Positions 1-64,000 of a stretch of 64,000 bases of DNA are shown piece after piece (positions within the stretch are counted from its first letter, which is position 1; each line of letters opens with the position of its first letter). The notes below the pieces were generated by a model. That model ran no database searches, had not been told where the DNA came from, and worked only from the letters and a program-made list of their open reading frames with translations. The position numbers were made by a program, and so were the translations under genes. Source of the DNA: Imbricaverruca yamaguchii (lineage: Eukaryota > Arthropoda > Thecostraca > Neoverrucidae); contig JAOTOL010001646.1 in the NCBI GenBank assembly GCA_034440575.1, positions 1,131,501-1,195,500 on the forward strand, read 5' to 3'.

Positions 1-241
1 TGCGAATTTGTTTAACTGAAGCAAGTTCACCATTCACAACACCAACGGTGCCTGACACGGATAATTAAACAAGATGAATTCAATTGGTCATAGAATATCC
101 GGCATTAAGGCACACACCATTACGTCGTGGGATAAAATGCCCACATCAGTGCCAGAGCCCTACGGCGGTTTTTCGTGAGACCCGATTCTACCATGTTCAG
201 ATGAGAGTGTGAGCAGTGTGAGCAGTGAGCAGTAGACGTAC

Positions 242-336
242 TTCTCCCGCGTCGCTGTAGATTCCGGCCAACACGCCGGATCTTCCGGCCCTGAGCCGCA
301 GGGTAGTCAACAGTGAGAAGTCGGACGGGAAGCTTG
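242..336 (-). CDS. Fibrillar collagen (type V/XI-like), exon 3, TSPN domain
   Basis: Internal exon of an extracellular-matrix collagen that would assemble into fibrils. The acceptor is pyrimidine-rich (ctgctcttcccag) and the donor reads GAA|GTACGT. Entering in phase 1, as exon 2 demands, it reads ASFPSDFSLLTTLRLRAG and on to GIYSDAGE. This matches the strand pattern that follows 'APTxQLYP' in the thrombospondin-N-like domain of collagen V/XI chains (FPxDFSxLTTxR...IYxxxG, known from the family). Length is 95 nt, phase 1 in and phase 0 out. The next exon lies beyond the left edge. The donor is immediately followed by a short repeat of about 9-10 bp (gtgagcagt on the plus strand). Phase agreement with exons 1 and 2 makes a chance ORF unlikely. 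A TSPN-bearing non-fibrillar collagen is the main alternative. Confidence 0.82.
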
Positions 337-819
337 CTGGGAAGAGCAGTTGTAAAGAACGGGTCAAGTGTGTGCACAATCCGGATCAGATCAACCGCAG
401 CTGTACTGACCCCATACCATTAAACAATTGTAGCAAAACGGCATACGTTGCGATTAGTTTCAGAAAATCTGACACAAATGGTCAGTAATAACGTGAAACA
501 AAGCATACAAGATACGTGTATGTCAATTATTAGCTATTATGGGTGAGTGCCGTGTACTACATACCGTGCTATGCATTATACTTACCGCTCACACCACTAT
601 TTTGTTGGCTCCTGAAGCCAGTGGCTGACCGCAGATCTGATTGGTGCACGCGGTGAATTTTGGTGCTCCGATCACCTGATTGGTGCTCCGACTCACCGTG
701 AATCTGATTGGTGGCTGCATCGCGAGTCCCGACTGACCGTAGATCTGACTGGTGGTTGTGACGCGAACCCCAACTCACCGTGGGTCTGATTGGTGGTTGC
801 GACGCGAGCCCCGACTGAC
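337..819 (-). other. Collagen intron 2
   Basis: Phase-1 intron of 483 nt between exons 2 and 3. Its first part is a 41-bp tandem array copied from the end of exon 2 together with its splice donor; the remaining roughly 290 nt hold nothing else I can recognise. If a downstream donor in the array is used, this intron shortens accordingly. Confidence 0.75.
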
Positions 820-835
820 CGTAGATCTGATTGGT
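624..835 (-). repeat. 41-bp tandem array carrying repeated splice donors
   Basis: On the minus strand each unit carries CCAAT-CAGAT-CTACG followed by GTCAGT, or the variant ...CACG followed by GTGAGT. Candidate exon ends fall at 820, 779, 738 and 697, exactly 41 bp apart, and a more diverged one with GTCAGC at 630. The GTCAGT and GTGAGT forms alternate, so the array behaves as an 82-bp dimer. The copy at 820 is the end of collagen exon 2. The whole array stays open in the exon 2 reading frame. Confidence 0.9.
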
Positions 836-1005
836 GGGCGCGGTGGGGACGGCGCTGGCCGGAAGTCGGACGGCGGTGTCGGCCCGGGTGCCGCCCTCCT
901 TCTGCGGCCGGCTGTCACACATGCCCGCCACCCGCTTGACCTTGACCAGGCCCGAGGTCAAGCCGGCCGCTCTCAGCAGGTCCACCGGGCGCGGGTCGCC
1001 GCCGC
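820..1005 (-). CDS. Fibrillar collagen (type V/XI-like), exon 2, start of TSPN domain
   Basis: Encodes the beginning of the TSPN/LamG-like N-terminal domain of a secreted fibrillar collagen. Acceptor ctctgccccag|GCGG; donor CTACG|GTCAGT. With the one base left over from exon 1 the join reads GGGDPRPVDLLRAAGL, then VAGMCDSRP, ADTAVRLP and APTNQIY. The family pattern seen is xDLL..., G-x-C-x-x-R, D-x-A-x-R and APTxQ. The single cysteine expected here is present. Length 186 nt, phase 1 in and phase 1 out, GC-rich third positions. The donor region is tandemly copied into the following intron, so the true 3' end may be 820 or a downstream donor. Use of the donor at 697 would add 123 nt and keep phase 1. 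Alternative: another TSPN-containing collagen. Confidence 0.87.
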
Positions 1006-1933
1006 CTGGGGCAGAGACCGAGGTCAGAGTGAGACCCGGTGCTAGGTCAAGTCTTGGCCTCTCAGACCAGTCTGCAGTCATTCAAAACTGAACCGACAAC
1101 ATGCCAATCTGAGGTGTGCATTCCGCATCTGGTGATGCGAGGGTCAGTCATAGACACTGTACAACTGAAGTACAGAACGGACGCAGTACAGGCCGGACGC
1201 AGAGTCAAGTTGGATGAAGCTGTCTTCACGTGGGGAGAAGTCCATACGTGGAAGGACGTATATCAGACAGTAGTGAATTGAGACGCCACCAACCAGAGAT
1301 GAAGATGCGGGTTAATGGGGTGCGGACTGCATCCGCACGTCAGTCGGTGTCCTACGGCTGGCTGACACTAGTCAATGAGACGTCAGAGACAGCTGGGTAG
1401 CTGCCGATAGACAGGGATCTGAGTCAGACCCATAGAGCACTATCGCCGCTGACTGCACTCATATACATGGACGTCACCACCGCTGGGGTCCCTGGGATTC
1501 TCACCCATCGATATGTTTTACACAATCCTCCTAGGTCTCTAACTTGAGACTTTTATCGCGCCCCGGGGTTAAACCCTGTCTCGGAACTGAATGTGGTGCC
1601 GCGCTTTGCGGAGTATATAGGAGGAGCGAGTAGTGAAGAGTCGCTGATTCACTTAAGCAATTAGGCTCATATTATTTTCGAATACTTCAGTGCAAAATCC
1701 GTCAGATCATACCACGTCAGGAAGCTCCGGAGTCATTTTCTTCGGAGATAGATTTTCTCACTGACGAGCTCCAGGTCTCTGTTGGACACCGGATTCCTGC
1801 CTAGTACAGGGCCCCTGACTGTTGCCCTGGTCGCGATAATGGTCCAGTTCACGTCCCTGACTGCCACTGGCGTCCCTGATAAACGCCCTGTTCCTAACTA
1901 ACTGATGAACGATGGATTACTGTTGGATGTCCG
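1006..1933. other. Collagen intron 1, segment without recognised features
   Basis: Lies between the exon 2 acceptor and the large 35-bp minisatellite. I see no convincing exon or transposon here. Confidence 0.5.
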
Positions 1934-3654
1934 GCCCTGTCGCCGCCGGAACGGTGGTTCAGCCTGGGTCATGTCACCGCCGTGGCAGTGGCGGTGGTTC
2001 AGCCTGGGTCCCTGTCGCCGCCGTAACAGTGGTTCAGCCTGGGTCCCTGTCGCCGCCGTAACAGTGGTTCAGCCTGGGTCCCTGTTGCCACCGTGGCGGT
2101 GGTTCAGCCTGGATCTCGGTCGCCGCCGTGGCTGTGGCGGTGGTTTAGCCTGGATTCCTGTCGCCGCCGTGGCGGTGGCGGTGGTTCGGCCTGTATCCCT
2201 GTCGCCGCCGTGGTTGTGGTTCAGCCTGGGTCCCCGTCGCTGCTATAGCGGTGGTTCAGCCTGGGTCCCCGTCGCTGCCGTGGCGGTGGTTCAGCCTGGG
2301 TCCCCGTCGTTGCCGTGGTGGTGGTTCTGCCTGGGTCCCCGTCGCCGCCGTGGCGGTGGTTCAGCCTGGGTCCTGTCACCGCCGTGGCGGTGGCGGTGGT
2401 TCAGCCTGGGTCCCTGTCGCCACCGTGGCTGAGGCGGTGGTTCAGCCTGGGTCCCCGTCGCCGCCGTGGCGGTGGTTCAGCCTGGGTCTCTGTCGCTGCC
2501 GTGGCGGTAGCGGTGGTTCAGCCTGGGTCCCTCTCCCCGCCGTGGCGGTGGTTCAACCTGGGTCCCCGTTGCCGTGGCTGTGGTTCAGCCTGGGTCCCCG
2601 TCGCTGCCGTGGCTGTGGTTCAGCCTGGGTCCCCGTCGCTGCCGTGGCTGTGGTTCAGCCTAGGTCCCCGTCGCTGCCGTGGCGGTGGTTCAGCTGGGGT
2701 CCCTTTCCCCGCCGTGGCTGTAGTTCAGCCTGGGTCCCCGTCGCCACCGTGGCTGAGGCGGTGGTTCAGTCTGGGTCCCCGCCACCGTGGTTGTGGTTCA
2801 GCCTGGGTACCCGTCGCTGCCGTGGCTGTGATTCAGCCTGGGCTCCCGTCGCTGCAGTGGCGGTGGTTCAGCCTGGGTCTCTGTCGCCACCGTGGCGGTA
2901 GCGGTGGTTCAGCCTGGGCCCCCGTCGCTGCCGTGGCGGTGGTTCAGCTGGGGTCTCTCTTCCCGCCGTGGCTGTGGTTCAGCCTGGGTCCCTGTCACCA
3001 CCGTGGCGGTGGCTGTGGTTCAGCCTGGGTCCCCGTCGCTGCCGTGACTGTGGTTCAGCCTGTATCCATGTCGCCGCCGTGGCAGTGGCGGTGGTTCAGC
3101 CTGGGTCCCCGTCACCGCCGTGGCGGTAGTTCAGCCTGGGTCTCTGTCGCTGCCGTGGCGGTGGCGGTGGTTCAGCCTGGGTCCCTCTCCCCGCCGTGGC
3201 GGTGGTTCAGCCTGGGTCTCTGTCGCCGCCGTGGCAGTCTGTATCCATGTCGCCGCCGTGGCTGTGGTTCAGCCTGGGTCCCCGTCGCCGCCGTGGCGGT
3301 GGTTCAGCCTGGGTCCCTGTCGCTGCCGGGGCGGTGGTCTCCGTTGCCGCCGTGGCGGTGGTTCAGCCTGGGCCCATGTCGCCGCCGTGGCTGTGATTCA
3401 GCCTGGGCCCCTGTCGCCGCCGTGGCGGTGGTTCAGCCTGGGTCCCCGTTGCTGCCGTGGCGGTGGTTCAGCCTGGGTCCCCGTTGCCGCCGTGGTGGAG
3501 GTTCAGCCTGTATCCCTGTCGCCGCCGTGGCGGTGGTTCAGCCTGGATCCCTGTCGCCGCCGTGGCTGAGGCGGCGGTTCGCCCTGGGTCCATGTCGCCG
3601 CCGTGGCGGTGGCGGTGGCGGTGGTCCAGCCTGGGTCCCCGTTGCCGCCGGGGC
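1934..3654 (+). repeat. 35-bp GC-rich minisatellite, about 48 units
   Basis: The unit is about GGTTCAGCCTGGGTCCCCGT plus CGCCGCCGTGGCGGT. Many units carry an extra GGCGGT, giving 41 bp, and there are several degenerate or shortened members. The unit contains no stop in the forward direction and its length is not a multiple of three. Translation therefore cycles through three frames and returns as a 35-residue repeat rich in W, P, G and R. That explains the roughly 500-codon ORF here, which I do not regard as a gene. It lies inside collagen intron 1. Confidence 0.93.
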
Positions 3655-4121
3655 CGCGGCGGCCGCTCGGACCGCCCTGCCCTGCATCTGCTCGGCCGGT
3701 GATGCAGGGTTTGTTTATGTTAGTCTCAGCGCCGGCTCGGCGTCCACAAGCGACGCGTACTGCCGTGCTGGGACAGCGGTACTGCCGAGCACGCCCGCAA
3801 AGGCGGCGATGAATGAGCGCCCTGTGTGTATCAGTGGGTAGACTTGGACTCGGAATGAGCTCCACCACAACAGACAGCTTTGGGGGAGGATGTCGAAAAT
3901 CTCAGGCAGACGGATTAGTTGCGCAATATGCCCATGGAGGCAGTGTGGCCAGAGGGGTTGGGATGCACCCCCATCCGTAAGCCCCCTTCTCCCTGCCCTC
4001 CCAATGGAGGAGCCCATGTCGAGCAGTTTATATACTGCTTGCTTTGACACCCAATCAGTGATTGTGGCGGTAATTGTAGCCATCGTCTTCTCAAACCGAC
4101 AATGCGATTTTTCCCCAAACT

Positions 4122-4133
4122 AAGCATACTATG
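4122..4133 (+). repeat. Left target-site duplication of the family A SINE
   Basis: AAGCATACTATG, identical to the copy at 4320-4331. Confidence 0.9.
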
Positions 4134-4319
4134 ATGGGGCCGGGTATGGGCGAGTGGTTACGGTATTGAACTCTGGGTGCCAAAGGTCCCGGGTTCAACA
4201 TTCCCATCGCTCTGGTCGTTTCCAAATCCCGCGGCCCACTGGTGAAACAGTGTGCACGGTGCCATTAGCCGTGATCGGGCAAAAAGTGGGTGGAGAACCA
4301 CCCAATAAACAGACAAACA
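4134..4319 (+). mobile_element. tRNA-derived SINE, family A, full length with target-site duplication
   Basis: The head looks like a tRNA gene with an A-box-like TGGGCGAGTGGTTACGG and a B-box-like GGGTTCAACATTCCC. The body is shared with two other copies in the window (about 56.6 kb and 31.0 kb), and the tail ends cccaataaacagacaaacaa. A 12-bp direct duplication, AAGCATACTATG, flanks it on the left (4122-4133) and right (4320-4331). Such duplications are the signature of LINE-assisted insertion. Confidence 0.9.
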
Positions 4320-4331
4320 AAGCATACTATG
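4320..4331 (+). repeat. Right target-site duplication of the family A SINE
   Basis: AAGCATACTATG, identical to the copy at 4122-4133. Confidence 0.9.
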
Positions 4332-4915
4332 TAAAGAAAAGCGCCCTGTCGTACGTGGGTTCCACAATGTAGTGGGTGGGGGGGGGGGACGGTGGAGGTA
4401 ATGCACCCCTTCAACTCCTCTCACATTTAACAAGGATGTTGCATATAAATAATCGGTCTGCAATTGTTAAAATCCCACTTTCGTTTTGATAGCGGTGGAT
4501 CTAATGAACTTGCTGTACTGAACTTCGAGAGCCAAATTGTCCTCAATCGTATTCGCCCAACATGCGAGATCCGCATCCTTTGCACGCTGTCGTGTTCCCT
4601 AAACGTATCTCCAAATTGCATTTGCTGAATTATCGAGCATTGACCAGGTGTTCAAAGTATTTTAATGCAGCATTCTACAAAGCTGAGGCCTTCAAAATCT
4701 CAGAAAAGGATGCATTTCAATTGGTGTAAAATTATTTAGCCCCTCTCATGTCGGTTTGATTCCTTTCAAACAAGCGGCTGAATTCCTCAGTAGAAATGAG
4801 CAGTTCAAGAAGACGGAAGACATCAACTGATGGCTCACTGCTAAAAGCGATAATAGTTTGTGATATGAAATGCATGTGAGGTCTTTTGGTTATGCATATA
4901 TTGTATATAAATATT

Positions 4916-4919
<4 letters not shown>

Positions 4920-4996
<77 letters not shown>

Positions 4997-5048
4997 ATAT
5001 ATATATAGATATATATGTATATATATATATATATATATATTATATTAT
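4920..5048. repeat. (TA)n microsatellite
   Basis: Alternating TA with a few TATG and TAGA interruptions. Confidence 0.97.
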
Positions 5049-5049
5049 C

Positions 5050-7363
5050 TAGTTCAGTCTAAGCCACAATCGCACCAATACAACAGGGATCCTACTGCCG
5101 CGGTCAGTGGGCAGCCACAGCGCGAGGAGTGTGGCGATGGAAGTAATTGTCCCCTACACACCACTAAGATTTGGTGCTTCGTTTTCCAGTTTGAAGCTGT
5201 CAGGTATCGCACATATGTCTCTTAAGATGAAGGGGCGTATTTCGTGTTGATTGATCCAGCTGATGCAACTTTGATAACGTCAAGCTAGAGATTGAAGCAT
5301 GAAATATTCGACAGCAACATTCAGAAATGGCCGAAACAAAAATAGGTTCTTTCAATTGTATGTGCGCTAATTTTGTTTTCAGCAGTAAGGGAGTACCCTT
5401 ACTAACCGTTCCCTCTATATCTCTAGAGTGTATAGGGGAGCACTGCGCAATCATGGCACAGGATTCAGTTTGCAAGGACACATACCTATGAAAGAAAATC
5501 ATGCTCCTCACCACGGAAGTTTATTCTTGTCTTACCCTTGGATGGAAGCTTCGCAAAACTACTGCTGATGCCAGCATGTGATTTAGCTACATGTTTTCCA
5601 TGTAACGGCATATACGGAATAAATATATAGATATTTATGTCAATGAGAAAGACCTGCTCTACTCTGATGTATTGAGGGGCATTTGTTCCTTTCTCTAAAA
5701 GTAGCTTAATGTCCTTTCTAAATTGAAGGAGTGAATGCTAGCATTAGATATTGGTTGACGAAAAGGGGGAAATGCAAATATTGGTGTTGCATGACAACAT
5801 CAGTATTTTTATTGGTGTCGTACCTGCCAACAATACCAAAGGTACATCAGCCTCTTCCCCAGATATCAGGAAATGGCGTTTGCGCAAATGTGGGGCAACC
5901 AATACTTATCGGGTATGTGTCACCCCATTTTGAAATTGATTTATTGAATTTAATTGAATGAAATATGTTTATTGAAAATATCTGGTTTATTTTCGGATTT
6001 GAAGAGACCACAAAGGGAACAAAATTGCATGGATATCCGTTAATATATTCATCGCCATAGTAAGGTGCGAGAGATATATTCTCTTCTTTGAATAATACAT
6101 TGGATGGCGTAATTATCTGTCTTGCTGCCCAAAAGTACTCTGGTGGGTTACTGAATCTCCAAGTGCATTTTACATTTGCGTGATTTGATTTCAACTTATG
6201 TGGATAGCATATTGTATAAATTAAGTAACCTTTTCGGAGAACAAAATTGTTTTCAAGCATCGCTCCCCCTCCCCCGTTTGAGAATTTCTACCTGTACTCT
6301 TGACGGCAGCCAGCCATGTCTCAGAGGATATAAAAAGGACAGGATTAGTTCTGGGTACATGTAAGATGTATGAGTTATGATTTCCAACCATAGATCGTCA
6401 GCCATATATTAAACGGGTCAACTATGCAATTCTCAAATTTGTGCAGCGATCGCAGTCAGCGTTAAGTCCAGAACATTTTCTCACGTGACTGTGTGCCTTC
6501 ATGGTCTCTGCTAAGCGGAGTTTATTGAACCATGCATCAGAGATTCAGCTTCCAATGACAGTTCATTAACAGCATCATAGCCGGAGCTGTTTATCGCGCC
6601 CTTGAACTTTTCGTCGCAGCCACCTCAAGGTTTGGCACCGTACCCACGATCCCGGGCATGGGAAGAACATCGGCGAGGAATTGGTAATGCTGATGGATCA
6701 AAGCCGGGAGGGAGGAACGGCTGCGGCAGAAGACTGGCATCCGGAGAGCCACTTCTTCTCTCATTGTCACGGCTTACCCTCAATGGGAGGCAGAACGGTG
6801 GCGCAGCTAGGTCCAGGGACCGAATGTCGTTATTTTTTTTAAAAGTATATATATCAAACACCTTTTTTGTAAGTTCAGCTCCAAAGGATCACTTGCCGGT
6901 GAGGAGCAACATTTTTTTGCCGATGTCCTTATGAAAGTTGCCACGCTAAACACTGCATTTTTCATTTTATTTGGATGTTTTCAGCATTACCTACATGAAT
7001 AGTGCCATAGCAATAGACCTGCGATTAACTGCTAGGAGCAATATTTTGCAAATATTATTTTTTCCTTGCTAGGTTCTAAAAAACAGTTACCGAAATCTGA
7101 CTTTGTACGTGAATCGAGGGGAGAGGACGGAGAAGGGGACAGAAGAAACGCACGGGCTTACCAATCTAGCTTGAAAATTGCCTCTGACCCAATGGGGTTG
7201 GACACCACCTAGAAGCTGAAAGTGATGACGCCATTGATTCAACTCCAGCTTTTTAGTTCATGGAGGTTTTAATTTTGTGTCGTGCCCGGCTAAAATTTGT
7301 CCCTTTGAAACTTTTTTTCTTCACTTTGCCACTTGTTCTTGGATTTTTTTGTACTAAATCAAA
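5050..7363. other. Collagen intron 1, no recognised features
   Basis: Mixed-composition spacer. Only short unsupported ORFs are present, and none resembles a known domain or has a good splice-site pair. Confidence 0.5.
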
Positions 7364-10300
7364 GGGGCCAAATGTATCCTTTTCGGGACCATTTCTATCC
7401 TCGCAAAGTGTCCTGGACCAAATGTATCCTCAACTTTCTCATGAAATAAAACATGTTTGGAGTGATTTAAACCTACATAAAGTAATTATGCATGTTAAGC
7501 ACAATCAATTCTGAGCACGATTAATGTATAACATTAAGGTTAGCCCCCTAAGTTTTCCCCTGAGGGCCTTTGCAAGTTGACCTGTTTCGTCTTTTTCTTA
7601 AACCTAACCTCACATGAAAAGTCGATTTTTGATCGAACCGAAAGTCATAGGTTAAGATTTTTCCTTGGTTAAGATCCGCATTCAATTCTGACCCTAGGTT
7701 AAGTCAAATATTTTAGGAGTCTTCAGGATTAGAGTTGTTCAACATTTCCATGTTGGTATATATGACACCTACAGGATACTGAAGCTCCAAGGAAAATACG
7801 AAAGTACACTGGTGCACTGTGTGAATACTACTTAACCGATTTACTTCGATCACAAATATCTGATAGAGGATGCAATGGAGAGTCTATTGTTTTATGAAGA
7901 TCCAAAATCGGACTTAAGGGGGCTGCGAAAACTCAAAAAAAAAACTTTTGCCTTTATGCCTATGGGCCATTTTCTAACGTCTTTTTCGTATTGTTCCTGA
8001 CAATTTACCCAAATATAAATTATATACGCCGATTGCCCCCTATTTGGGCTATCTATCTAAAAAAACAGACCTATTTTAAGTTCATAACTTTTTGATTTAT
8101 TCGACCTCCAAATTCACCAAGAACCAAATGGACCATTTCTCCTTGGAGCTCTGCAATTTCGAATTTTGGACTTAAGAATGCAAATCTTGTTGGAATCATG
8201 TTTTTTTGGTATCGCGCATCGGGGAAAAAATATAAGAAAAAAATTAAATTTTAGGAAATTTAAGCACTGCTCAAAAGTTAAGTCCAACTTTTTAAAAGTT
8301 TCATTCCAGAAAATCATTTTATTTTAAGTAATGCTACACTTCCTAATTTCGTACTTAGAAATCCACCGGTAACTTTAAAAGTTATTAAGCTTTAAATATT
8401 CGAAAATAGGTGGACCTGTGTTAACCCAATGGCAGGTCGGATCCCGCTCGAATCATGATTCCAGACTACGTTACCGACAGAATTGCAATATTTGTACACC
8501 ATGCGAAAGCCAATGAAAGGGTCATGATTTCACCCGTGCTATATGGTAGGTCATCGGTCATAGGTAAGGGGCGAGTGAGCTTATAATTTGTCCAAATATT
8601 TGAAAATTTCAAGTACCCCTACAAGCTTCGTTTTTCGAGATATCCGAAATCTTTCTCAGAGTGTATAGAGCTCGGGAAGCTCTATCATCCAATCATGACC
8701 TCATATTGGATTACTTCAATAGTTTAGGCTTGAGTTTCACTCAAACTTTTCCCATGTTAAACCAATGAGGCTAAGACTTCATCAGAGAAAACTTTAAAAA
8801 CGTTTCTAACCAAATCTAGTTGGATGTCACAGGACCTATTTTTCACGGTGCGTCGACTGGTGAGGGAAAATCTCAAATCCGTCGAGAACTTTTCGTGTTA
8901 TAAGCATTTTTCCAAAATTAGGTGTTTTCAAAAGTGTTAGGTATTTTTGCAGAACGCGAATAACCCCTTATCAGTCACAGATAACGACGAATATCAAGGG
9001 ATGTGTTTTATAGACAATTGGTCTGGGCATATTTTACTATGTACTTATACCCCCTATATCTGTAAGTGTCCCCCCTACACATCGTCAAACATGGGGAAAA
9101 ATCAGAATTTTTTTCGGTCATATATCGACCGATATTTTTTTCGGTCATATATAAGTTACAGAGCCAGAGGGAAATCAACTACTTTTCTGAGATCAACGCA
9201 TTGAGATACGTCTGGTAAAATTGACTTGTATTAGGAAATTATGTCAAACAAAAAAGTCAAACAAAAAGTCAGCTGTGGCCCGACTTTTTTCCCGGATCGT
9301 AAATCTGCGCTAGGGGGCACATTTAGTGTCTCATTTACACAATCATGATGCGCCTGTGTTCAACTTGAAAGGATACAACTTCTGGCTATCGCTAAATTTT
9401 CGACAAAATGCATTTTGGTACTTAGGATTTTAAGTGAATTTGGCTTAAGTTGGAGCAAAAAGTTTCCAAAGCAGCATTCTTAAATTCTAACACGATAATA
9501 AGACATCAATTTTGAACATATTTACTTCCTTATAAGATATCGAAAAATTGAACATGACCATACAAAAGATCAAAAAGTACTTAAGCATGTTCGAGTTTTT
9601 CTTAATAACTTCTTAAGTTTTATGATGTTTTGGAGACAATGCATTAGTAAAAGATGCACTATGGAAGTGTGGATCCAACGCTGTGAGAAATTATGACCTA
9701 ACATGCACAACTAATGGTGCAAGAGGTGAAAGGACAGCCACTATTTTTTTGACGAATCTTTCATGAAATGGTGTTCATTTGACCTTCCTAGGTCAACATA
9801 CGTGCATTGGAGCGCAAACCTGAGGAGGGATTTCTACAGAGAATTTAGGTGCGCTACTTTTCTAGAAAATATTTCGTTCAAAATTATGTCCAAAAAAGTT
9901 TCTAAAACACAAATCTATTTTTGATTCCCAAATTTTGCTAATTAAAAAACGATTTTGGAAAATCCTTTTCATCTTTTCTTATTGCCAGATGAATTGTCAT
10001 CGGAAAAATGACATTAAAAATTTGGAAAATTTCCAAATATTTACGAACATACAAAAACATTCCCCATCTTGTATTTCCAAAACGCAAAGAAGAAATTATA
10101 ATTTCTCGTATGGAGCACTTCGAGCTCGACGACATCAATCTAATGATGTACGATTTATCATGATTCTGTAAGTATTGCGGGATTTACGGAGCCTTGTATG
10201 TACGGGAGACTTTGAGACCAAATCCGAATGTTTATATGCTCGTATCTCAAAAAGTTACTGTCCGATTTCTTTGTTAAGGACATATTCGTGATCAGCACAT

Positions 10301-11192
10301 TATTCTACGTCTAACACAACTGGTTAGAATAATTAGTTTGGTACCTTAACATGAGCAAGCCTGAAACAAATTCCAAAAAGTAAATAGTTTTGGGAAAAGT
10401 GCTCTGGATTAATGGATTTCGCTTCCCGGGTGCAGAAATGCATCGTGCACGATATGCACGTACCAAGGCAACTTATAAAAATTACGAGAAAAAAAAATAT
10501 ACCAGGAACTTTTTTTTTTAATCAAACTTTTTTTTTCTCTCAAATACTGATTCTTTTGAGGTGCCCCTAAGCGTTTATAAATTTCAACATTTGCATCTTT
10601 TTGTGAACCTAACCTACCTAAAGGACACGGGCTACCAGAACCACCTTGAAAAACATCAGAAAAACTAACGGAAACATGTTTTTAGAATGTTTTTAATTTT
10701 TGGTTGTTGATTTTTAAAATTTCAACACAACATTTTTGAAAAAGTTGAAAAGCTAACCGAGACGAGATTAAATCATTAGATCCGCCGTGAGCAGCTGCAT
10801 CTTTTACTAAGATTACCTTTATCTACAAATGTGGACGGATAATGTGTCAGAACCAAAAATGTTCGTACCAGGATACATATGGTCCACTTGATTTTTGATA
10901 TTCTTGTGTTATCTGGGCGTTGCGGTCTGCAAAATGTCACTTTTGACTCAACTTCGTAGCATCTTTAAGAGTACTTTAGGCCTGCTTAACCTAGGTTATG
11001 GTGATAATTTCGGATAGAGTGATCTTTTTTTCTTCAAAACGCACTCCTCTGATTTGACCTAAGGTCAACACCCATCTGGCAATCCATCTTGCAAAACACC
11101 TCTGCAAGGATAGAAGTGGTCCTTTAGGTTCATATGAGGATAGAAATGGCCCACTTGGTTTTTGGTCGGATTAGTGAGGATACATCTGGTCC
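7364..11192. mobile_element. AT-rich 3.8-kb segment bounded by convergent repeat motifs
   Basis: An 18-bp motif of the form GAGGATA(C/G)A(T/A)xTGGTCC occurs on the minus strand at the left end (7368-7380 partial, 7386-7402, 7415-7430) and on the plus strand at the right end (10871-10885, 11106-11122, 11136-11152, 11176-11192). The interior is AT-rich with homopolymer runs and lacks long ORFs, unlike the GC-rich repeats beside it. Inward clusters of one motif at both ends resemble subterminal repeats of a non-autonomous DNA transposon. No exact terminal inverted repeat or target duplication could be placed, so the class is unassigned. Confidence 0.5.
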
Positions 11193-11359
11193 ATTCGATT
11201 AACCAAACCGATCTGCCAAATAGTCCCTCGGTAGTTGGGCGAATTGCTTCCTCCGGCGATGGCGCTTCATTTCACCTGCTGTACCGCATCGAAGCTACGT
11301 ACTGCGGGTCAGTCTATTCCCCATCTCATCAGGCGGCTGTCAGGCTGCGCGAGAACCAG

Positions 11360-11401
11360 GGATGCGGAGCCGGAGCCGGAGCCGGAGCCGGAACATTTTT
11401 C

Positions 11402-11440
<39 letters not shown>

Positions 11441-11500
11441 CCGGGACATTTTCCTCTGAGCCGGAGTCGGAGCCGGGGCCGTCAAAAGCATGGCGGCTCC
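11360..11500. repeat. GAGCCG hexanucleotide minisatellite, block 1
   Basis: (GGAGCC)n runs interrupted at intervals by GGACATTTT- or GAACATTTTT-type spacers, giving a higher-order pattern. It begins after ccagggatgcggagcc. Confidence 0.93.
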
Positions 11501-11699
11501 GGCTCCGAAAGAGGTGTAAATTAAACAAAATTAGCAAATGTGAAATGAACACATTATACCTAGCATAAAGATAGATACAGGGTTTATATGGGAAAGTTGC
11601 TTATAATTGTCTGAAGTTTGCGCCCCTGAGTGGTCGCGGGTAACTTTTCTTTACATCCCCCTAGCTCTTACTTAATGGATCGATCACGTTTGGGATGTA

Positions 11700-11880
11700 C
11701 AGAGCCGGAGCCGGACCCGGAGCCACCGAAGCCGGTACATTTTGCCCGGAGCCGAAGCCGGAGCCGGAGCCGCCGGGACATCTTACTCGGAGCCGGAGTC
11801 GGAGTCGGAGCCGGGATACTTCCCCGGAGCCGGAGTCGGAGCCTGAGCCGTCCAAAATTTTCCCGGCTCCGTATCCCTGG
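11700..11880. repeat. GAGCCG hexanucleotide minisatellite, block 2
   Basis: Same hexamer and same CATTTT-type spacers as block 1. Its right border, read on the minus strand, is ccagggatacggagcc, the same border sequence that opens block 1. The pair is therefore bounded by inverted copies. Confidence 0.9.
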
Positions 11881-11899
11881 CGAGAACATTGGTTGTTTA

Positions 11900-12900
11900 C
11901 AGGACGTTGAATGCTAATGCTATTTCTGAGCCAGGAAAAAGAAGTGGATTTTCATGCGAGTCGTGTAGGCCTGCTGCCTGAACCATACTCCAACTCTCCC
12001 ACACCGGACAGTCACGGAGGAGCCCGAGGTTCGCGCGGCCAGCGGGCCACAGTCTAGCAGCTTGTCAAGTGCGATACAGAGATGCTGTCCACCACGTCGC
12101 AGAGTTCCTGACGTGCCAGGTCGTCAGGTAATGGCTCTGTTTTCACAGCTTCGCATCGGAGGATTCGTGAACTGTTCTCGCATTTCATGCTCAGACCCCA
12201 GTTCAGATCAGGTTGGCATGAAGTAAATATAAGATCCAGAAATGGCGTGGTACGGCAGACCCAGGACGACAAGCTCCCAAAGTGGCGTTAATCGTGACAC
12301 TTCACCTCATCTAGAAAACATAATTAATTGGGCTGTCACATGGCTGTTCTTTCTAGCCATAGTCGCGATGGTGCATAAATTTGTTCTCACCGTCCTTTTT
12401 TCTTCTGTCAGTCCTTCCATACCCAATTATCTTCACGACGCTAATTCTGTAGGCTTTAAAACCTTGCATGCATTATCGAGTGATAATACATTATCTGCAC
12501 CTGCATTACCAACATGATGATAAATTCATTACTTCATCACGTTATTTTTCTCACATCCTGAACCATGTCAGCCATAGACGAGGATAGACGCCACTAGGTC
12601 GAGCACCTTTGAATTATGTCCACATCAGGACGTTTTAGCTTTCGGATATTTGTGCCTTCCACAGAAAAGAGTCACAGGAGGATGAAGGTGCATCAAGATC
12701 TGATGTGTCCTGACCATTGCGCTTTGTGAGAGAGAAGACATTTATGCTTGATTCCGAAGCCGGAAGGGAAGCCATCCGACACTAGTTAAGGGCGGTTGGT
12801 TTAAATACTGCTGTGATCCCAGCACCCGCAACAAACAAGGTTTTCTTCACAGCCAAGTATAACTTCCCGTTATCCTTGCGTTCCGGTCAACGACCGCAGT
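11900..12900. other. Collagen intron 1 spacer
   Basis: No supported gene. A short minus-strand reading near 12054-12160 (EAVKTEPLPDDLARQELCD) looks protein-like, but it has no recognisable family and no splice context. Confidence 0.4.
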
Positions 12901-12920
12901 ATCTACAGACGTAAGCAAGC

Positions 12921-13135
12921 TTGGCCAGCAGAGGTTATGTGTGCACTCTGCGGACGCCACTTGGCCCAGACAGACAACATCCCTTGGCCAGCAGAGGTAC
13001 CATTTGCCCTCCGAGCAGCAGATGCGTTGCTTGCAGCTTCCTTGTGCCCTCCGGCCAGCAGATGATCCGTGTGCCCTCCGGCCAGCAGAGGTTCCGTTTG
13101 CCCTCCGACCAGCAGAGGTTCCGTTTGTCCTCTGC
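12921..13135 (+). repeat. About 27-bp minisatellite, degenerate
   Basis: Units of the form GGCCAGCAGAGGTTCCGTTT GCCCTCC. The last three or four are nearly identical and the earlier ones diverged. Confidence 0.85.
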
Positions 13136-13159
13136 TGACGTCCCCTGGCTCGCACACCA

Positions 13160-13500
13160 CCACTTCCGATGTGGTTCAGGCGGCAGCGTGACGGCCGGGG
13201 CGGGCTGAGCGAGTCGCCTGGCCGGTTAGACTGTACCGCGGTGACTGACCCGCGGCGGGCCGCGCGATGGATGGGCCGGCCGGCGGGCCGGTGGCGGTGG
13301 CTGTGTGTGCGGTGCGCTCGTCAGCGGCGAGGTGGCGTGTTGCAGGCGCCGCGTCCGCCTGACAGCCGAGACACGTTCCATGTGGCGCCGTCGTCGCACA
13401 GGAATCTGGGTCTCGCTGTGTAAACACCGGGCGTCGTACCCGGTCAGCGGCCCGGTCTGGGGCGCGCCGTGGTTCGGCCGCCGCCGGTGCTGGCAACCTC
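13160..13500. other. GC/CpG-rich block with competing exon-like readings
   Basis: On the minus strand an acceptor-like gtgtttacacag precedes a GC3-rich reading with FLCDDGATWNVSRLSGGRG ending in a stop. On the plus strand an equally good reading follows gtgttgcag and ends NLGLAV-stop. The two strands cannot be separated by eye, so neither is called as a gene. The block lies inside collagen intron 1, so a true exon would belong to a nested gene or an alternative transcript. Confidence 0.3.
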
Positions 13501-13503
13501 CGC

Positions 13504-13994
13504 TGGGTCACGGGTGGTGCTGGCCACCACATCCGGCCACGGTTGGTGCTGGTCACCACATCCGGCCACGGGTGGTGCTGGTCACCACATCCGGCCACGG
13601 GTGGTGCTGGCCACCACATCCGGCCACGGGTGGTGCTGGCCACCACATCCGGCCACGGGTGGTGCTGGCCACCATCCGGGCCACGGGTGGTGCTGGTCAC
13701 CACATCCGGCCACGGGTGGTGCTGGTCACCACATCCGGCCACGGGTGGTGCTGGCCACCACACCGGCCACGGGTGGTGCTGGCTACCACATCCGGCCACG
13801 GGTGGTGCTGGTCACCACATCCGGCCACGGGTGGTGCTGGTCACCACATCCGGCCACGGTTGGTGCTGGTCACCACATCCGGCCACGGGTGGTGCTGGTC
13901 ACCACATCCGGCCACGGGTGGTGCTGGTCACCACATCCGGCCACGGGTGGTGCTGGTCACCACATCCGGCCACGGGTGGTGCTGGCCACCACCG
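13504..13994 (+). repeat. 29-bp minisatellite, homogeneous core, about 17 units
   Basis: Unit CCACGGGTGGTGCTGGTCAC plus CACATCCGG. Units are nearly identical, differing mainly at ggtcacc/ggccacc. Each contains the hairpin-forming GTGGTG-CTGGT-CACCAC. Confidence 0.95.
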
Positions 13995-14300
13995 CTGGGT
14001 CCCGAGTGGCACTAGTCATCACTTCCAGGCCGCTAGTGGCACTGGTCATAGCCTCTCCGCTGCGAGAGGTACTGATCAGCATCTTTTGGCTGCGAGTGGT
14101 ACTGGTTACCCCCTGGCCCCTCTGATGACCACTTCTCGTTCCCGGGTGGCAATATTCACCACCTCTCGACCGCTAGTGACACTGGTCATCACCTGTTCGC
14201 GAGTGGTAATATTCGCCACCGCTCGGCCATTAGTGGTTCTGATCACCACCACCTGTTCGCGAGTGGTGCTGCTCACCACTGTTCGGCTGCGGACGGTTCC
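13995..14300 (+). repeat. Diverged continuation of the 29-bp minisatellite
   Basis: About ten units of 27-36 bp still recognisable by GTGG(C/T)(A/G)CTGGTCA(T/C)CAC and a CTCGCxGCGA-like linker, but with many substitutions. The array passes abruptly from young homogeneous units to old ones on this side only. Confidence 0.75.
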
Positions 14301-14809
14301 AGCAACGACTGGTGAACATGCCACTGCTCCAGACCTCTGGACACGATGTGTTGGGATTCCTAAGCACGGAATGCGTCCCATCGAAACGACTAATGTTGAT
14401 TTGCTGTCAGCACTGGGTCCAGGGCGCCGGCGCCATAATCGCTGGTGCTGTAATGTGAATATAACGGCGTGTCTGGCTCTACAACACGGCCAAAATCTCT
14501 GCAGCTTGGCCATGGTAGCGAATCTCGATTAATCACGAAGGAATCCATTTTGTGTTGCACTGTGTTTATTTGCTTACTTGTCTCCCGCATCGTTCCGCCT
14601 GCAGCCTGCTCAGCGAGAACTCGACACGGGCTTACGCGACCCATATGCTACGATCCTCACATTACCCAGAATTATTGCTCGATGCTACATCTTTCCCGCA
14701 TCCTTTGCTCATCACATCTCCATTCCTTGCTGTCTTCACTCACATCGACAAGCACACCAATAACCGCCGTTCGAGGATGTGCATACGCTAATTTCAAAGT
14801 AGCATAACG

Positions 14810-15015
14810 CAATGGGACAGCCACAATTTGGCTAATGCGTTAGTCACCATTTATGCAGGTTTATTATGGTGCAGCCACGGTTGCTGCGCCCCGGTAATGG
14901 GGCAGACACAGTCCTTGCGGTTCGGTAAGCGGACGGTCACTATCACTTTAGTTCATTAAAGGGAGTGCCACACACAGGGCGCAGCCACATCCTGTGCGTA
15001 TTGGCTATAAGGAGT
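14810..15015 (+). repeat. Degenerate tandem repeat of roughly 60 bp
   Basis: Four weakly similar units anchored on gg(g)CAGCCAC (14818, 14870, 14903, 14980 approximately), each followed by a cgxxxxggtAATGG-like stretch. Confidence 0.45.
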
Positions 15016-15460
15016 CATGTTGCATGCGCCTAGCATCTGACGATTTTCAAATGCCTTGATGATTAATCTGACTGCCATTCGAGAAGACAGTGGAAGCCGG
15101 GGAGCGATGCCCACTTGGTACACTTGATACGCAGGAACATATACTTCTCGGGATTCGTTACGACACCTGGCGTCGGACAGATTTGTCCACCTGGCGTCTT
15201 CGATTGCCAGCACGTGTTAATCCCGCTGTGCACAGCGCAATTTGAATAAACAAATAATACGAATCGAATCAATTATTTGGTATTTGGTATTTGTGCTGCT
15301 ATCAACGTTAGAACATTGCGGAGCCTGATATTATTCCGCTGCTTAGTAACATACTCGTATATTGAAGAACACACTGGGGATGGCTAAAAGCGAACACAAA
15401 TATCGTACTTCATTAGGTGTCGGAGGGAGTATTTATCTGTTAGCTGAGCGATGTCGGGCG

Positions 15461-16362
15461 GCTGTTACAGGCATGACTGACCTGACTGGGCGTGGGCGAG
15501 CGCCCACAGTCCGCACAGCAGCAGCACGCGCTGGTGCCAGCTCATGACGGCGGGCGGGCGGCTGTTACAGGCATGACTGACCTGACTGGGCGTGGGCGAG
15601 CGCCCACAGTCCGCACAGCAGCAGCACGCGCTGGTGCCAGCTCATGACGGCGGGCGGGCGGCTGCTACAGGCATGACTGACCTGACTGGGCGTGGGCGAG
15701 TGCCCACAGTCCGCACAGCAGCAGCACGCGCTGGTGCCAGCTCATGACGGCGGGCGGGCGGCTGTTACAGGCATGACTGACCTGACTGGGCGTGGGCGAG
15801 CGCCCACAGTCCGCACAGCAGCAGCACGCGCTGGTGCCAGCTCATGACGGCGGGCGGGCGGCTGTTACAGGCATGACTGACCTGACTGGGCGTGGGCGAG
15901 CGCCCACAGTCCGCACGCAGCAGCACGCGCTGGTGCCAGCTCATGACGGCGGGCGGGCGGCTGTTACAGGCATGACTGCCTGACTGGGCGTGGGCGAGCG
16001 CCCACAGTCCGCACAGCAGCAGCACGCGCTGGTGCCAGCTCATGACGGCGGGCGGGCGGCTGTTACAGGCATGACTGACCTGACTGGGCGTGGGCGAGCG
16101 CCCACAGTCCGCACAGCAGCAGCACGCGCTGGTGCCAGCTCATGACGGCGGGCGGGCGGCTGTTACAGGCATGACTGACCTGACTGGGCGTGGGCGAGCG
16201 CCCACAGTCCGCACAGCAGCAGCACGCGCTGGTGCCAGCTCATGACGGCGGGCGGGCGGCTGTTACAGGCATGACTGACCTGACTGGGCGTGGGCGAGCG
16301 CCCACAGTCCGCACAGCAGCAGCACGCGCTGGTGCCAGCTCATGACGGCGGGCGGGCGGCTG
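15461..16362 (-). repeat. 100-bp tandem array: nine copies of collagen exon 1 with its splice donor
   Basis: Nine head-to-tail units, seven exactly 100 bp and two 99 bp. Read on the minus strand each unit has gccgtcATG, a 64-nt coding stretch, the donor TCAG|GTCAGT, and a 36-nt linker. Units start (plus-strand phase) at 15461, 15561, 15661, 15761, 15861, 15960, 16059, 16159 and 16259. One unit has a 1-bp deletion in the coding part (near 15917) and its neighbour has lost the GT of the donor (near 15978), so seven of nine are fully intact. Confidence 0.96.
15482..16343 (-). CDS. Fibrillar collagen (type V/XI-like), exon 1: start codon and signal peptide, nine tandem copies
   Basis: The coding part reads MSWHQRVLLLCGLWALAHAQ followed by S and one base of a glycine codon. 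It has a short basic start, a hydrophobic core LLLCGLWALA, and an AHA cleavage site, so it is a textbook secretory signal peptide. Exon 1 ends in phase 1 at CAG TCA G|GTCAGT and exon 2 starts in phase 1, and the joined product is a signal peptide directly followed by the TSPN domain, the arrangement known for collagen V/XI chains. Start codons have their A at 15545, 15645, 15745, 15845, 15944, 16043, 16143, 16243 and 16343. Reading past a donor reaches a stop after GQSCL, so a unit is productive only if spliced at its own donor. Which copy is used cannot be told from sequence. Confidence 0.85.
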
Positions 16363-16850
16363 CACCATGGGCGGCGCGGCCGCTGCGCTGCGCCGGTCGG
16401 TCGGCCCGACCGCGGCACTGGCGCTGCTGGGCCGGCCCCGCTGCGTCAGGCACCACCGCAGACTGGCGACGGCAGGGGTGGAGCGCCGGCCCGGCCCGCC
16501 CGCCCGCCGGCCCGGTCATCAGCCGCCCGCCAGTCCCGGTCACCAGCCGCCGGCCCGGTCACCAGCCGCCGGCCCGGTCACCAGCCGCCGGCCCGGTCAT
16601 CGGCCGCCGGCCCGGTCATCGCCCGCCGGCCCGGTCACCAGCCGCCGGCCCGGTCACCAGCCGCCGGCCCGGTCACCAGCCGCCGGCCCGGTCACCAGCC
16701 GCGGGCCCGGTCATCGGCCGCTGCCCCGGTAATCGGCACCCGCTTCAGCTCCTGTTGCAGCGCTGCATTTCGTTTTACTCGGCCGTGTGTGCCCCGCTAC
16801 CTTGCTACAGTCTGCCGCCTCGTTACACAATCTGGGTGGTAGTCTCCTTA
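16363..16850 (-). promoter_or_regulatory. GC/CpG-rich 5' flank of the collagen gene
   Basis: Sequence directly upstream of the outermost exon 1 copy. It is very rich in CpG and contains a 19-bp tandem repeat. Position and composition suggest the 5' UTR and promoter, but I found no convincing TATA box or initiator, so this rests on location. Confidence 0.45.
16497..16733. repeat. 19-bp GC-rich minisatellite in the collagen 5' flank
   Basis: Unit CCCGGTCACCAGCCGCCGG, about 12 copies with tcatc/tcacc variants. It shares the core GGTCACCAG with the 29-bp array at 13.5-14.0 kb. Confidence 0.93.
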
Positions 16851-17320
16851 GTTGACTTTTCGGTTCTGTAGAGGAGAATGAAGAAGAATGAATCACATGA
16901 AGAAGATTGGCAGGTAAAAAGATAGACTTACGGGCAAAGCGGTAACATGGTGAATGACAGGAAGCTGTCGAACCAACAGAAAATGGACAGTGTCCCAGCA
17001 CGCGTCCAATGCAGGGTGTAGCCACGATTTTAAAATGGCATGATCGAGGACGCGGGGGATAAATCTTACAGAAGCTGGTGGAAGAAGTTGAAGTAGTGTG
17101 CATCATGCATCGTGACAATACTGTTTTGGTTAACCTTATTGGCACATCACTGGACCTTGAAGCAGATTATAAGTCACGGATCTCTTCATCATTTCGTTGT
17201 ACAGCTCTGATATTTGTTTCAATGCTTGGAATAAGACGTTACTTACCTTTTCAATTATAAATAGGTACCTTATAATTTTATTGCGAATGTGGTGCTTTTC
17301 CACAAAAGTGTTTGCATATT

Positions 17321-17860
17321 TCAGAATAGCGCACGTGCAAGTGTGGGGAGGTAAGCACACACGGTGAACGAAATTGTCCTACGAAAAAGAGCACCAGCAA
17401 AGTATGAAATTGACACTGGATGGAGGGGAAAGGTTCTTCCATCGTGCTCGAATATCCAGTGCATGGCATGATCTCGCGGCAGAGACATTTCCTTCGTCAG
17501 GCCGGACCGAAAGCCGTACTGTTCGGGGCACAGTAAGTGATGACTGGTCAAATAGTCTATCAGTTGTGTACAAACGACACGCTCGCAGAGATTTTCGACC
17601 ATTGGAAATGTCGATATTGGTCGGTAGTTGTGTGAGTTGTTTGCGGTACCACTTTTGTGCGGGGTGTTTCCATCGCTGTTTCCATGACGGTGTCAGCACG
17701 CAGCTGATGGTGCATGAGCTGATGACGTTCGGCAGATGCAGCCCCGCCACATTAAACGCCATCATCAACACCAGGTTGGTGATTCCATCAGCTCCTGACG
17801 CTCATGAGCCACCAGTGAGCTGCAACGCCTTCGCCAGCTCTGGCATCGTCACAGACTACA
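17321..17860 (-). pseudogene. Non-LTR retrotransposon reverse transcriptase fragment
   Basis: Reading leftwards the translation gives the region before the palm domain: an LPNVISSC and PSWKQRW (FPxxWK-like) stretch, then after a frameshift HKSGTANNSHNYRPIS, ENLCERVVCTQLIDYL and LLCPEQYGFRSG. These are the NYRPIS and QxGFR motifs of LINE reverse transcriptases. The reading breaks off after the QYGFR motif, and there is a stop upstream, so it is an inactive fragment without the catalytic YxDD part. The style is CR1/Jockey-like; the clade is not resolved. It is not the same segment as the LINE pieces at 23.7-26.6 kb. Confidence 0.82.
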
Positions 17861-18650
17861 GTGTGAATGCGCCGCTACAGACACGTGGCGGGCTGGAGCA
17901 GAGGGTCTCTCCAAGCGGCGCGTCGCAAGATCAGCAACCACCGCGGCACCGACGCGGGCGAAATGTCGGCTGAGCAGTTTATGCCAAGCATGGTGCAGTG
18001 CTGCGCCCTGTGACACGCACGTGAAGCGAGTTGAGCGTGCAACGAGCGTTGTTCCGGATATGTGGAGGACATTTCCCGTTGACCTATCGAGTGGTGCCAT
18101 GGCTGTGGCATGGCAATAATGCTGTGGAAATGATGCCATACGACGGCGAGCCTGTCGTCCGCATACAGCTGATGCGCTGTCTGACTGGTCAGCCTGATAT
18201 AGTCGTTAACATGGCTTCGCTGCCGTTGCCATCGCCATTAAGGAAAGAAAGGAGTCGGAGAAGAGAAACCAAGATCCGGCTAAGTTTTGCCGCAGTGTGA
18301 TGAAATTTGAGATGGGTACGACATATTCTGCAGAATCTGATTTCGTAGCCGATGATGTCGACATTCTCCAATGTCGGCAAAAGCGCATTAATACAACATA
18401 ACCCCACAGAGAGAACAGTTTTTCACATTGACTCACATGCAAAGAGGTTTTTTTTTTCAGAGCTGTTTATTAACAATCACAAAACGGAAATCACCATAAG
18501 CGGGTTAGCATATTGGCAATCTACAGGGGACGTTCCACGAAGTTGGCGAGGCTTATTTTTACCACATTCACATCCTGTTGTGGCGCTGAATAAATCAATC
18601 ACACCAACCAAGATATAAGAAGACTTTCCTTAAACGCCTTCCCCGGAAGA
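17861..18650. other. Spacer upstream of the collagen gene
   Basis: The first part may hold more decayed LINE sequence (a GADGITNL-like reading near 17.8 kb). Otherwise nothing recognised. Confidence 0.4.
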
Positions 18651-18654
18651 ACAC

Positions 18655-18880
18655 AATTACGCTGCAGCAACATTGCGGCACATTCAACGGGAGGCTCCAT
18701 CAATGCTCTTTTGTTGATCTGAGGCTTGATCGCCACAACATTGCATCACAGCCAATCACAGCCATTGTGACGACGTTCTAGTAATATTGTCACAACATCG
18801 CATTTGTTGCCATGCTAATACAATGCCGTTCAAATATTCCTTCAAAGTTGTCGCAATGTTGCAATTGGTTACGACGCAAC
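18655..18880. mobile_element. Possible MITE with imperfect inverted ends
   Basis: GCAACATTGCGGCA near the left end is an inverted match to TGTCGCAATGTTGC near the right end, and the interior repeats CACAACATTGC/TTGTCACAAC-like motifs. No target-site duplication was identified. Confidence 0.35.
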
Positions 18881-19515
18881 ATTATGACAGTCGAGTCCCG
18901 GATTCAGCCGCAGGCGTAAATACCCTCCCCGCTGACCAGCCCGGTCACTGGGCCATGTACTATGCTATCGTCACGCGCCTGGGAGGATCGCATTGCTCCG
19001 TCATCCTCGACTTACGCCCAGCTCCACGGAAGGGTCACCTGGCCACAGTAGTTAAGCGGGAACTATCCGACGCAAATGTTGTGCTTGTCTGTTTGTCACA
19101 CAAGCAAAGATACGCTGTAATGGCCACAAGGCTGAACCGCATCCCTTCAGTTCCATTACAGTTTTATCTTGAAACTAGTCTGCACGATGGCGGGTAGCTT
19201 GGCTATGATGTTGATGTTTTAGTCTTCTTAGTGCAAGGCCGAATGAATGGACGGGGAGGGGAAGAAAGGGATTGTTGCACGTACTGTTTTCAGCACATGT
19301 ACTGTCGTATCGAGTGATTGCCATCCTGCAACGCCACAGTGACTCGAGGGACCTATATGGCTGTTTACAGAGGCCCGTTTTTTTAATTTATGACCGCTGG
19401 CTGACCTAAGCTCCACTTGCTCGTATCCAGTTCTTCTCCACGGTTCCCTTCTGTCCGCTCACTGCCGAACATCCACCACCTGCCTCTGTCAACACCCTCA
19501 TGCATGTCTAGCCTT
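18881..19515. other. No recognised features
   Basis: A 136-codon plus-strand ORF (18787-19197) spans the putative MITE and its flank. It shows no family resemblance, so I leave it uncalled. Confidence 0.4.
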
Positions 19516-19518
19516 AAT

Positions 19519-19519
<1 letters not shown>

Positions 19520-19583
<64 letters not shown>
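19520..19583. repeat. (TA)n microsatellite
   Basis: About 30 uninterrupted AT dinucleotides. Confidence 0.97.
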
Positions 19584-19739
19584 GTGTGCACACCGCACTA
19601 TTATGACCAGTAAGCACTTCCAATCCACGCATCAGACGTCCACCGGACATATTTCTACTTTACACATTCCAAGCCATTTCGCCCATCTCTATTACAGGTA
19701 CATTTTACGCGATCAACTACCCATCCACCGAATTTAGCC

Positions 19740-21690
19740 GGGTAGGTTCCCCTGTAACCCGAGAGTCGCTCCTTTCAGGCGAGCGAGTCTGAAATGAGGT
19801 TGATGGGGCAGCGGCGGTCACAGAATCGAGGTCGGTCCGGCGCGAATCGGGAAGGTGAAGGCGTGTCAGACAGACGACACTCAGGTGGCAGATGCCTGCC
19901 GCTCTCCGGTCGTCCGTCACTTGGCAGCTGGCCCCTCCGTCCGACACTTCCATTTCGCAACCATTCCGTCTGTGTACACGACTCGATCCATTGATCTCGA
20001 ACTGTGTCGATCTATCTACCATTGTTTGTGTCCCGGCTCCTCTACTTCTCGCTGTGAGCCAGGTTTCGTTCCATTTTTTTAGCTCCGCCCCTTTCACTTT
20101 CTGACCCTTCCCTTGGCCCCGGATGGAAAATATGAATGTTTAATGGTCGGCAGTGCACCGTTTTAATTTTGGTTTTCTGCAGCCATGTCTCGCCCGGTGC
20201 CGCCTGAGACAATCGTGCAGTTCCGCTTCTGCCCCGTATTTTTTGTTGTTGTTCTGGAGTAGGTGGTGATTTCGTTTTGTATTTCTATTTTCTACGGTCT
20301 GTGGGTCGCTCGCGTCTGGGTCGACCGGCCTTCGTTCTCTTCCAGACTGACAACTGGAGCAGGCGCAGCGGGGCCGGAAGCATGGCGATCTGCCGTAATT
20401 AGCGCCCCTCGCACCCCAGCTGTTCACTCCATCCTATGGTCAGTGCAGGTGTGCGAGATCCGGGTCCAGCTGTTTGGCGAACTTCAAGACGCGTTTGGAG
20501 GTGGTGTCTGTACGTCAGCTGGAACGACGGCGTTTCTGTCGCCTGGCAGAATCTAAAAGCTTCCGGAAAAAGATACGCCTCCTTGCATAATCTGGCAGCC
20601 ATGCACCGAGGTGGTACAGCTGAGCGCATTCTCGACGTAAGTCGCTGAGTATGTCGTTAATTGGCGATATTCGGAAGTTTAATTCTTCTCTTTTCAGCAT
20701 CGTCGCATATTTTGTTTTCACATTGCCAGAAAACTATTCCGTAATTGAAACTGTTGTAAGGATATTATAAACTGATCACTTCTAATTTGGAATAAATATG
20801 ATGGGTGTGGGAACCAGGAAATTACTGACACTGAAGAAAAAAATGGCTCAAGAGAGCATTCTTTCCAGTTAATATGCATTGGTTCCATAGGTGAAGATAT
20901 AATTATTGCTATGGATTATGTGGTATGTTTGCGAGAGAAGAATTGAATGGAATGCACCCTGCCTGCCCTATTGGTTCCTACACTCGTGGACGCGACATAT
21001 TTTGCCCGATCTTTCCATGCGTCGTCGTAGGTGCACTGATAAATTTGATCAGAAGTGTGGAGTACGCGTTTCCCGCTTCCCGGACGGATTAGCCGCCCGT
21101 GCAGGCTTCTACTGCCACGTAGCCGTGCGCTGATGCAGCATGGATCTGAATTTCGCTCACCGATACCAATAAACCCATAAAGAGAGTCATGGCACATTTA
21201 TCATGAGCACAAAACGGAAATTCGGCTGCATCATTGGCACAAAACAAGCCTAGCCTGGTTGTGAACTATTCTCGTCACCTTCTATCACAAATCCCACGGA
21301 CAGCCAGACCTATATATTTAGCAGGCGCGGAGCATGGAGCTGAAATATGAGATAGGGCGATCAAAGGTAGTCCGTTTTTATTCCACTTTCCCCATCGTTA
21401 CCTACCATGCATGGGCGTCACTTTGAGAAATCCGTCGGGGGGGGGGGCAAATACCTTTTTGATGGTCGAAGCTGTCCGGAAAACAATTTGCGTACAGTGT
21501 ACGCCATAGACCCAATGGCCAAGCTTTCAGCCTGACTAGGAGGCCATCTCAATGATTGAGGGGGTCAGTGACCCCTTAGCAGGTACAAAGTGACAACCCG
21601 ACTGTGCTACTGTCCCTGACGTTTCTATGTCAAAAACACGACGCTCTCCACTCTAAGTACCTGAGTACATAGTACACAGTAATCGGGATA
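19740..21690. other. Spacer with short protein-like readings, no gene called
   Basis: Near 20.43-20.58 kb two plus-strand frames look protein-like (CEIRVQLFGELQDAFG; RLEVVSVRQLERRRFCRLA then stop). They overlap in different frames and cannot both be real. Confidence 0.35.
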
Positions 21691-21696
21691 TACTTC

Positions 21697-21745
21697 GGGG
21701 TTTAGGGGCGCATTGACTGCGTTGATCATATAGCCGGGATATTCT
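21697..21745 (-). mobile_element. SINE family B 3'-end fragment
   Basis: On the minus strand it matches the shared end GATCAACGCAGTCAATGCGC-CCCTAAACCC, seen also at about 30.9, 35.8, 40.6 and 59.1 kb. Confidence 0.6.
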
Positions 21746-21749
21746 TCAA

Positions 21750-23280
21750 CGTCCAACGGCAGACTACATGTGAATACTGCATGAACTAGTGTTCCAAAAT
21801 TCATAATCTTAGATGGAACCCGACAACTACCACAACCTTTCTTGCATCGTTTGTGATGTTCTTATGCCATCCACGCATTCTAAAATTGAAGGAATGGTTG
21901 AGACCCATCCTACGTTCCAAAACATTTTCCTTTTCAATGAATTTCAAGTAAACATAACGGACGAATCATGAACATATCAAAATCGTCCCGAACTTTCATG
22001 GCATCCGAGACCTTACTTAAAACACATTTGAGGAAATTGTCATAACGAAACTAGCTAATAATTCAAATAATTGCAAACACTGCAAATAATTCAAGATAAG
22101 AGTCTCTTCCTCAAAACACAACTTAATTTACCTTGTGATCTAATTTGAACCTGAATTAAGTGTTCTAGGACTACCGGTTGAAAAGCAGCAAAAGAAAATC
22201 AACGCTTCTGAAATGTAACTCACTTTCCGACCATGCCAAAAGTGCGACATCATGTCATGCGTGATTATGCCTATAAAAGCAAACTTTCAGGAGAGATTAT
22301 TCCGGTAATATAACAAGTGCGTAGCATTTTGACACAAATTTAGTTTCCAGGTCTCACACGACCGGATTACTTCAAACTACACTGGTACATGCTTTTGGAA
22401 TTATCAGCAACAAGACTGATATGTAACGCAAAATGTCATGGTAGTGATTGTAAACGCGTACGCCTCGTCCCAAACCAGGTATTACCTGCCATGTATGACA
22501 GCAGCAATGACTTTTCGGGGTCTAGATACCGCATTAAGATGATTAATTGACTTCTTGGCCAAGACAGACAGTAATAGGAAACAAAGATGTACATTTTGTG
22601 ACACCGAAACAAAATGTTCTCAGCTATTCTAGTCCAAAGACTGTTCTACATGGTTGCAATGCACTATACAGTGCCCTGGTTATCTTGCCTACATCGGACA
22701 GGGCAAACGTCTTGCGTGTTGTACACTGCCAATGTCAAAGAGGGTTAATATTCGCGAATACGCACTGATATGCAACCGCCCCTGAGGTTTTCCTATACTA
22801 ACTTATTCTTAACACCTGTGCCACTGAGCGGCAGAGGGTTTGCGGATAGCCCATGAGGCATTCCTTTTCTCCTTTTGACGATTTTTTTTACAGAGCCTCA
22901 GCCTCAGACTCAGGAAGAAGTGAGATATCTTATTTTACATACGATTATTGTTTTCTCAGCGGGTGACCTCGCCCACATATTCGACTGGCTCTCTGTGTGA
23001 CGTGGTTATTACCAACTGTCGTGACATTGTGGAGTGTTGCCGTGCGAAATTTTGTTGCGTTAGTTCGCATAAATTTATTTAGGTCTAGATTTAGATCGAG
23101 CAGCACCACTATTCCTTTCTGGTGCTTTCGCTATGCGGACACGAATGTCTTACTTCATGCTTGTTCTAGGCCGACTCGAGTTCTGTTTTTAACTTTCGCT
23201 TCGTCGCACTCAAGTGTGACGGTTTTCTAGCAATATTTTTACCAATCATTGAGAAAGATCCGCGAGAGAGCAGTGTTGTA
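21750..23280. other. No recognised features
   Basis: AT-moderate spacer with only short random-looking ORFs. Confidence 0.5.
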
Positions 23281-23282
23281 AT

Positions 23283-23530
23283 CAGGGGTGGATCCAGGAA
23301 TTGTCATAGGTGTTCTTGTCTGGAGGGACGTCATTTCTCTGGAGCAGCGTCACTGCGAAAGCACCTGGAGGGGCGCATCTGGCTGCAAAATTCGAGGGGG
23401 CGGGATGCACTCGGTCCTTTCCGAAGGGGTGCCTTCCATTCCAAGCGGGTGCCTTTTTCTTTCACAGGAGTGCCTCTAGCCGAAAAATTCGAGCGGGTGC
23501 ACGAGAACCTTTTCAGAAGGGTGCCTCCTT
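23283..23530 (+). mobile_element. Dispersed repeat beginning CAGGGGTGGATCCAGG
   Basis: It starts with CAGGGGTGGATCCAGGAATT, a head shared with 57818 onwards (CAGGGGTGGATATAGG). Inside is a degenerate tandem of GGGTGCCTx/GCGGGTGC units. Its transposon class is unknown. Confidence 0.5.
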
Positions 23531-23651
23531 ACATGTGGTAGACATGCCATCAGTGCCACATCCTTTATCCGCACTGGTTGCCGTTGCATCGAAATGTGTC
23601 CCCATAAAACAGGAATGCGTGGGAAAGGTAAATATTATATGCCCATATTCG

Positions 23652-24470
23652 CTATGATAAAACACATAAAGACATAAAGATTAGTGCAACTATGAGCCAC
23701 AAGGTCCCTTCTTGGTTGCACTCTGTACACTGAACCAGTTGCCCACCAAATCTGTCAATCAGCCCTCCCTGTAATACTGAAAAGCAAGCCCTCTATTCTT
23801 ATAATGATTGTCTATGCTGTTTTTAATGATGTTCAATGTGCTGCTACTGACAATGTTTTCTGGCAGCTGGTTCCAGTGTTCCACCACCCTGTTGGTGAAG
23901 AAAGTCTGCCTTAACCTTGTTCTGCTGTGGTTAACTTTAATTTTGAATTTATGACCTCTAATTGCATCATTTCTGTTCAATTCAAACATTTCCCCAAGAG
24001 ATCCCCTCTCCAGACCATGGACAAATTTAAAGACCTCGATGAGATCTCCTCTCAGCCTTCTATATCTAAGTGAAAACATATTCAATTTCTTCAATCTTTC
24101 CTCATATGCCAGTATGCTTATGCCATTAACCATTTTTGTAGCCCTCTTTTGTACTCTCTCTTAAAGCCAACAATCTTTTTCATAGCTAGGAGACCAAGCT
24201 TGGATGCAGTATTCAAAATGTGGCCTGACATATGCACAGTAAAGCTTCCTGATGACTTTCTCACTTCTATATGATACATTCCTATTCATTGCCCCGAGCA
24301 TTCTCAGTGCCTTCTTCCTGGCTTCCTTGGTCTGTTCCGATGCCCCCAATTTTGTGTTTAGAATAACACCTAAATCCTTCTCCTGTTGAGTCACTGATAG
24401 CACTTGGTCACCTATCAAGTATGGAGCCTTCATATGCTGCTTACCTACATGCATGATTTTGCACTTATCA
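23652..24470 (-). pseudogene. CR1-like LINE, C-terminal ORF2 and 3' end (copy 1)
   Basis: The minus-strand reading carries the standard tail of a CR1/Jockey-type reverse transcriptase protein: MHVGKQHMKAPY, EKDLGVILNTKL, YVRPHFEYCIQAWSPSYEKD, then a single in-frame stop where the family has the L of LERVQ, followed in the same frame by ERVQKRATK, YEERLKKLNMFSLRYRRLRG, RGHKFKIK and WNQLPENIV, ending REG-stop. The 3' UTR ends CTCATAGTTGCACTAATC and a TTTATGTC-type octamer tail. The copy is 5'-truncated and has only one disabling stop in this stretch, so it is fairly young. Confidence 0.92.
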
Positions 24471-24818
24471 AAATTACATCGTGCAATATTTTATATTTTT
24501 TCATGCTGCAATAGGGCAAAGTTTAATGTACTGACAGCATTGCTCTATGATATGATCGTGAGATAGGGCCCAAGTCATACGACATGAGCCTAAATGTTCA
24601 ATGGCAGCGATAAGAAGTGAGAATTGCTAACTTTGGCGGACATTTTTGGCCCTGAAATAGAAATCATTCTTAACAATTGGAAATCTGAAAAGCGGATTCA
24701 AGATGAAGTGGCTGAAATCTGTTTTTTTTCTTCTTCTTCGTGGGGGGGGGGGCTACACTCTAACCTCTAAAAAATTACCGCGTCTCTGGTTTGCCATCCC
24801 CCCTCCCCCAATTTCGAA

Positions 24819-24867
24819 ACCGTGGCTACACCCATGCATCTGAGAGATGCATGGGTGTAGCCACGGT
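24819..24867. repeat. Perfect 23-bp inverted repeat with a 3-nt loop
   Basis: Left arm 24819-24841 (ACCGTGGCTACACCCATGCA...), loop GAG, right arm 24845-24867. A related single arm (GGGTGTAGCCACG) occurs near 17018. It probably formed when two dispersed repeat ends met head to head. Confidence 0.95.
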
Positions 24868-25749
24868 GCCCCTTAGGGAGGTCCGTGTGGTGCTTCGCTA
24901 CGTTTTTCCTATCAGTGGTGTTTATCCGTGGAAATGGTGCGTCCGCGACGAGAGCCCAACCTTACAATAAAGATTACTGCAGCCACTAATTCAAGATTCA
25001 ATGCTTAATGAAGCGAAGCTGGTATCCTAGGTAACTATAACAGCACCAGAACTATCACATTTTCATCCACAATTGGTCTGCATAATTTAGCAGCAGGTAC
25101 TGCGATGCTGTTATTACAATTAATGCCCATTTGCGACAGACCTTGTGGTTTAGGTGAAGGAAATAGGCGTAACTATTGCCGTTGAACGAGAATGTTGTAT
25201 ATCTGGCTCTTCTGTACCGTATACTAGATTTGTACGATGGTACCATACACGCTGCACTCATTGAAGCTCATACCAGGCGCCATATTCCTATCACTACGCA
25301 TTGCACGAAGCGAAACTGTTGAATCTGAACATTTATTTTAATTAACCTTAAATTTATGCATGCTATCGATGTCATTTAGTTACATGTGTTATTGTCAGTT
25401 CTTTCTTAGTTCTTCTCTACAAAATGGCATAACACCACACGCACGTCATCCATCTGGCATGCATTTCAATATGCAAACGGCAGCGGTACATTGTTGTATT
25501 TCCTCATCCTTAGTTGCTGTGACCAGCTGTTACTATGCGCGCCTGTACTAATTACAGAAATAACCAAACTGAACTTGAAGCAATTGTTAACTGCGTCGCT
25601 AAGCAGGAATGATTACGATATTTTTTTGCACAATCATTTTTCTAATTCTCTGACTTGCATACTTTGAATTAGTGGAAGCTTTCAGAACCTGCCATGACTG
25701 GAAAAAATACTGAGGGAAATACAAATATCCCCTCGTCCAGTGGTGGAAA

Positions 25750-26062
25750 CGGGGTAAGTATTGTGTGGGTAAAGTTAGCCACAGCAGGATAAGGTTAAGA
25801 CAGTCTTTCTTCACCAGCAGGGTAATAGAACGCTGGAAATAGGTGCCAAGAAGCATTGTCAGTAGCAGCACATTGAACATCTTTCAAAACAACACAGGCA
25901 ATCATTAGAATGGAGGGCTTGCTTTTCAGTATTCCAGGGAGGACTGATCAACAGATTTTGTGGGCAACTGGTTGAGTGTCCAGAGTGCAACCAAGAAGGG
26001 CCCTTGTGGCTCATAGTTGCACTGAACTTTTATCCCTTGATACATCTTTATGCAAGCAGTTA
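25750..26062 (+). mobile_element. CR1-like LINE 3' end (copy 2)
   Basis: The plus strand matches the end of copy 1: FFTSRVIERW, VSSSTLNI, GLAFQYSRE, then the 3' UTR with cagagtgcaaccaagaaggg and CTCATAGTTGCACTGAAC and a decayed octamer tail. Frameshifted and stopped. Confidence 0.85.
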
Positions 26063-26284
26063 TTTCTTATTTCGAAGTTGTGGCATTGTGGCATTTTGAA
26101 TATCCATGCAGAATGGCTTAAAAGTTGGTGTTTTCAGGCAATTGCCTTCCTGTTACAGGTGCTAGGCATATACCCAAACAAATTAGTATACAACTGGCAT
26201 GTAGCTGCATGCCAGTTGCATGTCAAATATAGAAATTTAAATGCATTCTAGAGTGACATCAAATGCACACCTCTGGGAATCTTA

Positions 26285-26620
26285 GACACAAAGACATAAA
26301 TACATAAAAAATCAGTGCAACTATGAGCCACAAGGGCTCTTCTTGGTTGCACTCTGGACACTCAACCAGTTGCCCACCAAATTCTTTTATCAGCCCTCCC
26401 TGGAATACTGAAAGGCAAGCCCTCCATTCTCATAATGATTGTCTATGTTGTTTGTAAGGATGTTCAATGTGTTGCTACTGACAATGGTTTCTGATGGCTG
26501 GTTCCAGTGTTCATTACCCTTTGGTGAAGAATGACTGCCTTAACCTTGTCCTGCTGTATTCAATTCAAAATAGTAATTTTGAATTGATGACCTCTAATTG
26601 CATCATTTCTGTTGTTGCAA
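26285..26620 (-). mobile_element. CR1-like LINE 3' end (copy 3)
   Basis: The minus strand matches copies 1 and 2 through the FFTNR/WNQLP-coding end and the 3' UTR. It ends CTCATAGTTGCACTGATT and TTTATGTATTTATGTCTTTG. Several stops and small deletions. Confidence 0.87.
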
Positions 26621-26624
26621 GACC

Positions 26625-29600
26625 TTAAGTTTTATCTCATGTTTCAAGCCATGTGACTCATGGGTGGAAAACAGGATGTTTCTTATGAGAAGGGGCAGGC
26701 CAGAGTGGATCAACTCCCAAGTGTATCAAGGCAACCATGAGCAACCTGATCTGACCAGATCTGGCTCAACCACTGTTATCATGCTTTTGACACCCTTGTG
26801 TTCTTTCCTGCATGATTTGAAGTCATATTTTCTTAATTCAGAATGAGACCTGCTCATTTCATATGGATTGATGCCAGTTGTGACACGATCTTCCCATGAA
26901 ATATGTTCTTGCCTGATATATCCCAGACATGTTCTTGCCTGCACCATTTTGAGTCATAATTTCTTCATTTTAAATGAGACTTGCTCTTTGTCATTTTAAA
27001 ATCTTTGTCCAAAGAATGATTGTTTTTTGCAGTACTAAAATTACACTTGAATGACACATCATTGGTCATCACAAGCTTCAACAATGCAAATTTGTGGTCT
27101 GCCCATAATGCCTCTGACCATGCTATGCAGACTATTTTATGTTCCCAGGATAGGAAAGTAGGAACACAGCAAGGAATATCCCAAGGGAAGCTGAAGAACA
27201 TTTTCCTCATGTGGGATTGCTATATATGCACTTCAGGTTGCTGCACTACAGTAGACTTAGAGCGTGCCTCTTGCCAATATGGGACATGTCCATCTGGTGC
27301 CTTCTGAGGTGTCACACCTTATGTTGGTGCTTCATCACATAATGTGTTATTTTGTTCATTGGTGGTGAGCTCTCCTCAGACATGAAGGAGGGGGGGTCCA
27401 TTATGTCTAATTTTTGGTCCAGCATCTGTTGTACACCATATGTCTCATGGTGTTGAGCTTGTTTCAAGTGCATGGTCCAAAACCCAACTGCCCAGAGTCT
27501 TAGTCTCTGCTTTGGCTGCTTTGCATCAGGCTGGCCATTTTTTTGTACAGAAGTTGGACCAGTGACAAGCACTTTATAAAGAAGAAATACCATCAATGCT
27601 TGGACATTGGCTTACTAATAGTTGAAAATGTGTACAACAGGTTTGTGAAGTTACTGAGCAGTATACATTGATCAGTAGAAGTACATCAGTGTACAGCCAA
27701 GGTCTTTTAGTGAGCATGCCATCTACATATTTATGAGAAAATATTGTATTTCTTCCTACTACCTCTGCTGTGAATGAAAAGTGAGGTGGGCAGCCAGGTT
27801 TTACCAGCCCACATTTATTTTGCAGCCAAGTTATTGAGTGCAGGATGTAGACCTGGCTGTTTAGGTCACTGTTTGATTATGCCATTGTTATCATGCTTAG
27901 TGCCAAAATGAGCTTTTCTCATTGCATTGGAAATTTTTGGTGTTAGATGATGAAGATCTGCATGTGCCAATATTTTCACTGAAATACAAAGTATGATGCA
28001 CCAAATTTGCAGTGTGAAATTTTTGAAGAAAGTGGGTGGAAAATACCACCTAATGAAAGTTAAATCGACCTCCCTGTCTATGGCTTTTTTGGCATCCTTG
28101 CTTGCTAGCTGCTGATTATGAAATCAACATGAACTCAACTGAAGACATCCTGATGGTCTTCAACAATTCAAATATGCCGTAGTTGGGGTGCACCGATGAC
28201 CTCTGATCAGGATGTTTCCTAAAACCGTATCACAGAGCCTCTTCTGATTCAGATAGTCTACCCAGTATCCTGAAACCCGGTATCATCCAACACTCCTTAA
28301 GTCCTTATTCAGCAAGCTATGAAGCCCTGCATTGAATACAATATGCAGGGTTATCAAAGTTGCGCAGTTATAAATTATTCCACTTTCTGAACACTCAACC
28401 GACATCCTTCTTCAAGAAGTATCAGCATCCTGCTCATTGATATGAAGTATTTATGCCTGCTTCCTAGCAGTATCCTGTTTATAAATAGCATGTGCATGCC
28501 CTCAATATGGAATGGTGTTACACAAACATTTTGCAATGCAATTCGGGTAAAGGGATGACCTATGTGATATTGGATACAATACCAGTTCATCATAGTTATT
28601 ATTCTCCTTATCCAGAATACATCTTTTCTTAAATTATGGATCTTAAAACAAATGATAAAGGTCCAGTCATAATCACCTACACCATCAACTCAAATTTTAG
28701 TCTGAAAGGCATCATACAATTTTTAATTACACTAATTGCATGTCAAATTTCGACATCCTGCTATGCTCATTTCGACATCTCACACCTAATGAGAAACCAA
28801 TATTTTAAGCCTGCAAATTTGTCAACTCAAACATTTGTCAAAAATAGATATGTTTTGTTTAGGTTAAGATGCAGCAAGCAAGCCCCACCCTTGTTGATGC
28901 TGGTATCATTTGAGCATGCAGTCAAACTCTAAATTACACTACCATGCCCGGTCATGTTTTTTTTTTGTGTGGGAGTAGCTAAGCAGTCGTTGCCACTCAG
29001 TTGCTGGCCTGTATTTGTCTGCACTGCACTGCAGGCTGGCTGAGTTAAAGCCCCATCTGACACCCTGCTGGAAATGAATCCGACATATGCACACACACAG
29101 GCAGGTGGGCGCTAAATGACCAAACTTGGTTGATGCACCCTAAAATTCAAATAACCAAGCAACACACACACAGACAGCGTGCTGGTTGGTTAGAGTTACA
29201 TGTGGTATGTCATATGTTGTTATGTTATGCTCTGCATTCTGCAATATGTAGTGCTGGGATTGTTGATACTGATGTGCTGCTTGGACCGATGGTATTTCAG
29301 AAGTAAGGTACGTTTGGAAAGATGGTTTGGTACTTTTTATTTACAATCATTCGCCTAGACTTTAGCACTGACGTTCGTATCTCTTCATACATTTTTTCAC
29401 TGTGCACATTCCGTGCAAACATTCTATGCACAGTTTGTATTGGTCTTCAATATAACTCGCATGTATCTAGTGGGGAGCTGATACCGGAGTATTCTGAAAT
29501 CTTTCATCAGTTTCACCGCATTGCCTTCAAATATAATATCATCATAATTGTCTACTGTCCATTGGGGAACAAACAAAAGCTTGGAATTGTTCCTCACTCT

Positions 29601-29960
29601 AGCACTCCAGTATAGAGTTGTTACAAGTTGTGTGGGAGACACATTGCTCGCCCTATGTTACAGGTTTATGTGGACTGAGATTTGGTAAGAGAGCACCAAT
29701 TCCTGTCACTACTGTTGTAAATTCAACTGTAATCAAGTGTATTGTGCTGCATTAAATGAAAGGAAGTAATACATATACTGTGATTCCTGTGTTCTGCTGA
29801 CAGTCGTGTTGCCTTTCCGCCTAGTTTGTATGTTGTTTTCCATGTCATGCTTCTTGTTTTTGTTTTGCTCATGTGTTTAATTGTCTGACGTATTGTACAA
29901 GAAGAGGAACTTTTCGTTCGGAAGTGCTTGTCCATAAATCCGATAAAGATTGATGTGTAT
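26625..29960. other. Spacer, no recognised gene
   Basis: Compositionally like old repeat-derived sequence. A minus-strand ORF at 27312-27596 (SEESSPPMNKITHYVM) looks faintly protein-like but matches no family I know. Confidence 0.4.
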
Positions 29961-30099
29961 CGATGAGAATTATCCTACCTGACCACCGGAATTTCATGGA
30001 GAAGCCACAGGTGTACCAAGCAGTCTGCAGTCACCTGCAGATGGAGTCACCATCGCACAACGTGTCGCTGCCACCATCGTCAACTCTTCACTCTTTCAG

Positions 30100-30244
30100 A
30101 GTCAAAACATACCCGACTTCTTGCGCGGCTTGCCGTGTCGCGACTCCAAGAACTTCTCGAAGTTCTCGGCCGACAATGGACCGAAGTCGTCCGGGAAGAA
30201 GGCGCCTATCTACATGCCAACTACTGACCACCCGTCGGAGCAGG
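30100..30244 (+). CDS. Internal coding exon of an unidentified gene
   Basis: A 145-nt exon with a strong pyrimidine-rich acceptor (cttcactctttcag) and a strong donor (AGG|GTAAGC). It is open throughout, phase 0 in and phase 1 out. The 48 residues begin SQNIPDFLRGLPC, continue with DSKNFSKFSADNGPKSSGKK and end APIYMPTTDHPSEQ. It is polar, lysine- and serine-rich, with a proline-tyrosine stretch. I do not recognise the family. No neighbouring exon could be joined with confidence; the plus-strand terminal exon at 44.9 kb starts in phase 0, so it is not the direct partner unless an exon lies between. The reading is much more protein-like than the surrounding sequence. Confidence 0.65.
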
Positions 30245-30394
30245 GTAAGCAGATCGCCCGAGACCACGCAACCACACGCTGTCATAGCGCCATTTCGTTA
30301 GTGCTAGCTGATAATGTTGGGGTTAGCGCACACTTAGGTGAATGTTTGGTTTCGACGTTCATTTATCGTATGTGAATACGCTTGTGTGGGAAAA

Positions 30395-30565
30395 CTCATA
30401 GTGCTAAGCTCGTACGCAAAGAAATCGCATTGGAAAAAGTTTATATGAGCAAAAGGCTCGTAACCGTAAAAGTTCGTATGGGAAAGGTGTACGGAAAAAA
30501 ACTTACGTCAATGACGAAACTCGTATGGAAGAAGTCCGTACCTCAAAACAACTCGTAAATTGAAA
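30395..30565 (+). repeat. Degenerate CTCGTA(T/C)GG-AAAA repeat
   Basis: Irregular units of about 20-28 bp built on (G/A)(C/T)TCGTA followed by a purine-rich stretch, starting roughly 150 bp after the donor of the exon at 30.1 kb. Confidence 0.5.
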
Positions 30566-30867
30566 GTGTGCAAGGAAAAGATTTGGGCGGGCAAATGGTC
30601 TTAATTGCAGAAGTGTGTCGGAAGTGGTCTTGTGTATAAAATAGCAAGATAACGTAAATGTCGGTAACTTTTTAAATTGAAACGGGAAGATGACAAAGTA
30701 GAAGTTTACCAAACAGGGGAAGCGGAACATTTTCGAAGCCTCCCAGAACCTCCAGTTATGATAATGCTGCCAGTGTACAACTAACGCCACCAGTGGTAGT
30801 TTTTGCAACTGCTGCTACGGGAACTGGTTGCGACGATCTCTAAATGAACTACTTGCCTATGGGTTAA

Positions 30868-30999
30868 GCGCTGTTTGACCGAAGCAGTCGATGCGCCCCT
30901 AAGCCCAAATAACCAACCCAACCCAACCCAACCCAACCCAACCCAACCCAACCCAACCCAACCCAACCCAACCCAACCCAACCCAACCCAACCCAACCC
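30868..30999 (+). mobile_element. SINE family B 3' end with an expanded (AACCC)n tail
   Basis: GACCGAAGCAGTCGATGCGC-CCCTAAGCCCAAATAACC is followed by about 17 perfect AACCC units (30915-30999). The same end without the expansion occurs at about 35.8 and 40.6 kb, so the pentamer is an expansion of the SINE tail. Confidence 0.8.
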
Positions 31000-31002
31000 G
31001 TT

Positions 31003-31108
31003 TATTGGGCGGTTCACGACGCACTTTATGCATTACCACGGCTAATGGCGCCGCCCGTACTGTTTCGCCGGTGGGCCGCGGTATTGGCCCAACCGAACCC
31101 GAATAATA
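31003..31108 (-). mobile_element. SINE family A, 3' half
   Basis: The minus strand matches the 3' part of the family A copies at 4.1 and 56.6 kb: gcggcccaccggcgaaacag, tagccgtg, and cccaataaac. The tRNA-like head is missing. It abuts the (AACCC)n tail of the family B copy tail to tail. Confidence 0.85.
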
Positions 31109-31254
31109 ACTAAGCTAGTTGAAATACAAAGGTCATCCTATTGGGTAATACCATAGTTGGCTAACCATCTTACAGAGCCACAAACGTCGGAATACGCTTA
31201 AAGTCGGATGCAGACTGAGACGCTACAAAATTTAAACCTAATACGATCTGAATA

Positions 31255-31402
31255 TGATCGGTACCTGTTGTTTTGTATGACACGCCGACGGTAGCGTCGC
31301 CAATCTCCCACGCCGATTGGTCGTGGGCGCAGAGCAGCGGCAGGTGAGACTCGAACCCACACTCTTCTGATTATGAGACTTACCCCTAGACTACCCTTCT
31401 CC
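31255..31402 (-). mobile_element. tRNA-derived SINE, family C
   Basis: On the minus strand GTAGTCTAGGGGTAAGTCTC is followed by a B box, GGGTTCGAGTCTCACC, then a body with GGGAGATTGGCGACGC shared with 36.1-36.3 kb. tRNA-like but not a functional tRNA gene. Confidence 0.75.
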
Positions 31403-31904
31403 GATCTTAATAGGATCGTATTTGTAAACACAAACAAATCATTTTCTCAGAAGTCGAAACTGCAGTAGAAAACGGTATGCTGGCATGCTATAATGCAGCT
31501 ATTTGGCTTTATTACAACGCCAACATTTGTGAGATAGGAAGTTATAACGTTTTGTGATCAAGGCAAACATGTATTATGAACACTGAAGCTCTATGTACCA
31601 AACCATGTTGAAAGTTTGATGTGAGCAGGAGACAAACGTGCGCCGGATGTAACGCTATGGTCCATAATTGTCGCAGCACCTACAACCAATCAGATATCAG
31701 CGTTGGGTTGCCGTAATTGCCTCCAAAGAACTGTGGCCGAAAGTTCATGGTTGAGTCTCATGAACTCGGGTGCATGAAGGTTGATGGTTGAATCTCATGA
31801 ACTCATGTGGCTGAAGGGACGCCACCCGCAGTGCATCGTGTGCATTTGGAGGTCGTCGTATCCGTAGCTCAGCTTCACTTCATTGATTTTTAAAGAGTGA
31901 CATT

Positions 31905-32200
31905 CGCCTTGGCCTGCCGTTCCTCCCTGTGTCATCCTTTGCCTGCCGTTCCTCCCTGTGCCATCCTTTGCCTGCCGTTCTTCCCTGCGCCATCCTTTAC
32001 CTTCTATTTCTCCCTGCGCCGACCTTTACATGCAGCTCCTCCGTGCTACCCTTTGCCTGCCGTTTCTCCCTGCGCTATATTTTGCCTGCCGTTCCTCCCT
32101 GCGCTATCTTTTGCCTGCCGTTCCTCCCTGCGCTATCTTTTGCCTGCCGTTCCTCCCTGCGCTACCCATTGCCTGCCGATCCTCCCTGGGCCACCCTCCT
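31905..32200 (+). repeat. 29-bp pyrimidine-rich minisatellite, about 10 units
   Basis: Unit TTGCCTGCCGTTCCTCCCTG plus CGCTATCTT. The central units are almost identical and the outer ones diverged. Confidence 0.93.
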
Positions 32201-32307
32201 TTCACGGGCCACACCTGCTATACCAGAGACCTGATAGCCGTTTCGTCCCGGCCGCAACTCCGCCACTGCATGAGCCTTCCGTACCAGGGATACGGCTACA
32301 GCGTAAA

Positions 32308-32395
32308 ATACATTACACTACATTACATTACATTACACTATATTACATTGCATTACATTGCAGCGGGATTGAACCGAGAGCCAGTTTCCCGTCAT
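32308..32395 (-). mobile_element. (ATTAC)n microsatellite attached to a B-box-like SINE end
   Basis: The plus strand shows (ATTAC)n. Read on the minus strand, CTCGGTTCAATCCCGC, a B-box-like sequence, precedes it. Probably a short SINE remnant with a pentameric tail. Confidence 0.45.
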
Positions 32396-32399
32396 AAAT

Positions 32400-35300
32400 A
32401 ATTTGAACTGTACGTGAGTAGGCTTGATTGTTCGCGACTGAAACAATGCTAGTTTTGCTTGCTTTTATTATTATAATTCTGCCATAATAATAATAAAAAT
32501 ATAATTTTTATTGTTATTATATCTGCTATCATAATTCTGATAAGCTTTGCTTCCCATAATTATGCACCTTTGCTCATAACGGTAGTGCGATGAGGCTCAG
32601 CTTAATCCTATTCCCGTGCAGTTGTTTTGTCCAGATTTATGTGCGAGGTGCAAGCCCGGCCGCCTTCCTCTGATATGTGGAAATCCTTACGTCAGATAAT
32701 CACGCAAAATGCACCAACGAATTGTCGTTGTGAATCGTCTCCAGTTCTCCCTTCATATTGACCAGAAAAGATGTAGAACATATCCAGGAATCCGAACTAT
32801 GGAACATCTTAATATTTCCCCTTTAACCTTACTATGTTTCTCTTATTTCCTCACGTGATCGCGTATATTTTGGTGCAAGGACGTCGCCAGGGGCTGTACA
32901 AGTTGTTATGTTGACACTAATGGCGTGTTTTGAATACTTGTAATCGGATTGCTTCTTGTGATAGCTCAATGAACCTTTTGTGGCATAAGCTATACAGTAA
33001 GGCGTACGTTTCTTATTTAAATAGCAAGTACCGGGCTGAGGCGCTCAAAATCACAATATAACGTCATTTCGAAGCTGAAGATCTTCAATAAAGAACCTTG
33101 GCACCATCTTCCAACCCGCGTAATTTGCTCTTGCTGTATATTTTACTCGTTATATACTTTTAGAATTTGGCAAAGTCAGATATAGGTTGAGAATACACAC
33201 ACTACTTTTAGAATTTGGCAAAGTCAGATATAGGATTGAGAATACACACACACATATATATATATATATCAATCAATATATGGCCTGTATGCCTAAAGTC
33301 TTTGCCATCGATGTGAATATGCGACAAAAAGGTCAATGGCGTTGTCGGTCACACAGACTGCGGAAGTATGACTCGACAATATATCAGTTTGTGTGGTGAT
33401 TCGATGCAGCTTGCGCCCAGCCTGGTGTGTGCAACCAAGCACATCTTTATCTCCTGGAATCGTATGGATCGTATGATAATAGAACTGCTTATCACACGAA
33501 TTTTCCGCATATAAGAGAAATCGGGTATATCCAGGTGTTAACTTTGGATAATTGTGGGAAAATGTTTATTGAGTACTAAGTACTTCTCCCTGGAGAGGCA
33601 ATTTACAATGCCAATTTGCAAAAATACTCCAAATGAAGTGTTCACCGGCCGCAGTTTCAATCTAATGCATGTTCCCATCCTTGCACATGTCATTCAAATG
33701 TCCACCTGGTTTCTGAGAGACTGGTCGAAGAGTCCTGAAACTCAAATCGCCAACTACATAACTCCTTGGTTTCCACCCCCTCGACACGTCGCTGCTTTTT
33801 GTCGAAATATTGCCTAGTTCGCACAGAGTTTGTAGGAACTAAATCAACAGCCACTCAGGGCTGTCGCTTTTCCATGCCGTGGAATACTTCTGTACCAAAA
33901 CTGAGAGCGAGTGACAAAAATTACCCATAACAATTACAGGACACGTCACCATCAAAGCATAATGATAGGAAGCTATGCCGAAGGGAATCATCTGCTCCTT
34001 TTTCAAACTATTATTTGTAGTCACGCACGATGCAATCTCCAGATCAGTCACTCCACGAAAATCATTCCACCGACGACGATAGTCTTCACCGGCTCCTCTT
34101 GGGCTCCGAAGTTGCACAACAGTTAGTTGCTCACCGGGCAGCCTCAGGGGCTAGCAATGCAATTACGTAAACCATTCCGATCGTCATTGGAAGACAGAGA
34201 ATAGTCAAATCAATCGTCATTTTGTGATCGATAAGTACATTTGCGGGCGTCTGCATCATACCGTTATTTTTACGGTTCGTTCACCGCTGAAATTGACCCA
34301 GATGGGAAGCTCAGGAAATCGCGTGTTAATTTTTCGTGCGGTGGCGTTCGCTGTTTTTCTTCATTAACCTCCTTCACGCAGCGAATAATTGATAAGCTGC
34401 TATCGTACCTGCACCATTAGGGGATATTGCGACACCATCGATGGCGAGAGACATGTCATCCATGCCGTGCCGTGCCGTGTCATCCATGCCATGCCGTCAT
34501 AAGTTTACACTGTTTGTGAGGAAGTTGCGTGACAACTATGCAGTGTTGGTCTAGCTGCTCTTGCATCTGTGAGCAAGAAAGTGCAACCCAAAGCTAGTAT
34601 GAAGTATATCAAAATCTAGCCACATTTTCACTTCGTCGCTGAATATTGTTAGTGAAGTTGTTTTGCCAGGCGTTAATTCGTGGTGCGTGTGCTAATGCTC
34701 TGCGGAAAATCGCGTCCTAAAAACAATTCCTTCGCAACCTTATAAGTAAGCCTGAACAATTCAGAATCCACGCCAGACAATATTTGTTGGAAAGATGTGG
34801 CTGAGCTCACCGTAACTTGTTCCGTGCGCGTGATCGCGTAATTACACGCCAGCGGTCGAGTTTCGAACAGAGTCGTGCTACCGGCGACCGAACACCCCGC
34901 CAACACGATACCGCAGCGTGTCGGCCTGCCGCCAGCTAGTGCTCCTGTGCCGAGGTCGCGGACCGAACGACGATTTCAAATCGATGTCCCGCTGCAACGA
35001 GTGCATATGGGACACCGGGCTCGTACGCCGGCTGCCGCCACGGCCGGTGAAAGCTTAGTGGCTGCGCTGGTCCGCGCCGATGACAACGTTACGGCCGGTC
35101 ACCACCTGCCACAAAACGGAGCCGATGCGTCGATACAGCGATACGCCTGATGCAACGGTGGAGCTTTGGCACCGGGCACTGGCGTGGTCGGCGCGGTGGC
35201 GCGACCTTGAGATCTCTTGGTACCATTTCAGTTTTCTCTGTTCTCATTTGCACACTAATGTTCAGGTCCGCATTGCTTGTGATGCGTAAAAATATGTTGT

Positions 35301-35780
35301 TCGCCACGGCATCCGAAATCTGAGATGTTCTGCACTGGTTCGTGACAAGGCACTAAGAATTTCCATCAAGTGCGCATTACTGTAATTTGATGTTAGCTAA
35401 ACGTTCGGTTGTGGAAGTCATGTGTCCTTGGCAGCGAATCGCTCCACCACAGAACATACGGTCGTAAGCTTATTTCTGCGTGATCACATGGCCATTGCGT
35501 GCTGATGCACAATTGTGGTGAAACGTTTGTGTAGTCCATGTGTCGTCAGCATTTCGTGTTCATGGTGGTGAACACATTTTCAAGGAAATGTTGTATTTTG
35601 AGACGGAGGCATGACAACATTGCGGATTGAATTAGTGAATCTGTGTGCCATTAAAGGAAAATGATGATGACGTATTTGGTAAAAGAGGCGTTTGGTAGGA
35701 CAAACGGCAACATTACGACGGGGTAGCTGACTTGACTATTGGCCAGCTTAAACATATGTTCCGAAGATAAATGCTGATGC
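32400..35780. other. Spacer, no gene called
   Basis: Includes a direct duplication near 33.16-33.25 kb (acttttagaatttggcaaag, twice) and a short CpG-richer stretch at 34.86-35.17 kb with two competing plus-strand readings (VPLQRVHMGHRARTP; SMSRCNECIWDTGLV). Neither is supported by a family match. Confidence 0.4.
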
Positions 35781-35789
35781 AAGGGCCAT

Positions 35790-35845
35790 GGGCGCTGCAT
35801 GACCAATGTAGTCGATGCGCTCTAAAAAGCCCTAATAACTAACTG
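35790..35845 (+). mobile_element. SINE family B 3'-end fragment
   Basis: GACCAATGTAGTCGATGCGC followed by ctctaaaaagccctaataac, the same end as at 30.9 and 40.6 kb. Confidence 0.65.
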
Positions 35846-36117
35846 ATGCGAGAGGCAAGGGGGAGTATGGTCGGTATTAGAGTACGATCTTTTTTATGCC
35901 TAATTTATTCCCACACAGTGCCATATTTAGTTAATGCTGTCAGAGCATCGCCCTCTGCAGGTTTTTTCTTTCTCACGCAGGCATGTGGCGCATTCGTATT
36001 GTTGATGGAGCCGCCTTCAATACGGCATGATTTTATATCCCTGCTGAAGGATGCTGCATGTTTTCGTAATTATGTACCGTTTTCAAGGATATATTGATCT
36101 TCATGTTGAATTAGTAG

Positions 36118-36288
36118 TTGGCGGGCGCGAGTAGTCTAGGCGTAAGGCGTCCGTCTTCCCGCCTTCCAACCGTAAGGTGGTGGTTTTGAGTCCCACCTGT
36201 CCTTACTCTTCGCCAACGATCAATTGGTGTGAGATATTGGCGACGCGGTATGACCCAATAGTCGTCGAGTCGTAAAAGCTAATAACGA
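36118..36288 (+). mobile_element. tRNA-derived SINE, family C
   Basis: GAGTAGTCTAGGCGTAAGGC (A-box side), GGTTTTGAGTCCCACCTG (B box), then ATTGGCGACGCGGTATGACC. It shares head and body with the minus-strand copy at 31.3 kb. Confidence 0.75.
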
Positions 36289-36589
36289 ACCGAATCGGCA
36301 ATTGACTTCTCGTCACGGCGCCATGCATATTGACCGGTTGCAAATTAATATTTTTGTTTCCTTGCGTAATAGTTGTGCAATGACATCCTGGACGTCCTGG
36401 GAGACTTCAGTGAAAGGGCGTGGGCCGTAATCTGCGCAAAATGTTTCGTGCCGGAAGGACGCCATGGATCAGCCAGCTGCCATAAAGAAGTCATCATCTG
36501 ACCTTAACTGCCAGCTAATGCCAGGCGGTTTTTCTGAGCTTCATTCATTCATAATTGAATTTAATATGTCTGGCGTGCACCTGGACAGC

Positions 36590-37067
36590 CCGGGGAGGGC
36601 TTGTGACCGCGCGCGTGCGCGTATTACCGGCCCGTCACGTGATCACCACCAGCCGGGTGGCGATGGCATAGTTCCGTTCACAGCCCGACTTCGAGCCTGA
36701 TTAGTCCGGGTTAATCGGCCCGGGCCGATGCGACGGGCTTCACAACGCGCGGTCGCCGCCCCGCCGGTCTGCACGGTGACCCAGAGGTCGGCGGCGGCGA
36801 CGCCGATGCCAATCGGGCGGGGTCGTTATGACCGTGACCTACCGGTGGACTGATTGGGGGAGACGTGTGGTTGAAACGGACGGGGTCGATTTGCCGTTGT
36901 CGGTGTCGGAGCGATTCCAGGACAAGCTGACGAGGCATGCCCACCGCATCCCCTCCGATGTTGCTCAACATGAGGGTCAGCGGCTGCAATGGTCCGGGTT
37001 ACGATTGTGTGATGTTCAGTTTTTGGGCGTCTACGAAATCGTGAGTTACAGGCCATCGAAATTTTGA
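36590..37067 (+). other. CpG-rich block with an uncertain ORF
   Basis: A GC-rich island in AT-moderate surroundings. From 36828 a plus-strand frame reads MTVTYRWTDWGRRVVETDGV and continues with LSVSERFQDKLTRHAHRIPS to a stop at 37067. It is protein-like in composition but matches no family I know and has no clear splice sites. Confidence 0.3.
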
Positions 37068-37654
37068 GGTGGCTAAGAACGTGCATATAGAAAATGTATA
37101 AACCAGCTTTTTAGTGTTAGCTTGCGTAACGTATTACTTGAGGGAGAAAATCCTGACCAATGCAGTACAAATTGGTTCAATTTTCCGAGGTCAACTTTAG
37201 ATCACGTGAAATAGTGACATTTTATTCACCGTGACCTCTTGAAAAAATCATATTTTGGTGTTTTGTTTTCTTTGCCAGGACTTCCTCATTAATGCCATTA
37301 TGCCACCGATATCACCATTGTGCTCAGCGAACTTGTACCTTTCGAATTGCATCTGTCAGTTACGTTCCAAGTCACATGGGTAACACTATGGAGGTCATGT
37401 CAGACCATGACATTTAACTCGTGTAGCCAATCATGGAGTCGGCTTTGCAAACGAAATGTTTACGTCGTCAGTTTGACAGTTGATTGAACACGTTTATATA
37501 TCTTGTGTAATGGAAACAATTTATGTTGGACTTCTTGAAAGATGGCGAGCTCCATGAAACGTCACTGGGTCACGAGGTAGAAAGCTTACTCGAGGAGATC
37601 TCACTTGTATTGCAACGGGCAGGTCGTCCGCCTCTTGCTTGAGGGTTTGCTTTT

Positions 37655-37795
37655 CGATATTTCAGGGAGGGTCGATCGACGGGGTTGGTTGGTAACTGGT
37701 TCAGTGTCCAGAGTGCAACCAAGAAGGGCCCTGGTGGCTCATAGTTGCACTGTACTTTTTATGTCTTTATGTCTTTTATGCCTCCAAATAATATA
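37655..37795 (+). mobile_element. CR1-like LINE 3' end (copy 4)
   Basis: Only the 3' UTR: ttcagggagggtcgatc, gtccagagtgcaaccaagaa, CTCATAGTTGCACTGTAC and the octamer tail TTTATGTCTTTATGTC. The tail is the cleanest of the four copies. Confidence 0.88.
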
Positions 37796-37799
37796 TAAA

Positions 37800-39910
37800 C
37801 GTTTGGTAAGCTGATTGCTGTCCTTAAAAGCTAAATTATTTTTGGTATGGACTTTCTCCGTGACATCATAATTTACATAGCCTGTATCTCGCGTTCCTTT
37901 CACCTATGGAGGTGAATATCTCAATCATTATCTGGGCGTCAAATAACACCGTACACCCGCCTTATCAACACAAGAGAACGTGTGGGGAACAATTTGTGGT
38001 CCGGCCTGGTGACTTGTCATGGGATCGTTCCTCAGTGGATTGGTGATGGTGGGGTTAACTGAAAGTTAAATGTGACTAGACTTTTGACTCATCGACGGTT
38101 CATCTTATCAGCGTTTTACCGGTATGCTTAGTTGAGACATCTTTTTTATTGCTGACGAAATCCTAGTACCCGTCCTTGAGATCTCGTAAACCCACGACCC
38201 AATTTCGCGCGAGACAGTGGACGCGAATCATCATTCCGACAGGAAATCCAGCCGCCCATGTCTTTACAATGGTGAGTGAGGGACAACTCGTGAACCAGAA
38301 GTAGCGAGGCTGTGTATCTTGCATTTCTCTCTGGAGGCTCACTCGGATTTGCATACGATGTTGCTTGAATTATCCCCAAAGGTGCATTCTGACTGCAAAA
38401 TATAATTGGTGGGAGACGGTGCTGGGATCTCAACACGAGTTATGTATATTGCCCTCGGCTAACTCTAACTTAGCTAACTTTTCAGAAAGCACACCGTCAG
38501 ATTGTCTCTTGTGATCAACTGGTGTAGGGTGTATTTCGTAAGTGTCAACTTCCGTGGGCGTTTATTAAAAATGCCCGTTTAAAAAACTCTAGATTTTGGC
38601 TTATGTATTCTTCATGACTAATCACAATATCACCTTATTATAATACATGAACCATGGATCGTACCCATGATACATGCATGAATACGTGCATTCATACTGA
38701 CGCATGCATGCATGCGCATGTCAATATGAATGATTGATATATATGACATATACGTGCCTACAATCTCCAATTGATCACAATGGACACTCAGATAATGTTT
38801 TCTGCACGCGTGTGTACTTGCAGGTATGCATGCATGTATGCACACATTTATTTATATGTATATTTGTATTTATTCCTTCATTCATTCATTCATTCATTCA
38901 ACTATTCATTAATTTATTCATTCTCGTTTAGTTGTCCTATGCTCATGTTTATTGCAGAAGCTGACGTAGACACGAGGGAAAGGTGGACGTATTTTAAGCA
39001 TTTTATGCGAGGATGGAATTTGGGACATGTATAGCTCGAATGCCTCATCTGAAGTTCGCTGTAGCTGCACATGTGAAGCGTCTGCTCAATGTAGGAAGTA
39101 ATAGCAGACATTAATGACAGTGATATTTGGTCACAGCAATATGTCAGAAGTCCAAGTTTCCCCGCATATTGAGACCTGTGAGGAGTGTACGAGACGTGTA
39201 CGAGTGTACGAATGTTTGCTGCGCATCTGCTCCCACTACTGACCACAAATCTATCCTTTCTTTGTAGATATATGTTATAGTTATAGTTAGTTATACACAG
39301 ACTGCCACTGCACGTGGAGGACATGCATCGTGAAATAAATAAATAAATAAATAAATGACAAAATTAATGTAGAGTGTAACAAATTGGGTGTCGCCTCTAT
39401 TCCAGATGAATCTTGTGTAGTCAAACGATGAATCTGGCTAAGGCAAGCAAATTAGGAAAGTAATGGTCCCCAACCCAGGTATTTATCAAGCTGCTATTGA
39501 CCGCGAGTACCACTTATGACTTCCATGTCATCAGCACAGAAGTCCCAGTTGGGATGCCACCCACCTCTGTATAATGTCCAGAATACACCTCTCCTCCCCC
39601 TCAAAGTTCGAGTCTTGGATGCGCCACCGATTCCTCGGAGCACTCTTAATTAAATGATGATGAAACTCGTCACCACAAAACACGAAGTGTGTACGAATCA
39701 AGTCAGCAGTCTACTCCACCGTATTGTCCTGTCTCCACCCCTCCGTGCATCGTCGGCGGTGGATATAATCTCTCCCGTATCCAGTCCTGTCTACTCCGTG
39801 TCTCGTTCGCGGTGAATATCGTCTCTCCCGCATCCCGTCCAGTACAGGTCTTCCGTTAAGTTCTGCTTTCCTTCTACAAAAACGCCTCGGGCAGAATTAC
39901 TTCAGCAGAC
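37800..39910. other. Spacer with simple repeats
   Basis: Contains an (ATTC)n run at 38875-38925 and (AAAT)n at 39336-39356. A weak two-unit duplication of about 62 bp lies at 39.72-39.85 kb (ctctcccgtatcc-like). No gene seen. Confidence 0.5.
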
Positions 39911-39917
39911 GTAGGGT

Positions 39918-40541
39918 GACGAGGCCACGTCACAGGTGCACCGTTGGTTTTCAAAGTTGAACAGCGGAGACCTGGAAATCCGTGGCAAGGATAGGACTGG
40001 TCATTCTGTAGATGCCTCAGACGACGAACATGTGGAAAAGGTTCGTCAACTGCTTCGACATTGTGATGTTGTGATGATTCGACATTGTGAAAAGGATTCG
40101 ATCAGACGACGAACATTTGGAAAGATTCGACAAATGATCCGTCGAGCCACCAATTTTCTACGACTAAATTATAATTTATCCGGTGACTTCAAGATGAGGT
40201 CAGAAGGAAGAGGACTGAGCCGTAGGCGTGCGGCGACTGGTTCTTCCACCTTAGACAATGCGCCGGTACGTTGAAGTCTGCTGGTGACCGGCTGGATAAC
40301 AGATGTGGGGATGTAGACGGCTCCCAAACCTTCATACTCGCCAGATCTGGCTCACAGTGATATCTTGCTGTTCCCAAAGCTGAAATATGAGCTGAGATGG
40401 AAGAGATTCAGCAACGTGAAGGTCATGAAGTAGGCATCGCAAGACGTTCTGAAACTTCTGTCAATGAATGACTTCCACAGGTGCTTCCAGCGGAAGAGTG
40501 GCTTAGGGCGGTGAGCGGATGCGGGAGGAGAGCACTTTGAG
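39918..40541 (+). pseudogene. Mariner-family DNA transposon relic
   Basis: The N-terminal helix-turn-helix end is visible as QVHRWFSKLNSGDLEIRGKD and the C-terminal end as PSYSPDLAHSDILLFPKLKY, RWKRFSNVKVMK-stop, DFHRCFQRKSG and GGEHFE. YSPDLA is the mariner motif that contains the third catalytic aspartate. The intervening catalytic domain with the first two aspartates is missing or scrambled (a 40-50-bp duplication with GACGACGAACAT lies at 40.02-40.12 kb), and stops are present, so it is dead. Inverted terminal repeats were not identified. Confidence 0.87.
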
Positions 40542-40602
40542 CAAGGCACGTTTAGTGTGTGTGTGTTTTTTTTGTGCCGCTTGAATAAATTGCTCGCTGT
40601 AT

Positions 40603-40642
40603 GGCCGAAGCAGTCGATGCGCCCCTAAGCCCCCGAATAAAT
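40603..40642 (+). mobile_element. SINE family B 3'-end fragment
   Basis: GGCCGAAGCAGTCGATGCGC-CCCTAAGCCC, nearly identical to 30.9 kb. Confidence 0.65.
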
Positions 40643-40849
40643 TGCTCTATCAGCATTCTCTCATTACTTTTTGAGCACATCACGTACAACGTGAAGTGCT
40701 GTTAAAAGCTTCCTGGCGGCAAAAGTACGCCCGGGGACCTCGTTAGTTGAAAACAAAGTTTAAACGCACTTCGTGAGGAATACTCTTGTTTAAGTTGGTG
40801 TTGACACAACTCAAAAAGCACCTTGCTATTGTGTTGCATCGTGCAATTA

Positions 40850-42010
40850 TATTGTGATTGTTAGGCAGACTCGGCCCGATGTTCGGCGAGCGAGCAAATA
40901 CGTTCCACAGTGGTTCCTGGTCGTGATGACGGTAGTTCGTGAACCGCTGTGGCCGGTGACGTCACCACCGGGCTACGTCACGGTCGGGATATGTGTCGGG
41001 CGGTGGCAGTACGGCCGGCCGGCCGGCAATATCATGTAAATCTGGTGACCGCGGCATATTCGACCCGACGGGGTCTGGCTGTCGCGAGACAAACAAGTAC
41101 CGACAGCTCGCTGGACTGGTGGCTCTCTGGGCCGTCGTCGTGTGGTTGGGCTGCCAAGTCCAGTCTCTGTTACCGCCCACAGTTCACCCATCTGGGTTTG
41201 GATGAGTTTGGTAAAAGATGGAAAGTGGTCAAAAATTTAACTTGTGGTTAGTATTTGTGCCGGTGGTCTCTTCTGGTGGTTGTTGGTGTCATCCCGAGAC
41301 GAAATCTGATAAATGGAAGCAAAGCTTGGTTGCCAAGCCCATTTTGCTCGTCAACGTCTACCTCGGTGTCGATTCCACCTGATTTGTGTTACCCAAATAT
41401 TCCACATCAAATACGAATTTTGTGATGGTTGCCTGGCATGCTTGGTAGTGGAATTGAATGAAATTGAACAGCAAAGACACCGATGTGATGCAGGAAATAG
41501 TGAGAACTATGCTGGGAAAGTGTGCAATCTCCCTCCTGAATGTGTCCGTGTGTGTACCACGCACTTTTAACTTCGCCCATACCCGTTCACTCCACTGCTT
41601 CTGTCCACCAATCCTCTTTCTGTGTTGTCTTTCTTCCAACCGAACAGCTTCCTAACTGCCTTTGTCTCTGAGTGTGTTCTGTTGTTTCATTCAGGCAGTG
41701 ACACGGTCCTTTCCCCCGACGAAACTAGACACCACCCAGCTAAGACGAGTGGATTGCAGACGCTGAGAGGGCCTTCAACTTGCGGCGATCACGTCTGGCG
41801 ATCACGATCACGTCCCATCGCGATCGGTCTGGTGTCATGAGCAATCATGACAAGTATTGAAAGGCAGCGCAAGCTACAGTATCTTCAGCGCGGAAAGCAA
41901 CTCGTAGCGCCCAGTCGGGCTGGCTTCTCGCACAGATTGGCACAGATTTGCGTTGCCGGCAAACGCCAGAACATCCCCACCTTTCTCACTCCCTCACATG
42001 AAGAACCGTC
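40850..42010. other. Spacer with GC-richer stretches, no gene called
   Basis: Several overlapping ORFs on both strands at 40.85-41.25 kb, none with family motifs or a clear splice pair. Confidence 0.4.
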
Positions 42011-42017
42011 ACGTCAC

Positions 42018-42056
42018 AATCGTGCACAGGCTTCCCCTCGGAGCCTGTGCACGATT
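42018..42056. repeat. Perfect 15-bp inverted repeat, 9-nt loop
   Basis: Arms AATCGTGCACAGGCT (42018-42032) and AGCCTGTGCACGATT (42042-42056), loop TCCCCTCGG. No T-run follows, so a bacterial-type terminator is not implied. Confidence 0.95.
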
Positions 42057-42547
42057 CCCATGGCATCGTGTCGGCTTTGTTGTGTCGGTATAACATTTTA
42101 GGGAACCGTGTAGTGCGAATTATGCCCCACATTTAATTGATAAGTTAATCATGTAAAAACTTCTGCTTGACTCACTGGCGGGTTTAAAAGAGGGTGATAC
42201 GAACCCCATATCCCTTCTCCTTTGGGTTCTGCAAAATGTCGAAATTGTAGCACTTTCACCTAGAATTCGATTCATTGCCCTCTGATTTCTCCGGCGCTCT
42301 CCCGATACTCCCGTAATACACAGTTACGAACCAATAAACACTCCACACCCTCATTTGGTCATCGGTAATATCTGTTAAAACATGACCCACCCGTGTCTAA
42401 CTTTGTCAATCAGAAATTGACGCAATATTTCGCGTAGATATACAGTTGCCTGTGTCCATGTCTAGGAAGGGTTTGGCACCATTGTGAGGATGGAGACCAC
42501 CGCACTATGAGAAGCGCCGGCGCGGACGGCCGCGTTCGTGTCACCAG

Positions 42548-42880
42548 CCGGTGGAGGGCTCGGCGTGCGTATGGCCAGCCGATGGAGGGCTCGGGGCGTA
42601 TGAGGTTGTGCGTATGGCCAGCCGGGGGGCCGGCGCCAGCCTGTGGAGGGCTCGGCGTGCGTATGGCCAGCCGGTGGAGGGCTCGGCGTGCGTATGGCCA
42701 GCCGGTGGAGGGCTCGGCGTGCGTATGGCCAGCCGGTGGAGGGCTCGGCGTGCGTATGGCCAGCCGGTGGAGGGCTCGGCGTGCGTATGGCCAGCCGGTG
42801 GGGGACTCGGCGTGCGTATGGCCAGCCGGTGGGGGACTCGGCGTGCGTATGACCAGCCTGTGGAGGGCTCGGCGCCGATT
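42548..42880 (+). repeat. 31-bp minisatellite, about 10 units
   Basis: Unit CCAGCCGGTGGAGGGCTCGG plus CGTGCGTATGG, with two rearranged units near the left end and GGGGGACTCGG variants near the right end. Each unit contains GTGCGT, a donor-like hexamer. Confidence 0.94.
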
Positions 42881-42999
42881 GGAGGCGCACCAATGCTGCG
42901 GATGATGAGCACACCGTGCGTGTGTTCTGCGTGACGTATTGGTGCGATGGTATTACATGACTCGCTGCATTTGCCATTTGCGGAATTTGCCAATGCAGG

Positions 43000-43525
43000 T
43001 AAATTGTTAACGCTCAACATTCCGCCCTAATATTCTGGTGGGGACGCTTTGGACACGTGGTGCCTTTGTGTTGTTTCCCCAGGATTGACGCGTTCCCAGG
43101 TTTTTCGGGGTTGGAATTTGACTTCGCTGGGCGGTACCTGTTTGTCCCACGATACCTGGATAAGCACTCGCACGGAGATATTTGCCGTGTTCTAACACAC
43201 TGGTACATTTCAGTGATCGTTACGGAGAAGACTAATATACTCCTGCGGTATCTCCACTGGCGGTGGGAGAAGAAGGTGAGGTTTTCGGGTGAACAGTTTG
43301 AATGTTGATATCCCTCACCAGGGAGGCATCCGTTGACTTCATTGATTCCTCGTATTCGACCCGTAATAAGTGTAATCATATTTCGTAATAATCCGCTAAT
43401 AATTCGTTGCAATAGTATCTATTCTTCAGAACATAGGTTCATTTACCAATTAATTCAGCGTTAGTATTTTCATGGAAAGCACTGTAGGACTTCGCGTATG
43501 TGATGCCGATCCTACCTCATATCCA
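43000..43525. other. Spacer with one uncertain ORF
   Basis: A plus-strand frame after gttgtttccccag (43057-43308) reads GLEFDFAGRYLFVPRYLD and on to a stop. It is suggestive but unrecognised, so I do not call it. Confidence 0.3.
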
Positions 43526-43528
43526 CCA

Positions 43529-43562
43529 GTAATATATATGTATATATATGTGTATATATATG

Positions 43563-43655
<93 letters not shown>

Positions 43656-43660
43656 ATGAA
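43529..43660. repeat. (TA)n microsatellite
   Basis: TATATG-interrupted at the left, then pure (TA)n. Confidence 0.97.
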
Positions 43661-43664
43661 TGTA

Positions 43665-44929
43665 TGTATTTGTTAAATATAATGTAGCGATAACGAAATT
43701 GAACAGCTTCCGTCTTTGCATTCTATGTTCAATCTCACTGAAATTTCTTTAAATGAACTTTTTCCTCACGAATTCCGACTACATGTTTTCGACATCGCGC
43801 CCTTGAAGGTGCATCTGTTTTGCGCTAAATTTATCAGACATTTCATATCTCAGGTTTTCAATTTCATTGATAAGTCGGATCACAGTTAAGTAATGTCAGG
43901 AAGTATGCGGCATTAATTGTGATTTTATAACAATGGTCATCTCAAGAAGTTCAAATGACTCAAATTCGATTGTGCTGCTCAAACTCATTCATTCGCTGCC
44001 AACTGAGGTATGTGTGATTGTGTTTAGAAATTTGTTTGGGCGTATTCCGCCGTGGTACCAGAGCTGCTGAACTGCAAAACGCTAGCCATGTGCAAACTGC
44101 ATCATCATTATTCGTATCTGCTGCATCCAGAACCTCTGTGGAACTGTTCAATGTCGACGATCACTTGGCTGTATTAATGTTGATGGTCGTCATGATGAAC
44201 GTCATAATATATTTAATGTAATTTCTGATCAGAACAATAATACCAATACTACTACCAATAGCAGGGTAAGGATAATAGTAGTCCATCTATTAACGTGCTC
44301 ATCATGGCGATTTGATTATCCAGTTATCGTTCTCGGGTGTTAAAATATTTCAGCGTATAATGTATGTGTTGTACCCGTATAATGGTCAAGTCATGTAGCA
44401 CATAATGACCGTTGTTTTTCTATAGCGCTAGAGCCGCGGAGTTCGTTGTTTGCCACGAGATCATTTCAATGTCGTGTTTTAAAATGCTCGAGATTAGCGT
44501 AGGGACTCATTTTATAGGGGCTCGTTAGCAACACCTGAGAACCAATACTTACGCCATTGGTGGACTTGTATGATGTGATGTGATTACATTTAATTGTAAG
44601 CACAGCTCCCAAGTTCATCATCTTTGCTGATGATGAGTTTTTGCTTTGCTTGCTGATTGCTTTGTTCATGTCGCCATCATCCAAGTGCATTTTGCAAGTG
44701 CTACTTCCCGAACTTCGGCTAAATTTGTGGATAAATATTACTTCGTCGTTATTGAGATGGTTTGGACGTTTCCGTCACGACCCTCCACTTTGTAAAAGTC
44801 TATTCCAGGTCACTGTCCGAATTGCAGCCGATTTCTGTACATTGCATCAATTTCTCAGTGGACCAAAATAGCCTCGTTCCGAGTTTCGGTAGCGACAACA
44901 CCGTTCAGTGGTGACATTTCTATTAGCAG
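43665..44929. other. Spacer or intron upstream of a terminal exon
   Basis: No exon or transposon recognised. Confidence 0.4.
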
Positions 44930-45214
44930 GAGATCGATGCTAATCCGGATAGCGACAATACTGCCAATAACGCCACCACTGATTGCGGTAATTGTGTCAA
45001 CAATAACGACGCCAGTGTCAGCCTTGCCAGCCGGCCCGGTAATAACGTGTCGGCGGTGACGCCTCGCGTGCCGCGCGTGCCACAACTAATGCCGGCTGCT
45101 CGGCCGCAGCTGCAGGACCAGAGCAAGAAGCGCGGCGCCGGCGGCGCCGACACAGAGGACGGCTCGTCGGCGCGGAAGCGGCCCCGGCTGGACCGCTCCG
45201 ACCCGTCACCGTAG
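44930..45214 (+). CDS. Terminal exon of an unidentified nuclear protein with a bipartite NLS
   Basis: Acceptor tttctattagcag|G followed by an open frame of 94 codons ending in TAG. It starts EIDANPDSDNTANN, an Asn/Asp-rich stretch, becomes GC-rich (VTPRVPRVPQLMP), and ends with a basic cluster KKR, about 15 residues of spacer (GAGGADTEDGSSA), then RKRPRLDRSDPSP. KKR plus KRPRL is a standard bipartite nuclear-localisation pattern. There is no ATG near the start, as expected for an internal-to-terminal exon. I do not recognise the family. No upstream exon was joined. The codon third positions are GC-rich only in the second half, so the true exon may be shorter at its 5' side. Confidence 0.55.
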   Translation, partial: EIDANPDSDNTANNATTDCGNCVNNNDASVSLASRPGNNVSAVTPRVPRVPQLMPAARPQLQDQSKKRGAGGADTEDGSSARKRPRLDRSDPSP

Positions 45215-45720
45215 CGGGCGCCGGTGCGCCAGAGTCGGCTGTGATGCGCCGCTCTCGGCCCGGCTGCTGCGGCGCGCGGCAGGCGGCGGCGGCCGGGGCG
45301 GCGGCTGTAGCTAGTGGGACGTCAGCCGGCTGGCCGGCGTCGCGCCAAGCGCCGCTTGTCGGCGGCCGGTTCAGGGAGGCTGGCGCGTGGCAGTGTCACG
45401 GCGCCGGTGGCCGCACACCGGACGACTGCCCCGCTGCTCGGCTCCGTCGCGTGTGTGCGTGCCGTCTTGTCGCCTCCACTTGCCTCGCCGGTGAAGTTCT
45501 AATCGGCCGCGTCGGTTGTTGCGGCCGCGTGCCGCGGAGAACGCGCGTGCACCCCGAACTGCGCCGATGCGTTAATTAATCCCCCCATACGCACCCACGC
45601 ACGGCGGGCTGTCGGCGCTGCTCGCCGGTGAGGCGATTCTGTGAATGGTTTCACGGCGAGGTGCCGACGCCGGCCGTCCGTGTCGCCGCTTGGCGACGAG
45701 TGCAAGCCATGCTTTACCGC
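45000..45720. other. CpG-rich block
   Basis: Dense CpG and GC-rich sequence covering the end of the terminal exon and its putative 3' UTR. Overlapping ORFs on both strands beyond 45214 are a by-product of the composition. Confidence 0.5.
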
Positions 45721-46172
45721 GTCGTACTTGTCGAGTGTTGCATTCGCTGCCTGTCAATAGACATACCCTGTAACCCCGAGGTCAACAGTGCCGGTCGACC
45801 GTCTGGTGGGTCCGCTCGTGTTCCAGTTCAGCGGCCGGTGTCGGACCGTTGCGCTGGTGCGAGCGGACCTTCCTACCACAGCGAACGATGCGTCTATTTC
45901 TGGCTGGATCAGAATGACGTTGGGAAGATTTACAGTCGGTTTGCAGACTGGGATCGGTGTGTCTTTGTGACCAGACGTTTAATGTAGTGCGGTATCCAAC
46001 AACTACACAGTGGCCCTCATTAGCGACGCGACATAATGCATTTCATATTCATTACCCTACGCCAAGCAAACGTAACTTGGCAGCGATATGCTCCCAGTAT
46101 CCCGACGTGTTACACTTATTACTGCGGCTTTGCTGCTGTTCGTTAGGAATGGCGAGTCTTTGGACGCGTAAA

Positions 46173-46198
46173 TATTATACGTCTTTGGACGTATAATA
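46173..46198. repeat. 11-bp inverted repeat with a 4-nt loop
   Basis: TATTATACGTC, loop TTTG, GACGTATAATA. Confidence 0.9.
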
Positions 46199-46669
46199 AT
46201 TCCCTCAAACTTTTGGCACTGTTTATCCGATGTAGAACTTAAATAAGCCACATCGAACAGACAAAATTCCGTACTGTAAAAAATGATGGCGCAAATATGT
46301 GGCAACCAACAATTTTCACGTTTCCACTGCTTTCCCAGGATTACATTTTACATGGGCCTTGCAATTTTAACCCACCCTGATGCTCAAAGCATGTCTGTCT
46401 ATCAACACACATTTCGGCTCATCGCAAGCCTGGCAATCTCCGACGAACTAACGGCACAATAGCACGGGAATTCCCGACGCAGCGCCCCGTATCTGGTCAG
46501 TCTCAGGCGCTCAGTGGCCGACACCGTCGGCGAATCTCTGGCGTGGGCGTGACGACCGGATGACGACTTGTGACTGATGCTGTTGGGGAATCTGCCGGCG
46601 CGGCCAGCGCGCTGCGGCCCGTTACCCCGTCACCTGCGACAAACGACCTCTTGCGCACAGCACCTCCCT

Positions 46670-47110
46670 TATCGTTTATTGTAGACGATGGCAAAACTGG
46701 CGGCCCAGCGGGCTAGCCGCCGGCACGACGCTGCGAGGGTAGAGAAGGTCAGCGGCGCTGCCGGGTCGCACCGAGAGCAGGAACTGCGCCGCTCTGCCGG
46801 CCGCCCGGCAGAACGGTTTCGAGTCTGCGAGTCTACCGCGGCGACGAGGCGAAAATCTGCAAAGAGGCTCGAGGAGCTGATGTGAGGAGGTGCAGTCTGG
46901 ACAGGGCGGGCGAGCGGTCGGGCCCCGGCGCGCGCGGACCCCCCGGGGCTCGAGGGGGGCGGCCGGACCGGGGCCCGACTGCTTCCTCTGTGTGGGGCAC
47001 GGAGAGGGGCGCTGGCAGACACGCCGTGTCGCTGGACGGGAACGGGGCGCGTATAGACTGGAACTGCGAACGGGACACCACACGTGTCGCCATCTCTTCA
47101 ACAACCGACC
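46670..47110. other. CpG-rich block with a small uncertain ORF
   Basis: A 65-codon plus-strand ORF (46688-46885; MAKLAAQRASRRHDAARVEK and on) begins with ATG and is highly basic. Minus-strand ORFs overlap it. The composition alone could produce it. A TATA-like cggtataaaaatcg lies at 47239-47252 but no transcript can be attached to it. Confidence 0.3.
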
Positions 47111-47311
47111 AAATAAATACCATTCGAGCACTCGAAGAGAAATATCACAATGCATTCCCCGCTCTGATCGCGTCACAAATTGTACTACCGTCTAGTTTTG
47201 ATTATGTAGCGTTCGCACACGCCCTGCGATCCGCACCCCGGTATAAAAATCGTCAGGTATCACACCCACGTGCGCACGCGCAATCGCACGTGTTCATTCA
47301 TAAATAGCAGG

Positions 47312-47455
47312 CGAACTGATGTGGCCGGGGCGTCGGTGTGGGTACACACCGTCCCCAGCCAGCTGATGTGGCCGGGGCGTCGGTGTGGGTACACACCGTC
47401 CCCAGCCAGCTGATGTGGGCGGGGCGTCGGTGCGGGGAACACACTTTCCCACGCC
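47312..47455 (+). repeat. 47-bp tandem repeat, three units
   Basis: Unit CTGATGTGGCCGGGGCGTCG plus GTGTGGGTACACACCGTCCCCAGCCAG. Each of the first two units contains the hairpin GGTGTG-GGTA-CACACC; the third has diverged. Confidence 0.92.
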
Positions 47456-47675
47456 AACTACTCTACCGTGCGCCGACTGAGTATATCGAGGCGGTCACCA
47501 CCTGCTGAACGCCCGGAGAAAATACGTGGCGGCGATATATCACTTGTGATGCTAGTCAGAGGCGGTGCGTTTTGTCGGTGTGTGCCGGCGACGGCGGGGC
47601 CGCCTCTGCCGCCGAGAGAGCCTGGAATCGGGGGAGTATTGCACGGTATCGGCGGGCGGTGGGCGGCGGGCGGCG

Positions 47676-47857
47676 TCACACGGGCTCCAGGCCGCCCGGG
47701 CCCAAGCCGTAGCCGTTGGCCAGCGTGGGCACCACCAGCACCAGACCCGACTGGGCCGGCGGCGCGCCGCGCGGCTCCGGCAGCCAGTCGTCCTCGGTGG
47801 CCGCGTGCGACGGGCTGGGCAGGCGCACGCTGGCGTCGCTGTCGCTGCCGAGATCGC
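47676..47857 (-). CDS. Terminal exon of an unidentified minus-strand gene
   Basis: Acceptor gtcgtgcccgcag|GC and an open frame to TGA, with very GC-rich third positions. Phase 1 in. The 59 residues read DLGSDSDASVRLPSPSHAAT, then EDDWLPEPRG, then a hydrophobic LVLVVPTLANGYGLGPGG tail ending LEPV. It is the best phase partner for the exon at 54.9-55.1 kb, which ends in phase 1 on the same strand. I do not recognise the protein. Other acceptors further upstream in the same open frame are possible. Confidence 0.5.
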
Positions 47858-47999
47858 CTGCGGGCACGACGTCACGCCGCGTCAGCTGACTGCCAGGCGC
47901 GACCGGACACAGGTGTTCGCGGCAGCAGCCGGCGGTGGGGCACGGACAGGTGAACACAAACAACACTAGCGGCACACATGGTCGGCAAGGCTATCTGGT

Positions 48000-50900
48000 G
48001 AATATATGTGGATACCATTTGGGGACATTATTTAGCATATTCGTTCGGTTTACAAACATTTATGAGTACACTAATTAGGAACAAGGCAATGCATAAAATA
48101 TTCCAAGTTCGAGTTCAACTTCATTTGCAATTTTCAGTTAGAATTTCTGGTTGATGCAATGACCTGATATCCGGTCACCTCTGGCCTGTTTCTCATCTTT
48201 GTCTAAACTTTTATGTTTATTTTTCACTCTGATCTGTGCGATTAGTTCATGCTGTTCTATGATGCTCAATTTTTCAACATACGTCGAAAAATGTCATTGA
48301 GGCACGATCCATCATCACGATACATTGAAACTCCGTTTTGACAAAGGTGCACTTATCAATTACGTTTGGACATATGCCTAACATGCAAAAATTGTTCGGA
48401 AATATTCAGGGATATTTTTTTAAAAACTTTACGACCGATCAAATTGACACACGCATTGCCAGAGTTACGCACTAAGGTTAGATGAGGAACATCGCCGGGA
48501 CCTAGTCTCCGTTTCCACTTTACCCGGAAAAGACCTGTTGGTTAAAAAAGACTAATTATGGGATGTCGCACTCCTGAATAAACATCGCGCTTGTGTCGTG
48601 TCTTATGTTCTGCAAAGAAGCACTGTTATACACCAATCATGCAACGTACTTGGGTGCATACAGACATGAAGTTTCATTAGTTCATTCTTTACACGCCATG
48701 TGTGTCCAATGCTCCCTTTGGTATCTATATTTATATAGATATGAGTATTCGTGTCTCATTGCTTACCACCAAGCGTCTATGTTGAGGTCAGAAGTGTTGT
48801 TTTATATTCTTTTGAAGAGGAAAGTGCCCCTTCGATGTTGGCCTTGCCCCACATAGCTACAACTTTTAACATGGGGCCCTATAGGGTCCCATGTTACTAC
48901 TCTGTATACAGAGTGTCTCCCAATCCATTTAGACCTACGCATTGCTTTCATGTATCATCCCCCCTCCAAATCATTTTTAGAAATCAACACCCGCGGTCCA
49001 GGAAAATATTTCCTCAACTGGAAAACGGAAAATGGCGGTTGAAAAAGAGTATGATGAACAATGAAACGGATCCAATTTCTTCGTAACGAAGGAACGTTCG
49101 CCACAACGACCAGTCATCTATGCAACGGGTCTACATTTCAGAGTACTGATACACACGGCGCTGTTTACCATAGCGTATTACAACATGGATGACTGGTTAT
49201 TTTTTAGCCAATAGCTTCAATAGTCTCCCTTCCACACGCATGTCTGTGAGACAGGTGCACAGGGGTAAAGCTGTAGTAGGTGGTCGCCACAGCTGTCCAC
49301 ATGTGGATGACGTAGTCTGCGGGATCAACCATTCGTATGTCCAGGTTTTGCGCCAAGATTCTACGTTTGAAAACATGGAGAAAACATGGTCCAGGTATAT
49401 GCTTGGAATTTTTGCAGTCGATGAGACCTCGCCCGTGTGCAGAGGGGACTAGAAGGCTTAGCTGATTCAATTACTTTGTGTTATATACCTTGTCGCAGTT
49501 ATCATTCGTCCCAAACAGCATGTATTTGCCCTGGGGGCATATTCCCGGGATACGCATATTCCATAGATAAACATATTCCAAGGACAAAACAAGCGCCAAT
49601 TCTTAGTTTCATTTAATGGAGCTGGAACCTTCAGAATGATTTTCAATCTTTGCAGATCCTCCCCTTGAAGAAGACGATAATTTTATCAAGTATAAGTTTT
49701 GTGGCACCGACTGTCATGGGTCAACCCCTGCAAGTATGAATACGGCTGAGAAGCAGCCGCATTTCCTCGTCTTTGTGCCCGTTATATTTAGAGGACATCA
49801 CGTTTCGTCCTAGAGTAATAATCTTATATGCCAACTTGAGAGAACAAATTCGAATACCTACTGATGTAAACGGCACTATCGAATATCAATTTGACGAATT
49901 GATCGCCTATAGTTACTAATCCGTTCCATTAACCTTTTTATATTTGGGCATCTCCCTCTGTTCCATAGTTGTCATCAGGTACCATACACTGCGCAACGGA
50001 AGTAGCAGATCCTTGCATCCTTCGCATAGTTAGGCAGAGCATGTATTGGATGTCAGCATCAAAGGCTTCACACGGTGCCAACGAAACAATGCACCTGCAG
50101 ACCAAGCGTAGCCCGTCGCTGCAGCCATTCCCGTGAGTTTGCCATTCCATTGATGTGCTCGGACCAATGGCAGTACGCGATTCGTGGAACAGCTAAGCAA
50201 CGACGGCCGACTGTACGACTCGAAAAGACGGCAAATGAGCGGTGTAGATTGCGTCGATTAAAGCACGGGCCGGTGTAGATTGCATCGATTGAAGGCCGTG
50301 TAGGCTTGTCGGATCACCGGGACTTTGGTTCACGCGGCGTCACACGCGAGGCCTTCCACCGGAGCTGCGTGCATGCTCGGTCCTGTCGGTGCGTGAGTCC
50401 ACGGGACGTGTGGCGCACGTTTTGACGGGCTGCTGTTTGCACTACGTCCACACGCACACTTGGGACACGAGCGGCTGCACAATGCTATGTCGGTGAACAC
50501 GCTTCGGTTGAGTATATTCGGGCGGTTTCGATGCGCCCGCTGCCGGGACAGTCACCACTATCGTCGTGCGCGCCCCCGCCACTACCCTGTCGAGGTGCGT
50601 TGGTCCCAACACACACTCCGCACACGCACTCCGCACATGCACACCGCCCATGCTCAACACACACAAGCAGGCACGAACACCCAGCATGAGCTGAACATCA
50701 CAGGAAACTGCAGCCACACAGCCACTGATGAAGTAACACTTCAAAGCCACCGCGCTTGCTTTGTTGTATTTCTTATCGATTGCTATTTTGATAGATCGTG
50801 GTTGAAATCCTTCGATTTCCCATCGACACGCATCGATTTATTCTGGCTCGGCAGGTAAAACTGGAAAACACCGGGGGCTGGAAGACCGAAGGCATCTCGT

Positions 50901-51940
50901 TAGACGGAAAGTTGAATGAGTATGCGGGGGCACTGGGAATATGCCGAGAAATAGCCTCCTGCCGCCGATAAATAACATCTGTATGCGATAATTCGAGCTA
51001 TTGACTCGGCTATCGCCACCACCATGGCCCCTACAGTTTACCACCAGCCTGGGTAACCTGGCCCGTCACATCAACCCCCTACGTGTGTCCAGCTTTCACA
51101 TCACGACGCCATGGAACCGGTACTCGTGCATTGTTGGCACTTCCCCAGCCGATAACCCTTGTCCATGTGAGGAAGGGTTTATTGCAATGTAGATGAATCG
51201 ATGCAATCCCGGAATAATTATTTTCTCGGCCACCGAAAAACGGTTCGCGAAGCACGTCTTCCCTTGTCATAGTTGACATATCTGAGCATCCTATGCCAGC
51301 CTTGGGGTACATAAAATGTTCATGTTGCTGAATCGTGACGTCACAAGTAAATACGTCTGGCAGTTTTTCCACGAAATCGCTGATTATCTACATTTAATCT
51401 CACTGTTCTCAAGCGACTGACGTTGAATGTTGTGAAGTGATGCTACATAGATGCTGATGCTACATACTCAGCTAGCGCTCCTACATAGGTCACTGACCTT
51501 TCCAGGTCATTCGAGGTCATTGACCCAACTGGATTTCAGATGACCTTTTCCGGTTTCTGAGTCGCCCCAGGGATATTTCTGGCGCTGGAGCTGAATACGG
51601 CCTACCGTGATTTCCTCAGATGCACAAGAAAATGGTGTTTGCGGAAACTATTTAAAAGTTTCAACGTTTCAACTTCATCTGATATTTGGCCTATGAGTTG
51701 GCATGTAGCTTATCGCACGTTGGTAGTACCTATTCCAAAATGCTAAGGAATGCTCTGTTAAGCATGCTAAATGCCCATTGGCTATTGGTTCTACACGGGG
51801 AACGATTAAACGTGAAGTTTCGCTTTTTAAATGCATTTTCTTGTCTTTTTAAACTTTTCGTTGAATTACTACAGTTCAACCAGAACCCTAAGATTGTGTA
51901 GTCTGGTATCACGAGATTTCGCTGCATGCAGCATGCCAGG
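48000..51940. other. Intron or spacer, no recognised features
   Basis: Mixed composition. CA-rich stretch at 50.61-50.69 kb. If the two minus-strand exons are one gene, this lies in its last intron. Confidence 0.45.
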
Positions 51941-51949
51941 TTTTGTCTC

Positions 51950-52400
51950 ACATCGCTAACCCTTCCGTTTCGGAAACGCCAGGTGATCGCGCGCCCGCTC
52001 CTACACCGGTGAAGGCTGCACGGCGCCGTGTCAAAGGCGCGGTTTACCCCCGCCGGGACGAGTGCGAAGAAGCGGCTCCAGGTGCGGCTCGCGCCCCACC
52101 ATGTACCGTGACGCGTCGCCCGCCGCTGCAGGTTCCAGACTCACCCGTGACGGGCTTTGCTGGTGCTCAACGTATAGCCAGCGGTGCGGTGGCTATTCGC
52201 CCTCTTGGTGTTTTATCGACCGGCGCCCGTCCAGGGACGGTCCGGCGTGAACTGTGTCGCGGGTCCAGCCTGCGACGATTCCCCTCACGACGACCCGACC
52301 TGACGTATCTCGGCTGGCGGCAGCGGCAGTCCACCACTCCCGCCAACCGCCGATAAGCGCGCGCCGCATGTTTTTGCTGCACAGTTCTGCCGGCGATGAC
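51950..52400. other. GC-rich block with overlapping ORFs
   Basis: Long overlapping readings on both strands and no family signature or splice pair that favours one. Confidence 0.35.
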
Positions 52401-52423
52401 GCGTGCAGAATTGCGCCGGCGGG

Positions 52424-52512
52424 TGTTCCGGTCGGCGGATGTTCCAACCGGCGGGTGTTCCGACCGGCGGGTGTTCCGACCGGCGGGTGTTCCGACCAGC
52501 GGGTGTTCTACC
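52424..52512 (+). repeat. 16-bp minisatellite, five to six units
   Basis: Unit CGGGTGTTCCGACCGG. Confidence 0.93.
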
Positions 52513-52662
52513 GGCGCAGAACAGGCTCACCGAAAGGTCACATGTGCGCAGTGTCTGCCGCAGCACCGCCTATCGGATGGCCAGGGTGCACCGCGCACCC
52601 AGGGTCTACCAAAGGCTTTGGGCAGATAAGGACAGATAAGGTCACACTTTTTCGGATGCCAG

Positions 52663-52723
52663 GTCGGGTCTCACGGCTTCAATGTGCTGATGAAGCGCAA
52701 AGCGAAGAACCAAGTCCCTCTGG
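52663..52723 (+). CDS. Candidate internal exon of an unidentified gene
   Basis: A short 61-nt open stretch with a pyrimidine-rich acceptor (cacactttttcggatgccag) and donor CTGG|GTGCGG, phase 0 in and phase 1 out. It reads VGSHGFNVLMKRKAKNQVPL plus one base. The donor is followed within a few bases by a 24/48-bp minisatellite that keeps the frame open for about 240 codons, which is why a long ORF appears here. Family unknown; short length keeps confidence low. Confidence 0.35.
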
Positions 52724-52727
52724 GTGC

Positions 52728-53222
52728 GGGAGAGGGATCTGTGCTAGCAGGCGGGGGAGGGATGTGTGCTAACAGGCGTGGGATGGCTATGTGCCAGCAG
52801 ACGGGGAGGGGTCTATACCAGCATGCGGGGGAGGGATCTATACCAACAGGCGGGAGAGGGATCTGTGTCAACAGGTGGGGGATGGATATGTGCCAGCGGA
52901 CGGGGGAGGGATCTATACTAACAGGCGGGGGAGGATCTGTGCCACCAGACGGGGAGGGATCTATACTAACAGGCGGGGGAGGATCTGTGCCACCAGACGG
53001 GGAGGGATCTATACTAACAGGCGGGGGAGGATCTGTGCCACCAGACGGGGAGGGATCTATACTAACAGGCGGGGGAGGATCTGTGCCACCAGACGGGGGG
53101 ATCTATACTAACGGGTCTATACTAACAGGCGGGGGAGGATCTGTGCCACCAGACGGGGAGGGATCTATACTAACAGGCGGGGGAGGATCTGTGCCACCAG
53201 ACGGGGACGGGTCTGCACCGGC
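52728..53222 (+). repeat. 24/48-bp minisatellite with higher-order structure
   Basis: The left part has single 24-25-bp units (GGGGGAGGGATCTGTGCTAA-type). The right part is made of 48-bp dimers, GGGGAGGGATCTATACTAAC plus AGGCGGGGGAGGATCTGTGC plus CACCAGAC, nearly identical from one to the next. Each dimer carries TACTAACAG. Confidence 0.95.
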
Positions 53223-53639
53223 AGGCCGGGCCCGTGCCAACAGGACCATTTACCAAATGGCGGCACTTAGTCAGCTCTGTTGTTCCGGCGAGCGCCGGCT
53301 CGAATGGCGCGTATGCATTTTCTCACTCCGCGGGAACTGCCGACTTCCCGGAGGAGATGAAAGGTCACAGTTTCGCTGCAGCTCGGCGGCCGAGACCCGG
53401 CCGTCCATCGAATCTACTTCGGAGAGAAGCGCGAAGTGAGTGCAATGGTAGCGCAGGTCCGCACCATAAGGCGCTACCTTATCACCTCGCCGTGTGCATA
53501 AATAACAGGTCAGGTCGGGCCAGACTGGATTCACGCCAAACTCCACGTACAGCGACAGATAGCGCACTGCCAGTGGCTGAATTTGAGAACATGGGGCATA
53601 AATTGGTCACGGAGTTGGGAGTCGGGGTTTAATATGCCT

Positions 53640-54900
53640 TAGAATGCATTTCAGTTGATGACTGCCAGCTCGTGCAAGGTCGAGAGCTTGACCTAACATT
53701 GGAAATTACAGAAATCGTGTTACAGCATATTAAACACTGCAATCAGCCTAGCACACAACATCACTTTACACAGTATAACAGGTTAAAATTACGATACAGC
53801 AAAAAAACCTGAAATGATGTCCCACATCAATAACCTAAGAAAATCCGGGGAAGCATGCTTCGAGAAAAAAGATGAACGATAAGAGTACAACGCCATTACG
53901 AGTCTTAATGCGGTCACAGCAACCCGCCGCCCTAGCAAGATACCAATTATTTGTGCAAAATCTGCTAAAAGAAACCGAAGTCTGCTCTTTCCGAAGCGTT
54001 TCCTAACGGTGACTGTCTTCGGAGCGGACCTGGAGCGGCGGCTGGTGTTGCGAGTCCATTTATGTCTATGCTTGTAGACTCATTATATGGCTAAGGTTCG
54101 GCTGGTCTGCCCTGTGTGCACATCAGCGGAGGATTGAGGTCAACGTTGGCGTGGTAAATGGCGTGTTTGATGCGATGTTTCCAGTCAATGCCCACGGGCA
54201 ATCTCAGCGGCGTTGGTGTCGCATAGGTCACAGCTGTCGCAAGCCATTCTCCAGTTTGTGTGTGTAGTCGGAATGTTTGGGCTCGCCAGCTTCTTCGGCT
54301 ATATTGCACCAATAGCAACAAGCGTTCTCCACTCCACAACTCTGGCTGCACAACGCAGTTCTTTTAGTCCTACATTACATTTTTGTAGAAGGGGGGGGGG
54401 GAGCGAATGTTCCCCTTAATCGAATTTGAATACGAGCGTTAATTATAACGCTGCCGGTCTGTTGCAATTTTATCAAACTGACTGGCATAATGCATATGAT
54501 ATGTCGGTTACCAGTGGTCTCTTTCCTCGTCAGCACCGCAAACGCCAATATCACGAATTGTAATATAAGTCTTGTTTTCAGTTTGTAGTTTATTGTACTA
54601 ACATGCTGGGCGATTCAATTTAGGCTGCTTCAGAAAAGCAAGGCGATATACCAGACCAAAATCACATACTATAATCTGCCTCAAATAAGCTTCACTTTCT
54701 ATTGAAAGTGATTTTATTTGAAATAAACAGGCTCATGCATATTTATGCATGCCCTTCATGCCGACGAAAATAAATCCGGATTAAAAGAGGACGGATGGAT
54801 CTAAAACGAAAGGACGACATCGTCATGCAGTCAGTAAGGAGAAGGACTTCGCAGTCGATAAGATGGTAATGGGGGCATTGCAGCTAACACGACCAGGCTA
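53640..54900. other. Spacer, no gene called
   Basis: A minus-strand ORF at 54091-54351 is protein-like in places (LPVGIDWKHRIKHAIYHAN) but unrecognised. Confidence 0.4.
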
Positions 54901-54942
54901 TATAAGAAATTCAGAGATTAGGATGCCATGGTGGCGCGTCAC

Positions 54943-55065
54943 CCGGGCAGTCGACGGCGGCGTGGGTGTCAGAGATCCACTGCAGGGCGGCGGCAACTTG
55001 GTGGAGCCGCGCGCCCGACAAGGTCGCTGACTCGGCGTCGGTGATGAATTCGGCACGCCACCAGC
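54943..55065 (-). CDS. Internal exon of an unidentified minus-strand gene
   Basis: A 123-nt exon, phase 1 in and phase 1 out. Acceptor attctgtgtcag|GC (an alternative, ttgtggcag, lies 12 nt upstream in the same phase); donor CCCGG|GTGACG. The residues read WWRAEFITDAESATLSGARL then HQVAAALQWISDTHAAVDCP, a mostly helical composition with one cysteine. Third positions are GC-rich. The phase fits the terminal exon at 47.7-47.9 kb, giving a join ...DCP-G-DLGSD. Family not recognised. Confidence 0.5.
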
Positions 55066-55129
55066 CTGACACAGAATCTGCCACAACATCGGCACATCCG
55101 CCTTGAATGAGCCGCCTCAAACTCGATTA

Positions 55130-56570
55130 GAAGTTGGGCGGAATCGGCGCGAGTCTTAGCACGCAGATTGGGAATTTACGAGCCGTCCCATCCATTAATG
55201 AGGTCGCGTTCTATCAGCCAGATCGGAGAGAGCAGCTGGGCCCGGCCTCCTGGGTGGCTGGGTGTTCAGTCGCGAGCAGTTGCGGCAAGACCCAATTCCG
55301 TCGCTGGTGCTCGTGTAAAAAATGCAGTCGTCTTGCTTATTCGATCGATGTACCGGTTTGGCCACGCCTTGATCCAAACTTCTCGGCGGCCACTGCTCGC
55401 AGCCGCTCAATAGCTAACGTGAACAAAGACGCCGCTGTGGCCGGTCCAGATTGCCAAGGAGGCGAAACTTGTGTGTTCGTGATACGCATGGGCTCCGGTA
55501 GCGGCGCGCGTGCACTGGTGGCTGGACTGAATCCACAAGTCCGACAACACTTAGCACTTTTAACACTTTAACGGGTAGACTTGGTGTGATGATTTTACTT
55601 TCTAGGACTTTCAATGTAATTAGGATTTCTAAGCGTGATTGGAAAGTTTGGAATTATTTTTCCTTTGTTGAAAATTTCCAAAGTAATTCAATTGTTTTGG
55701 TTTTATCCTTAAAAATAAAAAGAGAAAAATGCTTCGATAGTGAAACTCATTGCATTTTGGAACCGAACATGCTTTGCAACTCGTCAGAATGGTTCGAGAC
55801 GTATGACAAGGTACTTAACCTGAACCTGATCGGTGACTTTTACCTTTATGTGTGCCAGTATGTTAGTATGCTAAAATATGTGTTCAGTTAGTATATCATC
55901 GATATTGAAATGCGAAATCACATTTGTTTCACGGACAGAGTCCGAAAACTATGTCGAGGACCGAGTTACCTGCCGCACCCCGACACTGACCTATTTTACG
56001 TGACCTGGGAGGCTAAATAAAAGGGTAACGAAAAATGTCCCAGGTAGCTCCGGAGGATTCAAGGACGGGGCTACCGCACGCTGTTAACCGCAGTCCTCTA
56101 CCTGTCTCAAAACAGAAATAGTGGAGAGTCAACTTGACTTCTTGTCCGGCATTGCAAACGTCATATTTGAACTCAGGCATGCTTTATGTCACTACATCCG
56201 ATGTAATTCCAATGCACATATAGCATCAGTGTGACCTTTTTTGAATTTTTGCTTCAGATCTTCGACTACCGGGGAACTTTTGATGCATGTTATGTTCAGT
56301 TCAATTATGCCATTTCTATTCCACAAATCGATATGTTTTACCCACCCATCCGCCAACCCGCTACCACTTCCATCGAGGGCGGCGATCTATGCTAAACACC
56401 TAACGGATATGTCGGCACATCGGTGCTGCAAATATGTACCGCTTTTGGTGTAACTCACCCCCGTCATTTTGCGACAGTACTCGGCTGTATGCAGCTACTT
56501 CATTGGTAGTTCATTAGCTAGCTCATAGGTGGCAGCATCGTCGCACGACGGGGAACAAAGCGTTTGGCAA
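55130..56570. other. Spacer, no gene called
   Basis: Overlapping ORFs at 55.13-55.57 kb on both strands; none with a family signature. AT-rich from 55.57 kb on. Confidence 0.4.
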
Positions 56571-56585
56571 TGATCGATCGAGTTT

Positions 56586-56766
56586 GTCTGTTTATTGGGT
56601 GATTCACGACGCACTTTATGCACGTGCACGGCTAGTGGTGCCGCCCACATTATTGTTTCGCCGGTGGACCGCGGGATTGGAACATGTCCAGATAGGTGCG
56701 AGTGTTTCCCGGACCTTTGGCACCCAGAGTTCAACACCCGAACCACTCAGCCATCCAGCCCACACT
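56586..56766 (-). mobile_element. tRNA-derived SINE, family A, full length with target-site duplication
   Basis: The minus strand begins with a tRNA-like head GGCTGGATGGCTGAGTGGTT, TTGAACTCTGGGTGCCAAAG, and ends cacccaataaacagacaaac. It is the same family as 4.1 kb. A 10-bp duplication GATCGAGTTT flanks it (56576-56585 and 56767-56776). Confidence 0.9.
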
Positions 56767-57256
56767 GATCGAGTTTTAAAGGCACAGGTGATCGGATATT
56801 GATGCAGGTAGATATTTTGCGATGGAAGATAGGTGGATTTGCTTCCAGGGGTGATTGCTTGTTAGAAGGGTAGAGAAAATGCAGCAAAAGGTAATAGCTA
56901 TATATCATTATCCACGTATTTGCAGTTGGTCGATGTTCCGAGGGAATCAGTCAAAATGCTTGCCTTCAATTAACAGCGCGTTGAAATATAATGAGTGGAT
57001 CTCCGCTATTCCTCTCTCACCATTTCATCCACCTTCTCACCTTCTCCCTCTTCCCTTTCTCCCACCATTCCCATCCTCCTCTCAAGGTGACATATAGAGC
57101 ATGGACGCTACGCATATTACACATTGCTACATATGAATCACACATAAATAAGACATCATTACTACAGACTCAATATCACGTGACACATCTTCAACTACAT
57201 CACATTTTGTGATTATATGCCGCCGCAGTCACTCCCTGGTCACGCTTAATTAGGGA

Positions 57257-57464
57257 CAGAGACAGTGACAGTGACGGTGACGGTGACGGTGACGGTGACG
57301 GTGACGGTGACGGTGACGGTGACGGTGACGGTGACGGTGACGGTGACGGTGACGGTGACGGTGACGGTGACGGTGACGGTGACGGTGACGGTGACGGTGA
57401 CGGTGACGGTGACGGTGACGGTGACGGTGACGGTGACGGTGACGGTGACGGTGACGGTGACGGT

Positions 57465-57503
<39 letters not shown>

Positions 57504-57583
57504 GGCGACGGTGACGGCGACGGCGAAGGTGACGAGAGACGAGAGAGACGAGACGAGAGACGAGAGACGAGAGACGAGAGACG

Positions 57584-57635
<52 letters not shown>
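57257..57635 (+). repeat. Compound microsatellite (GTGACG)n-(GGCGAC)n-(GAGAC)n-(GA)n
   Basis: Over 30 nearly perfect GTGACG units followed by a shift to GGCGAC, then ACGAGAG-type units, then pure GA. Open in several frames, so the long Thr-Val, Ser-Pro and Arg-His ORFs here are by-products. Confidence 0.97.
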
Positions 57636-57639
57636 ACTG

Positions 57640-57765
57640 GTGAAGCCGACACCGGAGACGACGGGGCAGGTGTGTGGCGCTCAGCGGCAAGACGGCCACA
57701 TCAACATCAACATCAACATCAACATCAACAAGCTGGTAGCGAGGAAGCGTAACCCGGACAAGTGA
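57640..57765 (+). other. (ATCAAC)n tract with a possible coding end
   Basis: Five ATCAAC units (57700-57729) sit in a plus-strand frame CGAQRQDGHI, (NI)n, NKLVARKRNPDK-stop, preceded by gacggggcag. It could be a short terminal exon with an expanded Asn-Ile repeat, but there is no family match. Confidence 0.3.
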
Positions 57766-57817
57766 CGGTATCCGTGAGCGAAAAATGTGATGCAGTTGAA
57801 GATGCGTCATGTGATTT

Positions 57818-57925
57818 CAGGGGTGGATATAGGGAGCAATGGGGGCATGTGCTCCCACATGGCTCAGGAAGGTACCCCGCCAACAGGACTTGAGGGCGCT
57901 TCCCCCTCTGTGGGAATATGCCCCA
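57818..57925 (+). mobile_element. Dispersed repeat beginning CAGGGGTGGATATAGG
   Basis: Head resembles the element at 23283; internal gggggcatgtgctccc-type sequence. Confidence 0.4.
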
Positions 57926-57929
57926 TCTG

Positions 57930-60200
57930 TAATATATGTGTATTCAATGTGACACTGTACTCTTCGTAACGCCGATACTCGATGTGTCAATATGCGAGGA
58001 GGGTGGTGGGGGAGGGGGGAGGAAGGAGGGAGGGAGAAGGCGAGAGTGGATAAGATAGGTTGAGAAGGGAATGGCAGAGATATCGGTGGCTGGATTGCAC
58101 TAAGATGCTAATTAAATATTGGAACTCGCTTTGTTTGTTTGTTTGTTTGTTGTTGTTTCGCGATTGTTTCGCTCAAAACATCAAGTACCCGCAAATGCAT
58201 CGATCATGATAGATAGCGGTCATATTCAGCTGCACTGTTTCTATGAACCTCACAATTCATCATCCCTGTCAGCGAATCCACTCATCCTTCATTTCAAACT
58301 ATCTATCGACATCAGTATCCGACACCCACGCATCCATAAACTCGGCCCATCATGACCGGATGCTCTGTTCACTGCGGCCAACAATGCTGCTACTTATGAG
58401 CCAGCTAATGAACTACCAATCAGGTAATTGCACACAGCCCAGTATTGTGAGAAACGACGAGGATGTCGGGCACAAAAAGCGATGCATATGTACAACATCA
58501 ATGTACCGACATATCAGACATGTGTTTAACAAGGAACACTCAATAGAAGTGATGGTGCGAAAAGTGGAAAGTGCGTAAACCTTGGTGAATAAGATGGGCG
58601 GGTGGGCAACGAAAACGCTATTTTTAAAAGAAAAATTACATGTTTGAACTCAGCATGACGATAAAGCATCGAAGGATGCCTGGAATTGAAAGATCTGACG
58701 TTAAAAATGCACAAATGGGTCACTCCAATTTAGCACTGGATAAAAACCACCACCACGGTGCCAATTATCTTCAGAACGTTATGACAGCACGACCAGAGCA
58801 TATCTGGAAACTGGTGTCTGGTCAGAAACTATCTTGGGCAGTCATTTTTCGCTTCGAAGCACCGTCGTAAGGCTTCACCTTGTTATATTCCATCGATTGC
58901 TTAACATTGGCTCGTATCCGAATACATTTCGTTTCGATGATTGAAGGTTCGACGGGCCACGGTTCTGCCAGGTTCGGGATGCCTCGGTGACAATTCACGC
59001 ACAGTCTATGCATTTTATTTGTCACAACTCGGAATCTTCCGCAATTCGATGCGTATAAATGTTCCGATTCAGACTCGCCGCCGCCAATGACCACTAAGAT
59101 GGTGCAATCCTCGGAATTGGAATTTAGGGGCGCATCGACTACATCGGTCATGCAATGGTGTTATCTTCAGCCAGGCACACCCTGTGGTTAATGTCGCGTC
59201 TCGGAGCCATCAACCTTGGCAGTAGCGGTGCAGCCACACCTGCTGCTAATGGTGGAGAGAGTTCTTATCCAAATTCGAAGATTTCCTTACAACCTCGATG
59301 CCTCGCACGTCTGACAGTATGTCATGTATTGCGCTCGTGTAGAGGTCAGGACAGTGGTAGAATCCGGGACCTGTGGACGGTGGGTAGGTCGCTGACATTC
59401 CAGGGCCTGCTGGAAAGTTGGATAAAAAGTTTCCAGTTGAGCATAATGGTCAGCTTCTTCACTGTTGTTTAAAAATAGGAATCGAGGCCAATGACTTGCC
59501 AAAAATAGGACAAAAATTACTCCATGCATTATTCTTGAGAATGCTTCAATAACGAGGTAAGATTTATAGAGACGTGGGCGCAATATGATCAACGACATAG
59601 TCCATGCACTCATTAATCCCGATAACTATCTTTTGCCGCATTAAAAGTTAATGGAGCTGCACGTAAGTTGTACGAGACACGCCTATATTTACCCTGCTCC
59701 TTGAATGCAGCGTTCGCTGAGCTTTATCGCTTTCGGTTTGGCTCTTATCACGCTTGGCTGTTACAACACGAACTTCATGACGGCGTCATGAGCATTACCA
59801 CTCCAGCCACCTCTTCACCACCAATATTAGCAATACACGTAGTTAACATGTTAGTGTTTTTAGGACTATGCAGCATATCTATATCGTGAAATTAGCGACT
59901 TGGCGACACTGCACCCACGTAGAAAAAAAGAAAGGCTTGCTATGAAATGCAGATGTGACAAACACTTGCTTCCAATAAGTAAAAATTGAACCATTGGTAT
60001 GGATTGATATTGCGGACGCAAAGTGCCTACATTTAACTCAGCTTTCGCCCTACATTGCATTGTGTGTGCTGTGCTTGGATGCCCCACACGCTTCTGTTCC
60101 AGTTTCGGCAAGGTGTCCACGAGCGCTCTGGGAGCAACTGGCGCCGCATGATATCCCACTCAGTGGTTTCCTGTGTGACATTAGCCGTAATCAACTCGGC
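57930..60200. other. Spacer with one SINE fragment
   Basis: The family B SINE end lies at 59112-59155 (minus strand: GACCGATGTAGTCGATGCGC-CCCTAAATTC). (GTTT)n at 58131-58152. No gene recognised. Confidence 0.45.
59112..59155 (-). mobile_element. SINE family B 3'-end fragment
   Basis: Minus-strand match to the shared GTAGTCGATGCGCCCCTAA end. Confidence 0.6.
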
Positions 60201-60285
60201 TAATGATGGCGACTGGTGCTGACATTCATTAGCTCATACGCCAGGAAAGGCCACACGGTGGCGCCGTCTCCAGTGTGGCTGACGT

Positions 60286-61016
60286 GCCACACCCCATCAG
60301 GTGGTGCAGGTGTCCGGCCCTCGTGCCATACCCCATCACGTGGTGCAGGTGTCCGGCCCTCGTGCCACACCTCGTCAGGTAGTACAGGTGTCCGGCCCTC
60401 GTGGCTGACGTGCCACACCCTGTCAGGTGGTACAGGTGTCCGGCCCTCGTGCCATACCCCGGCACGTGGTACAGGTGTCCGGCCCTCGTGCCATACCCCA
60501 TCACGTGGTACAGGTGTCCGGCCCTCGTGCCACACCCCGTCACGTGGTACAGGTGTCCGGCCCTCGTGCCACACCTCGTCAGGTGGTGCAGGTGTCCGGC
60601 CCTCGTGCCACACCTCGTCAGGTGGTACAGGTGTCCGGCCCTCGTGCCATACCCCGTCAGGTGGTACAGGTGTCCGGCCCTCGTGGCATACCCCATCACG
60701 TGGTACAGGTGTCCGGCCCTCGTGGCTGACGTGCCACACCCCGGCAGGTGGTACAGATGTCCGGCCCTCGTGTCACACCCCGTCACGTGGTACAGGTGTC
60801 CGGCCCTCGTGGCTGACGTGCCACACCCCGTCACGTGGTACAGGTGTCCGGCCCTCGTGCCACACCCCGTCAGGTGGTACAGGTGTCCGGCCCTCGTGCC
60901 ACACCCCGTCAGGTGGTACAGGTGTCCGGCCCTCTTGCCACACCCCGTCAGGTGGTACAGGTGTCCGGCCCTCGTGCCACACCCCGTCAGGTGGTACAGG
61001 TGTCCGGCCCTCGTGG
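60286..61016 (+). repeat. 39-bp minisatellite, about 19 units
   Basis: Unit CGTGCCACACCCCGTCAGGT plus GGTACAGGTGTCCGGCCCT. Some units carry an extra GGCTGACGT. Units alternate between CAGGTGG and CACGTGG at the same position, so every unit has a CANNTG core. 39 is divisible by three, which leaves all frames with few stops and produces 13-residue repeat ORFs on both strands that I do not treat as genes. Confidence 0.96.
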
Positions 61017-61019
61017 TTG

Positions 61020-62210
61020 GATGCGAGGACACCCGCCATGCGGCCCACACAGTTGGGCCGATGCACTAGTGTCATGATTGGACCCGCTGACATCTGCTCT
61101 GGTGATGGCTGGACTCACTGGCACGAGTATTACAGCTAAAGCAAGTGGACTCACTGGCACACGTATTACGGCAGCGCTGTTGGTCCAATCGACACGTGTT
61201 ACGCCTCCCACACGGTTGGGCCCATTGGCACATGTTACATCGGCCAGCTCAGTTTGACCCATTGGCACGGGTCGCATCAACCAGCTCAGTTTGACCCAGT
61301 GGCACGTGTCACATCGGCCAGCTCTGGTTGACGCATTGGCACAACTGGCAAATGAACTCGCGGACTCCGCCGCCAGGGCCGGGCGACAGGAACAATGCCA
61401 TCATTGGCGTACAATGCGCATACAAGTATGGCCGTAAGCCGATACTTGGCTGCTGATCTCCAACTCCGGTCGATATTCGTGTCTCCAGTGCCGGATTGGC
61501 ACTGCGATCCAGTCGAGAACTGTCCCGGCTCAGACGCATTTCATCTTCGAAAGTGAGCCTAATTTTAGCTTTATCCCGCAAACAGCTTTCACGCCCTATA
61601 AATCTCTCATCACGGCCAGCGGTTCATTTCAACGGAATTAGGATCAAGGTGGCCATTCGCTACGTGCTCGAAGGCAGGATTGGGGGCGGCGGCCGGCGAG
61701 ATACTTCCACATGCTGGCGTTCGATGGTCGTTCACGCCGAACGCGATGCACGGACGTCTCTCGCCGTCACTTGGAGTCAATTCGGGTGAAAGCTTCTCCA
61801 AATCGGCGTCGGTATTGGGCATGGCCCAGTGCTGCTTGTGACGAAGGTCGGTACCGTCTGCGCACTGTACTTGGAGCACGCTCGCCATACCGCCTCGTGG
61901 CTATAGATAGCAAGGTCGCATGGATTTCAACACGGGTGCCGCACATTATTGTGCCGCTCACACCATTGGTGGATCGTACACTACCGCTACACTCGCATTA
62001 CTTGGCCCCTCCCCTCCCGCATAGCCTGTGCGCATATATCTGGGTATGTATGCACCTGCATAGCTATTGTTTGTGTAATAAGAGGGAACCGATCAACTTG
62101 ATATGAGCTACACGCACGCACGTTTTTCTGATGGGGAGGTGATGGGCATACTTATCGACTTACTCAAGCAGTGTGGACATCAATTCGACCTCCCCGCCCT
62201 CTCTGATCTG
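61020..62210. other. Spacer, no gene called
   Basis: The first part (61.03-61.33 kb) shows a loose repeat of CACTGGCACxxGTxxxAC / TTGxCCCATTGGCAC units. A minus-strand frame at 61309-61581 (KIRLTFEDEMRLSRDSSRLD) is protein-like but unidentified. Confidence 0.4.
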
Positions 62211-62211
62211 G

Positions 62212-62330
62212 AGGCAATCTCCTCTGCGGACGATCTGTCGGCAGACGGCAATCTCCTCCGCGAACGATCTACCGGACGGCAATCTCCTCCGCGAACGACC
62301 TACCGCCAGACGGCGATCTCTTTCGCAGGC
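62212..62330 (+). repeat. About 32-bp tandem duplication, three units
   Basis: GACGGCAATCTCCTCCGCGA-type units at the left border of the gypsy gag frame. Confidence 0.75.
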
Positions 62331-62507
62331 TTCTTCCGTAAGCCGCAGAGCGTCTGCTGACGGCGGCACGCACTGCTCTGGCGCCCCTGTCGGATGACAC
62401 GGAGCTGGACGTCCTCGCTCAGGCAGCCGACTGGTACATGGGTGTCACCCGGTACGGCAACGTCGTCCCAGCGCCTGGCTGGTCGGAGCCCAGCGCCTGG
62501 TACATTG

Positions 62508-62795
62508 CTGCCGCTGCCCGCTGCCGCTGCCGCTGCCGCTGCCGCTGCCGCTGCCGCTGCCGCTGCCGCTGCCGCTGCCGCTGCCGCTGCCGCTGCCGCT
62601 GCCGCTGCCGCTGCCGCTGCCGCTGCCGCTGCCGCTGCCGCTGCCGCTGCCGCTGCCGCTGCCGCTGCCGCTGCCGCTGCCGCTGCCGCTGCCGCTGCCG
62701 CTGCCGCTGCCGCTGCCGCTGCCGCTGCCGCTGCCGCTGCCGCTGCCGCTGCCGCTGCCGCTGCCGCTGTCGCTGCGGCTGCCGCTGCTGCCAGC
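62508..62795 (+). repeat. (CTGCCG)n microsatellite, about 45 units
   Basis: Nearly perfect hexamer run inserted between the capsid and coiled-coil parts of the gypsy gag. Open in all frames (poly-Ala, Arg-Cys, Ser-Gly and others). Confidence 0.98.
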
Positions 62796-62865
62796 GGCTG
62801 GCCCCGGGCAGCCCACTGCGGCTGGAAGTCTGCCACTCGGCCGGCAGCTCGCCCGGACACCAACT

Positions 62866-63545
62866 TTCTGCGGCTGACCTGCGTGGTGCCATTCCGACCC
62901 TGACTGTCGCAGTGCAGCACCACCAACCTTCTGTGGCTGACCTGCGTGGCGCCATTCCACCCTAATGTGCAGTGCAGCACCACCAACCTTCTGCGGCTGA
63001 CCTGCGTGGTGCCATTCCGACCCTGACTGTCGCAGTGCAGCACCACCAACCTTCTGTGGCTGACCTGCGTGGCGCCATTCCGACCCTGACTGTCGCAGTG
63101 CAGCACCACCAACCTTCTGTGGCTGACCTGCGTGGTGCCATTCCGACCCTGACTGTCGCAGTGCAGCACCACCAACCTTCTGTGGCTGACCTGCGTGGTG
63201 CCATTCCGACCCTGACTGTCGCAGTGCAGCACCACCAACCTTCTGTGGCTGACCTGCGTGGCGCCATTCCGACCCTGACTGTCGCAGTGCAGCACCACCA
63301 ACCTTCTGTGGCTGACCTGCGTGGTGCCATTCCGACCCTGACTGTCGCAGTGCAGCACCACCAACCTTCTGTGGCTGACCTGCGTGGCGCCATTCCGGCC
63401 CCGACTGTCGCAGTGCAGCACCACCAACCTTCTGTGGCTGACCTGCGTGGTGCCATTCCGACCCTGACTGTCGCAGTGCAGCACCACCAACCTTCTGTGG
63501 CTGACCTGCGTGGCGCCATTCTGGCCCCGACTGTCGCAGTGCAGC
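62866..63545 (+). repeat. 63-bp in-frame minisatellite within gypsy gag, about 11 units
   Basis: Unit contains CACCACCAACCTTCTGTGGC and TGACCTGCGTGGTGCCATTC plus CGACCCTGACTGTCGCAGTGCAG. Each unit adds 21 residues (QHHQPSVADLRGAIPTLTVA plus V). One unit (near 62950) has lost 3 bp and gained a stop. Base differences between units are few (ggtgcc/ggcgcc, accctg/gccccg). Confidence 0.95.
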
Positions 63546-64000
63546 GCCTCACCCAGCGACACGCAGCCGCGGATCGCCGCACGCCGCCGCTGCGGCCACG
63601 TTCGCCGCCGGCGATCGTCCCGGCGGCAGCGCAGGTCATCGCGGCGGCAGCGCAGATCATCGCGGCGGCGGCGCAGGTCGTCGCAGCGCTGCCTCTGGCG
63701 CGCCGGTCTCCAGCCATCTGCCGACCGGCGCTGGCCTGGCGCTTCAGTGCTGCTGGCTCCGCATCAGGCCTGGCTCGGCGGCTCGCAAATGTGCTGCGCC
63801 TTGCGGTTGGTCGGTTATCTGAGCGGGGCGGTACAAACTGCGTCGTGTGTCGCTGCACCCTCCTCCATCTCGGTGCAGCTGGTCTTCGTCCACGACTCGG
63901 CATCAGGAGAGCGGTTTCTGGAGGATGCCGGCACCCGGATTGGCGTCCTTAATCCTTCCGCCAGCCGGAGGTTACTCCAGGTCCGCCAACTCAGGATTCA

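Follow-up and report, generated by a model that had tools for sequence, protein, structure and literature searches.

The human IFI6 (6-16) gene was reportedly described by Turri et al. in 1995 as containing a minisatellite with multiple splice donors. Its repeat unit is about 12 bp long and is not known to contain anything beyond the donor. One paper reports that the IFI6 repeat provides further donors that are used (PMC4526556), and a second cites the original description (PMC2572611). In Arabis alpina, duplicated copies of exon 1 of PEP1 are spliced to one exon 2 (PMC3527215). UGT1 and PCDH are described as multiple-variable-first-exon clusters, in which tandem first coding exons share downstream exons (PMC1885805). 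With regard to the type of gene considered below, clade B fibrillar procollagens (types V/XI) are summarized as having a TSPN module in the N-propeptide (PMC2852846). An array of complete first coding exons was absent from the literature matches listed, which comprise titles and abstract openings from a part of the literature, and a search covering part of the literature retrieved no paper on a barnacle fibrillar collagen exon.

In this study, we analyzed a window of barnacle DNA, i.e., the whole stretch of 64,000 nucleotides from Imbricaverruca yamaguchii. The array and its copies are as follows:

15455..16362, minus strand: array of nine 100-bp units (two of them 99 bp) with ATG, signal peptide and donor
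16353..16362, minus strand: 10-bp direct repeat CAGCCGCCCG, upstream edge of the array
16280..16343, minus strand: exon 1 copy 1, intact, nearest the presumed promoter
16180..16243, minus strand: exon 1 copy 2, intact
16080..16143, minus strand: exon 1 copy 3, intact
15980..16043, minus strand: exon 1 copy 4, frame kept, donor altered by a 1-bp deletion
15882..15944, minus strand: exon 1 copy 5, intact donor, frame broken by a deletion of 1 bp
15782..15845, minus strand: exon 1 copy 6, intact
15682..15745, minus strand: exon 1 copy 7, intact, with two substitutions (one synonymous, the other in the intron part)
15582..15645, minus strand: exon 1 copy 8, intact
15482..15545, minus strand: exon 1 copy 9, intact, nearest exon 2
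15455..15464, minus strand: CAGCCGCCCG again, downstream edge of the array, followed by unique sequence

Tandem Repeats Finder reported the region 15455-16362 as a tandem array with a period of 100, 9.1 copies and 99% matches. The unit is 100 bp long in seven copies and 99 bp long in two (copies 4 and 5). Read on the minus strand, it consists of 16-19 bp, the ATG, MSWHQRVLLLCGLWALAHAQS, the donor CAG/GTCAGT, and 20 bp from the GT onward. All nine minus-strand copies begin with ATG AGC TGG CAC, and their ATGs are located at 16343, 16243, 16143, 16043, 15944, 15845, 15745, 15645 and 15545. The original prediction had described a nine-copy 100-bp array with a start codon, a signal peptide and a donor per unit, and had counted seven copies retaining both coding frame and donor. 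Such an array is present in the assembled sequence, and our recount of the copies, as assembled, gave the same number (7/9). The remaining two copies each lack a single T, which alters the donor of copy 4 (GGTCAG to GGCAG) and, being situated in the coding part, destroys the frame of copy 5; these deletions could be either real or consensus errors. Copy 7 has a synonymous change (GCG to GCA) together with one change in its intron part. Five of the nine copies are identical across the unit, and copy 9 deviates only at the array edge. The same peptide is encoded by all seven intact copies, with no coding variety among them, and the open frame of an intact copy whose donor is not used stops after 26 codons. 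As a separate observation, the 99-bp copies 4 and 5 adjoin each other, and the frame of copy 4 is open through copy 5 into copy 6 (15765-16139), where it meets the donor of copy 6 in phase.

The signal peptide was evaluated with a home-made rule, not SignalP, which requires a positive n-region, a hydrophobic stretch without charges or proline, and small residues at positions -3 and -1; the score of the unit itself served as the threshold. According to this rule, the exon 1 unit encodes an N-terminal signal peptide, and its donor CAG/GTCAGT fits the consensus MAG/GTRAGT at 8 of 9 places. When the unit was subjected to 20,000 dinucleotide shuffles (examined as a tandem pair on both strands), 24 of them matched its signal-peptide score, and none gave such a signal peptide plus a donor of at least 7/9. 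The window contains 2414 ATGs, both strands counted. Outside the array, four of them equal the score of the unit, or 17 when the threshold is loosened, and none of these outside-array ATGs has a donor of 8/9 or better. A more permissive scan, which covered the minus strand above position 1006 and accepted any signal-peptide-like ATG followed by a phase-1 donor of 6/9 or better, detected five other ATGs (6965, 27717, 50687, 59994 and 63717). Only the one at 63717 reaches a donor of 7/9, and its donors are located in another minisatellite.

The features assigned to the rest of the gene, along with a second minisatellite and a gene on the opposite strand, are as follows:

1006..15481, minus strand: presumed intron 1 of 14.5 kb, from the copy 9 donor to the exon 2 acceptor
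820..1005, minus strand: exon 2 (both ends in phase 1), in which the TSPN-like domain begins
688..837, minus strand: 41-bp minisatellite over the end and donor of exon 2 (Tandem Repeats Finder)
242..336, minus strand: exon 3, continuing the TSPN-like domain, with a presumed donor
29983..45214, plus strand: DDA1 (DET1- and DDB1-associated protein 1), ends read by eye

The candidate for exon 2 was obtained by scanning for stop-free stretches with high third-position G+C, and its TSPN likeness was recognized by eye. Exons 2 and 3 (1005-820 and 336-242, minus strand) have good acceptors. Splicing of the array to these two exons reads MSWHQRVLLLCGLWALAHAQSGGGDPRPVDLLRAAGLTSGLVKVKRVAGMCDSRPQKEGGTRADTAVRLPASAVPTAPTNQIYASFPSDFSLLTTLRLRAGRSGVLAGIYSDAGE, and the phase agrees at both junctions. 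The phase fit to collagen exon 2 that had been proposed for the unit was thereby borne out, phase 1 matching the TSPN-like exons downstream on the same strand. We then used the TSPN domain of human type XI procollagen as a query; its sequence was typed by hand rather than taken from a database record, and it retrieves collagen IX and NELL2 from PDB. Against a set of 2086 window ORFs (each at least 20 aa), the top two hits of this query were the exon 3 ORF (E 2.2e-4) and the exon 2 ORF (E 1.1e-3), followed by a third at 0.8. A profile composed of the type XI sequence and three TSPN pieces from PDB placed these two ORFs first again (2.9e-5 and 0.012), with the next ORF at 3.4. In comparison, the best E-values among decoys were 3.6 (single query) and 1.2 (profile) for reversed ORFs, and 0.28 (single query) for ten block-shuffled windows. 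The spliced exons 1-3 scored 37.4 bits against the type XI piece and at most 7.2 bits against collagen IX, NELL1 and NELL2. As a lone query, collagen IX from PDB ranked exon 3 first at E 0.1 and did not find exon 2, and NELL1 and NELL2 as lone queries found neither exon 2 nor exon 3. Judged with this hand-typed query, exons 2 and 3 appear to span the first part of the TSPN module of an N-propeptide.

Other searches gave negative results. No protein homologue at E ≤10 was found for exon 2 (107 candidates) or for exons 2-3 (2944 candidates), both searches having seen only proteins of approximately 800-2800 residues that share short exact words. Exons 2-3 had no Pfam match, and PDB yielded only chance-level matches for the exon 2 ORF (best E 0.17) and for the spliced piece (best E 0.8, none relevant). 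Pfam searches of the window translations (minus frames for 1-45 kb and plus frames for 1-15 kb, all three frames per strand with stops read as X) detected no collagen and a few weak matches, all below the cut-off. Rfam and tRNA searches were empty. Runs of at least four Gly-X-Y triplets numbered two in the window versus 3 to 10 in 20 shuffles, indicating no helix beyond chance. A Gly-X-Y run at 3638-3682, which had been considered as exon 2, was rejected as the edge of a 35-bp minisatellite. We nevertheless regard the gene, which runs off the window, as a fibrillar procollagen of clade B with a TSPN module, whose helix would lie to the left of the window.

The gene on the opposite strand is relevant to the length of intron 1. 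A plus-strand ORF at 29983-30375 matches the Pfam family DDA1 with an E-value of 1.2e-10, which is the only family above the cut-off among ten chosen ORFs searched against Pfam. This ORF has four protein matches, the top one being the unnamed P0001 (67% over 61%); the best matches that bear a name are the DDA1 proteins of Amphibalanus amphitrite (92% identity, covering 37% of the ORF) and Pollicipes pollicipes (90% over 37%). These identities mark the window as barnacle DNA, probably of neither of these two species. The DDA1 coding pieces, as read by eye, comprise one ending near 30244 and others at approximately 43214-43275 and 45110-45214. The further exons near 43214 and 45110 imply an intron of about 13 kb here too, and such a large intron in the opposite-strand gene counts in favour of a 14.5-kb intron 1 in the collagen gene.

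Several additional features were observed in the same window. CpG is nearly absent at 26001-28000 (observed/expected ratio 0.00 to 0.05 per 500-bp bin, with 3 CpG in 2 kb) and partly depleted around this region, with most of the window at about 0.7 to 1.3. Such a gap would be expected if this region were heavily methylated in the germline or if a methylated element had been inserted here. Two regions on the minus strand, 17321-17801 and 23759-24160, appear by eye to be remnants of reverse transcriptases of non-LTR retrotransposons; the former matches RVT_1 below the threshold (E 0.11) and the latter has no RVT_1 match.

A second array was found at the end of exon 2, where each 41-bp unit carries the 17 terminal exon bases plus the donor. 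The donors ACG/GTCAGT, ACG/GTGAGT, ACG/GTCAGT and ACG/GTGAGT are located at 0, +41, +82 and +123, respectively, and a weaker one (GCG/GTCAGC) at +190 lies just past the array. The frame of exon 2 is open to all five donors, and the phase is kept only at 0 and +123. To place these arrays among the minisatellites of the window, 20 repeat units were examined on both strands. They were drawn from 27 arrays with a period of at least 10, which had been merged by hand from the output of Tandem Repeats Finder; seven short arrays are outside the 20 units, and the microsatellite-like runs at 32309 and 57534 were excluded from the 27. A donor of 8/9 is present in only two of the 20 units, namely those of the two collagen arrays, and the other 18 have at most 7/9, a value reached by five of them. 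Since the 27 arrays fill 11.6% of the window, the occurrence of arrays at two of the three visible exon ends can be called only suggestive.

The edges of the exon 1 array provide some information about its origin. Both edge copies of CAGCCGCCCG are in register with the unit, and this edge repeat suggests that the array arose through slippage or through unequal exchange between short repeats. A 100-bp segment comprising 16-19 bp of 5' UTR, the whole coding exon 1 (phase 1), the donor and 20 bp of intron 1 would have been duplicated between the 10-bp direct repeats, and further rounds would have raised the number of copies to nine. The near identity of the copies suggests either recent expansion or ongoing homogenization, and copy number may vary between individuals.

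We consider it likely that the array represents the 5' end of a barnacle TSPN-bearing (type V/XI-like) procollagen gene, in which exon 1 has been expanded to nine copies and one of them is used. Transcription would begin to the right of the array, the first copy reached would have its donor joined to exon 2, and the other copies would be removed with intron 1, leaving the protein unaffected by copy number. Use of one copy per transcript is most likely, and that copy is probably the first. The ATG of each earlier copy is situated 100 nt upstream of the start of the next copy, and a further ATG, in the neighbouring intron piece, lies 29 nt ahead of the start of copy 2. A message that began upstream and relied on a later copy would contain these earlier ATGs, and the collagen frame should starve. 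Even the start of copy 1 is preceded by an ATG in another frame, 25 nt away, and a short leader or leaky scanning would be needed there as well. The nine interchangeable start/donor cassettes of the original prediction are hypothetical: the copies are alike in sequence but not in position, since a later copy read from an upstream start would carry the start codons of all earlier copies, and two copies are broken as assembled. A doubtful alternative is that the nine-copy exon 1 is genuine and its copies serve as alternative starts or donors in different transcripts, with collagen output adjusted by copy number. Seven copies with intact start, signal and donor would allow this, and the human IFI6 repeat is reported to give further used donors (PMC4526556). 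The obstacle is again that later copies stand behind earlier ATGs, including the one 29 nt ahead of copy 2, unless transcription starts inside the array, as multi-copy use would require. Fewer than 40 bp separate a donor from the next ATG (approximately 16-19 bp of the copy's own and the 20-bp intron piece of its neighbour), and a promoter per copy stays putative because only these 16-19 bp of own sequence precede the ATG. It is also unlikely that the locus is a dosage device in which transcription starts in or just above a variable array, and several exon 1 copies as well as the exon 2 donors are used; if so, repeat numbers would set the functional in-frame collagen yield of each allele. These readings overlap, and our estimates for them need not sum to one.

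Other explanations deny the nine copies or their link to collagen. The array might be an assembly artefact, in which one or few genomic copies have been inflated to nine, and the five identical copies, the deviation of copy 9 only at the array edge, and the read-error-like single-base deletions in neighbouring copies would fit this idea. We regard it as quite unlikely, given that copies 4, 5 and 7 are distinct from the rest, 908 bp is within ordinary long-read reach, and many other, more diverged arrays are present in the window. Very unlikely, in our opinion, is that the array exon is part of a different, small gene. A well-formed acceptor at 15383 (with CTAAT and then a pyrimidine-rich tract), followed by an open frame, lies 98 nt below the copy 9 donor, and joining them would yield a secreted peptide of 34 residues ending in AIPSVFFNIRVCY. 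This product is tiny, and the TSPN-like exons require a signal-peptide exon, for which the part of the window above them offers no good candidate other than the array. As minisatellites are frequent here (27 arrays), an anonymous GC-rich repeat might resemble an exon by chance; the result of 0/20,000 shuffles and the in-phase TSPN-like exons downstream make this highly improbable.

A minisatellite that repeats an entire first coding exon would offer a natural test of start and donor choice among near-identical neighbours, and of the way in which a coding gene copes with a mutable repeat where it is most vulnerable. The amplification of two successive exon ends together with their donors raises the question of whether such junctions are favoured for repeat birth in barnacles or such repeats are merely tolerated there, the extra donors doing little harm. 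Extreme nucleotide diversity has been reported for at least one barnacle, Balanus improvisus (PMC8270832). Provided that the array is real, it may therefore be easy to find alleles that differ in copy number.

Compared with known systems, the locus resembles IFI6 in that repeat units at an exon end carry donors. A strong donor within such a unit was found in both collagen arrays, and the array of exon 2 is built alike. The IFI6 unit is not known to hold more than the donor; the exon 1 unit of the barnacle contains the entire first coding exon, including its start codon and signal peptide. Donor use in RNA is reported for IFI6 and is predicted for the barnacle arrays. PEP1 has two exon 1 copies in duplicated segments of about 2 kb, which include parts of the promoter and of intron 1 and are 6.3 kb apart, in contrast to nine copies with a spacing of 100 bp in the barnacle. 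With regard to the multiple-variable-first-exon clusters, the seven copies and the phase of exon 2 suggest that tandem first exons of one phase likewise precede shared exons here; variable coding sequence between the exons is absent. The first exons of UGT1 and PCDH are characterized as unusually large and variable, those of UGT1 having distinct promoters, whereas the barnacle exons are 64 bp long and nearly identical. Like the clade B procollagens (V/XI), the barnacle gene has a TSPN-like module, here behind a signal peptide; unlike them, its first exon is amplified, and the triple helix and C-propeptide would lie beyond the end of the window. Minisatellite donors and duplicated first exons are already known, and a nine-copy minisatellite of complete first coding exons was absent from the literature matches listed.
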